A stretch of DNA of 64,000 nt, taken from contig OX031065.1 in the NCBI GenBank assembly GCA_943736015.1, forward strand, positions 34,734,427 to 34,798,426. Direction: 5' to 3'. The notes under the pieces were generated by a model, which saw only the letters and a list, made by a program, of their open reading frames with translations, was not told the DNA's origin and did no database searches. This DNA is from Tridacna crocea. Taxonomy: Eukaryota > Mollusca > Bivalvia > Cardiida > Cardiidae. The translations under genes and the position numbers were made by a program. Below, piece by piece: positions 1-64,000 of this stretch (position 1 is the stretch's first letter; every line of letters begins with the position of its first letter).

Positions 1-197
1 CAACCCTGAAAAAGTAAGCTTTTAAAAACATTGTGGGAAAAGGAGAAAAATCCTGGTAACCGGCATTTTCTCCTTTTCCCACAATGTTTTGTAGCCTTCC
101 TAAATGGATTTTCAACTTTTGATTCACATTTATTTTGTCGTCTGCAAATGCTTTCAATTTGGACTAATCCAAAATTTTTTCCTTTTGGTAAGAGTTA
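1..197 (-). mobile_element. TTAA MITE type A, truncated at window edge
   Basis: Carries the palindrome (ACATTGTGGGAAAAGGAG ... CTCCTTTTCCCACAATGT) and the TTTGTCGTCTGCAAATGCTT arm, ending in GGTAAGAGTTAA. Confidence 0.7.
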
Positions 198-221
198 AAT
201 GAGACTCAAATGAAGGGATTG

Positions 222-347
222 GTTTGAAAAGATTGTGGGAAAGGGTGAAAATGCTGGTTACCAGCATTTTCTCCTTTTCCCACAATGTTTTCAAAAGCCT
301 TCTTCCTATTGGTTGTTAAAACTTAGGATTGTGAGGTAAAGAGGTTA
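222..347 (+). mobile_element. TTAA MITE type A, right half
   Basis: Palindrome plus right arm to GGTAAAGAGGTTAA. The left arm is missing. Confidence 0.65.
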
Positions 348-528
348 AAAAGACTCTTATTCTGTGGATTAAGGGAAGGTTTGTATAGTTTTTGGCACAT
401 ATCAAAACTGTAACTTTACTTTGTCACAAATGAAATACTTATTTTTATAACTGCTGTTTGCTCACAGATTTGTTTACATATCATTCCATTTAAATATATA
501 CATATCTCTGTTTAAATTTACATCAGTG

Positions 529-944
529 TTAACCCTTTACCAGATGACAAAATTTTAGATTTGCAGAGACTGAAAGCATTTTTAGACATTGAATTAGAAT
601 GGCCTGAAGCAATTGGATATGCATGGGGAAGTGGAGAACATTATGTGGTAAGGGAGCACAATGCTGGGTGCCCTTTTACCACAATTTTTTTATAAAGCTG
701 TCTTCTTCAGGGTCATTAACCCTTTCTCAGATAAGCCCTGGTTTCTATGGCTGCAAGGTTGAAGGCATTTGAAAACACTGTGGAAAAAGGAGAAAATGCT
801 CTTAAAGAGCATTTTCTCCATTTTCCAATGTGTTTTCTTCAATCTAAATTTATCGTCTGCAAATTCTTTCAATTTCAGCAGACCAGAATTACCTCATCTG
901 GTAAAGAGTGAAAGGATTGAAATTGTTTGGTAGAGAGGTTATTA
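529..944 (+). mobile_element. TTAA MITE type A, interrupted by a second copy
   Basis: Starts TTAACCCTTTACCAGATGAC and is broken at an internal TTAA (716) by the copy at 716-907. It resumes as AGGATTGAAATTGTTTGG toward its right end. The internal palindrome is decayed. Confidence 0.65.
716..907 (-). mobile_element. TTAA MITE type A nested in 529-944
   Basis: Begins TTAACCCTTTCTCAG and has a palindrome GGAGAAAATGCTCTTAAAGA around its centre. Its right end (GGTAAAGAGTGAA) has lost the exact TTAA. Confidence 0.6.
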
Positions 945-1301
945 AGGTTGTGAGTTGTTTTTTAGTTTACTTAATTAACTCTGAAATCAGAGTTGAGATT
1001 TGATATAGACATAAATATGTCAAGATGATGGCAAAAAGCGGTATTTCTCTTTTTACTGCAATATTTTCATGGTTTGTCATTTTCAAGGCAAGAAGGTATG
1101 CTGTGGATGAAAAGACAAAATTTTTTTGTGCACATTCCTTAGTATTACATTTTGATTGTAACCTCTATAGGGTTTTTTGCTACTTTAGATGCCTGTTGCA
1201 GCCAATGTAGATCTAGATCAGACTGCACAAAAGATGCTGTCTGATCTTTGATCTATTTTCCCCACTTTTCTGACTCAAGGGCATCCTTGGGTTTGTTCTT
1301 A

Positions 1302-1530
1302 TTAACTCTCTACCCAATGACAAAATTATAGACTGGTCCAAATTGAAAGAATTTGCAGACGACAAACTGAATGTGACTGATAAATGGAAACTCCTTTGGG
1401 GTAGGCTTGAAAACATTGTGGGAAAAGCAGAAAATGCTGGTCACCAGCATTTTCTCCTTCTCCTACAATGTTTTCAAAAGGCTTCCTTCTCAGGGTTGTT
1501 AAAAGTTGGTTTTGTGTGGTAAAGAGTTAA
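1302..1530 (+). mobile_element. TTAA MITE type A, full length 229 bp
   Basis: Reference-quality copy. It has TTAA, then CTCTCTACCCAATGAC, an arm with GACTGGTCCAAATTGAAAG, and a central palindrome GAGAAAATGCTGG/CCAGCATTTTCTCC whose arms extend about 30 nt. The right arm ends GTGTGGTAAAGAGTTAA. The TTAA target site and CCC/GGG-type termini are piggyBac hallmarks, and no transposase is encoded, so it is non-autonomous. Confidence 0.85.
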
Positions 1531-1871
1531 GTTGTATTCTCTGGAATGAAAATGCCAGTTTTGCTTATTTGGCTCTCGGGGTGTTATAAAGTAGTAGATC
1601 TACGAGCCTTTGTTGGAGTAGATCATCTTAAGCTTCTCTATTTCCGTTATATGTATTTTTGTATTTCTCAAACTTTGCTGTGATATAGATATTTACACGT
1701 ACATAATGCTATACCATAATTATGCAAATCAGAAGTACTGCTGAATCATTTAATGGTAGATTATTTTGGTAAAATAATAATTTGCAATGTAGTTGTGTGC
1801 TATGACAGTATGTGGTGATAGATGTTGAGAAGAAATCTTGATTTTTTTAATGCCTTTTACTTTGAATTGAA

Positions 1872-2100
1872 TTAACCCTTTACTCCACAGATACTCATTT
1901 CTCCACATTGCTTGTCGGAGCCTTTGGAAAACATTGTGGCAAAAGGTGAAATTGCTCGTGACGAGCAATTTCACCTTTTGTCACAACGTTTTCTATGCTA
2001 TCAAAAGGTGTCATTTACACATAAGAAATGGCTTCATCCTTGCTGCCTTTTAGGGTCAGTTAGAGATGCCTTAGAAATGCCTTATAGGGTAAAGGGTTAA
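1872..2100 (-). mobile_element. TTAA MITE type B, full length 229 bp
   Basis: Same length and layout as type A but with different arms. The core is GGTGAAATTGCTCGTGACGA then GCAATTTCACC. Ends are TTAACCCTTTACTCC and GGGTAAAGGGTTAA. Confidence 0.85.
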
Positions 2101-2296
2101 AAGTTGTATAAGCACCAAGAAAATGCAGACATGGGCAAATCTAAATTCAAACTGCACATTTTGTTAATCAAATTAATGTTTGTTGTACATTGATCGCATT
2201 GTGGGAAAAGAAGAAAATGCTGGTAACCAGTGTTTTTTATCATTTCCCAGAAGTTTTAGACCTTTCTTGGTACAAATCCTATCACTTTTGCCACAT

Positions 2297-2528
2297 TTAA
2301 TTCTTTGCCAAATGGCACTATTTTAGACTGGTCACAAATTGAAAGCATTTGCAGACGACAAAATATATGTGGCTCAAAAATTGATATTTGTGTTGGGAAG
2401 AGTAGAAAATATTGTTGGAAAAGGACAAAAATGCTGGTTACCAGCATTTTTTCCTTTTCCCACAATGTTTTCAAGAAAGCTTCTTTCTTAGGGTTATTAA
2501 AAGTCGGGATTGACTGGTAAAGGGTTAA
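2297..2528 (+). mobile_element. TTAA MITE type A, full length
   Basis: TTAATTCTTTGCC to GGTAAAGGGTTAA with an intact central palindrome. A palindrome-only fragment lies just upstream at 2195-2275. Confidence 0.8.
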
Positions 2529-3338
2529 TTTGTCTTATGCAAGTATTTGATTTGAACAAGTGGAAACTTTCCTTGTGTGGTAATGGGTCAAAGCTAGGCT
2601 TTAGTTTATCATACATTGATTAGTTTCAAAGTTGTCTGCTGTAGGCTTGTTTGAAGTGAAAATGGATTCAATTGTTAATACAGAAAATCAAAATGTCTCT
2701 TTGTGTATGTAACTATGACAATCAAATTTTTGAAAATAATGCAGACATTGTAGATTTTTTATTGATGGGAATTGGAAAACTTTATAGGTATTTCAATGAT
2801 AGGCACCAGAATTTATATTTTGTAAATAACGATGGAAGATTTGTGATTTTTTGTAAATATTTGCTGTACATATTTTTTTGTTGTATAAATTATGACAGAA
2901 AATAGTCTATCAAAAAAGAGTTACGTTTTGAAAAATAATTTGTCTTAGTGCAGTAATATCTTGTACATAGTTTTGTTTCTGTCTTTTGTGTTGCTACAAG
3001 AAAATAATGTAGATGGATTAAATATTTATTTTTCTGTTAGATGTATTGTTTATTGTTACCTCAAATAAATGTTTTGTAGACTTCCTCAAGCAAAGGCTAA
3101 TGCACAAAAATTGTTAATCTTGACTCTGTACTATATGTCAAAGTTTCAGACTCCTGCAATTTGAAAATAGTAACAGACAAATTAATTGTGAAAGCATTAA
3201 GTTGGAGGCAATTGCAGATGACAATTGATGATATAACTATGTCCTTGATGAGTAAGAAAACATAGTGGGAAAAGGAAAAGAAAAATGGTTAATGGCATTT
3301 TCTCCTTTTCCCTACAATATTTTCAAGAGTCTTCTTTT

Positions 3339-3568
3339 TTAACTCTTTACCAAACAACAAAATTTCAGACTGGTCCAAATTGAAAGCACATGCAGACAAC
3401 AAATTAAAACATAACTCAAACATTAAAATTTGTTTCCAGAAGGGAAGAAAACATCGTGGGAAAAGGAGAAAATGCTGCTTATCAGCATTTTCTCCTTTTC
3501 TAACAATGTTTTCAAAAGGCCTCTATCTCAAGGTTGTTAAAAGTTGGGATTGTGTGGTAAAGAGTTAA
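3339..3568 (+). mobile_element. TTAA MITE type A, full length
   Basis: TTAACTCTTTACCAAACAAC to GTGTGGTAAAGAGTTAA, with the core palindrome GAGAAAATGCTGCTTATCAG. It abuts a decayed copy (3170-3338). Confidence 0.8.
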
Positions 3569-3797
3569 GGTTTGTCAAAAGTCTGGATTGGTTAGTAAAG
3601 CCTATAATATATGTATTTTCAAGATTAAAAATTGCAAAGTATTATAATAGACATGATTGCTCAAATGGAATGTTCAGATTCAGTTATCCGAAATCTTTAT
3701 CAGATTCGTTCCAAGGCAAAGTTCATGTGGGAAAAGATACAGGGTGGCATGATTAACCACAGCCGTGAACAAGTTTCCAAGTCCCCTGCCACCTGAC

Positions 3798-4175
3798 TGT
3801 ACCACAAATTTATTATACTGCAAAGTTTTACCCTTTCAAAGAGCTTTAATCGAAATTTTCCTGTATTATAATCTCATGAATCAAGTATGTTGACGAAATA
3901 AAAATTCACTTCTGAGTGACCCAATTCAATGAAAATTGACGTCAATGGAAACTGATGTCACTAAAACGTGCAGTTCGGTGCATAAATGTGCAGTCTTAGG
4001 ATCGATCGACGCCACCATTTTGGATGTTGTGTTGCAAGTACATGTATAGTGACGTTTACAGGGCACTCAAAAGGGAAACTGGTTTTGTATGGTTTTTGCC
4101 AGGGAACATGATATATATGTCCCCAGCATGTTAACAATCAGATCACAAGAAATTTCTTTGCAGTATAATAATACT
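3798..4175. mobile_element. Terminal-inverted-repeat element (ATTATACTGCAAAG ends)
   Basis: The left end ATTATACTGCAAAG and the right end CTTTGCAGTATAATAAT are inverted repeats. No coding capacity is seen inside. A fragment of the same family lies at 47836-47890. Confidence 0.55.
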
Positions 4176-4695
4176 GTTTGTAGATGCATTAACCCATTAC
4201 TACACAATCCCTACTTTTGACGACCCTGAGAAAGAAGCCTTTAGAAAACATTTTCTACTCTATCATAGACAGAAATCATCTTTTCAGCAAGAGTTGAATT
4301 GTTGTCTGCAAATCCTTTCAATTTGGTCTAGTCCAAAAGTTTGTCGTTTGGTTAAAGTCCCTTCTCACAGAGCACAACTCATGCATTATGTAAAGATTTG
4401 GTAAAAATTAGGGATGCACTTGGCACTTGTAATTGTATGGCACTTGTAATTTTATGGCACATGTAATTGAGCCATGCTCTGTGAAAAGTGGGCATGATGC
4501 ATCCGCAAAAAGTATCGACCCAGGTCCACCTTTGCTGTCTGCGGAGACCGACCTGTACTGATATTTTTGCGATGGGTCAATTTTTTCTGAATGTTTAAAG
4601 ACCAGTCTACAGCATTATTTAGTCGATTACTAAAAAAAAGAAAAGGTGGCAGGTATGGATCCATAATTATGTAATGGTTTGCTGCGTGAGATGCT

Positions 4696-4924
4696 TTAAC
4701 TCTTTACCACACAATGACCACTTTTAACACCTCTGAAAATGAAAGCTTTTGAAAACATTGTGGGAAAAGGGGAAAATGCTGGTTACCAGCATTTTCTCCT
4801 TTTCCCACAATGTTGTCTTCCCTATCAAAGAAAAAACATTTTATATGAGCCACATTGAAACTGTCATCAGCAAATGCCTTTAATTTGGACAGGTCTAAAA
4901 TTGTGTCGTGTGGTAAAGGGTTAA
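4696..4924 (-). mobile_element. TTAA MITE type A, full length 229 bp
   Basis: TTAACTCTTTACCACACAATG to GTGTGGTAAAGGGTTAA, intact palindrome. A truncated reverse copy without palindrome lies at 4189-4347. Confidence 0.85.
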
Positions 4925-4996
4925 GCCCCCTTTCGCCACGGCATGGCTCAATTTTATCAGGATTTCTGGCTGTGTAGATTTTTGCTATGCTTTCAG

Positions 4997-5216
4997 TTAC
5001 CAAACAACAAACTTTTAGACTGGTCCAAATTGAAAGCACTCTCAGATGACAAAATAGTTGTAACTCATAAATTGAAATTTGTTACGTGCAGGGTAGAAAA
5101 CATTGTGGGAAAGGGAGAAAATGCTGGTTACCAGCATTTTCTCCTTTTCCCACAATGTTTTCAAAAGCTTTCTATCTAAGGGTCGTTTAAACTCAGGATT
5201 GTTTGGTAAAAGTTTA
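4997..5216 (+). mobile_element. TTAA MITE type A, near full length
   Basis: Left terminus GTTACCAAACAAC has lost TTAA; right end GGTAAAAGTTTAA. The palindrome is intact. Confidence 0.75.
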
Positions 5217-5705
5217 AGCCCCCTTTTTCCAGGGCATGGCTCAATTTTATTAGGATTTCTAGCTGTTTACATCAGATTTTTGCTATAAATTTGAGTTCGC
5301 ATAGATTGTTTGTTTTAAACTGTTTTGGGAAAGGTTTATTTTCTTTCTGCCATAAAAGCAGAGCTTAGTTAAATTGTGTAAATTATTTTGTGTTTTTGTA
5401 AATACAGAGATAGAGTGATTATTTATTGAAAATGTAAATTTTATTTTTTTCATTTTCTTGTAGATAGTGTTTGTATCTGTCCTTCTTTCTGTGTTTTCTC
5501 TTTCTTTCTTGAAATCAAATGGGAGCAGATTTATTTCATAAGATTTTTTTTTTCCAGAATAAAACTTCTTGAAATCAGATTGTTCTTATTCATGTTGTTA
5601 AATCCAGTATTTTATCTACTACTTATAGCCTTCAGATGGCTCTTGTGATATGGTTTGCCGTTTGAACCGCTGCCGAACATGAATGACTGGCAAAGTTTAT
5701 TCAAG

Positions 5706-5861
5706 AAATAACCTTCTTTCTATCATGGTTTATCGTTTAGTAAACCACAGTTACGAGTTATAAGGCATAATTAATAATCCACGAGGGCTATAGCCTGAGC
5801 AATCTAGTCATTGTGCCTCATAACTACAACCATAAACCACGATAGAAAGAAGATTATTTTG
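5706..5861. mobile_element. Inverted-repeat element
   Basis: AATAACCTTCTTTCTATC-ATGGTTTATCG at the left is mirrored by CATAAACCACGATAGAAAGAAG-ATTATT at the right, with GAGTTATAAGGCATAAT/ATTGTGCCTCATAACT nearer the centre. This forms a long imperfect hairpin. Confidence 0.6.
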
Positions 5862-6085
5862 ATTCTTACATGACCAACTTTTAAAGAAAAACAAGTTCAT
5901 ACTTAGAGTGAAAACACAGATGCAGATTACTAGTATATACCATTGAATAACTTACTTTGTATAGAATGACGTCACTCTATAATTATGGAATGATGTCACT
6001 CTATATAGAATGACATAGTTTTTACTACGCTTTTGTTGCTCTGTGTTTATAGACATGAATTCATGTGACATGTTAGAAAATTTCA

Positions 6086-6487
6086 TCAACCCTTTACCAC
6101 ACAATGATGACCTTTAACCCTTTACTCCATACATACTCATTTCGATGCATTGCTTGTAGGAGCCTTTGGAAAACATTGTGACAAAAGGTGAAATTGCTCA
6201 TGATGAGCAATTTCACCTTTTGCCACAATGTTTTCTACACTATCAAAATGAGCAATTTCACCTTTTGCCACAATGTTTTCTACACTATCAAAAAGTTGCA
6301 TATACACATAAGAAAAGGCTTCATCCTTGCTGTTATTTAGGGTCAGTTAGAGATACCATATAAGACCCCTGAGGAAGAGGCCTTTGAAAACTTTCTGCTC
6401 CATCAAAAGAAAAATTGCATCATTTGAGCCAGTATGAAATTATCGATTTGGAAAGGTCTAAAATTCTGTTGTATGGTAAAGGATTTA
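6086..6487 (-). mobile_element. TTAA MITE type A carrying a nested type B copy
   Basis: Type A left arm up to an internal TTAA at 6114, then a type B element to 6363, then the rest of the type A copy (GACCCCTGAGGAAGAGGCCT onward) to GGTAAAGGATTTAG. Confidence 0.65.
6114..6363 (-). mobile_element. TTAA MITE type B with internal 45-bp duplication
   Basis: Starts TTAACCCTTTACTCC. One palindrome arm with its flank (TGAGCAATTTCACCTTTTGC onward) is tandemly repeated at 6204-6248 and 6249-6293. The right terminus is deleted. Confidence 0.7.
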
Positions 6488-7090
6488 GTACGAAATGACG
6501 AACCCGTCCAATATCAGCCAACTCGTTAAATATCAGTGAACTGGACCAATATGGAAAATAAAAAATGCCAATGTTGGAAAACGTGAACAACATGAACCAA
6601 ACTTAGCCAATATCAAACAAAACAAGGCTAATATGACTTGTTCAATATCACATCCAAAATAGACTACAAATCCAGATTGTTAATTGATAAGAGTTGTAAT
6701 TGATTAAGTTATTACTTATGAGCCCAGTGGTAGGTCTGAAGTCTGTAATATAAGCCCAAGGCTTATAGGAGAGGGCTGATGCCATAGACCTCAGACCTGT
6801 AACTTGGTAATTACAGACGGGCAGAGGTATCGTCAGAGGTCAGCCAGCTCAATTCACAGAGGCTGACCTGTGTCAAAACCTTTTGCTATTGGTCAATTTT
6901 TGGCATGTCAAAGGATTAGTTTACCTCATGATCCATTTGGTTTTTATCACACAAAATTTATTTTATGGATCCATAATTTTGTGATGACTTTATTACAATA
7001 GATCACGAAGATGCATTACATTCACCTTTTTCCACAGCGGTGCTCCATTTGTTATTAAAGACATTTCTTTTCTTTTCCACTTAACTTTTA

Positions 7091-7502
7091 TTAACCTCAC
7101 AATCCTGAGTTTTAATGACTCCGAGAAAGAAGCCTTTTGAAAACAATGTGGGAAATGGAGAAAATGCTGGTAACCATCAAAAAACAAATTTCAAATTTTC
7201 AGTCAATTTAATTTTGTCATCTGCAAATGCCCTTAACCCATTACCACACAAGAAAAATTTAGACTGGTCCAAATTGAAAGCATTTGCAGACGACAAAATA
7301 TAGGTGACTGAAAAATTGAAATTTGTTCTGGGAAGGGTAGAAAACACTGTGGGAAAAGGAGAAAATGCTGGTTACCAGCATTTTCTCCTTTTCCCACAGT
7401 GTTTTCAAAAGGCTTTTTTCTCATGGGGTGTCAAAAGTAGGGATTGTGTGGTAATGGGTTAATTAGACAAACCAAAAATGTTGTCGTTTGGTAATGAGTT
7501 AA
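7091..7502 (-). mobile_element. TTAA MITE type A interrupted at a TTAA
   Basis: Left part 7091-7232 and right part 7463-7502 (ATTAGACAAACC...GGTAATGAGTTAA) belong to one element split by the copy at 7233-7462. Confidence 0.75.
7233..7462 (+). mobile_element. TTAA MITE type A nested in 7091-7502
   Basis: Complete copy, TTAACCCATTACCACACAAG to GTGTGGTAATGGGTTAA, flanked on both sides by the pieces of the older element. This shows duplication of TTAA on insertion. Confidence 0.85.
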
Positions 7503-7854
7503 AAGTATCATTTCGCTTATTTATAAGGGTTAAGTAGGTCTACATTCAGCCAGTTTCGAGGAAAAATTCAACAAAACTTGATTTTAGTAAAAGCCTACAT
7601 TTTAAAAGAGATCTATCATTTAAAAATAAAATCCGTTATTCTAAGTTTAGAGAGTCTCTAAATGTTGGTAGTTTGCTATATTTAGTAGTCTTGTTAGCTT
7701 TGCCAGTTTGCGGATTAACTCAACATTTTCCAAGGGAAATAACTTGTACTGTGAGATACAAACATGAATTAAAGTGACCTCCCGTTGACAGATTTACGGG
7801 TGTCTCACCGCAATGAAATGCATCGTTGTAATGGAAATCGTTCTTCTAAAAAAT

Positions 7855-8120
7855 TTAGACATGTGAAACAGGACATTCAGACCTGGGCATCAGTGTCGTG
7901 TCAGATCAGCCTGCGCATTCCCCGCAGGCTGATCCAAAACAACACATTTTTCATTTTCATGCAATTATTTGTTTTGCACTAGTCTACTGAATCACAAAAT
8001 CTAATTTAGTCGTAAGGTGCCGTCTCGGATTAGCCTGCACGGACTGCGCAGGCTGATCCGAGACGACACTACGCAAATGTCCGAATGTCCTTTTTCGTGT
8101 GCTGCAAGCCAATTATACAT
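7855..8120. mobile_element. Two-hairpin MITE (GCCTGCGCAG family), copy 1
   Basis: Contains two palindromes, CAGCCTGCGCATTCCCCGCA(GGCTG) and CGTCTCGGATTAGCCTGCAC / CAGGCTGATCCGAGACGACA. The right end is TCGTGTGCTGCAAGCCAATT. The left hairpin is decayed. Confidence 0.7.
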
Positions 8121-8177
8121 GAACTATGATCTGTGAAAAAGGACGTTTAATGCATTGTGACAAGTAACTGTGACTGC

Positions 8178-8438
8178 GCCGGTGTAATGCAGAGAAATGA
8201 CCCATGGGTCATTTCACTATGTAGACGAATGACCCGGGTCATTATTCTACATAAAGAAATGACCCAAGACGGCTATTTCTCTATGTAGAATAATGATCCG
8301 GGTCATTTCTTTACGTAGCGAAATGACCCATGGGTCATCTTTCTGTGTGGTGAAATGACCCATGGGTCATTTCTCTATGTAGTGAGATGACCCATGGGTC
8401 ATTTTGTAGGGGAGGGTCATTTCTCTGCATTACGCCGG
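8178..8438. mobile_element. GACCCATGGGTC palindrome-array element, copy 1
   Basis: Inverted ends GCCGGTGTAATGCAGAGAAA and TTTCTCTGCATTACGCCGGC enclose about seven repeats of a short palindrome (ATGACCCATGGGTCAT) separated by 'TCTACGTAGA'-like spacers. A second copy is at 52761-52974. Confidence 0.8.
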
Positions 8439-8609
8439 CTGACGTGAATCGAAACTTTGCTAATGATCAATGTTCTGCATGTAAAGGACCAACCTTTCTC
8501 ATAATTCAGTCGATTATCAGCTAAAATGGATTTTTATTGGTCCATAATTCTGTGATGACGTTTATAATGTGTTATATCACTGAGGTGCATTAACTGATTA
8601 ACAAACGAC

Positions 8610-9108
8610 AGTAAGGTAGTGAGCCCGTAATAGAAAACAGTCATTTCCACTATAAATATATCATACAAAATGTGCTATTATTAAAAACGTGCACTATTGT
8701 ACTATCTTAACCAAGCCACTTTATTCTTTTTTACCTTCTTAACGTAGTAGACCCCTAACAGAAAACAGCTTTTTCCATAATAATATTATCCTACAAAATT
8801 TGCTATAATTAAAAAATAGTGTTATTGTACTGCTTTAACAAAGCCGCTTTTCCCTTTTTGTCTTTTCTAGAATTATCTTTGATGAATATAAAACCACTAT
8901 ATTTTCAATACATAGAAATAGTCATTACCTCCCTTTTCTGAAAACTAATAAAAAGTATCTACAAATAATTTCAAGACAGGCATAGAGAAATGTCTGGTCT
9001 GAAATGTGCAAAAGTATTATTCCTGTATAAATCTGTATTTAACGACTATCAAGAAAACTTTATGCAATTCAGCACTAGAGGTATTAGGGGTCTACTACCT
9101 TAAGATCT
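8610..9108. mobile_element. TIR element with internal ~130-bp repeat
   Basis: TAAGGTAGTGAGCCCGTAATA at the left is inverted as TATTAGGGGTCTACTACCTTA at the right. The left half contains two diverged direct repeats (AGAAAACAG...CCTACAAAAT...ATTGTACT). A fragment of the right half recurs near 27150-27240. Confidence 0.6.
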
Positions 9109-9121
9109 TCATGTATAACTC

Positions 9122-9350
9122 TTAACCCTTTCCCAAACAATCCCTGGTTTTTACGGGTCTGAAATAGTAGCCTTTTGAAAACATTATGGGAAAAGGAGAA
9201 AATGCTGGTAACCAGCATTTTCTCCTTTTCCCACAATGTTTTCTACCCTATCATATAGAAAAATCATCTTTTTAGCAACTGCTTATTTGTCATCTGCAAA
9301 ATGCATTCAATTTGGTCTGGTCCAAATTTTGCTGTTTGGGAAAGGGTTAA
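9122..9350 (-). mobile_element. TTAA MITE type A, full length 229 bp
   Basis: TTAACCCTTTCCCAAACAATC to GTTTGGGAAAGGGTTAA, intact palindrome. Its ends are perfectly complementary (CCCTTTCCCAAAC). Confidence 0.85.
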
Positions 9351-9691
9351 ACCTCTATATTCTCACAAGTACAAAAGTTGCTGCAAAGATGCAGCAAAAT
9401 GGGTAAAAGCACTGCAAAAAAATAATTTTGCAGCTGCCATTTGTTTCAAGAAATCTTTCAGAATTCAAGGAATTCGATAGGCCATAATGCAATCGTATTA
9501 CTAATGAGTAGTCCAGTAGATCTATTGAACTAAAGAAGATAAAGGTAAAATAAAGGGTAAACACAATTGATTGGAAGATATTATGTATACAAAAATATAT
9601 AGCTATGAAATATATTTATTAAAGCTTATAAAACAAAAATTGTGTTAAAAAATATGTTCATTCTAAAGGAACAAGTACTGCGATCCCAAGC

Positions 9692-9885
9692 TTTAATAAC
9701 TATGAAAGAGGTTTTTGAAAACATTGCTGGACAATGAGAAAATACTGGTAAACAGCCTTTGCTTCTTTTTCCCACAACATCAGCGAAAGAAAATTATCAA
9801 AATGTAGTTAGTCATGTATATACACCCGTAAATGCTTTTAGTTTGGTTTAGTCCATAATTTGGTCGTTTTGTAAAGAGTTGTATC
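9692..9885 (-). mobile_element. Decayed TTAA MITE
   Basis: Recognisable by GAAAACATTGCTGGACAATG, TTTCCCACAACA and a GTTTGGTTTAGTCCA arm. The palindrome is no longer perfect. Confidence 0.5.
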
Positions 9886-9964
9886 TAAAAATCAAATGCC
9901 ATACCATGTGGGATGAACAGAAAATATGAAAATTTGGTCTAAAATTTTGGTGTTTGGTAAAGAA

Positions 9965-10450
9965 TTAATTCTTTATGATTTTCTAGCAGAAACAAAGCTA
10001 TAGAACACATCTTGTGAAAAGGAAAAAAATCCTCATACAGTGCATTCCTCCAATTCTCATGACTGATTGATTGATTGAATTGGAGTTTATTGCCATTTTC
10101 ACAGCTGAGGTTATATCATGACAGTGAGTGCACCTATGCATGTATTTCCTGGCTTTCTCACACCTGTACTGACATAACTTTCTTTCAGGATCACTCGCTA
10201 CATTCTCACATGCATCAGCCGTAAGAAGCAGGAAAGAAAGTTTGACTCAAGCAGGTATCAAACTCACCACCATCAGCTCACAAGTTTGCTGACCACTGAG
10301 CTGCCCAGGTGAGCTAATCCCCGAGAAAAACAGAACTACAGAAAAGAGGTGAAAATGCGAATACACAACATTTCTCTTTCTCCTGCAATGTTTTTTCACC
10401 TCTGTCGGTAAATGCTTTCGGTTTGAGTCTAAAAGGTTTTCATCTTGTAA
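9965..10450 (-). mobile_element. Decayed TTAA MITE split by a SINE
   Basis: The left piece (9965-10075) and right piece (10320-10450, ending TAAATGCTTTCGGTTTGAGT) flank a tRNA-derived SINE. Confidence 0.45.
10077..10318 (-). mobile_element. tRNA-derived SINE, minus strand
   Basis: On the minus strand the head reads CAGCTCAGTGGTCAGCAAAC (A-box-like) and later GTGAGTTTGATACCTGC (B-box-like). The body shares TTTCCTGGCTTTCTCACACC with the SINE at 30456-30717. Confidence 0.65.
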
Positions 10451-10776
10451 AATCAACAGGAATTTTGTCGAAATAAAGAATTAACTCATTACAGGGTCTC
10501 ATCCAGGCTCATGTGGTTTGGTGTGCTAGTCTGAACCCTGTAATCTTCCGAACCACTGGTCCATTTCTCTTTGTTTTTCAAATAAACCACTGAGTGTGGA
10601 TGGTGGAAGACTCTTGCCTCTTTTTTTGGTTAAATACTTCACAACTTCTTCCAGAAAAATATTAAGGTTTTCTGTCACATGCTTGGTGATTTCTCTCTTC
10701 TCCGACGAGGTAAACTAGTTTCTGCGTTTTGCACCTCCCTTCCATATTTACACTACAGAAATGGAAAGAAAAGTTC

Positions 10777-11003
10777 ATTAACCCTTGATTACCTCCATGA
10801 AAATGTATTTTGAAAATAATGTGGAAACAAGAAAATATTGGAAACTAGCATTTTCCCCTTTTCTGACTCTGACAAACACTAAACCCATTTTTGAACTACA
10901 TTCCCGATATGTTTTCAACTCTGTCAAAGACAAATCTCATTGTTTGAACTACATTTCATTTGTTGTCTGCAATTCCTTTTTATTTCAGCAAGTCGAACTA
11001 GAG
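10777..11003 (-). mobile_element. Decayed TTAA MITE
   Basis: TTAACCCTTGATTACCTCC start, TTTTGAAAATAATGTGGAAA and a TTGTCTGCAATTCCTTT arm; the ends are eroded. Confidence 0.45.
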
Positions 11004-11025
11004 CTGTGACTAAATGTGACTTAAT

Positions 11026-11300
11026 ACCCCTGCCAGCCCTTTGACAGAAAAAAAGTGTCAAAGGGGAGATAATTCTTCAACCAGGAAGAGTTGACAGTTG
11101 AAAAGTGCATCTTGCAATCTTCGATATATGATTAATATATGTGCAAAGTTTCAATACAGTTGAAGGAAAACTGTAGGAGGAGTTTGCGACACAAAATTAC
11201 TGGTGTTTTGTACACAGACGGACAGACACACAGACTGACACACAGACAAACAGGATGATTCCAGTATACCCTGAAAACGTCCATTTTGTTGGGGGGGGGG
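11026..11300 (+). mobile_element. Truncated retroposon 3' end
   Basis: Has GTGTCAAAGGGGAGATAATT, a CAGACGGACAGACACACAGA tract and GATGATTCCAGTATACCCTG, then a G-run. This ending style is common in invertebrate LINE/SINE tails. Confidence 0.4.
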
Positions 11301-11343
11301 GTGTTTACAAGAATATCTCATTTTTTTGTAGTTTATATAGAAG

Positions 11344-11443
11344 TAGTTTGTACTTACCAGCATTTTCTCCTTTTCCAAAAATTTCTTCAAAAGGTTTCTT
11401 TTTCAGGCTTGTTAAAATTTGGGATTGTGTAGTAAAGGGTTAA
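11344..11443 (+). mobile_element. TTAA MITE type A, right third
   Basis: One palindrome arm and the right arm to GTAGTAAAGGGTTAA. Confidence 0.6.
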
Positions 11444-11689
11444 GAAGAACTCAATTGTTAATCAAACATTCTTTAACTTATCGTTTGGCATGTGGTCCAA
11501 ATGGCTCACAAAGTCTGCATTGGCGTTTGCTCGTATAAAAAAATCTCACTGCCACAATGTTTTCAAAGGTTACCTCACTGCATGACAAACTAGAGGCGCT
11601 TGAGCGCCTGTATCGCTCCACAGGCCTGATTTTTCTGTAACGGTGAAGAGAATTTTTTTTAACAATTACCATTCATTCCTACATTTCAG

Positions 11690-11884
11690 GTCACTAAAGA
11701 AAAAAAGCTATGAAAAACATTGTGAGAAAAGAAGAAAATAATAGTAACCTGCATTTTCTTAGTTTAACACAATAATTTCTACCCTTTTTGATACAAGTTT
11801 TACTAATTTGAAGATTTATCATGTTGTCTGCAACATCTTTCAATTATGACCAGTAATAAAAATTTTGTCTTCTGGTTATAGTTA
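11690..11884 (-). mobile_element. Decayed TTAA MITE
   Basis: AAAACATTGTGAGAAAAGAA and ATGTTGTCTGCAACATCTTT mark an old reverse copy abutting 11882-12107. Confidence 0.5.
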
Positions 11885-12107
11885 ACTCATTACCAAATGA
11901 CAACATTTTAGGGTTGTCCAAATGGAAAGCATTTGCAGATGAAAAAATGAAAGTGACTGAAAATTTGAAAGTTTTGTGAAGTGTACATAACATTGTGGGA
12001 AAAGGAGAAAATGCTGGTTACCAGCATTTTCTCCTTTTCCCACAATGTTTTCAAAAGTCTTCTTTATCAGGGACGTCAAAAGTAGGGACTGTGTGGTAAT
12101 GGGTTAA
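11882..12107 (+). mobile_element. TTAA MITE type A, full length 226 bp
   Basis: TTAACTCATTACCAAATGAC to GTGTGGTAATGGGTTAA, intact palindrome. Confidence 0.85.
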
Positions 12108-12361
12108 AAAGGGTCTTGTTACAAACCATTTTGGGTGGGGAAACATCAAAATATAGAAAATATGTATTGTGGCAATTGTTTTATTGAAGTTGCAGGTTCA
12201 GTTTGATTGGATAACAAAATGCCTTATCACAACAGTAAAGCCCTGTCCCTCTTTGTACTAGGTCACCAGTAAGTCAACAAACCTTTACCAGAATTAATCA
12301 AAGTGCAGAGGTTCTCTTGTTTTATATGAAAAGGATTATAGATTATGTAAAGCAACCATCT

Positions 12362-12589
12362 TTAACTCTTTACCAAAAAACAAAATTTGGGATGTGACCA
12401 AACTGAAAGCATTTGCAGACAACAAATTAAACATTGATGAAATGATGATTTCTCTCTTTGATAGAGTAGAAAACACTGAGGGAAAAGGAGAAAATGCTGA
12501 TTACCAGCATTTTCTCCTTTTCCAAGAGCGTTTTCCAAAGACTTCTTCTTTAGGGTTGTTAAAGTCAGGATTGTATGGTAAAGACTTAC
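12362..12589 (+). mobile_element. TTAA MITE type A, near full length
   Basis: TTAACTCTTTACCAAAAAAC start; right end GGTAAAGACTTACC is mutated. The palindrome core reads AATGCTGATTACCAGCATT. Confidence 0.75.
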
Positions 12590-12639
12590 CACCATAGGAA
12601 CTAACCTGCAATACAACAATGAAATCAAAACGAATAGTT

Positions 12640-13060
12640 TGAGAAAAGAAATTTTTCAAAGATTTTACTTTATACCATAAAAGGAAAATGAGCCTCCCAT
12701 AAAAGCCATGTTTATTGACGGATCTTTTTTTAAAAGGAATTCTGTAGACCTCTATCTAAGGAACATTCCTGCAAAAAAATAATGCTATCCAATTAGCAGT
12801 TTGGGAGGAGAAGATTTTTTTACTTTGGTTGCCATGGCAACCAGAATTATTCATGGAACACAATTATTTGAAGGAATTTGAAAGAGGACCACCTACGGAA
12901 CATTCCTGTGAAATTTGGTAAAAATCCAGTCAATAGTTTCTGAGGAGAATTTTTAAAAAAAAAAGTTTACGGATGGAAGAACGAACGGACGGATGCACGA
13001 CGGACACAACGCCATGACAATAGCTCGCTGGCCTTTGGCCAGTGGAGCTAAAAACTCAGC
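12640..13060 (+). mobile_element. Truncated retroposon
   Basis: Shows GGAACATTCCTGTGAAATTTGG, GGATGGAAGAACGAACGGACG and CTCGCTGGCCTTTGGCCAGT-GGAGCTAAA, a 3'-end arrangement widespread in mollusc genomes. No open frame. Confidence 0.45.
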
Positions 13061-13061
13061 T

Positions 13062-13394
13062 GTGCTGGACGTAAACGGGTTTCTGTAAATTACAGATTCG
13101 GTAAAATGGACGAACTGTATGTAGATACATTTTTATCTTGAACGTGTGAAGGATATATGTTTTCTTAACCTTTTTGTTTGGTGTTCTAGTTTTAGCATAA
13201 ATTTGTTATATTTTGTAGGATTTTCATTATGATTTATTCTGATTCATAAAAACTTGAAGTCAAACACAGTTAAAGACAGGTGAAGGTGTGATAAATATAC
13301 TGCATATTAATCTCTTTATTAACAAGGCTGAGTAAAATACAGAAAATTGTACAGATATACCCATACTCGGAGTAATTCCCCCTGAATAAAGTTA
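13062..13394. other. Spacer with nothing recognised
   Basis: AT-rich unique-looking sequence with no open frame, splice pattern or repeat that I can identify. Confidence 0.4.
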
Positions 13395-13395
13395 T

Positions 13396-13761
13396 TTAAC
13401 CCTTTCCCAAACAATCCCTGGTTTTTACAGGCTGGCATAGTAGCCTTTTGAAAACATTGTGGGAAAAGGAGAAAATGCTAGTTCTTCCGGTCTGGAATGG
13501 TAGCCTTTTGAAAACATTGTGGGAAAAGGAGAAAATGCTGGTAACCAGCAACTAGATCTATCTTCCGGTCTGGAATGGTAGCCTTTTGAAAACATTGTGG
13601 GAAAAGGAGAAAATGCTGGTAACCAGCATTTTCTCCTTTTCCCACAATGTTTTCTACCCTATCATAGACAGAAATCATCTTTTCAGCAAGAGTTGAATTG
13701 TCGTCTGCAAATGCTTTCAATTTGGTCTAGTCCAAAAGTTTGTCGCTTGGGAAAGGGTTAA
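13396..13761 (-). mobile_element. TTAA MITE type A expanded by internal triplication (366 bp)
   Basis: Ends are intact (TTAACCCTTTCCC ... GGGAAAGGGTTAA). A block GGTAGCCTTTTGAAAACATT followed by GTGGGAAAAGGAGAAAATGC occurs three times (about 13438, 13499, 13577). The last copy alone leads into the full palindrome. Confidence 0.85.
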
Positions 13762-14299
13762 AAACCTGTTTTGATTACACACCCACAAAAAGTTATAATG
13801 ATATGACATCTTTAAAAGAAATTAAAGTAACTTGATAATAAAATGTCGAGTTTAAAAAGTGCTCTAAAAAATAAGGTGTCGGTATGACCAAAGTTTGCAA
13901 ACATTTTTCAACCGGGGATCGAAATGACCAAAATGTGTCGAAATGACAGGGTGTCGAAATTACCGGGTTCTCAAATGACTGCCATTCGATAGAAACAAGT
14001 TTTTACAATTGTATTTATACCAACCTCTCTCAATTATGCTATTTTCTTTATTTTCTGTCCAACTAACGTAAAGTGTACTGTACTGAACAAATTTCAAATT
14101 TTTCTCACAATTCAAACTTTTATCCGAATATATCTCCAATCCGGATACTGAACAGATAATTCCCATTCATGTTTACTGTTTTATTGTCTTTGATATATAG
14201 TTCATATGCAAAGATATACACGTGTCTATTTGAAACATGCGACTTACAACCATTGGCACACGTAGAATCGTAAAGAAATCAAGAAAATAGTGTCATGTC

Positions 14300-14860
14300 T
14301 TCTCCACCAAGCTTAATTATTTGCTATTTCCGGTTTGTTCCTTTCACATCAATTTTTGTTAGTAACGCCAATTTACATTCTTTTTTCTCCTCAGTTTGTT
14401 TAATTTGTTGCTACTATCGCTTATTTTCGTCAATTTTATCTGCGCTTTTGCTTTGCTTTTTATTCCGGGCTGATATTCATTCGAAATATATGGGTCTTGC
14501 AAGAGAATGATGAACGACTAATGGTCAAAGGGAAACAACTCGTACAAAATTTTGTAATTAGTAATGCTACAGTTGCCTCCCTTATTGGAGAGGAAAAGGC
14601 TTATTTCTGACTGCTTCGCGTTGTGAGTACGTGCATACCATTGAATGGTACGCCTACAAAACAAAGACTCCGCCCAAAACCTCGCTTTGGCTACTTCCGG
14701 AGGTGCTAAATTACTGCGGCTATTATAGTATGTGCATAGTACGTGCAGTAGGCGGGACATAGAACCTCCTCTTCCTGTCTCTGGTCCTTATATGCCTGTG
14801 CACCTTACAAAAAATGCCAGCCAAGAGCAAGCATAAAACCGAGGACGAATAAACACGGTA
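14300..14860 (+). promoter_or_regulatory. Promoter/first-exon-like block, duplicate copy 1
   Basis: Contains CGGAAG-type (ETS-like) sites in both orientations, GGCGGGAC and CCGCCC boxes, then an ATG at 14814 (MPAKSKHKTEDE-stop) followed by a donor-like CACG|GTAACG. The same arrangement recurs at 23200-23750. The 12-codon frame stops before the donor, so it is either a short upstream ORF or non-coding. Downstream exons were not found. Confidence 0.35.
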
Positions 14861-15734
14861 ACGTCTGTAGAGACGATCCGTTGGACAAACGATAAATTTT
14901 CGTCTAGGTACAGAACTTTTATAGTTTGGCAGATTTGTTTGTTTGTCATGCAGTGAGTGTAACGGATATCAACCAATTCATAAGGTCAACTTGTTAATTT
15001 TCTTAGAACGACATGCCACCAGACAAAAATAGTCGGTCAAACTTATCATTTTTCTTAACAGGCGGCAGGTAGTCTCCCGTTAATTTCATGTTAATTATAA
15101 CCGCCAATATTTGAATTTGGAATTCATTGTAAGATCGCGCTACAGTAAAAATGCAATATTTTGTAACAGATATCATTGAGGTAATAGATGTTCAGTACAT
15201 GAAATTATAATGAGTTAATGATAACCACTACGATAACTTAATACAAACTTACAAACAAAACTGTTTTTTCATTCAATGACGATATCGACATATATCGCTA
15301 AATATGGAAGGTCATTTTATAGCTCAACTTCAAAACATAAATTAGCTTAATGTAGGAAGATGATGTCTAGTTAAAATAAATCCCAATAAATATCAAACTA
15401 TTCCCGTTACAAACCCATAGAGCGCCAAATAAACAAGAGATACATGTAACTTCAGTCTAAAAAAAACTTTCCGAACAATTAAGGTTTTAAAGTTGCATAA
15501 AATTGTACAGAAAGTCTGAGGAAAGTGGACGTTGTAGATCAAAGATCAGACTGCACGTTCTGTGCAGTCTGGTCATGATCTACACAGACTGTAAAGGCAA
15601 CTTTTACTGCACATGGCACTTTGAAGGTTTCGTTTTTACGCGCCTTAAGACATCGAACCTCTGTCGACGATTTGAACAGTGTACCGGAACTATATCTATC
15701 TGATAAAGATTTTAACCCTATCCAAATAGGCTTA

Positions 15735-15850
15735 ACCCTTTCGGCGCCATAGGCGAAAGCAGAGACTTTTGTGGACGGCATAAATTAAGATCAGACTGCA
15801 CAGAACGTGCAGTCTGATCTTTGATCTATGTCATCCGCTGGTGTAGTCAA
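15735..15850. mobile_element. TTAA MITE type D, fragment
   Basis: TTAACCCTTTCGGCGCC start and the palindrome GATCAGACTGCACAGAACGT-GCAGTCTGATC. A sister palindrome is at 15533-15583. Confidence 0.6.
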
Positions 15851-16002
15851 GCCTATACAAACAGAATCTTTGTGAGTTTCAATAGATTGTATTTATAGCC
15901 GTCCGCTGGAATTTGAATCTATTTATTTTGCACTGAAAGGTTTACGAAACAAGTAAACTGTGTAGACTCGGAATCAGATTGTACATTCTGTGAAGGGTCC
16001 TT

Positions 16003-16231
16003 TTAACCCTTTACCTTATATGGCATTTCTATAGCATCTCTAATTGACCCTGAATGACAGCAAGGATGAAGCCGTTTCTTATGTGTAAATGACACCTTTT
16101 GATAGAATAGAAAACATTGTGACAAAAGGTGAAATTGCTCGTCACGAGCAATTTCACCTTTTCCCACAATGTTTTCCAAAGGCTCCTACAAGCAATGTGT
16201 AGAAATGAGTATCTATGGAGTAAAGGGTTAA
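16003..16231 (+). mobile_element. TTAA MITE type B, full length 229 bp
   Basis: TTAACCCTTTACCTTATATGG to GGAGTAAAGGGTTAA, core GCTCGTCACGAGC. Present only in the left copy of the segmental duplication. Confidence 0.85.
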
Positions 16232-17126
16232 AATATGCCGTCCGCAAACCTCATACCTTTGCAAATGGCAATTTTCAAAGATTAAAACCTTTCTCGGTGA
16301 TTCAATTCGGATTTCAAGTAGTAAAAGCAGGAAATAATCTTATTTAAAACTTAGATTCTAGTGTTTTGTATTAAAATCAATATCAATGACACTCTTTTGT
16401 TAAAATTAATTGAAATCTTCATCAAAAACAGATTAAAAACGTTACATGCACGTCACCTTTTTCCTAGTGTTGTGTTTAGTACTTTGATCCGTCAAGCGTC
16501 TAGGAGAAATGATGAAGGGCGGATCATTATAAGGGAGACTACTCTTGCTTTACTCTTACTCTTAGACAGTACGAGTTTTCTCCCATAGACCATAATTTTT
16601 TTTTCAAAAATCCCAGCTGCGACAGTGTTGCAGTACGAGTCTATGAGCATCATTTATTGGGTTGATTGATAAAATATATAATTCGATATTGTAATTAAAC
16701 TGTATCTAATTGAGAAAAATGGCTATTTACCTATTTTTTTCGTCATATATGAATCAAGGAAAATCATATCTGCACATTATTATGTAGACTACACAGTGGC
16801 CTATTTAAATCAATGAAAAAATTTGTCAAACAGTATGCTTGTATATGACTCTTTCTTATACATTTTAATCAAATAATTCTCATGCAATTTAACCCTTTAC
16901 AAGACAGTCCCGATACTTAGGGACACTGTTTAGGTTTTTGGAAAACATAATGAGAATCTTGAGGAAAACTTCTGGTTGCATGCTATTTTCCTTTTGCCAT
17001 AATAATTTCATATCCTTGGCAAAGTCCTTCTTTTGAGAAACTTTTGATCAAACACTATTTGTAAATGTTATTAATACTAAATAGTACAGAACTTTTATAG
17101 TTTGGCAGATTTGTTTGTTAAAAATT

Positions 17127-17332
17127 CAACCCTTATCCTACTAAGTAACAGATGAAACCTTCAAACTGATAGTAAAAACCAAAATTTGGCTATTTCAAAG
17201 GTATTTTTTTCAGGATCAGACATCCCCTTATTGGACAGTGTAGATCAAAGATCAGACTCTTTGTTCTGTGCAGTCTGATCTTGATCAACACTATCTGCAA
17301 AAGGTCCTTGAGTTACACTAAACAGCCTAAGA
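17127..17332 (+). mobile_element. TTAA MITE type D, decayed
   Basis: CAACCCTTATCCTACTAAG start and the palindrome GTGTAGATCAAAGATCAGAC ... GTCTGATCTTGATCAACAC; ends eroded. Confidence 0.6.
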
Positions 17333-17344
17333 GTTGATACTATT

Positions 17345-17617
17345 CAGACATTTTCAATGATATCACAGCTGCAACCACTTCACCTATACATGCTCTCCCA
17401 GCATTTCTTTTCCAGCACTTCTCACTATGGTGTTCCTAAGTCATTGGCTGCTTTCCCACATAACCATCTTGGGCATCATACACAGGTTATTCAGAAGCAA
17501 GACAGGAATGTATCCTGTTGCAATGACTATTATAAATTCTCTGAGAGAAATTGGCTAGCTGGAATTTTGTACCAGCAACATGCTTGCTCAATATGTTGTT
17601 ACCAGCTGAGCTACAGA
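17345..17617 (-). mobile_element. tRNA-derived SINE, minus strand
   Basis: On the minus strand the head reads GCTCTGTAGCTCAGCTGGTA (A-box-like). The tail matches the + strand SINE at 19240 (GGAAAGCAGCCA / GTGGCTGCAG). Open frames across it are artefacts. Confidence 0.65.
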
Positions 17618-17800
17618 GCATTTTCATCTTTTCCCACAATGTTTTCAAAAGCTGTCGATTTCTCAGAAGAATTCTCCTTTTCTGGTCACAAGCGTTTTCT
17701 TCTTTTCAAACAATGTTTTCAAAAGCCATCTCTTTATCTGAAAGACTTCTCTTCTGGTCACCAGCATTTTCTTGTTTTCCCCACATTGTTTTCAAAAACC
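17617..17800 (+). repeat. Stack of TTAA-MITE right-arm fragments
   Basis: Three successive copies of an arm like TTTTCCCACAATGTTTTCAA with CTGGTCACAAGCG/CTGGTCACCAGC spacers. Confidence 0.6.
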
Positions 17801-17814
17801 TCCAATATTTCAAC

Positions 17815-18041
17815 TGTTTACCAGACGGCAAAGTTTTGACCTTGCCCAACTTGAAAGTATTTGCAGACAACAATTTAAATGCGACTCAAATAATGAACTT
17901 TTTGATCCTGATAGGGTAGAAAACACTGTGGGAAAAAGAGAAAATGCTGGTTACCAGCATTTTCTCCTTTTCCCACAGTGCTTTCAAAAGGCTTCTTCCT
18001 CAAGGGGTGTTAAAAGTCGTTATAGAGTGGTAAAGGGTTAA
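17815..18041 (+). mobile_element. TTAA MITE type A, near full length
   Basis: GTTTACCAGACGGC start, intact palindrome, right end GAGTGGTAAAGGGTTAA. A partial copy follows to about 18185. Confidence 0.75.
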
Positions 18042-18311
18042 AAAGCCTTCTTTTTCTTCAAAGGCATCCTGTCTGGTTACCAACATTTTTTTCTTTTCCT
18101 TCAATGTTTTAGAAAGGCTACAGTGTTTTCAAAAGCCTTCTCTACTTGGGGTTGTTAAAACTCAGGATTGTGTGGAATGGGGTAAAAGGAATGACAAGAT
18201 AAAAAGATAGAAATTCATAAAACGAACTTTATTTATTTAACAATGCAGTTCTGTGCATATACATGTACATATACATGTATTTTACATAAATATTCAGTTC
18301 TCTGGGTGTAA

Positions 18312-18538
18312 TTACTCTTTACCAAAAACAGAATTTTAGACTGGTCCAAATTGAAAGCACTTGCAGACGACAATATGACTGTAACTGGAAATTTGAAATT
18401 TGTTTCCAGCAGGGTAGAAAACATTGTGGTAAAAGGAGAAAATGCTGGTTATCAGCATTTTCTCCTTTTCCCACAATGTTTTCAAAAGGCTTCTCCCTCA
18501 GGGTCATAAAAACCAGGGATTGTACAGTAAAGGGTTAA
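18312..18538 (+). mobile_element. TTAA MITE type A, near full length
   Basis: TTACTCTTTACCAAAAAC start, palindrome intact, right end GTACAGTAAAGGGTTAA. Its right half is part of a 223-bp tandem duplication. Confidence 0.8.
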
Positions 18539-18885
18539 GAATTATCATTAAAACAAAGTGAAGTCAGTTAATTCATATTCCTGTTTAATTCTTTACCACA
18601 AAATCCCAACTTTTAACAGCCCTGTGAAAGAAGCAGTTTTAAAACGTTATAAGAAAAGGAGAAAATGCTGGTTATCAGCATTTTCTCCTTTTCCCACAAT
18701 GTTTTCAAAAGGCTTCTCCCTCAGGGTCATAAAAACCAGGGATTGTACAGTAAAGGGTTAAGAATTATCATTAAAACAAAGTGAAGTCAGTTAATTCATA
18801 TTCCTGTTTAATTCTTTACCACAAAATCCCAACTTTTAACAGCCCTGTGAAAGAAGCAGTTTTAAAACGTTATAAGAAAAGGAGA
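18440..18885 (+). repeat. Exact 223-bp tandem duplication
   Basis: From the palindrome of one MITE through the spacer to the palindrome of the next, sequence repeats with an offset of 223 bp. For example GGTTATCAGCATTTTCTCC occurs at 18447 and 18670, and TAAAGGGTTAAGAATTATC at 18528 and 18751. The two copies appear identical, so the event is recent. Confidence 0.85.
18585..18761. mobile_element. Hybrid TTAA MITE created by the duplication
   Basis: Left half from a reverse-oriented copy (TTAATTCTTTACCACAAAATC) and right half from the forward copy at 18312, so both arms are of non-matching orientation. Confidence 0.7.
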
Positions 18886-19035
18886 AAATGCTGATAACCA
18901 GTATTTTCTCCTTTTCCCACAATGTTTGCTACCCTGTGGAAAACAAATTTCAATTTTTGAGTTAAATTTATTTTCTTGTCTGCAAAAGCTTTCATTTTGG
19001 ACAAGTCTAAAATTATGTAGTTTGGTAAAGTTTAA
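18808..19035 (-). mobile_element. TTAA MITE type A, full length 228 bp
   Basis: TTAATTCTTTACCACAAAATC to GGTAAAGTTTAA, palindrome with a GATAACC loop. Confidence 0.75.
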
Positions 19036-19239
19036 AAAATTTGAATCAGTGTTTACATTCTCACTATTTCCTATACCTGAAGCTAAAACTTACGAAACAA
19101 TACTGAAAGCATTTGCAACTGACAAATATAGGTCAAGGGATGGTTACTGTTCTGAGTTATTACAAAAAAAAACTTGGGAAAAACAACATGTAGGTCATCT
19201 ACATTTTTCTCTTTTCCCACAATATTTTCAAAAGCTTTA

Positions 19240-19510
19240 TACATAAGGGAGGCCAAGCTCTGGTAACTCATTCGGTAGCACGCAGGATATGAGAATAAGA
19301 GGTTGTGGGTTCCATCCCTGGCTCGACCGATTTCTGTCAGGGGATTGCTGATAGTCATTGCCACAGGAATCATTACTCTCCCAACACCAGCTAGTGTCTT
19401 GGCAATGGTTATGTGGGAAAGCAGCCAGTGGTTTGGAAAAGAAAACTGTTTGGAATACTGATAAAAGAGACTCCAGGAAAGCATGAATAGGTGAACTGGC
19501 CACTGTGACA
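19240..19510 (+). mobile_element. tRNA-derived SINE, plus strand
   Basis: Head AGCTCTGGTAACTCATTCGG (A-box-like) and GTGGGTTCCATCCCTGG (B-box-like) about 40 nt later. The body and tail match the minus-strand copy at 17345-17617. Confidence 0.7.
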
Positions 19511-19607
19511 TAACTGAAATAATACTAAAAGTAGCTCTAGTCACCATACAATCAAAACAATCAATTGTACCAGCAGGTATTAAACTTTTACAACATCATC
19601 CTGTTTT

Positions 19608-19925
19608 ATTAACCCTGAGGATGAAGGCTTTAGAAAATGATGAGGAAAAGGGAGAGAAACGCTGGTAATTAGCATTTTCTGCTTTTCTCACAATCTTTTC
19701 TATCCATTCCAAGACATATCTCAACATCTAGTTGACATTTAATTTGTTGTCTGCAAATGATTTCAATATGTACTGGTCTAAAAGGCAGCATTCTCTCATT
19801 TTCCCACAATGTTTTCTATCCTTTCAAAGAAAACTTTTCTACTCTGTGCACCATGTGATTCGTCTTCTGCAAATGCTTTCAGTTTTGACCATCCTTTATT
19901 TTTTTTCTATTGTAAAGAGCTAAAA
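19608..19925 (-). mobile_element. Two decayed TTAA MITE fragments
   Basis: TTAACCCTGAGGATGAAGGC with a broken palindrome, then a second arm TTTTCCCACAATGTTTTCTA. A TCGTCTTCTGCAAATGCTTT arm follows. Confidence 0.5.
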
Positions 19926-20052
19926 GAGACTACCGGTATTAACCTCAGTGAATACCTACTCTAATACTTTTCCTGTTTTCCTTTCAGTCATTATTTGCCT
20001 TTTCCCTTCTCAAATATTCCTTTAGCCACAAATTGTTAATTTGCAATATATC

Positions 20053-20281
20053 TTAACTCTTTACCAGATGACAAAATTTTGGACTAGTCCAACTTGAAAG
20101 CATTTGCAAACGACATAATAAGCATGACTCAAAAACTGAAATTTCATTTGGAAAGGGTAGAAAACATTGTGGGAAAAGGAGGAAATGCTGGTTACCGGCA
20201 TTTTCTCCTTTTCCCACAAGGTTTTTAAAGGTTTTCTTTCTCCTGTTCGTCAAAAGTCGGGATTGTGTGGTAAAGAATTAA
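20053..20281 (+). mobile_element. TTAA MITE type A, full length 229 bp
   Basis: TTAACTCTTTACCAGATGAC to GTGTGGTAAAGAATTAA, near-perfect palindrome. Confidence 0.85.
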
Positions 20282-20301
20282 TCCATGTCAGTCATCCATA
20301 A

Positions 20302-20532
20302 TTTAATTCTTCACCAAACAACAAAATTCTAGACTTGTCCAAACTGAAAGCATTTGCAGATAACAAAATAAACAAAACTCAAAAATTGAAATTTGTTTTC
20401 AGCAGGGTAGGAAACACTGTGGGAAAAAGAGAACATGCTGGTTACAAGCATTTTCTTCTTTTCCCACAACGTTTTCAGAAGCCTTCTTTATTAGAATTGT
20501 TAAAAGTCCGGATGGCTTGGTATAGGGTAAAA
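20302..20532 (+). mobile_element. TTAA MITE type A, near full length
   Basis: TTAATTCTTCACCAAACAAC start; right end GGTATAGGGTAAA mutated. Core GAGAACATGCTGGTTACAAG is partly unpaired. Confidence 0.7.
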
Positions 20533-20712
20533 GCAGTTGAAGAGGACAGTTTGAATTTAGCTTCAGGTTTTGAGATTTGAAAATAATGAACAATGAAAAG
20601 GAGAAAAACCTTAGATACCAGTATTTTCTCCTTTTCCATCAGTGTTTTCTGCTGTTTTAAATCATGAATCTCATAACTTAAGCTATATGTAATTTACAGA
20701 ATGCAAAACCTT

Positions 20713-20990
20713 TTAACCCTTTACCAGACAAAAAAATTTTAGCCTTTGTCCAAATTGAAAGCATTTGCAGACGACAATTTCAAAGTGGTTACAATTGTGC
20801 AAATTTTCTTTGACAGGGTAGAAAACTTTGTGGGAAAAGGAGAAAATATGTGGTTACCAGCATTTTCTCCTTTTCCCACATCTTCCAAAGGCTTCTTTTC
20901 CAGGAGGATCAAAAGTCGGCATTTTGTGTTAAAGGGTTAGGCTTCTTTTCCAGGAGGATCAAAAGTCGGCATTTTGTGTTAAAGGGTTAA
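20713..20990 (+). mobile_element. TTAA MITE type A with duplicated right end
   Basis: TTAACCCTTTACCAGAC start. The final 50 bp (GCTTCTTTTCCAGGAGGATC onward to AAAGGGTTA) is repeated at 20891-20940 and 20941-20990. Confidence 0.8.
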
Positions 20991-21023
20991 CCTGGACAAG
21001 TTTGTAGTCTCAGTTATCATGAG

Positions 21024-21254
21024 TTAACCCTATTCCAAACGACAAAATTTTAGACAGGTCCAAATTGAAAGCACTTGCAGACGACAAAATAAAAACCTAA
21101 TTGAAAAACTGAAATATGTTTCCAGCAGGGTAGAAAACATAGTGGGAAAAGGAGAAAATGCTGGTAACCAGCCTTTTCTCCTTTTCTCATAATGTGTTCA
21201 AAAGGCTTCTATCTCAGGGTCGTACAAACCAGGGATTGTTTGGTAAAGGGTTAG
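21024..21254 (+). mobile_element. TTAA MITE type A, full length
   Basis: TTAACCCTATTCCAAACGAC to GGTAAAGGGTTAG, palindrome largely intact. Confidence 0.8.
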
Positions 21255-21293
21255 GCATTTTGTTCTTTTGTTACAGAATCAAAATACTGAGTT

Positions 21294-21518
21294 TCAACAC
21301 ATGGTAGTTGTCTTCTTATGAGAGGGACATACCACTAGCATGTTCTGTTTCTTTATAAATGACTTCACAATGGTTCTATAATATGGTAGACGTCTGAATT
21401 CTGTTTCTTCAGTGTTCCACATGTTTCTTATTGAATGTTTGTGAAGTTTAAGTGCTGCAAAAACTACTGGACAACCATTAACTCCCCAAGCAATTCTGTA
21501 CTGAAAATCTGAAATGAA
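21294..21518 (-). CDS. Possible terminal coding exon, product unrecognised
   Basis: On the minus strand a good acceptor (pyrimidine-rich ctttttt...catttcag) precedes an open stretch of about 73 codons. It includes YRIAWGVNGCPVVFAALKLH and FRRLPYYRTIVKSFIKKQNM and ends TTTMC-stop. Unlike most open frames here it overlaps no repeat and has balanced composition. Upstream sequence in the same frame looks intronic. No partner exon or AATAAA was found, so it may be a real last exon or the remnant of one. I do not recognise the family. Confidence 0.35.
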   Translation of the reverse strand, partial: FISDFQYRIAWGVNGCPVVFAALKLHKHSIRNMWNTEETEFRRLPYYRTIVKSFIKKQNMLVVCPSHKKTTTMC

Positions 21519-21896
21519 AAAAGAAATTTTCAAACCTTCCATACACTGTATCAGTAAAAAAAACGCCCATGAGGTAGAGGGTTTTTTTGGAAAGTAGCTG
21601 AATGCACTGGTATTTGACCTACTTCTTTGTACATACTCAGATAGAACAAAATAGATTTTAATTTGTGATTTGTAAAAAATATTCACACGCTTATTGGCAG
21701 GCCCTTGCCGCCATATTTTCTTGAACATTTATGAAACCATTATTTACGAGCACTGAGCATCACCCAATAACCCAATAGATATACTGCTTATCAACAAAAC
21801 AAAACAATGGTGATGATAAAAAGGTAATTGCTTGCCAGGTTACTTTTCATTATCTTTCTTCATTTTGAGCCATAAAAGAATTCCAATGTTTCTATT

Positions 21897-22131
21897 TAAC
21901 TTAAATTACTATATGACAATGTATTAGGCTTGTCCAAATCAAAAGCATTTGAAGACGACAAGATAAAAGTGACTTAAAATTTGAAATTTGTTTTGTGAGG
22001 GGTAGAAAACATTGTGGGAAAAGGAGAAAATGCTGGTAATGATTATCAGCATTTTCTCCTTTTCCCACAATGTTTTCTAGAGGCTTCTTTCTCAGGGTCA
22101 TCAAAAGTAGGGATTGTGTAGTAATGGGTTT
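21897..22131 (+). mobile_element. TTAA MITE type A
   Basis: TTAACTTAAATTACTATATG start, core ATGCTGGTAATGATTATCAG with an enlarged loop, right end GTAATGGGTTT. Confidence 0.75.
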
Positions 22132-22572
22132 AAGTATCTTGTACGCAACAAGCCATCGTTTTTGAAGACATTCATTTTTTTCAAACCACCATAATAAATG
22201 GCATTTTCTCCTTTTCCAACAAGGTTTTTATACCCTTTTTAAGGCAAATTTCATCATTCCAACCACATTGTATTTTACACATAAAGAAATCACCTACATG
22301 TATCCATGGGCTGACAATGCTTCAGAACCCTGTGGCCAAAACAAAACATACAAAATGTTTTCTTCAGTCTGACAGTATAGTTTGATATCATGTTATAGAA
22401 CTGACTTTAGATTTGTTGGTCAATAAGAAAAGGATCTAAGCCTACATTCGATCCAAAGGGTAGCTTCGATGCCATTTTTTAAATGTTTCTCCTGTCTGAG
22501 ACCCAATTACAAAATGACACCTTGGAAATCCTTCAGTCTACAGGTATAGACTCTATACAAAGCCTAGTGGTT

Positions 22573-22660
22573 GCATGCTTGTTCCAATGCTATTTTTGTT
22601 ATTTGGTCTCCATAGCAGAGACTAAATAACAACAATAGCATCGGAGCAAGCCTTCAGAGT
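22573..22660. repeat. Imperfect inverted repeat
   Basis: GCATGCTTGTTCCAATGCTA-TTTTTGTTATTTGGTCTC is mirrored by GAGACTAAATAACAACAATA-GCATCGGAGCAAGC. Confidence 0.6.
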
Positions 22661-23009
22661 CGGACTGAAGGTACACAGTCCCCAGCTTCAAAATATATCC
22701 TTGAGAACTCTATGTTCTTTTGAAACCACTATAGAAATAGGATGAAATATAGGATGAAATACTATTATCCAGCATTTCCCGGTTTTTCCTATCATTTCAT
22801 TTTTCCTATCCTATCAAGGACAGAAGTCATCTTTTGACCAACTTTTAGATTTGTCGTCTGCTAAATTGCTTCCAATTTGATGCAGACCTAAAGTTTGTCA
22901 TCTTCTAAATAGTTAAATGTTTACCAAACTTTTCCTCAATTTTTTGTGTTACTTATTTTTCAAAACTTAAATGAAGTGTTTTCAGAACAGAACTTTTACG
23001 CTTCTTCTA

Positions 23010-25215
23010 CAAAGCCAAACTTTTATCCGAATATATGTACGACCCGAACACTGTGAAAATAAAACTCATCAATGATTCCAGTATTTTGTGGATTGTTTTA
23101 CGGTTTATATGTGAAGATACACGCGATTTTTTGTGTTAGATTGTGAAATGTACGACTAACAATAAGAAGCACCCGTCAAATCACAAGAAATCAAGGAAAA
23201 CTATCTCGTCTCTTTGTGTTTGTTTATTTCCGGTTCCTTCCTGTCGTTTCAACTGATATTTGTTATAACATTATCATGTATTTTTTGTCCATTGTTTTAT
23301 TTACTTTCTTGCTCCCTTCCTTCGCTTATTTATTCCATTTTACCTGCGCTTGTGCTTGGTGTTTTGTTCTCAACTGATTTTATTTCACAATTTAAGGCCA
23401 TTGCGATAGAATGATGAACTACCAATGGTCAATGGGAGACAACTCGTACAAAATTTTGTTATTAGTAATGTCAGAGTTGCTTCCCTTATTGAAGAGGAAA
23501 GGGCTTATTTCTGACTGCTTCACGTCGTTACCTTTGAAGATACAGGTCTACAAGAGACAGGCTCCACCCAAAGCCTCGCTTTGGCTTTTTCCGGTAGTGC
23601 TAAATGACTGCGGCTACAGTACCTGAATGGTAGAAGCAGTAGGCGGGACATGGAACCTCCTCCTCATGCCTGTGGTCCTTATATGCCTGTGCACCTTACA
23701 AAAAATGCCAGCGAAAAGCAAGCGTAAAACCGAGGACGAATAAACACGGTAAGGTCTGTAGAGACGATCGGTTTGACAAGCGATAATTTTTCATGTAGCT
23801 GTAACGACTTTGAATCAGTTCGTATGGTAAAATTGTTAATTTTAATTATTCTAAAAACGACATGCCACCCGACTGGAAATAATTTAGTAAGACATATTAT
23901 TTGTCAAAACAGGCGGTAGGTAGTCGAGATCTCCCTTTTATTTTATGACAATTTATAACGTCAATATTTGAATTTGGAATTTGGAACAGTTACATTATCA
24001 AGGTTGCTTTTGTGAAGAATGTATAAGCAAAGCGGACAGTGTAGATCAAGACCAGACTGAACGTTCTGTGCAGTCTGATCTTAATCTACACTGGTTGCAA
24101 AGACAACTATTATTGTATATGGCGCTTTGAAGTTTTTTCGCGCCTACATGTGGACCTTTTTCGACGGTTGAAATACATGTATATAGACTCTACAGTCCTT
24201 TAAATGTATCTTGTAGAGATTTTAACACTACATGTATAGGTTCAACAAAACAAGCGGACTATGTAAACAGAGAATCAGATCGTACATTCTATGGAGTATG
24301 ATACTGAATGCCGTCCGCAAAAATCTCATAACTTTGCAAATGGCGATTTTCCAGGATTCAAAACTTTCTTGATGATTCCATTCGAATTTCAAGAAATAAA
24401 GCAGGAAATGTTCTTTCTTAAAAATTAGATTCTAGCGTTATTGTATCGAAATCAAAGTCAATGAAACTCTCTTGTTAAAATTAATTGAAATCTTCATTAA
24501 AAACAGATTAAAACCGAAACATGCATGTCACCTTTCCCCCAGTGTTGTGTTTAGTACTTTGATCCGTCAAGCGTCTAAGAGAAATGATGAAACGGGAGTG
24601 GGGGGGGGAGCAGATCATTATAAGGGAGATTACTCTTGGTTTTCTCTTACTCTTAGGCAGTACGAGTTTTCTCCCCTAGACCACAGAAATCCCAACTGCC
24701 ATAGTTTTGCATTACGGGTCTATAGGCTTCATTTATTGGGTCGATTGGTAAAGGATATAATTCGATATCGTAAATAAACTGTATCTAATTGAGAAAAATG
24801 ACTATTTATCCAATTTTTTCGTCATACGTGAATCAAGGAAAATCATATTTACACATAATTATGTAGATTACGCCGTAGCTTTAAATCAATAGTACGCTTG
24901 TATATGATTGGATTATATTTCTTATACATTTTTTATCGAATAATTCTCATGCAATTTAACCCTTCACGTGACAGTCCGGATATTTAGGGACACTACTAAG
25001 GCTTTTGAAAAACATGTTTGGAATCTTGAGGAAAGCTGCTGGTTACAAACAATTTTCCTTCTGCCACAACGATTTCATATCCTTCGCAAAGTCCTTCTTT
25101 TGAGAAACTTTTGATCAAACAGTAGATCCCATCTGCAGATGCTATTTAAAACCAAAGACTACAAAACTTTAAATTTATAGTTTGGTAGATTTGTTGGTTA
25201 AGAATTTAACCCTTA
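23010..25215 (+). repeat. Segmental duplication, right copy
   Basis: Direct-orientation partner of 14105-17130. It lacks the MITE found at 16003-16231 and contains a G-run (24599-24608) not in the left copy. Both copies end in the same decayed TTAA element and an ACCCTTATCCTACTA stretch. Confidence 0.8.
23200..23752 (+). promoter_or_regulatory. Promoter/first-exon-like block, duplicate copy 2
   Basis: Homologous to 14300-14860. The ATG at 23705 reads MPAKSKRKTEDE-stop and is followed by CACG|GTAAGG, a better donor than in copy 1. The 39-nt frame differs from copy 1 at three bases, two of them synonymous, while flanks differ more. Function unknown. Confidence 0.35.
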
Positions 25216-25229
25216 TCCTACTATGTAGA

Positions 25230-27280
25230 GTTTCCATTTAATCTTTATCCAAACAATCTGAAGTCTTAACGACAAAGAGAGCGAAACATTTCTTAACACC
25301 ATTAAAAACAACAAATGTAAATAATCATCATTTCAGTCTTTTCAACAGTATTTAAAGTATGTTTTTCCTGCTGGGAGCAGGTTCTCTTGATGTTTTTTTT
25401 TTTCTGTTGACTCTATTGTTACAAATCATTATTATTGTACTGTTTTTCTTTCATGAATAAATTGTTTAACATGATTAAAAAAGTTCAGAGCTAAGATTAT
25501 GATTGTCGTCATGGTAGCCTATAAAACGCAAACCAGTCACAACTTGGTCCGTTACGGTCGGCAAACCAGGGTCCAAAAATTTCCAGAAAAGGCACTTGTC
25601 GTGTAGGACAAGTGACCTTGAAAAAAAAGACTGGCCTTGCTTCGATCTACACTCGTCCGACAAGAAAAACCCTTTCAAAATTGGACTCTGACGGTTTATT
25701 ATTTTTTTTCAGACGAAACGGTTACGTTACAACGAACTATAAATACCAGGTCTTAAAAACCGGTATCAGTTATCCGGCTTTATTATATACCTAGCAGTGA
25801 AATCCTGGAATTTCCCAGTGTAATAAATTTTGATATCATCACTAGTGACGTTATCAACTTTCACTTCCTGACGTAATTTGGGAACTACTTTTTTTCCGAC
25901 TACATTTTTTTCGACTTTCAAACGCAAAATTACAATAATGATGTTAATAAGGTATATAATAAATAGAATAATCAACTGGTTATTTTTTATATGAAAAATA
26001 TCTCACTCGGACGCGTCGTAAGGCGTTAAAAAAACTCGTGCTGCGCACTCGTTTTTTCAACGCCTAACAACGCATCCTTGTGAGATATCTTTCATATTAA
26101 AAACAACCAGTTGATTATCCTCTATATGTTACAGAAATCAATAAAGCCAAAAGAACGCAGTTTTTCGAAGTGGTATCGGGAAAGTATTTGCGTAAATCTT
26201 AATATCGTTTGTTTCAATAATTAGCAAAGTCGCTCATATTGAATTAGGTCCACTCAAAGCATATTCCGAGATTTTTGTTTGGCACGAAAGGTCCCGGGTC
26301 ATATCATTAGGCTGACTTGAAACCGGTCTTTATCGGGGGGGGGGGGGGGGGGGGGAAACCAGCACGTTTTATGTTCTATTTCAAAATTTGATTTCCTAAA
26401 TACCCTTGATTTGCTTATTCAATAAATGAATGGCCGTTTTGTCTTGTGTAAGTTAAATATTCGTCTGAAAAACTTAACTTCTTTTAGATCTACTATCTCC
26501 TATTCACCACTCGTCCTACCGGACTAGTATGGCAGATATTTCACTCGTCCTCATCCATTTCCTAGTCGTAAATTTATACGAATGGTCTTTTTTTTGGACC
26601 CTGCTAACAAATTTTCATATCTACTCGCAAAAAAATGCAAGTGGTCGTAAAATCTACTCGCAAAATCAATTTTCCACTTGCATTTTGAGAGTTAGCTAGT
26701 ATTTACTTCGAACCCTGGATTTAACCAATTTGCAATGGAAATAGGGACGTTTTAACCAAAAAAAGGGATGTTTTGACTGTGGGACGTTTTATCCGGATAC
26801 CGTCTGCGCATGTGCAGGATGCGCTTAAACTTTTAACTAAAGGGATTCCTCATATCCGTTAACATATTCTTTATTTACTGAATACTACAATAATTATGAG
26901 GCACAAATAAAGTATTATTACATATGTAGACAATATCAGGTATACAAAGAATAGGTCAATTCTATGTTTTTGTCAAATATCATCCGGGTAATGAAAATAT
27001 TTCATAAATAACGCCGCAAAAATCGAAGGGAGATTTCTGTGCGGAGTTAATCCATGGACAGGGAGAAAAACCATCAATATATATGCACTGCGACTGATGT
27101 CGCCGTGCAACTAACAAATGTGTCAAAATATAATTTCAAGATAGACATCAAAGGAATTTCTGGTCGGTTAAAAATGTGCAAAAGTATTATATCTGTACTG
27201 TATAAATCTGTATTTATCAACTATCAAGAAATTTTAGTACATGTTACACTATAGAAGTGTTACCTGTTTACTACATGTAC
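25230..27280. other. Gene-free stretch with mixed repeats
   Basis: Holds the inverted-repeat element at 25770-26118, a run of about 22 G (26334-26355), and otherwise unrecognised AT-rich sequence. The open frame at 27054-27254 overlaps an element fragment and is not convincing. Confidence 0.4.
25770..26118. mobile_element. Long inverted-repeat element, copy 1
   Basis: Ends in a hairpin GATATTTTTCATAT-type: AACTGGTTATTTTTTATATG ... TTAAAAACAACCAGTTGATTAT, with ACTCGTGCTGCGCACTCGT at the centre. The same module recurs at 57895-58250. Confidence 0.6.
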
Positions 27281-27283
27281 CTT

Positions 27284-27490
27284 AATTTAGGTTTGTCCAC
27301 ATCGAATGCATTTGCAGACGGCAATATAAAACTGACTGAAAATTTGAAATTTGTGTTGTGAAGGGTAGAAAACATTGTGGGAAAAGGAGAAAATGCTGGT
27401 TTACCAGCATTTTCTCCTTTACCAACAGTGTTTTCTAAAGGCTGCTTTCCCAGGGTCGTCAAAAGTAGGAATTCCGTGGTAATTCATTAA
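27284..27490 (+). mobile_element. TTAA MITE type A, left end truncated
   Basis: Left arm begins inside the element (GGTTTGTCCACATCGAATGC); the right end GTGGTAATTCATTAA is present. The palindrome has a TTTACC loop. Confidence 0.75.
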
Positions 27491-27879
27491 ACTCCCTTTG
27501 CCAGAGCCCCGTTCCCATTTATGTTTTCGATGTTGAGTTGATGATGTCCTAAGAAACTGATAGCAATTTTAGCAGGCCCACTTCTTACGCGCAAAAATTG
27601 GCAAAAGATGAGAAAATGATTTGGGCGACTTTTCACTGTCGTTGTCTTGTGGGAGGAGAAGCGAAAATCGTCCTCTGATTGACTTTCTACTACAGGCCAA
27701 CATTTTAGACTGTTTCAAAGCGAAAACAGTAGCAGGAATGAATGAATAGCGTTTTAAGGCCCGTCGACAACTTGGGTCATATAGGGCGCACTTACTTAGT
27801 AAACAATAATGCGAGGTGAAAGTAACATACATGTGCAACAACATAAGACAAACATGATAAATGAGGAATGGACGAAACA

Positions 27880-28055
27880 CTAAGTGATGCCCCTTTTGTC
27901 GCCTTTTACGACATGCATGCTGTCACTTTTGTTCCGCCAAAAGAAATGGCAGATGTGACGATCGCGGGACTGCAGTGGTTTATTCTTATACCCCCGATTA
28001 AACCACACGGGGTTCCACAGGCCAATTGATTCCCATTCCAAACCCTATTTACATC
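27880..28055 (-). mobile_element. SINE-like fragment with conserved core
   Basis: TTGTCGCCTTTTACGACATG and CCACACGGGGTTCCACAG on the + strand resemble the conserved core (GTCGTAAAAGGCGAC) of a widespread bivalve SINE group read on the minus strand. A second piece (TAGTCGCCTTCTACGACATG ... CCCACGGGG) lies at 28143-28222. Confidence 0.45.
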
Positions 28056-28369
28056 GAGAAAAAAATATAGGATTTGGAATAAGAACTACCCAGCCTGCTG
28101 CAATCCTACGAATTACGAGGAAAGCAGCCGTTTGTCTCTAAATTTAGTCGCCTTCTACGACATGCCATAGAGAAAGGCCGAGGTCCTATTCTATACAGTA
28201 AAACCCCCCCGGTAACCCACGGGGAAGCAGTAGCAGGTTACAGGCTAAATATTGATCAAAATTTAGTGGTAAGATGTGTCCGTTATAGGATAGAAAACGG
28301 TGTAGGAAAAGGAGAAAAAATGCTAAAAGGTTTAGCCAATCAGAGGTTGTGTTAGTTAAAAATGTAGAA

Positions 28370-28620
28370 AATTCTGGAGAAAAAAGACAGAGAACGTTCT
28401 TAAGAATGGTTGGTGAATACAAGCCCTGGGCCTGTATCCACCAACCATTCTTGAAAATATTCTTAGTCTTAATCCCCAAGATTTTCTATATTTGTAAGTA
28501 ACACAACTTCTGATTGGCTAAACCATTTGGTGTAGCCAATCATGAGCTGTGTTTCTTTCAAATTTGAAAAACTATGGAGAATAAGAGAAAGAATTTTCTT
28601 AAGAACAGTTGGTAAATACA
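28370..28620. mobile_element. Inverted-repeat element (ACAACTTCTGATTGGCTAAA family)
   Basis: TTAAGAATGGTTGGTGAATA / TATCCACCAACCATTCTTGA and TCTGATTGGCTAAACCATTTGG / CCAATCATGAGC form nested hairpins. Relatives are at 45895-46030, 47005-47215 and 49375-49530. Confidence 0.55.
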
Positions 28621-28847
28621 GACCAGATCATCGATAAATTTGTTACTTTGCTTCCGCATAGATCTGTGATTTCAAGATATTTAAAAGGCCAGCGACATAT
28701 TATAGATACAAATATACTATCTCACTGTTATAGCAACCGAGTGGAATACAAGAGAATTACAAAAATCAAACTAATTTGCAGAAAATATTTTAGCATAGAT
28801 CTATATTCTTAAATGAAACATAGGCTGTAATATCAAATCATGTTAGC

Positions 28848-29010
28848 CCCCCCCCCCCCCACACACACACACACACTTAAAAAATGTGAAAATAAACTTT
28901 TGATGGGGAAAGAAAGGAACGGGAGAAGGGGCTGGTTTGATGCAAACTGTATGGGAGAGAGGGTGATAGAGGGAGACAGACAGACAGACAGACAGACAAG
29001 ACAAGACAAG
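28848..29010 (+). repeat. Poly-C, (AC)n and (GACA)n microsatellites
   Basis: A run of 13 C is followed by ACACACACACACAC. Further on GACAGACAGACAGACAGACA is followed by AGACAAGACAAG. Confidence 0.8.
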
Positions 29011-29109
29011 GGAAAAATAGATCTAGCCCATCCCCCCTTTTAACGTGTAACAGACAGTCAAAAGTACAAAAAATGTATTTGACCTCTTACTATACTATCT
29101 TGATACGTA

Positions 29110-29560
29110 ATAACCCAAAGCTGATCTCTCGAAGATTTTTGGAGGAAGAGATAATGCTGGAAACCGGCATTGTCTCCTTTTCCAACAATACCTACAATCT
29201 TTATAATTGGAGTGCAACACGCGAAAAGGGTCATTCGGACATTTGCGTAAAGTGTCGTCTCTGATCAGCGTTTGCAGTCCGCACAGGCTAATCTTAAACG
29301 ACACTTTCCGATTTTATGTGATTTTCTGTTTTACGCAAGTCTACTGTAGCACGAAATCTAATGTAGTCGTACAGTGCCGTCTCGGATTAGCCTGCGCGGA
29401 TTGCGCAGGCTAATCCGAGACGACACTTTACGCAAATGTCTGAATGCACCTTTTCGCTTGTTGCTCCATATAGAGCCACTGTAATTTTTTGTTGCATTTA
29501 TTTGTCAACTGCAAGTGCTTTCACATATCTAAAAATTTGTCATGCAGTAAAGAATGTTGA
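29110..29560 (-). mobile_element. Decayed TTAA MITE split by a two-hairpin MITE
   Basis: Left part carries ATAATGCTGGAAACCGGCAT. The right part (TTTGTCAACTGCAAGTGCTTT) resumes after the insert at 29206-29474. Confidence 0.55.
29206..29474. mobile_element. Two-hairpin MITE (GCCTGCGCAG family), copy 2
   Basis: Inverted ends (GGAGTGCAACACGCGAAAAG / CTTTTCGCTTGTTGCTCC) enclose two hairpins. The second is perfect: GTCTCGGATTAGCCTGCGCG / CGCAGGCTAATCCGAGAC. Confidence 0.8.
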
Positions 29561-29602
29561 GCTAAGGAAAAGTTAGATATATAGGATAGCCTATTTGTGC
29601 CA

Positions 29603-29986
29603 CCCGTGAAAATATTACCGATGGTGTTCACGAGATGAAATAAATTTCGATCTTTTTTTACCGAAACCCCCCCCCCCCCAAATATTCTTTTTATTTCATG
29701 CTTTTAACCCTTTCTGGGAGGAGCTTTATCAGAAATCAGTACAGTTCTTTTCCGTTATTCCCCGAGGCGTACCCCTGCCGCATAGCAACACATTACAATA
29801 TTACGTCAAGCACGTAAAATGTAAGGTAAATGACGTCATATTTTCATCTGGTTGTGAGGCACGTGCAATTTACCTAGGCAACAAGAACATGAAAATCGGT
29901 ATTTCCACTGGTCGTAGCGGTGTAATATCGAAAAATATTTTCACTGCTATTTCTCGATACCCTACCGGAAAGCATGAAATAAGATA
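29603..29986 (+). mobile_element. TTTCACCGA-type element, copy 1
   Basis: Begins CGTGAAAATATTACCGATGG and TTCACGAGATGAAATAAATT, contains AACCCTTTCTGGGAGGAGCT, and ends CTACCGGAAAGCATGAAATA. It matches the cluster at 58255-59711; a C-run interrupts it at 29668. Confidence 0.7.
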
Positions 29987-30376
29987 AATTTACTAATAAG
30001 ACAAATGATATTAAGTGCTATGAACTTATGTAAAGTATCCTTCATAAGAAATATAGACGTTTTATAATACTGTGAAGTTTAAAGTTCTTTCAGTGTTTAA
30101 GATTCTTTGTCATAGCCTCTGGAACACAGTTTCTGTAACTTTCTTAGTTGGTATATATATAGTTAAGATTTCACATAATGCAATTTTTGTCCACTTAAAT
30201 TGCACTTACAGCTATATGTAGCAAACCAGATTATGTAACCTATGTCCGACATTGACGTCCCTATGACATTGATAGAGTATAGCGCTAGAAAAAGTAACTT
30301 GCTCGTGTCATACGTGCGGTGTAATAAAAGGCAGCTGCACTGCTAATGCCGTGTTTGATTATTTCCCCGCTCTGTT

Positions 30377-30879
30377 TTAACTCATTACCAAACGACAAAA
30401 TTTTAGGCCTGTCCAAATCGAAAGCATTTGCAGACGACAAAATAAAAGAGACTGATTTGGTTGTATTGGGGTTTAACGCCACTTTAACAGTTAAGGTCAT
30501 ATCATGGCGGTCGGTGACGCACATGTGTTTCCTGGCTTTCTCACACCGGTACTAACACAACTTTCTTTCCAAAGCCACCGACTACTTTTCTCACATGCTT
30601 CAGCAGAGGTGAGAGGCGAAAATACGCCGGAAAGAAAGTTCGTCTCAACCGGGTATCGAACTCACAACCACCAGGTCATGAGTCCGACACGCTCACCACT
30701 GAGCCATCCGGGCAGGCAAAAGAGACTGAAAATTTGTAATTTGTTTTGTGAAGAGCAGAAAACATTGTGGGAAAAGGAGAAAATGCTGGTTACCAGCATT
30801 TTCTCCTTTTCCCACAATGTTTTCTAAAGGCTTCTTTCTGAGGGGCGTCAAAAGTAGGGATTACGTGGTAATGAATTAA
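30377..30879 (+). mobile_element. TTAA MITE type A split by a SINE
   Basis: Removing the SINE and one target copy (274 bp) leaves exactly 229 bp with intact TTAA ends and palindrome. Confidence 0.9.
30456..30717 (-). mobile_element. tRNA-derived SINE with 12-bp target duplication
   Basis: AAAAGAGACTGA occurs at 30444-30455 and again at 30718-30729. On the minus strand the head reads GCCCGGATGGCTCAGTGGTG (A box) and GTTGTGAGTTCGATACCCGG (B box). This is a clean, relatively young insertion. Confidence 0.88.
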
Positions 30880-30900
30880 CTATCGTGACGACATTCGGCT

Positions 30901-31645
30901 AAAGCCCCCGTCACACCAGATCTTAGAACGTCTTACCCCGTCCTGACATGATCAGAAAACGGGTTGCGGTCGGAACAGAACGTGTAATTTTTGCCTGATA
31001 GTGCCTGAAGCCCCTGTCTCACCAAACCACTTCTTAAAATGTTTTACACCGGTCAACAAAATCGTAAAACGAACTGCGGTCGGGATAGGACATGAAATTT
31101 TGGTCGGAATATGCAAACGCAGTTTCAATTGATGCATGACGGCATTGCGTCTGTATTAGGATCGAAGCACAACAGTTCCGTTTGTAGTAGGTCCATCTCG
31201 TTTTAAGTTCGTTGTCACTTCATCTAATTACAAGACGGGATGGACAGCAAGAAATTTTGAGCAGACTCAAAATTCTAGAGCACCTTCCCGTCCTGACTCG
31301 TCCATTAAGTTCGTAAAAAGATCTTAAAAAGGTTGCTAATACGTCCACTCCGTCTGAACACAGTTTAACCCTTTACCCCATAAGGCATTTCTATGGTATC
31401 TCTAATTGATCCTAAATAACAGCAAGGATGAAGCTGTTTCTTATGTATATATGACACCTTTTGATAGCATAGAAAACATTGTGGCAAAAGGTGAAATTGC
31501 TCGTCACGAGCAATTTCACCTTTTGCCAAAATGTTTTTCAAAGGCTCCTACAAGCAATGCGTAGAAATGAGTATCTTTGGAGTAAAGGATTAAGTCTGTT
31601 CGGCAAATATTTTTGGGACGGCATGAGAACGAGTTTGGTGTGACC
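30901..31645. mobile_element. Element with CCGTCACACCA ends, interrupted by a MITE
   Basis: GCCCCCGTCACACCAGATC at the left is inverted as TTTGGTGTGACCAGGATA at the right. The type B MITE at 31365-31593 sits inside. No coding frame. Confidence 0.5.
31365..31593 (+). mobile_element. TTAA MITE type B, full length 229 bp
   Basis: TTAACCCTTTACCCCATAAGG to GGAGTAAAGGATTAA, core GCTCGTCACGAGC. Confidence 0.85.
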
Positions 31646-31697
31646 AGGATATAACTTCAAGTGATCTGTTGCTCACATGTACTTTACAGAGTTGGCC

Positions 31698-31944
31698 GAG
31701 TTTCGTGACGACTGTTAAAACAGCAATATATCAGAAGCACATCACGTTAAAATTCTTATCGTCTCGACGAAATCTGTATGACATTCTTAAAATTTGACAA
31801 ATTCGTGAATTGAAAGATGTTGAGTTTCATGACGACTGTTAAAACAGCAATATACCAGAAGCACATCACGTTAAAATTCTTATTGTCTCGACGAAATCTG
31901 TATGACATTCTTAAAATTTGACAGATTCGTGAATTGAAAGATAT
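31698..31944 (+). repeat. 124-bp tandem duplication
   Basis: GAGTTTCGTGACGACTGTTA recurs 124 bp later as GAGTTTCATGACGACTGTTA, with only a few differences across the unit. Confidence 0.85.
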
Positions 31945-32159
31945 TGTGCAATAATCTGATAGCTGTCCAAGGCTATTTAATGTGCTGTTAATTTGACAGA
32001 AAACAAGAGTGAAAATAAAAAAAATCAAATCACATCAAAGAAATATTTCTAAGCACTGGGGAAATCTTACAAAAAAGGGGGTACAAGTGCAGTCAAGTTC
32101 TTCCTCGCAAATCCCGTAATAAATAAACTCAATGTCCGTAACTATATTCAACATAAAAG

Positions 32160-34480
32160 ATTGATATGTTCAGCGTACCGAAGGCAGGTAATTCAGCGTT
32201 ACAGGCACAGATCGAAACGGTGTGCAGAGCAGCTTAAAGTCAACACGTTCAGCATTTACTGAAATGTCTGTTTAACCCTTTACTCCGTAGATACTCATTT
32301 CTACGCATTGCTTGTAGGAGCCTTTGGAAAACATTGTGGCAAAAGGTGAAATTGCTCGTGACGAGCAATTTCACCTTTTGTCACAATGTTTTCTATGCAA
32401 TCAAAAGGTGTCATATACACATAAGAAACGGATTCATCCTTGCTGTTATTCAGGGCCGATTAGAGATACCATAGAAATGCCTTATGGGGTAGAGGGTTAA
32501 AATATAAAAAGGGACGAAGAGTAGTTTCATCAGCATAACAGTCAAAGATATGCACGTTCAGTATAGAAGACACAGGGCAACACGTTTAGCATAATGAAAG
32601 TTAATACCTACAGCATAACGGACAAATGTGAATAGGATCAGCTTAACAGCCTCCGGGCGACACGTTCAATATAGATCTAAACACAGGGTTTGGCAATACA
32701 AAGATCAATGAGATCAGCATAAAACATAGACAAGTTTGACTTGTTCATCACAAGAGACAAAGATGAACAAATGACTATACGTTAAACAAAAGAGAAAAAG
32801 ATCGACACGCGCTGCATAATAAAAGAAAGTCAATATGTTCGGCATAAAAGACGAAAACCGTCACGTTCAGCACAAAGACGTTGGTCGACACGCTCTGCAA
32901 AGAAAGAAGATCCCCATAACAGCATTATGGCGAATTATTCAGCATATCAGAGACTGACAGGTTCAACGAAACAGAAAAACATTACAAAGGTCGACACGTT
33001 CTGCATATAAAAAAAACAATCGGCGAGAAAGTCACAGGTCGACACATTAAGCGTTGCAGAAGATGACACATTGTGCATTAAAAAAAGATCGACACGTTCA
33101 GCTCAACAGACAGGACAGAATGTTCAGTATAATAGAAAAAGGATAACACATTCAGCATCACAGATAAAGCGCGACACGTTCAGCATAATAGACACAGAGC
33201 AACACGTTCAACATAACAGACACATGGTGACACATTTAGCATCAGATAAAGCGTGACACATTCAGCATAACAGACACAGAGCAACACGTTCAACATAAAA
33301 GACACAGGGTGATACATTTAGCATCAGATAAAGCGTGACACGTTCAGCATAACAGACAAAGAGCAACACGTTCAACATAACAGACACAGGGTGACACATT
33401 TAGCATTAAAAAAGCACGACACGTTCAGCATAACAGACAAAGAGCAACACATTCAACATAACAGACACAGGGTGACACATTTAGCATAAAAAAAAGCGTG
33501 ACACGTTCAGCATAACAGACAAAGAGCAACACGTTCAACATAACAGACACAGGGTGACACATTTAGCATAAAAAAGTGCGACACGTTCGGCATAAAAGAA
33601 ACAGAGCAACACGTTCAACATAACAGACACAGGGTGACACATTTAGCATCAGATAAAGCGCGACACGTCCAGCATAACAGACACAGAGCAACACATTCAA
33701 CATAACAGACACAGGGTGACACATTTAGCATAAAAAAGTGCGACACGTTCAGCATAACAGACACAGAGCAACACGTTCAACATAACAGACACAGGGTGAC
33801 ACATTTAGCATCAGATAAAGCGCGACACGTTCAGCATAACAGACAAAGAGCAACACGTTCAACATTCCAAACAAAGAATAACGCATTCAGCATCAGATAA
33901 AGTGCGACACGTTCAGCATAACAGACACAAGTTGACATGTTCAGTATTACAGACAAAGGATGACACATTGAGCATTACAGATGAAGGAAAACCTGTACAG
34001 TATTAAAGAAAAAAGGAAGACGTAAATGGCATTTATGATTACAGATAAAGCACGATATGTTCAGCATAATTAAGAAGGGAAGACGTGTTAAGCATTACAG
34101 ACAAAGGATGACACATTCGGCATTAAAGATACAGGATAAGACATTCAGCATAACAGATATAGGACAATACATTCAGTATAACAGATACAGGACGACCCAT
34201 TTAGTAGAACAAACACATGATGACAAAAACACCATAAGAGATAAAGGGCAATACGCTCAGCATAGCAGAAACACAACATTGAAATGTTCAGCGAAACAAA
34301 GACCGGCATACAAGACTGACGCGTTTTAGACGCTTGCTAAAAGGCATGCTTATTTAGCACAAGAGACATTAGTCGACACGTACAACACAACAAATTAAGA
34401 TCCACGTATTCAGCATACAAGATAGACACATTCAGAATAACAGACAGAGTCATTTAGTCTGATAGAAAAGATAGGTCGAT
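32160..34480 (+). repeat. Satellite array with ~82-bp higher-order period
   Basis: Built from related sub-units of about 24-30 bp resembling CGACACGTTCAGCATAACAG followed by ACAAAG. In the core (about 33080-33950) three variants alternate: GACACGTTCAGCATAACAG, CAACACGTTCAACATAACAG and GACACATTTAGCAT. The CAACACGTTCAACAT variant recurs at 33199, 33281, 33363, 33444, 33526, 33606, 33688, 33768 and 33850, a period of 80-82 bp. The flanks are more decayed. Open frames inside it are artefacts. Confidence 0.85.
32272..32500 (-). mobile_element. TTAA MITE type B, full length 229 bp
   Basis: TTAACCCTTTACTCCGTAGAT to GGGTAGAGGGTTAA. It sits at the left edge of the satellite. Confidence 0.85.
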
Positions 34481-34488
34481 CAACGGAT

Positions 34489-35035
34489 TTAAGCCATTTG
34501 CTGATTTCCGCGTAAGCTAAGTCGAAAATTTCTATGTCTAAGACTTGAGAGAGGAAATATTCCTCTCGCAATAACCTTTTTACCAATCCACGGAAGAGGC
34601 TTTGCCTGGACTACAGTCAAGCACTCCCACTCTGGTTGACTTATTTTCGATTTATCACTGAGCATAACAAAGATCGGCATTATATGGAAAAGGTTTGCCA
34701 ATTCTCCTTTATGTCTAGCTTATCACACAAAGTGTCAAAATTGTCACCTTTCTAGGTCACATTTTATCTCCGAAATTCTATTCCTGTTTGGGGGACACCA
34801 GTATTATGGCAATAAAATGGAGAAAATATCGTGCAATTAACCTATATCGTATGTTCATCACGACCCATGCTCCAGGTCCTTGTGGGCACAAAAAAGACCG
34901 AAATGATGCTGTGTGCAGACTCAGTCTAATCTTTGTCGGCTCTTTTTGATAATGAAAAAAGAAAACATTGTAAGCTTTACTATATACATTAATTTTCAGC
35001 GTCGACAGACTTTAGTCGAAATGATTTTTTTTTCA
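34489..35035. other. Spacer, nothing recognised
   Basis: Short inverted repeat GAGAGGAAATATTCCTCTC at 34549; otherwise no coding, splice or repeat signal seen. Confidence 0.4.
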
Positions 35036-35037
35036 CC

Positions 35038-35267
35038 TAAACCCTTTACCAAATGACAAAATTTTAGACTGGTTCAAATTGAAAGCATTTGCAGACGACA
35101 AAATAAACGTTGCTCAAAAATTGAAATTTGTTTCCAGCGGGGTAGAAAACATTATGGGAAAAGGAGAAAATGCTGGTCACCAGCATTTTCTCCTTTTCCC
35201 ACAATGTTTTCAAAAGCTTTCCTTCTCAGCGTCCTTAAAAGTCGGGATTGTTTGGTAAAAGAGTTAA
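35038..35267 (+). mobile_element. TTAA MITE type A, full length
   Basis: CTAAACCCTTTACCAAATGAC to GGTAAAAGAGTTAA, core GCTGGTCACCAGC. Confidence 0.8.
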
Positions 35268-35728
35268 AAATGGACGTTTTTTTTTTGTCGTCTGCCAACC
35301 AAAGGGTAATTTTACCAGAATAACCTACCTCATAAAAGTTGACATTGAACGGTTTAAAGCGAAGATCAGACTCCAAATAATGTGTCATCTGACCTTGGTC
35401 TGTATTCCCAACATGGGGAACTGAAGTTGTGCTCAGGCATTTAAAAGCTAAGAATCGATCAGTGGATTGTGTGAAATAAATGTTGATGCTTTTCAAAGCT
35501 GCCAAATTGAGACTACCAATTCAAGAAAATCTGCAGAAGACACATTCGAAATTGGTAAAAATGAGCTTGATTGCTTTGATAGGATAGAATGTATTGCTTC
35601 TACCATAATTATTTCGAATGCTTTCTCTCCTTGGGTCATTAAAACTTGGGACTGCTTGGTAAAAGGTTAATATCTTTACCAGATGACAAGCTTTCAAACA
35701 TAATCGTCTTGAAAGCAAGAGCAGATGA

Positions 35729-35987
35729 TTAACTCATTACCAAACGACATAATTTTCGTCTCGTCCAAATTGAAAGCATTTGCAGACGACAAAATAAAAG
35801 TGACTGAAAATTCGAAATTTGATTTTGGAAGGATAGAAAACATTGTGGGAAAAGGAGGAAATGCTGGTTACCAGCATGTTCTCCTTTTCCCACAAAGTTT
35901 TCTAAAGACTTCTTTTTTACCTACGATGTTTGTAAAACTTGCTGACTTGGATTTCGTACAAAACGGGACAGGTTGGTAAAGGGTTAA
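35729..35987 (+). mobile_element. TTAA MITE type A, 259 bp variant
   Basis: TTAACTCATTACCAAACGAC start; about 30 bp extra near the right arm; ends GGTAAAGGGTTAA. Its last TTAA is also the first TTAA of the next copy. Confidence 0.8.
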
Positions 35988-36212
35988 CTCTTTACCAAAC
36001 GACAAAATTTTAGACTGGTCCAAATTGAAAGCGTTTGCAGACGACAAAATAAAAGTGACTAAAAAATTGAAATTTGATCTTGTAAGGGTAGAAAACATTG
36101 TTGGAAAAGGAGAAAATGCTGGTTACCAGCATTTTCTCCTTTTCCCACAATGTTTTTTAAAGGCTTCTTTCTTAAGGTCGTCAAAAGTAGAGATAGTGTG
36201 GAAATGGGTTAA
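35984..36212 (+). mobile_element. TTAA MITE type A, full length 229 bp
   Basis: Shares TTAA 35984-35987 with its left neighbour; ends GTGTGGAAATGGGTTAA. Confidence 0.85.
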
Positions 36213-36370
36213 CCTATTTTGTGTTTGCAACGCTCGGTCAACGGTCACCTTTCAATCAGGAAGTATTTGTGGTTACTATATCCGTAGTATAAACGTGCTG
36301 TCCGCTTGTGAAGATAAAAATAGTGATGAAATAATAGGAGCTCTGTGAAATGATGGTTTGGCGCATCTGC

Positions 36371-36599
36371 TTAACCCTTTCCCAAACGACAGATTTTGGA
36401 CTCTTCCAAAACAAAAGAGTTTGCAGACGACAATTTTAGATTTGGAGAAAATGGCAGTCAGTTCCTCAAAAAGGGTAGAAAACACTGTGGGAAAAGGAGA
36501 AATTGCTCGTTACGAGCAATTTCTCCTTTTCCCACAGAGTTTTCAAAAGACTTTTACTGCAGACACGTTAAAACCAGGGCTTGTTTGGGAAAGGTTTAA
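36371..36599 (+). mobile_element. TTAA MITE type C, full length 229 bp
   Basis: Type A flanks (TTAACCCTTTCCCAAACGAC) but with core GGAGAAATTGCTCGTTACGA / GCAATTTCTCC, intermediate between types A and B. Confidence 0.85.
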
Positions 36600-39450
36600 C
36601 GTGCCGATCTCGAAGTCAACCAGTCTGTGGACGTGTCGAAACATTTTGCTATAACAAAATTTGCTTATCAAGAGACAAATCTTTCGCTTTTTTCAGTTAA
36701 GTTTTAGACATAAAGAGTGATGCCATGTTGCCGCTTGCTTGATATAATGTACTACGACTATACATTCTACGCGGCTCGAATTTTATTTTACAGAACAGAA
36801 AAAAAAATTACTCTGAACACTACACTGAAATGAACTTCTAAACAGCCACTTTTGTTTCTCCTATAAATTGGAGCAAGTATAAAAAATGTTAATGAAAGCA
36901 AATTGTGATATATATCTGGACGTCAAACATAGTATTGTGGTGAAAAGATTCCCGATTTTGCCTACAGAAGAACTCCCTTTTTCGAAAAAAGGAAAACTAG
37001 TTGCTTGCGTATGCGTGGTGTCTACAAGCCAAAACAGTTTTAAAAAAAGAAGCATAAAATACTGAACTTCTGTAAGCAATTAGAAAAAAACATGAAAATT
37101 ATTCTCTGTGAAAGAAATGTTATCCGAAAAAAACAAGCATGAAGTTTTCAAAAATTGATATTTCAATTTACAATATTGAGTGAATGGACGACGAATAAGT
37201 TTCTTCCGCGATAAAATTAAATAAATTCTCTTAAGAATTTCGCTCAGGTATGTTTTCAGACCGGGCAATTATTCTGCAAAAAATGAAACCAAATAACCTG
37301 TCCCTTTTATAGGCAGCGGACGTGAAAGAATGTCAATGGGAAATTACAGCTTAAAAGTGGCCGTTTAGGAGTTTGTTTCAGTGTACTACCACATTCATTT
37401 TGTCCATAAAAAGTTTTTTCTTAAATTCTATACCATTATGTATATCTTTTGTCCATTCTCCTGAAATTTTCATTTTGTTTAGCACCGGAAATACCACCTC
37501 ACAAGGGGACTCTCCGTCTCCATCAGATGTTTCGATTTCAACAACACAGTTGTTGACAAAACGACCACAATGCCTCCACGAAGCAGAGTACGTTCTTACG
37601 CTTGTCTACATTTGATTTGCGTCTCATCAGTGAAGAAAATGTCCGAAACGTAGGTAATCATTATCATACTCTTATGACGCCTTTCTATGATTACTGGACC
37701 ATGCTGAAGTCTTGTGGAAGCTGAAGCTTCGCATAACAATGTTGCTTAACACATGCACGTGTATTCTGTCCAAATCGTACCACACAGTCCGTTTATTCAA
37801 ACACCCATTGCCTGCGCATGTCATATTATTCGATGATTCGACCTGTCGGCTATGCATTATCTCCCGCTAGATGGCATTCTATAAATGCTCATCTATCTAT
37901 TATTTGTGCTTTCTGGGTACTGAACCGAACCAAAGTTTCCTACGCGATAAGCGTTACTTTGAATTTCAAACTAAAATGAACGTTTACTCAATAAAACACT
38001 ACCTCGTGCAATTCACTCAGCTATGATCAGCAGTTTAGAGAAATCTGGAGCAGGTCTCATTTCTCCTCAAAAGTATTGATAAAAGCTATTTTCTACATTG
38101 TTACTTTATAGAGCGTAATATTACAGTCTGCCAGCTTTCGGGGCTAGTGATGCGTCATATAGGACAGTCGAATCTTCGAAGAATATGACATGCGCAGACA
38201 ACGGTCTGCTATGACGCATCACTAACACCTGTACACAATACAAATACGCCGCTAATAAATTAACAATGGAGAAAATGGCCATAAACAATACACCTGTGGT
38301 ATAATGTAGCCCGTCTTTCGCTCCAAATATTTTGAGAATTTAATTATTTCAAAAGGGAAAAATAGTTTAATATGCAAATAAGAACTCTTGTTACACAGTT
38401 TCAAGTAGACTTAAGGGAAAGGGGATTCATCCACAGACTTAAAAAACAAGAAGAGTCTGTGTTTATACCGAAGCTATTACCCAAGCCTGTAGGGGTTGTT
38501 TTTTAAACAGCCCGTGCAAATGTTACAGCTGATAGCTGACCATGGATGAAAGAATCGTACCAGGTGGCGTTTTATTGAGTAAACGTTTATTTCATTTTGA
38601 AATTCATTTAACGGGTGTCATTTTGAAAAGTAGTCCGGTTCCATACCCAGAATACCGAAATCAGATTCCTCGGGTGATGGGAGCCATCAGATCTCTCGGC
38701 TGTATTTGGTGGCTTGATATGCACTCACACGCTAAATTTTATCGCCGGAAATAAGCCTGTTTAGCGTTCTGAAAATTGTAAGGTTCCTCGTAAAAAAGAA
38801 ACCGTTAACCTCAAATTTTCTATTGAAAACTTTCTAACTATATTTCAGTTGACAAATAATTTGTACATTCATTTTTAATGTTGTTTATCAATTGCGATTT
38901 AAGTTTTCACCGACAGATAGAGAGATGTATATAAGTTCATCGTGGTTGATTTTGTCGTTGCTAAACGACTGGCAGAGGCGCCGCCATGTACAAGATCACG
39001 TGATTATCAGCTTAATGGAAAACCCTTAAACAGAGCAGTGTAAACATTCGGGATTGTGTGACAAAGGGTTAAATCATGGATAGATACAGACATGTAATAG
39101 AAAGAGTCCGAAACATCTCAACGGGTGACCTTACTCGTGCCAAGGTCATAAAAACGTCTGTTGTTGCGCGTGATTGTCCAACGTTACATGCCGCAGGCAA
39201 TGGACACTGTCTGTTGCACAACTATTACAAATCACAAATGTTTCCAAATATCTGTTTATGTCATTAAAACAATTGTGTATTACATAAAATGTCTAGGTAA
39301 ATACTGTTAGTGCAGACAGAGTACATTTAACTCTTACTCGAAATCACTTGAACAGCACTGTGCTCCCTTTTCCAAGTGGCGCATCTCGTTATCCTGTTTC
39401 CTTTTCTTTCGAGAACAGTGTCATAAGAAATTGTCCCCTTCAGGAATACT
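36600..39450. other. Large stretch without recognisable gene
   Basis: Mostly unique-looking. Minus-strand 37565-37660 reads VSDIFFTDETQIK, faintly like a DDE transposase, but with frame breaks on both sides. Open frames at 38542-38754 and 39076-39267 begin with ATG but show no homology I recognise and no splice context. Confidence 0.35.
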
Positions 39451-39459
39451 TTTTCCTAA

Positions 39460-40930
39460 ACTTTCCCAAACAATACCGTGTTTGAACGACCCCGAAAAAA
39501 ACGGATTTTAAATGCATTGTGGGAAAAAGAAAAAAAATGCTCGTCATCAGATGTAAAGGCAGCGGTCAAAACAAAAGATATTTATGTGGTAGCTGGTTCG
39601 CTTACATATTTCATAGTAAACCAGTTTATCCGATGAAGAGATTTTAAGATAAAAGTTAAAAGAAATACATGTACATTTTTACAGCAACTCTTCCGCGTGA
39701 AAAAAAAACACATCTGAGTAACCACCTCTATTAAGCAAGCAACCTTTACTCGGAAAGCATTACATTGCGTTCTGACAGAGGCGAATGTTTCAACATGTAG
39801 TGGTATACAGTCAGCACATGTTTTAAGAAAGTACACATTGTGTGTCCCCTGGGTATTTCTATACAAAGTAAAGTGTTATGTTTTAGTTTGTTTGTATACC
39901 TTTTTCTACATGGAATTTGGTAGGTCTAGGGAAATATCCGTGCCATACGGACACTTCTAGTCCGACGTGGGACACCTGGCTTTCGAATGAGACACCTTAA
40001 CGCCATGAAGACGGCCAAACTGTTTAGTTATTCCCACCCGGGTTTCGAATTGGACATACTGTCGCCATGAACACGGCTAAACTGCTTCGCCTATCCACTG
40101 TACAAAACGACGACAAAAATATTTGATTTTTCTCTCACTGTGTGTCAACTCTTTCTATGAAAGCTACCGCTGAATTAGTTTAGATATTTAGATGTAAACT
40201 TGCTAACTGTCACTTCAACATTTATCTGCCGGACACTTCACATTTCAGTTTTGTTTCGCATATAACGTCTAGAACGGTCTCATTCAATTCTGTAGCAAGA
40301 CTGATCCCTGTATAACCGGTATTATCACGTACAAAACCTTCCTTTACCTATAGGAACAACTAATTTTAGAAATGTTTGAACATAATTACTTCCATGTTGG
40401 ATCACAGACGAAGCGACAGCCATGTTTTTTCAATCATGCAGACTTTTGCATAACAAACCAAGATTGACCGTGCACAGATTTTTTTCAGGGGAATCTATTG
40501 GAATAATCAAACGAGACCTTGCCGAACAAAGTTTCGCTAAAAAAAAGTAGAGTTTCATTTGAAAAGTAACAAAATTTGATATTCAGTGACGAAATTCGAC
40601 GTCATCTGAGTCTGCTGAAGGAAACTAAGAAGGGACCGCTAGGTCCCAACGTGCGAGGACACGATGAATACCAAATGAAAAATAACGAACTTCGGGGTTT
40701 ATAATTCGGACAGTCAATATCGCTGACTTTCTGGAAAGAAAGTGAGTATATAACGTTAGTGCTGTAAAAGAAACACCAAAATGCATCAATTGGTCGGTAG
40801 AGATTGCATCAATATACCGTATAACTTACTGTTTTAATTGACAAAAGAGACCGAACAAACACATTCCTTCAATCACAAGTTTTTGCATTCTGAAAGCATA
40901 TCATATTCAGTCTTTGTTCCTTTTTTTTCG
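39460..40930. other. Spacer with one decayed MITE
   Basis: A reverse TTAA-MITE fragment lies at 39460-39570 (GACCCCGAAAAAAACGGATT, GCATTGTGGGAAAAAG). The remainder to 40930 is unrecognised. Confidence 0.4.
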
Positions 40931-40938
40931 AAATAACT

Positions 40939-41168
40939 TTTAACCCTTTACCAAACAATCCCTTGTATATACGACCCAGACGAAGAAACCTCATGAAAAC
41001 ATTGTGGGAAAGGAAGAAAATGCTGATTACCACCATTTTCTCCTTTTCCTACAATGCTTTCTACTTTTCTAAAGTCAAGTTTCAAATTTTGAAACACATT
41101 TATTTTGTCGTCTACTAATGCTTTCAATTTGGACAAAAGTCTAAAATTTTGTCGTTTGGTAAAGAGTT
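40939..41168 (-). mobile_element. TTAA MITE type A, near full length
   Basis: TTAACCCTTTACCAAACAATC start; right end GGTAAAGAGTTC. Palindrome has a few mismatches. Confidence 0.75.
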
Positions 41169-41234
41169 CATCAAATAGGCTTCTAATTTGTGGAAAAGGA
41201 GAAAATGCTGGTTACCACAATGTTTTCAAAGGTA

Positions 41235-41400
41235 TTTTTCCATAAGAGTATCTTAAACTTTGGATTGTGTGGAACCAGATGCAAAATTTAGAATGGAATA
41301 CTTTAAGCGTCAGGTTATTTTTTCATAAGAGTATCTTAAACTTTGGATTGTGTGGAACCAGATGCAAAATTTAGAATGGACTACTTTAAACGTCAGGTTA
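41235..41400 (+). repeat. 83-bp tandem duplication
   Basis: CATAAGAGTATCTTAAACTT to ACTTTAAGCGTCAGGTTA repeats with offset 83 and about four differences. Confidence 0.85.
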
Positions 41401-41426
41401 ACTCGAACCTGCATCTTTAACAGAGC

Positions 41427-41463
41427 GGAGGGGGAGAGGGGAGGGGGGTGGGGGAGAGGGGAG
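41427..41463 (+). repeat. G-rich tract, possible G-quadruplex
   Basis: GGGGGAGAGGGGAGGGGGG followed by TGGGGGAGAGGGG has more than four G-runs of three or more with short loops. Confidence 0.6.
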
Positions 41464-41758
41464 CACAGATATTTTTCAGGAAAGGAAACTAAGTTTTATC
41501 GAACCTTGGACAATATTTACCCATCATCCTTAACTCTTTAAATGACAACAACATAACAACATTTTAGAGCTATCTATGTTGAAAGCAATTGAAGACAACC
41601 ATTTTGGCTCAAATGAAGGATTTGTATTTGTCAGAGCAAAAAATACGGCGTGAATCGGAGATAATTCTGGATATAAGCGTTTAATCCTTTCACCTAAGTG
41701 TTGCCAAGAGCATTCATTTGTCGGGGACGATAAAAGACGGGATTGTTTGCTAAAGAGT

Positions 41759-41987
41759 TTAACCCATTACCACACAATCCCTACTTTTGACGCCCCTGAG
41801 AAAGAAGCCTTTTGAAAACACTGTGGGAAAAGGAGAAAATGCTGGTAACCAGCATTATCTCCTTTTCCCACAGTGTTTTCTACCCTTCCAAGAACAAATT
41901 TCAATTTTTCAGACACCTTTATTTTGTCGTCTGCAAATGCCTTCAATTTGGACCAGTCTAAAATGTTCTCGTGTGGTAAAGAGTTAA
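41759..41987 (-). mobile_element. TTAA MITE type A, full length 229 bp
   Basis: TTAACCCATTACCACACAATC to GTGTGGTAAAGAGTTAA. A decayed copy (41530-41758) abuts its left side. Confidence 0.85.
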
Positions 41988-41999
41988 GGGTTAATAGCA

Positions 42000-42570
42000 T
42001 TCGTAATCCAAATTTCAAGAATTTTCTAAATTTCAATGTAACGCGTTTTATGATTGGATAGACCAAATAGGTGGCCCAATCAGAAGTTTCCTCAGTTTTA
42101 AACTCAGGAATAAGACCAAAAAAAAAAAAAAAAAATGCATTTAAGAATATCTGATTAAGTTGCCTACTCTCTGCAAATACACAAGTGCACCATACCATTT
42201 ATTTTTGATGGTTTGACAGTCTAAAGATACGTAATTGCAGACAAAAATGATTTAATAATTGATTGTTTGACAAAATACTTTGACAGACAGCCATATTTAC
42301 CCTTATTGCTCCGTAGACATTGTAAATTGCTTCCGCGGACAATGCAGATTAAGATCATGTTGCAAAGAACACGCCGTCTAATCTTGGATCGACCAATTCC
42401 GATGTTTTGCGAGATAAACAACCCCTAAAAATTTTGAAATTGAATCCCCGGCTGTTATTTCCTTCTGCTGTCTGATTACATCAGATTCACCTGCTTGATG
42501 CTCGAATGAAGGGTCAATAAATATGACAGATGACCATTGGTGAAGCAGCGAGGACTTTTCAACTGTTGTC
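42000..42570. other. Upstream region of the secreted-protein gene
   Basis: Contains part of an inverted-repeat MITE with an A-run (42116-42136) and a decayed type D palindrome (42335-42395). No conserved promoter motif was recognised beyond the TATA box at 42578. Confidence 0.4.
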
Positions 42571-42577
42571 TAGCTCG

Positions 42578-42587
42578 TATATAAAAG
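42578..42587 (+). promoter_or_regulatory. TATA box of the secreted matrix-type gene
   Basis: The sequence TATATAAAAG is a strong TATA box. An initiator-like CGCACTAG lies 31 nt downstream, with its A at 42609, so transcription probably starts there. That would give a 5' UTR of about 66 nt before the ATG at 42675. The spacing matches metazoan TATA promoters; the start site itself is inferred. Confidence 0.7.
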
Positions 42588-42674
42588 CACGAGACTGGCA
42601 AGGTCCGCACTAGTCGCCATCTGTCCATCGACTGTCCACGCACCATTGTTCGTCTTCACACTGAAACCGGCAAC

Positions 42675-42711
42675 ATGATCACTCAGGGACTTTTACTTTT
42701 GTGTGCTGTCG
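42675..42711 (+). CDS. Exon 1: signal peptide start
   Basis: Encodes MITQGLLLLCAV plus the first base of the next codon, followed by a consensus donor (G|GTAAGT). A short n-region precedes a Leu/Ala/Val hydrophobic core, as in a secretory signal peptide. Joined to exon 2 it reads CAVALSEA, which offers cleavage after an Ala preceded by S-E or A-V. The ATG is the first one downstream of the inferred start site. Confidence 0.75.
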
Positions 42712-45700
42712 GTAAGTAAACCTACATAACTCGTCAGTTTCGTTTTTCTTTTCAGCAATCAACTTTTTTCCTCATTATTTCTCAGGTAGTTAAGATGAAT
42801 ACTTAGGCAATTAGATATAATTCAATTCCAGCAAAACTGACTTTTTTTTAACCGAATACGTAATTTTACGTCATCTGCATTAGTATACACGAAACAAATA
42901 ATGACTCATAGGAAGAAAATTGTTTTGTGCTCCTCTTTTTTACGTAAAAAAATGCAAGTTAAAAGGAAATCAAGAATTATTCTGGCAACAATTCGGGATA
43001 AACTTGAAGACTTCACTAATCTACAGAAAACGAATAACAATTTTATTATAAGCAGCCAATCTATTTTTGGAGCTATCTGACAGTCAAATATCTTTTTGAT
43101 TGGCGTCAAGTAAATTCACAAAAAGTTCGTCACCAAAGCCCCTTATGATGTTAATGCACAGCAAAAAACGAACCCTTATCTGATTTTTTTTGCATGACGA
43201 AAACAGTGTGGTAAAAGGAGAAAATTCGGGTTACAGACATTTTTATCCTTTCCTACATTTTTTTCAAAAGTATTCTTCATCAAGGTCATTGAAACACAGA
43301 ATTGCTAAGAAACAGATTTATCCAAATTTGTCATTTTAAACTCTGTTCTCGTTTTCACGAATCATTCCTCTATCATTTTAACTCTATTATCGTTTTTACG
43401 AATCATTCCTCGCTTTTCGCCGATAAGTCTGCGCCTATCTCGCTTTATATGTAACTTAATGTTTACATATTTCTTTTCACCTAACATGCCACTTTTGAAA
43501 ATGTTGTAGAAAAATAAGGATATTTGTTATATTGAACGTTGATTGCATTTTCCAGTATGTTTTCGTGACAGGACTATAACGATTTTAACCATCTACAATG
43601 TTATCATTCGTCTGCTTGCCAAAAGCCAACAAGCCATGATCGAAATGCAGACAAATTTAATTCATAGCACTGAAAAGTATGGATATATAAGATCTGACAT
43701 TAGTTGGTTTTTGAGATAAAAAATTATTAAACGAGTCTACAAAAATGTTATTAAGCAAGCCTTTGGAGAGCTTATTATTTTTTACTTCAAAAACCAACGA
43801 TTGTCAGATTCTTTTTATCACATTACTGATTAACAAGAATTACATGTATAGTCCAAATTGTGTTAAACCAGAGGCATACATGTATCATGTGTAGTGAAAT
43901 TTACATGAAGCCTGTGCACTTACTTTGACAGGTACATTACGAACGAAAATAGTTCCAAAGAAACTTGCATAATATTGATTTTTGTTTGAGCTTTATCATG
44001 ACAAGAACTTTGACCGCTAATTTCCTTCAAAAACCTAGGTCAGCAATGTTTTAGAAATGAAGCGTATAATTACAGAGTGTTGACCAAATACAGCACTATT
44101 TTCTTATCTCACACATGTGTGAGACAAGAAAATTCGTAATGGCTGTATTACATTGAAAACAAGGAGAGTTATGTGATAAGTCATTAATGCAATCTGTCAG
44201 TGTTCCAGTAGCTGGCAGAAAATGTATTGATAAATAAGATGGCATATTTCTGCTGAGAGATACAAGATAGTTAATGCGATAATTTAATGCGTTACCACAC
44301 AATCCCTACTTCTGACGACCCTGAGAAAGAAAGCCTATAGAAAACATTGTTGGAAAAGAAGAAAATGCTGGTAACCAGCATTTTCTTCTTTTCCCACAAT
44401 GTTTTCTACCCTTAACAAAACGAATTCAAAGTTTTCAGTCACTTTATTATGTCGTCTGCAAATGCTTTCGATTTGGACAAGCCTAAAATTTTGTCGTTTA
44501 GTAAACAGTTGAGAGAACTATCGTGATAAATCAAAGTTTCCTAGAAATGTTATCTAGATAACAAAAATTTTCACGATAAAAATATCGCGATCATTCTACA
44601 TGTATCTGTTATCATGACTTCTTTTTTTGTCTTTTGCCCCAAACTGACATTCCGGTGTCTATAATTAGATACGGTTTTGCTGGGACATCTTTTTCTACAA
44701 TTTTATGAAATATTTTTCCCTGAATGGTTTCTGTGTGTTCGTAGAAGACATTTTGAGTCAATTTCGTGATTTTAAAGACTTCAGTTCATTTTGAGCTTTG
44801 TCAAAATTTAGCTACATTTATTAATTAATTTCAGTTCATTTTGAGCTTTGTCAAAATTTAGCTACAATTATTAATTATTCGAATCGTTACTTGGTGCAAT
44901 TTTTCTGAAGTCAAGCTCTACTGAGTTCTCCCAAATGATTGTTTTTATTCAAATATATGGAGAACCAGGTAGGGCAATCATGACAGCTTCGTGCATTATT
45001 GAGAAATTTTGCTCTACAATATTAAGTTTATCGTGATTTTTTTCCCGGAAACCTTTCACCGTATCTCCATAAAATTTCCAAGAAACTTAAATTTATCGCA
45101 TAGTTTTGTAAAATTATCTTGATGGCTATCTTGTATCTCGTGGCAGAGATATGCCACCATAAATAGAGTTTATTTCATCAGCTTGTGGTTAACATGGGGA
45201 AATATTTGCCTCAAAAGGGAAAGGTCCGTGAAAATAACTCGTGCCTTCTATTTGCCGAAAAAGGGAAAGGTATGCGAAAATAACGAGTGCCGTAAGGCAC
45301 GAGTTATTTTCGCATACCTTTCCCTTTTGAGGAAAATATTTCCCCATATTAACCATAAGCTGATGAAATAAACCATATGTTATCTTTCATCTGATTATTT
45401 TGTCAACTGATAATGCCACTTTTAAAACTAATGATCTCAAAACAATTAACCAGATTTTCGGCAGGAGGAAAATATTCACTGTGACCGGGAAATAATTCCC
45501 CCAGCTTAAATTAGGACATTTCTTTACCCATAACATTTCTCAAAATAGACACATGAAATCTAATATACTAGAACAAAATTTGCTTTTGGCAGATAGCCTG
45601 CCTTTGACGAAGAGGAGCAGACATCTGTTTCGCGGACATTTCTTGCAATACTTTTCTCTTTACAATCAAATATATATGTCTTATAATTAGACTGGGTTAT

Positions 45701-48700
45701 ACAAGGTAATTCTTGTCAAAAAATCAAGTGCCTTCACTGAAAAAGCTTTGTAGGGGTTAGGAAAACACCACTGTAGTTGCTATGATTAGGTTGATTTATT
45801 CCTGTACGATCTATAATCTTGAGAGTATAAACACTTTTTTTGTAACTAGTGAAGAAAACGTAGGCATGTTTTTATTCTGAATTGCATTAGTCTTATTCTT
45901 GGTTTAGAACGTAACACAAGTTCTGATTGGCTAAACCATTTGGTTTAACCAATCAGAACTTGGTTTACTCTGAATTTGAAAAAAAAACAACAACACCATA
46001 TGTACATGACTAAGAACACTATTAAGAACGCCGTTATAGTAATTTCTCTGCTTTAAAAAAAAAAGAAACATAGACTCATGATTGTGTGGTAAAGGCTTGA
46101 ACAGTTTGTATTTTGTTAAAGAAACGAGTTCCAGGAGATCCATTTGTTTTTATTTATTACACTTTTCATTTTCTTTTCCTTTTTGTCTATTGCAGCATTG
46201 TCAGAGGGTGAGTAGTATGGTTTTAGTATATGGTATTAGAATTATTTTCAAATTTTAACTCATTACAAAACAACAATATCATAGACTTGTCCAAATTGAA
46301 AGCATTTGCAGACGACAAAATAAAAGTGACTGAAAATTTGAAATTTGTTTTGTGAAGGGTAGAAAACATTGTGGGAAAAGGAGAAAATGCTGGTAACCAG
46401 CATTTTCTCCTTTTCCCACAGTGTTTTCTAATGGCTTCTTTCTCAGGGGCGTCAAAAGTAGGGATTGCGTGGTAATGGGTTAGAATACTCAGGTGTCAGA
46501 GATCTATTACCTTACTTATCTGTTTCACGAAACCAATCTCATTTCATTTTTTAATCACTGGAATGCAAAGTGCCGAAAAGGGTTATTTTTACTTTACGCA
46601 GCAGACAATTTCGAAAAAAATATAATTGTAAAATGTGATTAATTAACAACTGGTGAAATCTATATAATTACATATTCTTCATATAGCTATGACTTCAAAT
46701 GCTGTGGAGACCTTGCTAGGTACGACCAATTTCTTTTTGGCTAATTGAATTTAACCCTTTTCATGTTAAATAACTAAAACGAAATTTTCAACTCAACAAA
46801 AAGAACCCCCAAAATATTGCCATGTCAAAGTTATATTTCAAAGTATTTGGGAATAATATATTCTTATCTAACCGTGTAGATCCAAGATCAGACTGCACGT
46901 TCTGTGCAGTCTGATCTTGATCTACACTGTCCACAAAACGCATACGAGTCGCCCATAGTAGCAAATGGGTTAAAAGTTGTCTGAAGCTGGACGAAGAAAA
47001 AGAAAACGTCATCAGGGCCTGTGTTCACCTACCATTCTTGAGGACTTTCTTAGTCTTAATCTCCACGATTTTCTAAATTTGTAAGTAACATAACTTCTGA
47101 TTGGCTAAACTGAATGGTTTAGCCAATCAGAAGTTGTGTTACTTTCAAATATATACTATTCTTTAGAATAAATAAAGAAAGTTCTTAAGAATGGTTGGTG
47201 AATACGGGCCCAGGGCTAACAAACTATTTAAATTCATTTTTATTTCAGCTTATTTCAAGCCACTGCCACCAAAACGTAAGTACAGTTATATTTCCACTGA
47301 ACTAATGTAGGTTATATAGCATTTGACATGATTTAGTTTTTGAGATAAACATCTATCAAACGAGTCCTCAAAAATGTTATTAAGCGAGTCTTTGGCGAGC
47401 TTAATAACATTTTTTGCGGACAAATTTAATAAATGTTTACCTCAAAAACCAACGAGTGTCAGATTCTTTTTATCACATTACTGATTAACAAGAATTATAG
47501 TCCAAAATGTGTTAATCCACAGGCATACATGTAGTGAAATTTACATGAAGCTTGTGCACTTACTTTGACAGGTACATTATGAACGCAAATAATTCCGAAG
47601 AAACTTGCATAATATTGATTTTTTGTTTGAGGTTGAATTAACAACTTTATCATGACAAGAACTTTGACTGCTAATTTACTTCAGAAACCTAGGTTAGCGA
47701 TGTTTTAGAAATGAAGTGTATAATTACAGAGTGTTGACCAAACACAGCACTACTTTCTTATCTCAAACATGTGTGAGACAAGAAAATTCGTAATGGCCAT
47801 ATCACATTGAAAACAAGGAGAGTTATGTGATAAATATATTTTATTATACTGCAAAGAAATTTCCCATGATCTGATTGGTTATCATGATCGATGATAGATG
47901 ATAGATATCATTTATTCTTTATTAATCCTTTATTAAAGATTTGATCTTTACAGATCTTCATCATCCCACAAACATAATCATGTATTGTTTAAGTGTTAGT
48001 ACAAAAGGATTAATGTAAAGGTAAAGTGAGTAGATCGGAAAAAAAGTAAAGAAAAATATTACGCTATCATTTACTGAAAGGTTATTGGATGTGACAAAAA
48101 AGGAAAATTTCCATATAAAAACATTTTCACTATCTGTCACAGCCTTCAACATATTCATGTACTGATTAGGACCAGTTATGCTTTAAAGTAATATGTATCA
48201 TGCCGAGAACATACATGTATATTATGTTCCCTGGCAAAAATACCCGATAAAACTGGGCGGATTGCACAAGCTGACCAGAATTGACACTTTTCGCTTTTAT
48301 GATATTTTCCGCATGAAAAGTGGTTATTCTGCTTAATTATACAATTTTTGAACTATCAACTTAACTCTTTACCACACGAGAAACTGTTAGACTGATCCAA
48401 ATTGAAAGCATTTGCAGACGACAAAAAGGTGACTGAAAATTTGAAATTTGTTCTGAGAAGGGTAGAAAACACTGTGGGAAAAGGAGAAAATGCTGGTTAC
48501 CAGCATTTTCTCCTTTTCCCACAGTGTTATCTTAAGGCTTCTTTCTCAGGGGCGTCAAAAGTAGGGATTGTGTGGTAATGGGTTAAATTGATCTGCACTA
48601 TATTCGATCCGTTTTCATGTAATTGATAAACGGAATTCCCAATCTGTCCCTTTTTTGCGTGATTGGTCGCATTTAAATGGGCTGCAACCCCCATGTCATC

Positions 48701-51700
48701 TTGGTCACAGATTCAGATTCTCAAAAAACTGCATACGTATGACAGGTTGAAGTATTTGTGAGAGTGATTTGCATTTTTAGACAATAATCTGTCAATCTCT
48801 GAGTGTCTAACTGTCAAAGATACCTTCAAAGGTGAGACGTTTATGTCTGGTTGACAGTTTCCAGCGAAGTTCCAGAAGTTAATACCTACAGTTGAACGCC
48901 TACTTGATCACCAAACTAAACGGGTTTATTACGTTATAGAGAGTTCGTGTCAGTTTTGTCACGTGTCGCTACGTTGTTATGACTTTATCATTATTCTATA
49001 TTAAGGATTCTATACTTGTTCAGAGGAAAATAGGTCAAAGGCGCGGATAAAAACGTGACGCTAAACTAAACTTTATGTTCCTGTAAAAACCATCCTTTTG
49101 AACTCGTCAGGTTTTTTGTTTCACAATTAAGCTTGATACCGGTTCTTCATATATGTTGCAGGTTCATGTACTCTTAACTGTGCGTCACGAAAATTTGACT
49201 GTTTTTTTTTTGCTTACTCCAACATTCCACCCCCACCACTTATTTAAGGGTACCTTTTTCTGTATTCGGCAATGATCCTTTTGATGATTAGGGAAGAAGG
49301 AAATGTTCTTTGACTGATAATATAGATTCGGAGCTGACTGCATAAAAAGCGCGCTGTAGATCAGTAGCAGGGTCTGTGTTCACCAGCCATTCTAGCGAAC
49401 ATTCTTAGTTTAAATTCTGATTTTGAAAGTCACAAAACCTTTTTGGTTAAGCCAATCAAAATCTGTATTACTTTCGAATTTAGAACTGAAATTCTGAAGA
49501 GTAAGACTAAATGATGGTTAACAAGGACTGAAATATTCCCCCCAATACATGCTTTATTTTCGTTTAGATGAAATAACTTAATCCACTTTTATTCTTTTTT
49601 TTTTTTCAGCACTGCCAATTTTTCCAAGTAAGTACTTTCTATTGTCATTTCTTGATATACTCCATCATAGACAACATAATTTTAGACTCGTCCATATTTG
49701 CGGAAAAAAAACCGCTTCAATGATGACATTTCTCCTCAAAAGACTAAGTAACACAGTAGAAATGAAGAAAATGTTGGTTACCAGATAGAAGATTTAGGCC
49801 TTTCTTTGAAGTAATGATTTAACTCTTTACCAAACAGGAAAATTTTAGACTGGTCCAAATTGAAAGCATTTGCAGATTACAAAATAAAGGTGACTCCAAA
49901 GTTGAAGTTTGTTCTGGAGGTTAGAAAACATTTTGAATCAGCATTTTCTCCTTTTTTCACACAATGTTTTCAAAAGGCTCCTTTCTCAGCGTCATGAAAA
50001 CCTGTGGTTATATGGAAACGAATTTATTCTTTACCAGATAACAAAATTTTAGACTGGTCCAAATTGAAAGCATTTGCAGACTACAAAATGAATGGGACTA
50101 AAGAGTTGAAATATGTTTTAGGAAGGAAAGGGAACGTCGTGGGAAAAGGAGAAAATGCTGGTTACCAGCATTTTCTACTTTTCACACAATGTTTTCAAAA
50201 TATTTCTTTCACGGGGGGTGTTAAAATCAGGATTGTATGGTAAAGGGTTAAACAACACGCTTTAAAAATCAACGTTGCTAAAAAGTCGTTTAAACGCATA
50301 TTCGAGCTCCTGCCCAACTTTATTAAGCGTATCGATCACTGTATGGCAGATTAAAATGAAGCTTTTTCTCTTTCTTGAGTATCTCTGTATCTCTAATTAT
50401 AATAAATCTTTTTTATTTTTCAGTTAAGCCAATCGTTAAGCCGGTCATACATAAGAAGTTCGTCCCAATCGTGAAGAAAGTCAAAGGTAATACCTGTTTT
50501 TGTATACACTGCATTCAATAGGCTCTGTTTTTTTGCGGTCGATGCTTTCTCTTGCATACCCTGATTGCTTTTGATATATTTAAAAGATTAAATGAATACC
50601 AGTCTTATTTTCTGAATTTATTTTCACAGTGCCAGTATACATTCAGAGAGAAGTTCACGTGCCAGTCATCATCGACAGAGAAGGTTTGTATTAAAATTAT
50701 TTTCGATGGGTAGGCGTAAACCCTGATATCATAAGCAATTAAAGACTGTTCATGTGCATTGTAAATTGGTACATATAAGAAAAATATCTAATTCGTATAC
50801 ACTTCTTTTCAAAAACATTTCTGTCTTCCAAGTGATTGTGAAAATGCTTTGATGAATTGCTATTTATATATTCATTTCGAGAAGTAGTCAAAGATGTAGA
50901 GGCTGTCTCGTGCATTTTTTGTCTTTTTAGTAACAGAATGTACCTTTAACCTTTAAGTTGATAATTGGTTCCTTCATACTAAATAGAAATAAATTTACTG
51001 CACTATGCAAATGTCATTTACATGAGGGTTTAGTTCAAAGAAATGTAGTGTAATGTTTACAATTACAGTCCATGTCCCATACCCTGTTAAGGGCGGTGCC
51101 GGTGTTGGGGGTGGAGTAGGTGTCGGAGTCGGAGTCGGAGCTGGCGTTGGTGGAGGTGAAGGAATTGGTAAGTGAAAGACGTGTCTATGTATTTGACCTT
51201 GAGAGAAGTCTTGAACTGTCCATCACAACTGTAGATACGCCTGCGGACAATACAAATCCATATAACACTGCAAAAAGCTTGCAGTATGGTCTTTGTTTTT
51301 CCGCGTTCATAATATTGTAATATTTAGGCAATAACTGAGCACTACATTTTGATCTACTGTCAATGTTCATTATTTTAGGGCTAAACAATTACTATATAGG
51401 CTGTATTAAGCTTTCACCGAGCAATACCCGCGAGGAAAATCGTGGGAAAAGAAGGAAATATGCTATTAACCAATATTTTCTATTTCCACGATTTTTTTGT
51501 TTTTACATTTCAAAGGTAAATTTCATCAATGAGGAATATTTAATTTTATCTGCAATGGTTTTTAGCTAAAGTGTAAAGTTTCATCATCTGCTAAGGAGGT
51601 TAATGGCAAGAAAAAATGTCGTGATTTTGTAATTGCAGGGTAAACATTGTCAGAAAATTTGTATAAATGTAGTTACTTTTACAATCGAAAAGCACTATAG

Positions 51701-54700
51701 TTTGTGGCAAAAAGGGTTGTTGAAAAAAAGTTTGACTACCTCTGTAAAAGACATAGTTAACACCTTTGTTTGCTATTTAATTTAAAAAAAAGCGCTTTGT
51801 TTTTGATTTTCTTTTTTATCATAATATGGCCTGCGATATGCGAAAAGGTGCTTTCGGACATTTGCGTAAAGTGTCTAGGCAGGCTATAATCCGAGACGGC
51901 ACTTTACGTCAACATTACATTTTGGCCTACAGTAGACTTATGTGAAACAGAAAATCACACACAATCGGAAAGTATCGTTTCGGATCAGCCTGCGCAGACT
52001 GCGCAGGCTATTCCGAGACGACACTTTCCGCAAATGTCGGAATCCCCCTTTTCGCGTGTTACAGGCCAATTATGGCAGTCAGTGATTTCAGCGCTTTGAT
52101 TTTGAAATTTTTCATTTGGCATCTTGATTATTTTCTCTTTCAGATTTCGGACTGAACGCACAAATCAGTGAGTACCAATCTATTCCCTTTACTTTTCATC
52201 ATGTCCTTAAGATACCTTTTCCGTTTTAGAGATGGAACCAGTATTTCATTCGCTACTGTTATTCAATGCAGGCCAAACGGTCAGACTGCACAGAATGGAA
52301 ATTCTAATCTGAGAGCGTCTCTGTCAGCAGTCTTGTGCATACTATACCCGACAATTTTTCCGTATATGAAAAGACCCGATTCGTCATACTGAAGCACTTT
52401 ACAGGTCAACTATTTCCTTTGTCTAAAGAGGTGTCAAACACCATTCATAACACAATACACTAAAATAGCACATGCGGTAATGATCGCCCAGAAAATGTTT
52501 AGCATCCACTGAATAAGTATAGCTCTTACTTGTTTTTCACTAACACCTTAGATGTAGTAATAGTTTTAGAAATTAGAATTATAATCTTTACATTTAACAA
52601 GGCTTACATCTGTCATTACTAATTCGACATCCATCTCCCTACGGAATCCCATCCACGCCATAGATTTATTAAATACCGCCCTACAAGAACGATAACGCGA
52701 CTAGCTTATCAAATGTAGAATATATATAATTCAATACATACGAATTTAAACTCTTTTACTGCCGGTGTAATGCAGAGAAATGACCTCCATTACAAAATGA
52801 CCCACGGTCATTTCTTGACGTAGAGGAATGACCCATGGATCATTTCTCTACGTCGAGAAATGACCCATGGGTCATTTCTCGACGTAGAATAATGACCCGG
52901 GTCTTTCCTCTACGTCGAGAAATGACCCGGAGGTCATTTTTGTAATGGGGGTCATTTTTCTGCATTACACCGGCTAAAAAATGCATTCGACTTTTCATTG
53001 GGTTCAGAGATCTATGCTGTCTGCAAAGGTATTTCAGTCGTCATTGGCCTTTTTCAAAGGTCTTCAACAGGCTTTCCCAAAAGTGTATGAATGTATGCTG
53101 TGACATTTAACAATTTTTGCGTTTTCTTTTGTGTGTGTGTAGAAAAATAAAACGTTAAGGAACAAGATTTGGCAATTTTCATGATACCCCTCTCGATAAA
53201 ATTGATATACATAAACAAGATATACCATTCTGACGAGGTCTTTCTTAAATTAGTGTACCAATATATGCAACAAGTCTACCAATATATGCAATATGCAATA
53301 AGTTTACTAGTCCTCGCAAGGTTACTCGGATGTACTGTAAGATTAACAGTCCTCGCAAGGTTTCTCGGATGGACTGTAAGATTAACAGTCCTCGCAAGGT
53401 TACTCGGATGGACTGTAAGATAAACAGTCCTCGCAAGGTTTCTCGGATGGACTGTAAGATAAACAGTCCTTGCAAGGTTTCTCAGATGGACTTTAAAAGT
53501 ATTAGTCCTCGCAAAATTTCTCGGATGTACTGTAAGATTAACAGTCCTCGCAAGGTTACTCGGATGGATTGTAAGATTAACTGTCCTCGCAAGGTTACCC
53601 GGATTTTGTCGTTTTCGAAAGGAGTTAAACCTCTTTACCAAACTTTATTTAACCCTATCCTGCGCAATAACTAAAATTGGAATTTTCAGTTTGATAGTAA
53701 AAAACCTAAATATTGCCATTTGAAAAGTTATGTTTTGGGGTATTATATCTCCATATCGGACAGTGTAGTTCAAAGATCAGACTGCACATCTTGTGCAGAC
53801 TAATTTTGATTGACACTTTCTGCAAAAGGTCAGTGAGTCGCGCTAAACAAGTTAAGACATTTTCAACGTGATAGCACTTACTGACGACAAAATAAATTTG
53901 GCTCAAGTTATAATCATTTTTTAATAGTAGAGGAAGCGTTGTTGGAAATGTAAAGAATTCTGATTACCAATTTTTCTATTCTTTGCCCACAATGCTTCTT
54001 CCTAAGGACCCTCTTGTTTTGGTTATGCGGTAAAGAGTTAAAAAAATAAGTTAATAAAAATGAAAATAGTGCAGCATTTAGACTGTAAGCAAGCCAAAAA
54101 CAAATTAATGGTTTTATCTCAGGTGAAAATACTGGTTGTCGGACCCTTTTGCCGTGTTGATAGATTTTCATGTATACCAAAGAGATTTGAAACTGATACT
54201 ATTGGCATGGTAATAAAATATGTTTCATCACATCATTGTACTAACAAATATTCCCATCATTTGCATCCCGCTCGCAGGCGACGCAGATCACGTGAACATC
54301 CAGGCAGGAGTCGGTGGAGTCGCTGGCATACAAGGTATCGACAACAACGGGCTCAATGACTTCAACGGCCTTAACGACCTCAACAACGACGGACTGATCG
54401 GCGGCGGAGCCATAGACGGGGGTATGGTAGGTTTTGACAGTGCCCCACCGGCTAGCATCGACATTTCCCAGACCAGTGTTAGTGCTCCCTCGGCTTCCAT
54501 TTCCCAGCCACAGATCGACATTGGTCATGGAAAGATTGGTGGGGGTCACGGAGATCACGGAGTTCACCCAAAAATTGCGCCCGCTACACATCATTTTTAA
54601 CTGATACCATGACAGCAAGCGTTTTGCCTCCAAACATTGATTTTCAATATAATTTATTTAAATCACATCATAGCCTTTTAAGCAATTACCACAAAATCAC

Positions 54701-57700
54701 AATTGTTAATGACAATGGTTTTTAAATATGTCTTGAGAAAAGAAGAAAATGCTGGTAACCAGCCTTTTCTCCTTTTCCCAGTATACTCTTTAGCCTTTCT
54801 GAAACAGGTACCATCAGTGAACCCCTTTCTAAGATGTCTTCTGCAAATGTTTTTAATTTGGACAAGTCCAATTTTATTTGTCTTGTAGAGGGCAAAGGTT
54901 TGATATATCGTTACCCCCTGTAACAAATTTGTGGCAGATGACTTTACCAAACGACAAATTTTTAGATTTGTCCAACTTGAAAGCATTTGCAGACGACTGA
55001 ATACACGTGACTCAAAATTTGAAACTTGAATTCAGAAGAGTCGAAAACATTGTGAGAAAAGGAGAAAATGCTGGTTACCAGCATTTTCTCCTTTTCCCAC
55101 AATCTTTTTAGAAGGCTTCTTACTCGGGATCGTGAAAAACAGGGGTTGTTTGGTAAAGGGTTAAGCACGTGTGTGAAATTGGTCTCATTTACGTGAACCT
55201 AGCTTAATCCATGAATGTCATTGTAGATATTGTGGCCAGAGGAGAAATGTTCTCCATAAACATATTTGTTTTTGCCATATGCTGAATTTTTTTTTTTTAA
55301 ATATAATATTACAATACTTACGATTTAATAGTGATTCTATTTAGTTTTTAACATGAAAAAAATTCTGCTTAATATACAGACTTTTTTTTTGTTTTGTATT
55401 TATTGGTAGCTGAAAACATCTGCTACTAACCAGTTAACTATACATTTAATACTAACTACTAATACAAAGTAGAAAGAAATGACTTAATAGACCAAAGATC
55501 ATCTGATTTCATTCTATTTATTTTCATTTTTCATCTAGTCAGATCTAGATCTACTGCTATGACTTACAATGCTAAAAATGTGTGAAGACGGAACGAAAGT
55601 TAAAAAAAAAAAAACGTTTGAACTATGTTCTGTTAAAAGGTGGCCTATTGCATCTGAAAATAAAGTATCGACTCATATCAGCCTGCGCAGACAAGGCTTA
55701 ACTGTGTCATATAGGATCTGACATGAGTTGGCTTTTGAGATAAGATTTTATTAAACGAATCTAGGGAAATGTTATTTAGCGAGCCTTTGGCGAGCTTAAT
55801 AACATTTTCCATGACGAGTTATCTCAAACGCCTACGAATGTCAGATTCTTTTTATCACATAGCGATATTTCACAAAATATAGATCAGATGATGCAAAACA
55901 TTCATAAATGCACACGCGGTATTTTACATGAGACGCATTAACTTATATGAAATGCCTACAAAATGACGTCAAAAATGACGTCACACAAATGTGATATCAA
56001 ACGTGTGTAAGATAAGAAAAATCGTAATGGGTATATTACACTGAAAATAAAGAGGTTATGTGATAAAAACTGTCTTTCTATTGTTTACTTTTCTGCATGT
56101 TCAAGAACATTACAAAGTTATTTACTCAAGGCTCTAACAGTTGTAAGACAAAATGGATTTTATTGATCCCCAGCTAGCTATGTGATTGATTACATGGTAG
56201 ACGGTATATTTCAAAGATGCACTTAACCCATTTTAACCAGAGCATGGTTCATATTTATCGAGTCAAAATAAAACCAGTTGATACTCAAAGCGTTATTTGT
56301 CTTCTTATTCCGTGGTATACCAGTAACAGTAACAGTTTAACCCTTTACTCCATAGATACTCATTTCTACACATTGCTTGTAGGACTCTTTGGAAAACATT
56401 GTGGCAAAAGGTGAAATTGCTCGTGACGAGCAATTTCACCTTTTGTCACAATGTTTTCTATGCAATCAAAAGGTGTCATTTACACATAAGAAACGGCTTC
56501 ATCCTTGCTGTCATTAAGGGTCAATTAGAGATGTCATAGGGGTAAAGGGTTAATACTGTTTTGTAGCTGCAATAGATAGCTTGCAACACTCGACAAGGGA
56601 CATTAGTACATTTGCGTAAAGCGTCGTCTCGAGATTACACTTTACGACATTAGATTTTATCATATAGAAAACTACATAAAAACGAAAAGGTGTCGTTTCT
56701 GTTTAGCCTGCGCATACCGCAATTGTCCGAATGCCCCTTTTCGAGTGTTGCAAGCCAATTTTGGCAAAATCCTGTAAAAACGGAAGCGTATACTTATTTT
56801 TCTCTATCACTAAATCAAGAAAAAAATATGTAGATCAACACACTTCTGACGGAAAACTTTCAGAAGAGCTCCGCATCATTGCCGGGGCTGCAAAACACTC
56901 TATCAAAGCGTGATGCATAGTTTATAAAGAACACAGAACAAAGAGGAAGACTACAACAAGTTACTAGTGTCTACATTTTGCCATCATTTGGTTTTTACAT
57001 TATTGGATGCGTCTGTGCTTGCGCCTGCATGTGTATGTTAGAAAGAGAGAGAGATTGTGACATTACGGTTGCTGTATCACCGGCTCTATACGATAACAAA
57101 ATCATCTACTGACAAACCTACACATCGTAGTAGTAGTGGTTGGTTTAACAGCATGTTAGATAGGTATAGATGTGAGTTTCGATAAAATTGCATATAAATA
57201 TAGCAAATACATATCTATCTAACTAACCCTTTCCCAAACGACAAACTTTTGGACTAGACCACATTGAAAGCATTTGCAGGCGACAATTCAAATCTTGCTG
57301 AAAAGATGATTTCTGTCTATGATAGGGTAGAAAACATTGTGGGAAATGGAGAAAATGCTGGTTACCAGCATTTTCTCCTTTTTCCACAATGTTTTCAAAA
57401 GGCTACTATTCCAGACCCGTAAAAACCAAGGATTGTTTGGGAAAGGGTTAAGCTAAAAACTAGACGATAGATCACTCCTCCCACTGATGTCACGTGGTCC
57501 GCCAATCAAGAATTCAGGACAAACAACCTAGATATCCAGGCTAAGCTACGAGATATATGAAACTCACCGGGAGATTTTTCTACCGTTAAATAATTATTCT
57601 AGATAACATAAGCGTGAAACCAATTTAAGAAAAGGCACTTACATCTTTTGCATTAGGTGTATCGAAGTTATGGAATGTGAAAATTGAAATAGAGGCTGGT

Positions 57701-60670
57701 TTATCTAGAAATCAGTTGAAAAACACAGCCTTATAACTCTTACATTTGATAATGTATTTAAATTAAACTCGTACTTCCTAAACATGTCCTAAAATCATTG
57801 ATCTGTTAATACAATTCATTTGTTATCTGGACAAAAGTTCTGTTCTGTTCTATAATACATAGAGGATATTTGTTTTTTTCGGTGAAAGATCGAAATTTAT
57901 TATATACCTAGCAGTGAAATCCTGGAATTTCCCAGTGTAATAATTTTTGATATCATCACTAGTGACGTTATCAACTTTCACTCTCACTTCCTGCCGTAAT
58001 TTAGGAACTACATTTTTTTCGACTACATTTTTTACGACTTTCAAACGCAAAATTACAAATAATGATGTTAATAAGGTATATAATAAATAGAATAATCAAC
58101 TGGTTATTTTTGATATGAAAAATATCTCACTCGGACGCGTCGTAAGGCGTTAAAAAAAAACTCGTGCTGCGCACTCGTTTTTTCAACGCCTAACAACGCG
58201 CATCCTCGTGAGATATTTTTCATATCAAAAATAATCAGTTGATTATCCTCTATTTATTTCATCGAGTGAACACCATCGGTAATATTTTCACGTCGAAAAT
58301 ATTACCGATGGTGTTCACGAGATGAAATAAATTTCGATCTTTCACCGAAAAAAAAAATATTCTGTTTATTTCATGCCTTTAACCCTTTCTGGGAGGAGCT
58401 TTATCAAAATCCAGTACAGTTCTTTTCTGTTATTCCCCGTGGGGTACCCCTCCCGCATAGCAACGCATTACAATATTACGTCAAGCGCTAGAAATGTAAG
58501 GTATATGACCTCATATTTCCCATTTGGTTGTCAGGCACGCGCAATTTACTTAGGAAACAAGAACATGAAAATCGGTATTTTCATTAGTGGTACCAGTGTA
58601 AGATCGAAAAATATTTTCACTGCTATTTCTCGATATCCTACCGGAAGGCATGAAATAAATAGAGGATACTCTCGTGAACACCATCGGTAATATTTTCACG
58701 AGTGGCTACGCCACTCGTGAAAATATTACTGATAGTGTCCACTCGATGAAATAAATTTCGATCTTTCACCGAGAAAAACAAATATTCTATTTATTTCATG
58801 CTTTTAACCCTTTCTGGGAGGAGTTTTATCAAAATCCAATACAGTTCTTTTCCGTTATTCCCTGTGGCGTACCCCTCCTGCATACAAACACATTGCAATA
58901 TTACGTCATGCGCGAGAAATCTAAGGTAAATTACGTCATATTTCCCATCTGGTTATCAGGCACGCACAATTTACCTAGGCGACAAGAACGTGAAAATCGG
59001 TATTTTCACTGGTGATACCAGTGTAAGATCGAAAAATATTTTCACTGCTATTTCTCGATATCCTACCGGAAAGCATGAAATAAACGTATCTATTTCTTTT
59101 AGTAAAGAAACGGGTATTTATATAGCTAAGATCGTCATTCTGGAAAAATAATGACAATATATAGAGGATATTTGTTTTTTTCGGTGAAAGATCGAATCAC
59201 GAGTGGCTGCGCCAGTCGTGAAATTATTATCGATGGTGCTCACGAGATGAAACAAATTTCGATCTTTCACCGAAAAAAACAAATATTCTATTTATTTCAT
59301 GCGTTTTATCCTTTCTGGAAGGAGCTTTGTCGAAATTCAATTCACTTCTTATCCCTTATTCCCCGTGGCATACCCCTTCCGCATAGCAACGTTACGTCAA
59401 GCGCGAGAAATGTAAGGTATATGACGTCATATTTCCCATCTGGTTGTTAGGCACGCGCAATTTACCTAGTTTCTAGTTTAAACATATTTTATTGCCAAGT
59501 AATTTTACAAATAAAATTTTCAATACAAAACAATATACATAATTAAACAACTAAGCAAAAGGGTCTGACCACAAGTTATCACAACTTAGATTCGGTCATT
59601 CCCCTAGGCAACAAGAACGCGAAAATCGGTATTTTCACTGGTGATACCAGTGTAAGATCGAAAAATATTTTCACTGCTATTTCTCGATATCCTAGCGGAA
59701 AGCATGAAATAAAAAAAAACATGTTTACAAACGTTATTCTTTTCTTTTTTCATATGCGTCATTAGTTTTAAAAGGTGTAATTGCTCGTGACGAGCAATTT
59801 CACCTTTTGTCACAATGTTTTCTATGCTATCAAAAGGTGTCATATAAACATAAAAAAGGCTTCATCCTTGCTGTTATTTAGGGTCAAATAGAGATACCAT
59901 AGAAATGCCTTATGGGGTAAAGGGTTAACTTGCGAAACCCAGTCCTTGTTATTACTTGCCATTGTTAACCTTTACAACAAAGTCTCTAGTCTTCATGACC
60001 TTGGGATGGAAAAGTTTTAAAAACATTTTCTCCATTCCCCACAATGTTCTCTGCCCTTCTAAAGACAATCGTATAAATTGAGACACACTGAAACTGTCGT
60101 CTGCCAAAGGATTGGAATTGGACAAGTCAAATAGTCTGTCGTTCGATATAGAGTAAAGAAGAAGAGCAATATTTAGAATTAATCCTTTACTAATCAATCC
60201 ATGTGTTTTACGACCCTGAGATAGAGTGCTTGAAAATATTGTTTGCAAAATAGAAAGCGCTGGTAGCCAGCAGTTTTTCCTTTTCCCATAATGTTTCCTA
60301 CCCTTCTGGAAACAAATTAGTTTTAATTTTTGAGTTGCATTTGTTCGGTCGTTTGCTAGTGCTTTCAATTTGGACTTGTCTAAAATTTTGTCGTTTGGTA
60401 AAAGTTAAGGATAAAATCAGCCTCCACTGTCCATTTTCAGGAGACGCAGACGCTGTCAGTGTAGGCGGCGGTGTTGGAGGAGGAAGAGGATTCGGCGGTT
60501 TTGACAACAATAACGGCTTCAATGACTTCAATGGTTTCAACAACAACGACTTTAATGGCTTCAACAGAAACAACGATTTTAACAATTTTAATGACTTCAA
60601 CAATTTCAATGATTTCAACAATGATTTCAACAACGGTGGTGGAGGGCTGATTGGAGCAAGACACCATTAA
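42675..60670 (+). CDS. Secreted structural (matrix-type) protein; spliced gene of phase-1 micro-exons with two alternative last exons
   Basis: Proposed coding exons: 42675-42711, 46196-46207, (46687-46719 optional), 47249-47275, 49610-49627, 50424-50486, 50630-50683, 51069-51167, 52144-52167, then either 54278-54600 or 60441-60670. Every junction has AG/GT borders and phase 1, and all internal exons are multiples of three, so the frame stays open throughout. Predicted lengths are 218 or 229 aa with the first last exon and 187 or 198 aa with the second. Order of regions: signal peptide (residues 1 to about 17), Pro/Val/Lys/Ile-rich segment with repeated PVI and VPV motifs, Gly-Val repeat, short DFGLNAQ linker, Asn/Asp/Gly tail ending in His. 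There is no enzymatic motif and no Cys after the signal peptide. This composition is typical of extracellular structural proteins such as shell matrix or byssal proteins. The tissue is not deducible and I cannot name a family. Introns hold many MITEs. Confidence 0.72.
43690..44175 (+). mobile_element. AACGAGTCTAC...GCGAGC element, copy 1 (in intron 1)
   Basis: Contains AAACGAGTCTACAAAAATGT, then TTATTAAGCAAGCCTTTGG, GTCAGATTCTTTTTATCACA, and ends AGGAGAGTTATGTGATAAG. Other copies are at 47325-47835, 55708-56068 and 61905-62375. Confidence 0.65.
44284..44512 (-). mobile_element. TTAA MITE type A (in intron 1)
   Basis: TTAATGCGTTACCACACAATC start; right end AGTAAACAGTTGA. Core AGAAAATGCTGGTAACCAGC intact. 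Confidence 0.8.
44781..44880 (+). repeat. 50-bp tandem duplication (in intron 1)
   Basis: TCAGTTCATTTTGAGCTTTG occurs at 44781 and 44831, and the following TCAAAATTTAGCTACA is identical. Confidence 0.85.
45168..45375. mobile_element. Long near-perfect inverted repeat (in intron 1)
   Basis: TTTATTTCATCAGCTTGTGG ... AAAATAACGAGTGCC and GGCACGAGTTATTTTCGCAT ... AGCTGATGAAATAAA pair over almost the whole length around 45290. A partial duplicate of the left arm is inserted. Confidence 0.75.
46196..46207 (+). CDS. Exon 2: 12-nt micro-exon
   Basis: The acceptor (tctattgcag) and donor (GTGAGT) bracket only 12 nt, phase 1 to 1, encoding ALSE across the junction. It completes the signal peptide. Its size means it would be missed by gene finders. 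A 229-bp TTAA MITE starts 47 bp into the following intron. Confidence 0.65.
46255..46483 (+). mobile_element. TTAA MITE type A, 229 bp (in intron 2)
   Basis: TTAACTCATTACAAAACAAC to GCGTGGTAATGGGTTAG, intact palindrome. Confidence 0.85.
46687..46719 (+). CDS. Possible optional 33-nt exon
   Basis: An AG (cttcatatag) and a GTACGA donor bracket 33 nt that are open in phase 1 and encode AMTSNAVETLL. Length and phase match the other exons, so inclusion or skipping would keep the frame. The acceptor pyrimidine tract is weaker than its neighbours', so this may be a chance match or an alternatively used exon. Confidence 0.4.
46751..46973 (+). mobile_element. TTAA MITE type D, complete (in intron)
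   Basis: TTAACCCTTTTCATG to GCAAATGGGTTAA, with a central palindrome GATCAGACTGCACGTTCTGT-GCAGTCTGATC flanked by GTGTAGATC/GATCTACAC. This is the best complete type D copy. Confidence 0.8.
47005..47215. mobile_element. Inverted-repeat element (in intron)
   Basis: Outer arms GTGTTCACCTACCATTCTTG / AGAATGGTTGGTGAATACGG and inner arms ACTTCTGATTGGCTAAAC / GTTTAGCCAATCAGAAGT. Confidence 0.65.
47249..47275 (+). CDS. Exon 3: Pro-rich 27-nt exon
   Basis: Follows tttttatttcag and precedes GTAAGT. Encodes AYFKPLPPK in phase 1 to 1, the start of the Pro-rich mature region. The intron upstream contains an inverted-repeat MITE and a type D TTAA MITE. Confidence 0.72.
47325..47835 (+). mobile_element. 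AACGAGTC...GCGAGC element, copy 2 (in intron)
   Basis: Long match to 43690-44175 including GTGTGAGACAAGAAAATTCG and AGAGTTATGTGATAA. Confidence 0.7.
47895..48185 (-). mobile_element. Truncated retroposon-like sequence (in intron)
   Basis: TTATTCTTTATTAATCCTTT head and CATCATCCCACAAACATAAT resemble a reversed LINE/SINE 3' end; no coding frame. Confidence 0.35.
48361..48586 (+). mobile_element. TTAA MITE type A, 226 bp (in intron)
   Basis: TTAACTCTTTACCACACGAG to GTGTGGTAATGGGTTAA, intact palindrome. Confidence 0.85.
49610..49627 (+). CDS. Exon 4: 18-nt micro-exon
   Basis: An uninterrupted run of T residues before CAG and a GTAAGT donor flank 18 nt encoding PLPIFP, phase 1 to 1. The motif repeats the PLPP pattern of exon 3, which suggests exon-level duplication. 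Both splice sites are close to consensus. Confidence 0.72.
49819..50028 (+). mobile_element. TTAA MITE type A, palindrome deleted (in intron)
   Basis: TTAACTCTTTACCAAACAGG start; one palindrome arm is missing, so the hairpin is lost. It abuts the next copy. Confidence 0.7.
50025..50251 (+). mobile_element. TTAA MITE type A (in intron)
   Basis: TTATTCTTTACCAGATAAC to GTATGGTAAAGGGTTAA, core GCTGGTTACCAGC. Confidence 0.8.
50424..50486 (+). CDS. Exon 5: Lys/Val/Pro-rich exon
   Basis: 63 nt, phase 1 to 1, after ttttatttttcag and before GTAATA. Encodes a basic segment beginning IKPIVKPVIHKK and continuing FVPIVKKVK. It alternates K, P and V/I, which suits an extended extracellular structural segment. 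Confidence 0.75.
50630..50683 (+). CDS. Exon 6: VPV-repeat exon
   Basis: 54 nt, phase 1 to 1, after tattttcacag and before GTTTGT. Encodes VPVYIQREVHVPVIIDRE, an internal repeat of a roughly 9-residue unit (VPV-hydrophobic-I-x-R-E-V). The next exon opens with VHVPYPV, continuing the pattern. Confidence 0.75.
51069..51167 (+). CDS. Exon 7: Gly-Val repeat exon
   Basis: 99 nt, phase 1 to 1, after tttacaattacag and before GTAAGT. Begins VHVPYPVKGG, then runs as alternating G and V (GVGVGVGVGAGVGGG) and ends GEGI. Such GV/GGG blocks are common in elastic or silk-like extracellular proteins. GTC GGA units within it are near-identical, so length variation between alleles is likely. Confidence 0.78.
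51827..52073. mobile_element. Two-hairpin MITE, copy 3 (in intron)
   Basis: Right hairpin CGGATCAGCCTGCGCAGACT / GCGCAGGCTATTCCGAGACG and end TTTCGCGTGTTACAGGCCAA. The left hairpin is reduced. Confidence 0.7.
52144..52167 (+). CDS. Exon 8: 24-nt linker exon
   Basis: Follows ttttctctttcag and precedes GTGAGT. Encodes DFGLNAQI plus the first base of the next codon. It is the last exon common to both proposed 3' ends and carries phase 1 into either terminal exon. Confidence 0.72.
52761..52974. mobile_element. GACCCATGGGTC palindrome-array element, copy 2 (in intron)
   Basis: Ends GCCGGTGTAATGCAGAGAAA and TCTGCATTACACCGGC; fewer internal palindromes than copy 1, spacers read TCTACGTCGAGA. Confidence 0.8.
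53318..53605 (+). repeat. 39-bp tandem repeat (about 7 copies)
   Basis: Unit CCTCGCAAGGTTTCTCGGAT then GGACTGTAAGATTAACAGT, 39 bp, repeated about seven times with few changes. Because 39 is divisible by three, frames stay open on both strands. These are not genes. It lies in the intron before terminal exon A. Confidence 0.9.
53648..53855 (+). mobile_element. TTAA MITE type D, decayed (in intron)
   Basis: TTAACCCTATCCTGCGC start and AGATCAGACTGCACATCTTG palindrome; right end eroded. Confidence 0.6.
54278..54600 (+). CDS. Terminal exon A: Asn/Gly/Ser-rich tail
   Basis: The acceptor ctcgcag is preceded by a perfect branch-point-like TACTAAC at 54239-54245. The exon reads on in phase 1 as SDADHVNIQAGVGG, then an NNGLNDFNGLNDL stretch, a Ser/Pro segment (SVSAPSASISQPQID), and a His/Gly end (GGGHGDHG...ATHHF), stopping at TAA 54598-54600. 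It adds 107 residues. Only a variant polyadenylation signal (AATATA, 54646-54651) follows. A possible phase-1 internal donor (G|GTATGG near 54420) could also make it an internal exon joined to exon B; this is speculative. Confidence 0.75.
54646..54651 (+). terminator. Weak polyadenylation signal after terminal exon A
   Basis: AATATA, a variant signal, lies about 46 nt downstream of the stop at 54600. No AATAAA is seen nearby, so exon A may be cleaved less efficiently than exon B. Confidence 0.3.
54678..54895 (-). mobile_element. TTAA MITE type A, decayed
   Basis: TTAAGCAATTACCACAAAATC start, AGAAAATGCTGGTAACCAGC core, eroded right end. Lies about 80 bp after terminal exon A. Confidence 0.65.
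54938..55164 (+). mobile_element. TTAA MITE type A
   Basis: Left ACTTTACCAAACGAC; right GTTTGGTAAAGGGTTAA; intact palindrome. Confidence 0.8.
55165..55700. other. AT-rich spacer
   Basis: Several A- and T-runs; no gene or repeat boundary recognised. Confidence 0.4.
55708..56068 (+). mobile_element. AACGAGTC...GCGAGC element, copy 3
   Basis: ATAGGATCTGACATGAGTTG start, GTTATTTAGCGAGCCTTTGG, end AGAGGTTATGTGATAAAA. Contains ATGACGTCA palindromes. Confidence 0.65.
56337..56553 (-). mobile_element. TTAA MITE type B
   Basis: TTAACCCTTTACTCCATAGAT to GGGGTAAAGGGTTAA; a 12-bp deletion near the right end relative to 229-bp copies. Confidence 0.8.
56567..56763. mobile_element. Two-hairpin MITE, copy 4 (decayed)
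   Basis: ACATTTGCGTAAAGCGTCGT and TTTCGAGTGTTGCAAGCCAA ends; both hairpins partly deleted. Confidence 0.65.
57222..57452 (+). mobile_element. TTAA MITE type A, full length
   Basis: CTAACCCTTTCCCAAACGAC to GTTTGGGAAAGGGTTAA, intact palindrome. Confidence 0.8.
57860..58250. mobile_element. Long inverted-repeat element, copy 2
   Basis: Same module as 25770-26118 (AATCAACTGGTTATTTTTGA ... ATTATCCTCTATTTATTTC), preceded by GAGGATATTTGTTTTTTTCG, an end shared with the following cluster. Confidence 0.6.
58255..59085 (+). mobile_element. TTTCACCGA-type element, tandem copies 2 and 3
   Basis: Two head-to-tail copies (about 58255-58660 and 58660-59085). Each has a GTGAACACCATCGGTAATAT / ATATTACCGATGGTGTTCAC hairpin, then AACCCTTTCTGGGAGGAG, and ends CTACCGGAA(A/G)GCATGAAAT. 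Confidence 0.75.
59163..59711 (+). mobile_element. TTTCACCGA-type element, copy 4, with insertion
   Basis: Same family. Interrupted by a foreign segment at 59466-59605 between CAATTTACCTAG and CCTAGGCAACAAGAAC. Confidence 0.75.
59466..59605 (-). mobile_element. Short retroposon inserted with CCTAG duplication
   Basis: The undisturbed site in sister copies reads TTTACCTAGGCAAC. Here CCTAG flanks the insert on both sides. On the minus strand it ends GGCAATAAAATATGTTTAAA, as a 5'-truncated LINE or SINE tail would. Confidence 0.6.
59765..59928 (-). mobile_element. TTAA MITE type B, left end lost
   Basis: Core GCTCGTGACGAGC to right end GGGTAAAGGGTTAA. Confidence 0.75.
59967..60405 (-). mobile_element. 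Two decayed TTAA MITEs before terminal exon B
   Basis: TTAACCTTTACAACAAAG... to about 60160, then TAATCCTTTACTAATCAATC to GGTAAAAGTTAAG. The second ends 35 bp before the exon B acceptor. Confidence 0.6.
60441..60670 (+). CDS. Terminal exon B: Asn/Phe-rich tail, homologous to exon A
   Basis: The acceptor ccattttcag opens a phase-1 exon of 76 codons ending at TAA 60668-60670. It begins RDADAVSVGGGVGGG, then has a repeated (D/N/G)FN tract such as GFNDFNGFNNNDFNGFN, and ends GGGGLIGARHH. Asn makes up 22 of 76 residues. Its start (DAD...GVGG) and NDFNG core match exon A, so one arose by duplication of the other. A canonical AATAAA lies 58 nt after the stop. Exon B is best read as an alternative last exon, or the last exon of a neighbouring paralogue whose other exons are missing. 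Confidence 0.75.
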
Positions 60671-60727
60671 ATCGTTATTGAAAAAATAACCCGTTGTATC
60701 GGTCTCTAGACAGTTATGGGGTAATCA

Positions 60728-60733
60728 AATAAA
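60728..60733 (+). terminator. Polyadenylation signal of terminal exon B
   Basis: AATAAA occurs 58 nt after the TAA stop, in the usual position for a short 3' UTR. It supports 60441-60670 being a true last exon. Confidence 0.6.
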
Positions 60734-60827
60734 CTATATACAAGGGCTACCATGTCTTGAAAAATTTTATTCGCAACAGTTACACTACTGGAACAGAAAC
60801 CTCGATTTGAAATTTTGTAACAGTATA

Positions 60828-60886
60828 TGAAATGATTAACAACGATGGCTGAGGGCTGTATACAGGACGGTACCACTGATAAATGT
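60828..60886 (+). pseudogene. Decayed copy 1 of the terminal-exon 3' end
   Basis: The stretch AATGATTAACAACGATGG then CTGAGGGCTG matches the last codons of exon B (AATGATTTCAACAACGGTGG then TGGAGGGCTG) and continues toward the GACACCA region with substitutions. It lacks the upstream Asn/Phe repeat and an acceptor. It is a remnant of a tandemly duplicated last exon. Confidence 0.5.
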
Positions 60887-60932
60887 TTCGATAAATGTTC
60901 ATAAGATTTTATATTTATAATATCATATCGAG

Positions 60933-61196
60933 TGCAACACGCGAAAAGGTGCATTCGGACATTTGCGTAAAGTGTCGTCCCGGATTAGCCTGCGCAGTCC
61001 GCGCAGGCTAATCCGAGACGACACTTTACGACTACATTAGATTTTGTGCTACAGTAGACTTGCGTAAAACAGAACATCACATAAAATCGGAAAGTGTCGT
61101 TTCGGATTAGCCTGTGCGGACTGCACACGCTGATCCGAGACGACACTTTACGCAAATGTCCGAATGACCCTTTTCGCGTGTTGCAAGCCAATTATT
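60933..61196. mobile_element. Two-hairpin MITE, copy 5 (best copy)
   Basis: Ends GTGCAACACGCGAAAAGGTG and CCCTTTTCGCGTGTTGCAAG. First hairpin GGATTAGCCTGCGCAGTCCG / GCGCAGGCTAATCC is perfect; the second is near-perfect. Confidence 0.85.
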
Positions 61197-61518
61197 ATCC
61201 ATGCTCTTACAAAAAGGGGGTTTAATACATCATCATGATGCATGATGCCAATGGGCCCATAAAGTCAATTTTGTTTAACAACAACCGTAAAGTAAACTGG
61301 TCCTTGGAAATGCAGGAAATTGACCAATAGCAAAACGTTTCAGCCTAGGTCAGTGTGCACGGACTGCGCAGGCTTATCTTTGTCGATACTTTTTTTCCCT
61401 GAGATGCATTAAGCCCCCTTTTTACAGAGCATGGCTAAATTATCTTTGTATTACATGTAGATTTAGTCACTGCTGATTCCTATAGATTACTTTGACCTTT
61501 GTCCATTGGTTAATTAGG

Positions 61519-61746
61519 TTAACCCTTTTCCAAACAAGCCCTGCTTTTTACGTGTCTGCTGTAAAAGTCTTATGAAAACACAGTGGGAAAAGGAGAAATT
61601 GCTCGTAACGAGCAATTTCTCCTTTTCCCACAGTATTTTCTACCCTTTTTGAGAACTTTCTGCCATTTTCTCCAAATCTAAAATTGTCGTCTGCAAACTC
61701 TTTCGGTTTGGAAGGGTCCAAAATTTATCGTTTGGGAAAGGGTTAA
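61519..61746 (-). mobile_element. TTAA MITE type C, 228 bp
   Basis: TTAACCCTTTTCCAAACAAGC to GTTTGGGAAAGGGTTAA, core GAGAAATTGCTCGTAACGAG. Its right TTAA abuts an exon remnant. Confidence 0.85.
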
Positions 61747-61802
61747 CAAGGGTGGCCGGTGGCTACTTGGAGCAAGACATATTAATTAGTTTCTGAAATA
61801 AA
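61744..61802 (+). pseudogene. Decayed copy 2 of the terminal-exon 3' end with AATAAA
   Basis: AACAAGGGTGGCCGGTGGCT then TTGGAGCAAGACA aligns closely with the end of exon B (AACAACGGTGGTGGAGGGCT, TTGGAGCAAGACA). An AATAAA follows at 61797-61802. Its left edge coincides with the TTAA end of a MITE (61519-61746), so the rest of the exon is separated from it or lost. Confidence 0.6.
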
Positions 61803-61904
61803 TTGCTATGTATGATTTATTACAAAGGAGATGTAACCCGTCAAATTCGAAAAGACTGCTGTTATACTTGTTATTCATATTTTGGCGTTAGAACTGACAA
61901 AAGC

Positions 61905-62375
61905 ATACAGGACCTGAAATAAGTTGTTTTTGAGATAAAATGTTATTAAACGAGTCTACAAAAATGTTATTAAGCGAGCCTTTGGCGAGCTTAATAACAT
62001 TTTTTTTTGTGGACGAGTTTAAAATAACATTTTTACCTCAAAAGCCAACGAGTGTCAGATTCTTTTTATCACACAACTGTATACCAAGAATTATAGTCCT
62101 TAATGTGTTACAACAGAGGCATACATGTATAACGTGTACTGAAATTTATGCCCCAGTCACAAATAACGAACTGCCGCGGGACGGCGAGTTCTTCAGGAGA
62201 TTTTGATACAATCGTCAGGAAACTGCACGGCGCCGTACGATTAATGTACCCGTCAGGCGTATAAATACAGAGTGTATACTAAAAACAGCACCGATTTTTT
62301 ATGCCACACGTGTGTGAGACAAGAAAATTCGTGAAGGCTGTATTACATTGAAAATAAGGGGAGTTATGTGATAAG
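61905..62375 (+). mobile_element. AACGAGTC...GCGAGC element, copy 4
   Basis: GTTATTAAACGAGTCTACAA, GCGAGCCTTTGGCGAGCTTA, GTGTCAGATTCTTTTTATCA and end GGAGTTATGTGATAAG. About 110 bp of unrelated GC-rich sequence (62155-62270) is inserted. Confidence 0.65.
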
Positions 62376-62400
62376 TTGTTGTCTGTAGACAATAAACACT

Positions 62401-62514
62401 AATGAACTACAACATCGATGGCCGAGAACTGGTAGCAAGACGACATCGTTAGCTATTTGTGGTAATAAGTGCCGCTGTTTATGAGCCTAAACATGTAGTT
62501 GTTGCTAAAATAAA
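62401..62514 (+). pseudogene. Decayed copy 3 of the terminal-exon 3' end with AATAAA
   Basis: AATGAACTACAACATCGATG, GCCGAGAACTGG and TAGCAAGACGACATCGTTA align with exon B's end and its first UTR bases. An AATAAA follows at 62509-62514. No open Asn/Phe repeat remains. It is the weakest of the three copies but keeps the same order. Confidence 0.45.
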
Positions 62515-62608
62515 TGCATTGCCTACCCATTCTTGAGGACAGCTCTTCTGATCGTTGCCGTTATTGTAACGAATAATAGCTTGGGTTTTTGACAGACTCA
62601 ACGATTAG

Positions 62609-62860
62609 ATCGATCACCAAACAATCCATGTTTTAAAGACCCAGAAGATGAAAACCATTTGAAACATTTGGAAAAAGTGAGAAAAAGCCCTGGAGACATT
62701 AAGGAAAATGCTATATCTAGTAACCAGCTTGTATTTCTTTTCTACGTCATTTTTTCTATCCTTTTTTACACAAATGTCATATAAGCCACATTTAATTTGT
62801 TGCCTGCAAATGCTTTTGACTTGGACAAGTCTACAAGTTATCGTATGGCAATGGTTTAAA
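62609..62860 (-). mobile_element. Decayed TTAA MITE
   Basis: ACCAAACAATCCATGTTTTA start and a TTGTTGCCTGCAAATGCTTT arm; palindrome lost. Confidence 0.45.
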
Positions 62861-63005
62861 ACAAACAAAGCTGATAAAAAACATATATGTTGAACTAAAC
62901 ACATAATTCAAACATAAAACACAGCCGTATTACATAAAATTAACAGATAAGGCCAAGAGGGGTCATAGAGATTGACAAAGTGCGTCAACAGTCATCCAAA
63001 GGAAT

Positions 63006-63042
63006 ATGGCGTTCATTCAGATTTTGCTAGTGATGGCGTTTG
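63006..63042 (+). CDS. Candidate first exon of a second secreted-protein gene
   Basis: ATG opens MAFIQILLVMAF plus one base before a donor (G|GTAAAT). It is 37 nt and phase 1, the same length and phase as exon 1 of the gene at 42675, and it too encodes a hydrophobic signal peptide. A TATA-like ACATAAAAT lies at 62932. A possible exon 2 starts at 63097 after ttattttcag and reads GKAESVHQDQISS before a stop at 63174, but a 54-bp intron is short for this locus. The true next exon may lie beyond the window. Confidence 0.5.
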
Positions 63043-63096
63043 GTAAATTATGCATTGTTAATATTGAACCAATGACTCTCCCGAACTTATTTTCAG

Positions 63097-63176
63097 GAAA
63101 AGCAGAGAGCGTGCACCAGGATCAAATTTCGAGTAGGCGCGGGCTTATCTTCTTTTACACTCTCCGCGAAATATAG
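63097..63176 (+). CDS. Possible second exon after 63006 signal exon
   Basis: After the acceptor ttattttcag at 63096, phase 1 gives KAESVHQDQISSRRG and ends at TAG 63174-63176. Alternatively it splices out at A|GTAGGC (63132), again in phase 1. The resulting 38-residue peptide is unrecognised. Only the acceptor, the frame and the signal peptide support it. Confidence 0.25.
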
Positions 63177-63337
63177 CAACAGACGCGATCCGATCGCCAG
63201 CGTAAAAGGCTGAAGTTCCAACAACTTGAAAACACGCGAGTCTGGCATATGAATTGTTCATGCTGAATAGCTTTCCGAAAGCTAGATGCCTTTTAAAGAG
63301 GGATGATATCCTGTTTTTCAGCATGATTTTAGCATTA

Positions 63338-63440
63338 TTGTGGCGGCCAGTGCACCTGTCAATGCTTTCATGGAGTTTCTTTTATAAGTGCTTCACACAA
63401 TATTCTTTCCATACTGCAGTCTGCTTTCCCACATAAGAAA
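63338..63440 (-). mobile_element. SINE tail fragment
   Basis: CAATGCTTTCATGGAGTTTC and CTGCTTTCCCACATAAG match the body of the SINE at 17345-17617 and 19240-19510. Confidence 0.5.
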
Positions 63441-63689
63441 ACCCGATCGAGACATAATGCTGAAACTAAATGTAGAAAAGACACTTCCAGATGTTATATC
63501 TAATACGAGGCACCTGTATATTAGTACTGACGTTATAATTATGTAAGGTTAGTACTGCCAAAGGTATGGGCGGTCATAAATGCTATTGCGGTCAATCAGA
63601 TCAACACCAGACTTCATAAAATGCCTTGTTTGATCTTTGACATCCATTTCTTCAAGTTTTGTGAGATATTCCGACCATAGACAAGATTA

Positions 63690-63870
63690 TATTACAGAGT
63701 TGTGCCAGGAAGTTCTGTCGGCGGCAATGTACAGGGGTTGTTACTCAGGGGACGTTGGTTCAATTTCTGGCTCGGGCAATTCAGGGTTTTATTCTTTTCT
63801 TACAGCTAAACATTGTTTCCACCATGTTTATCAGGGAAGGCAGCCATTGGCTTGATGCGAAGGCAAAGTA
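63690..63870 (+). mobile_element. Degenerate SINE-like sequence
   Basis: GGTTGTTACTCAGGGGACGT and GTTGGTTCAATTTCTGGCTC resemble eroded A- and B-box regions. The following AAGGCAGCCATTGG resembles the SINE body at 19240. Confidence 0.35.
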
Positions 63871-64000
63871 AAACTTACTCGAGCAAACATCTACCTTCCA
63901 ATACGAGTTTTGCCGCAGACAAATTAAATTACGCTTGTAAAATGCGGTTCATCAACACACACCAGTATTAATGTCTGCAAGAATACAAATGAATATAATC

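Follow-up and report, generated by a model that had tools for sequence, protein, structure and literature searches.

A chain of very small exons that joins into one open reading frame, and is homologous to three intron-less genes elsewhere in the same genome, begins downstream of a TATA box at 42578 in the window (the whole 64,000-nucleotide stretch of DNA analysed here). Most probably, with a likelihood that we place at roughly 0.7, it constitutes one animal gene, with a promoter of the TATA type, that extends from 42578 to about 60.75 kb and encodes a matrix protein for secretion, in which splicing would allow both the N-terminus and the C-terminal tail to vary. That it is a real multi-exon gene follows from the fact that its intron-less paralogues recover the exon borders in an independent test. 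Such relatives can be seen as a built-in cDNA record kept in the genome, from which exon borders can be fixed without RNA data.

The exon chain and its intron-less relatives

The gene model comprises the following features, given by their positions in the window.

42578..42584, + strand: TATA box TATATAA, 97 nt upstream of the ATG at 42675
42675..42711, + strand: E1, coding part of the first exon (37 nt), putative signal peptide start (MITQGLLLLCAV); border found in 6/6 spliced-alignment runs
46196..46207, + strand: E2, micro-exon (12 nt) finishing the likely signal peptide (ALSE); found in 6/6 runs
46687..46719, + strand: E3, probable cassette exon (33 nt); skipped in 6/6 runs, with an exact 11-aa gap in 3/3 intron-less relatives
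47249..47275, + strand: E4 (27 nt; AYFKPLPPK); from reading frame and spliced alignment
49610..49627, + strand: E5 (18 nt; PLPIFP); from reading frame and spliced alignment
50424..50486, + strand: E6 (63 nt), rich in Lys, Pro and Val; from reading frame and spliced alignment
50630..50683, + strand: E7 (54 nt; VPVYIQREVHVPVIIDRE); from reading frame and spliced alignment
51069..51167, + strand: E8 (99 nt), VHVPYPVK followed by a Gly-Val repeat; acceptor found in 6/6 runs
52144..52167, + strand: E9 (24 nt; DFGLNAQI); found in 6/6 runs
54278..54600, + strand: terminal exon A (323 nt), with stop; ending matched by the intron-less relatives
60441..60670, + strand: terminal exon B (230 nt), Asn-rich, with stop; likely an alternative ending that shares homology with exon A in its first part
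60728..60733, + strand: poly(A) signal AATAAA 3′ of exon B, read from the sequence

The nine exons E1 to E9 join into a single open frame, and the introns up to exon A measure 143-3484 nt. A preliminary description, made from the letters alone, had proposed a gene of phase-1 micro-exons at 42578..60733, and this is confirmed both by reading the chain, its frame and its phase directly in the DNA and by the paralogue alignment. The uniformity that it emphasized is equally borne out: all introns are in phase 1 and the eight internal exons are, without exception, multiples of three. Its "strong AG/GT borders" hold as regards the dinucleotides, which are GT/AG everywhere, but the strength of the sites is uneven; on approximate splice weight matrices, the acceptor of E8 scores -1.8 and the donors of E7 and E9 0.9 and 1.1, respectively. 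E8 also carries in-frame alternative donors after 51149 and 51155, and the frame remains open with all three (51149, 51155 and 51167). As for the claim that the gene would be nearly invisible to ORF-based annotation, it is fair as far as the small exons go; each of the two terminal exons, however, is contained in an ORF of more than 120 aa, and the relatives are plain ORFs.

The gene is located on contig C10 of a genome of 1,048,827,098 bases in 31 contigs. Whole-genome protein searches were carried out with E4-E8, tail A, tail B and one of the relatives (c1) as queries, match counts being lower bounds. With E4-E8, at least six matches, from seven candidates, corresponded to three pieces of the window gene and three loci on contig C6; the same four loci were among the matches obtained with c1 and with tail A. 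The C6 genes, namely c1 (6431575), its close neighbour and duplicate c2 (6436458), and c3 (14688281), are intron-less, with ORFs of 219-222 aa. Their proteins align across all the joins of the spliced window protein (45% identity and E 1e-36 by BLASTP in the case of c3), and the sole gap that coincides with an exon is that of E3, exactly 11 aa long, the others falling within E6, E8 and exon A. The residues of E9 are identical in c3 and conserved at 7 of 8 positions in c1 and c2, its FGLNAQI being present in all four proteins.

In a blind test, a spliced-alignment script was given only c3 and 18.3 kb of DNA. It placed E1, E2, E4-E9 and exon A at the borders of the model, all of them in phase 1, and skipped E3. 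The score, 504.6, compares with 130.6-160.3 on 13 decoys (the reverse complement, plus 6 other 18.3-kb stretches on both strands) and with 165.1-190.3 for 8 shuffled queries. Over six runs with varied penalties, four of them with c3 and two with c1, the borders were identical except for the E8 donor, which fell at 51149, 51155 and 51167 twice each. Furthermore, the C6 genes are under purifying selection, as the low dN/dS values obtained with our own NG86 script indicate: dN 0.045 and dS 0.396 between c1 and c3 (ratio about 0.11; 176 codons), 0.056 and 0.410 between c2 and c3 (0.14), and 0.013 and 0.072 between c1 and c2 (0.18).

Symmetric micro-exon genes are easily missed by gene finders, and invertebrate matrix proteins evolve so fast that they are seldom detected by homology; the use of paralogues in place of cDNA could serve genome-wide.

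Candidate sites of variation: E3 and the two endings

With phase 1 maintained throughout, E3, and in principle any internal exon, could be skipped in frame. The preliminary description had drawn from this the possibility of many isoforms. Frameshift-free joining does hold, since the eight joins tried (E1-E9 with A, E1-E9 with B, and 6 others) are all free of stops and the relatives are devoid of exactly a 33-nt exon, but "many isoforms" is overstated. What we do infer is that the skipping of E3 is living alternative splicing, so that inclusion of this exon would change the mature N-terminus of the protein.

A possible, though to us somewhat doubtful, alternative is that E3 is a recently exonised piece of intron, always included, and that the C6 genes predate it. 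Its sites are weak (acceptor 1.7 and donor 2.5 on the same approximate matrices) and its counterpart is missing in the three relatives. Against this, E3 agrees with the other internal exons in having a length divisible by three, a phase of 1-1 and an open frame, and without it a typical cleavage site for a signal peptide results.

The second candidate site is the end of the message. Either E9 or E8 joins in frame to exon A or to exon B, and these would be alternative last exons: the transcript would end in A, or else splice past A and end in B, thus exchanging the C-terminal tail. The Asn-rich tail had previously been presented as the ending of the gene; it stands as a plausible alternative, but the intron-less relatives match exon A, which that description did not mention. 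Indeed, the ends of the C6 genes are related to exon A over its full length and to exon B only at its start; in the genome protein search, exon B met nothing in them beyond a weak match at this start (E 8.57). The start of B resembles A with an E value of 1.9e-9 by tblastn without filters, and of 0.02 in the genome search, after which B continues with Asn-Asp-Phe repeats.

Concerning the 3′ signals, an AATAAA follows 58 nt after the stop of exon B. No AATAAA occurs within 1 kb downstream of exon A, the first in the scanned stretch being at 55659; after exon A there is an AATATA at 54646, which we take to be a variant poly(A) signal. Exon A also contains an in-frame donor after 54421, and its first 144 nt remain open when joined to exon B. 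A splice of this first part of A to B is a speculative further form.

Rather unlikely, in our judgement, is the proposal that the working gene ends at A, with exon B being either part of another gene further downstream or a defunct copy of exon A. It would account for the ends of the C6 relatives, which are like A only, and for the 5.8 kb that separate B from A; besides, the region duplicates and decays, as seen at 61745-61801 (76% identical) and 60831-60858 (83%), where degraded fragments of the 3′ end of exon B recur. However, B is open, has the right phase, keeps the start of A, possesses its own AATAAA and is preceded by a good acceptor (6.1, on the approximate matrices). Moreover, a search of the interval between A and B for first exons that are hydrophobic and in phase 1, a kind of scan that is weak, yielded a single poor candidate (ATG at 55279); another, whose threshold was too strict to recover E1, is left out of the evidence.

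Between E9 and exon A lies a tandem array (53309-53604; 39-bp unit, 7.6 copies) that is open for more than 120 aa on both strands, owing to its period.

Origin of the intron-less genes and chance level of the splice signals

The sequences point to a copying of the C6 genes through RNA, because what c1 and c3 share is bounded as a message would be and every intron is absent. A single collinear block is common to c1 and c3, spanning -53 to +551 relative to the ATG and starting roughly at the transcription start; the flanks are not shared, and elsewhere only repeats are common to both loci. As in functional retrogenes, the copies have no introns where the parent has them, are collinear with its spliced message and are subject to purifying selection. 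They differ from retrogenes in the TATA box that each possesses, 82-84 nt upstream of the ATG in the three genes (97 nt in the window gene), and in the poly(A) remnant, of which none was found: within 400 nt downstream of the stop, the three genes are devoid of A-runs of 8 or more. The TATA boxes and the missing A-run, as well as the signs of copying through RNA, would all be accommodated if an older duplicate had lost its introns by way of cDNA.

It is tentatively conceivable that RNA copying froze one splice form. According to this, the C10 gene would vary in E3 and in the tail (A or B), while the copies kept by selection, with TATA boxes of their own, would represent only the E3-less form with tail A. 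If true, the animal would possess one structural protein in two separate versions, one fixed and the other variable.

Could the intron-less form instead be ancestral, the window gene having gained its introns? We consider this quite improbable. The TATA box kept 82-97 nt before the ATG at all four loci speaks in its favour, as a simple retrocopy would not carry one, and so does the missing A-run after the C6 stops. Nevertheless, nine gains, all in phase 1 and two of them bracketing an extra 33-nt exon, would be required; the ends of the introns are unlike one another, save for brief matches of pyrimidines and of interspersed repeats; introns 6 and 7 lie in a stretch that occurs only once in the genome; and a c1/c3 block without flanks is what is expected of RNA-mediated copies. 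A gain by repeated insertion of one element, in particular, is unsupported, the intron ends being different and the stretch of introns 6 and 7 single-copy.

A splice-site scan of 18.2 kb for open phase 1-1 candidate exons, with approximate weight matrices, gave 22 candidates, the eight internal exons among them, whereas 30 first-order Markov resamples averaged 11.1. Seven candidates had a summed site score of at least 6 (mean in resamples, 1.57): four exons of the model, the 5′ part of exon A and two outside the model. The reverse complement gave 7 candidates, two of which reached this score, and stricter first thresholds had listed only 2 of the 8 internal exons. By themselves, then, the splice scores are suggestive, moderately above chance. 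This modest excess (22 versus 11.1) is what could favour a chain put together by chance from splice-like sites, without a gene behind it, an explanation to which we assign practically no weight, contradicted as it is by the collinear homology to three selected ORFs and by the blind spliced alignment.

The predicted product, comparable systems and the surroundings

The elements attributed to the protein in the preliminary description are all present: an N-terminus that resembles a signal peptide, a Pro/Val/Lys region, a Gly-Val repeat and an Asn-rich tail. By inspection only, the N-terminal MITQGLLLLCAVALSEA reads as a signal peptide and is kept as MIATGLLFLCAVAASQA in the relatives, with a likely end at S-E-A in the window gene and S-Q-A in the relatives. 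E1 and E2 would thus supply the signal peptide and its cleavage site, E4-E7 a basic Pro/Val/Lys segment, E8 the Gly-Val repeat, E9 a conserved linker and the last exon an Asn/Gly-rich tail. The predicted mature product has, by our count, 17.5% Gly, 12.3% Val, 10.4% Ile and 9.0% Pro; the predicted pI is 10.2 for the E4-E7 segment and 4.6 for tail A, which is acidic and rich in Asn, Gly and His. Judging from this composition, the putatively secreted product is most likely of low complexity and structural, a component of a matrix in which the basic segment and the acidic tail might mediate self-association of the chains.

Composition is the basis of this proposed structural function because a Pfam search with the four proteins returned no family above the cut-off (best DUF4799, E 0.083). 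In the PDB, searched with c1 only, the best match had an E value of 0.58. Within the literature covered, a search with peptide strings retrieved nothing relevant (vpvyiq appeared once, in an unrelated paper), and one on microexons in bivalves nothing related by title.

Low-complexity secreted proteins occur in mollusc shell, byssus and hinge ligament, and the composition and putative secretion of the window protein are of that general sort; the shell or byssus role suggested in the preliminary description is conjectural. The tropoelastin gene (ELN) of vertebrates consists of many small exons, all in the same phase and each divisible by three in length, and the phase and exon lengths of the window gene follow the same rule. 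Both would be secreted matrix proteins, a predicted property in our case, and in both Gly-Val-rich repeats alternate with Lys-bearing stretches. The window gene differs in its acidic Asn/Gly tail, in its far fewer exons and in its intron-less relatives, and none of the four proteins showed a homology to tropoelastin at the level of Pfam families above cut-off. Splice isoforms are described for ELN, with 13 transcript variants in NCBI (PMC9027394); here they are putative. If E3 and the A and B ends are alternatively used, an invertebrate parallel to tropoelastin splicing would be at hand, as well as a natural comparison between a gene that splices and copies unable to do so.

The micro-exon genes (MEGs) of schistosomes are described as difficult to annotate and as coding for secreted products, with introns of 0.1-5 kb and with very short exons that number 10 to 20, range over 6-81 bp, are mostly of 15 bp and tend to be multiples of three (PMC10526429). 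Compared with that description, the window gene is alike in its predicted secretion, its very short exons (8/8 internal ones multiples of three), its long introns, which up to exon A fall within the range given for MEGs, and its difficult annotation. It departs from it in exon number and size: internal exons are of 12-99 nt, seven of the eight being within 6-81 nt and none of 15 nt, and the 323-nt last exon holds nearly half of the coding sequence.

The neighbouring genes offer no clue to function. About 2.3 to 24.5 kb before the window there are exons of a C2H2 zinc-finger gene; at 63006-63042 the next gene probably has its first coding exon (MAFIQILLVMAF, with a GTAAAT donor in phase 1); and, beyond the window downstream, there are repeated cysteine-rich exons, two of which gave ShK-like matches in Pfam, at E 0.0038 and 0.045, short of the curated cut-off. 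A fragment of an endonuclease/exonuclease/phosphatase domain (PF03372, E 1.8e-6), probably derived from a retroelement, lies about 1 kb upstream of c2. Among the repeats, a tandem array with a period of 82 (or 162) and about 11 copies occupies 33064-33975. Finally, a 25-bp near-perfect palindrome (GAAAATGCTGGTNANCAGCATTTTC, at most 2 mismatches), part of a larger interspersed element, occurs at 31 places in the 64 kb, where none would be expected by chance; these include 44361-44385, 46383-46407, 48486-48510 and 50151-50175, and the palindrome is likewise present a short distance before the TATA box in both c1 and c2.
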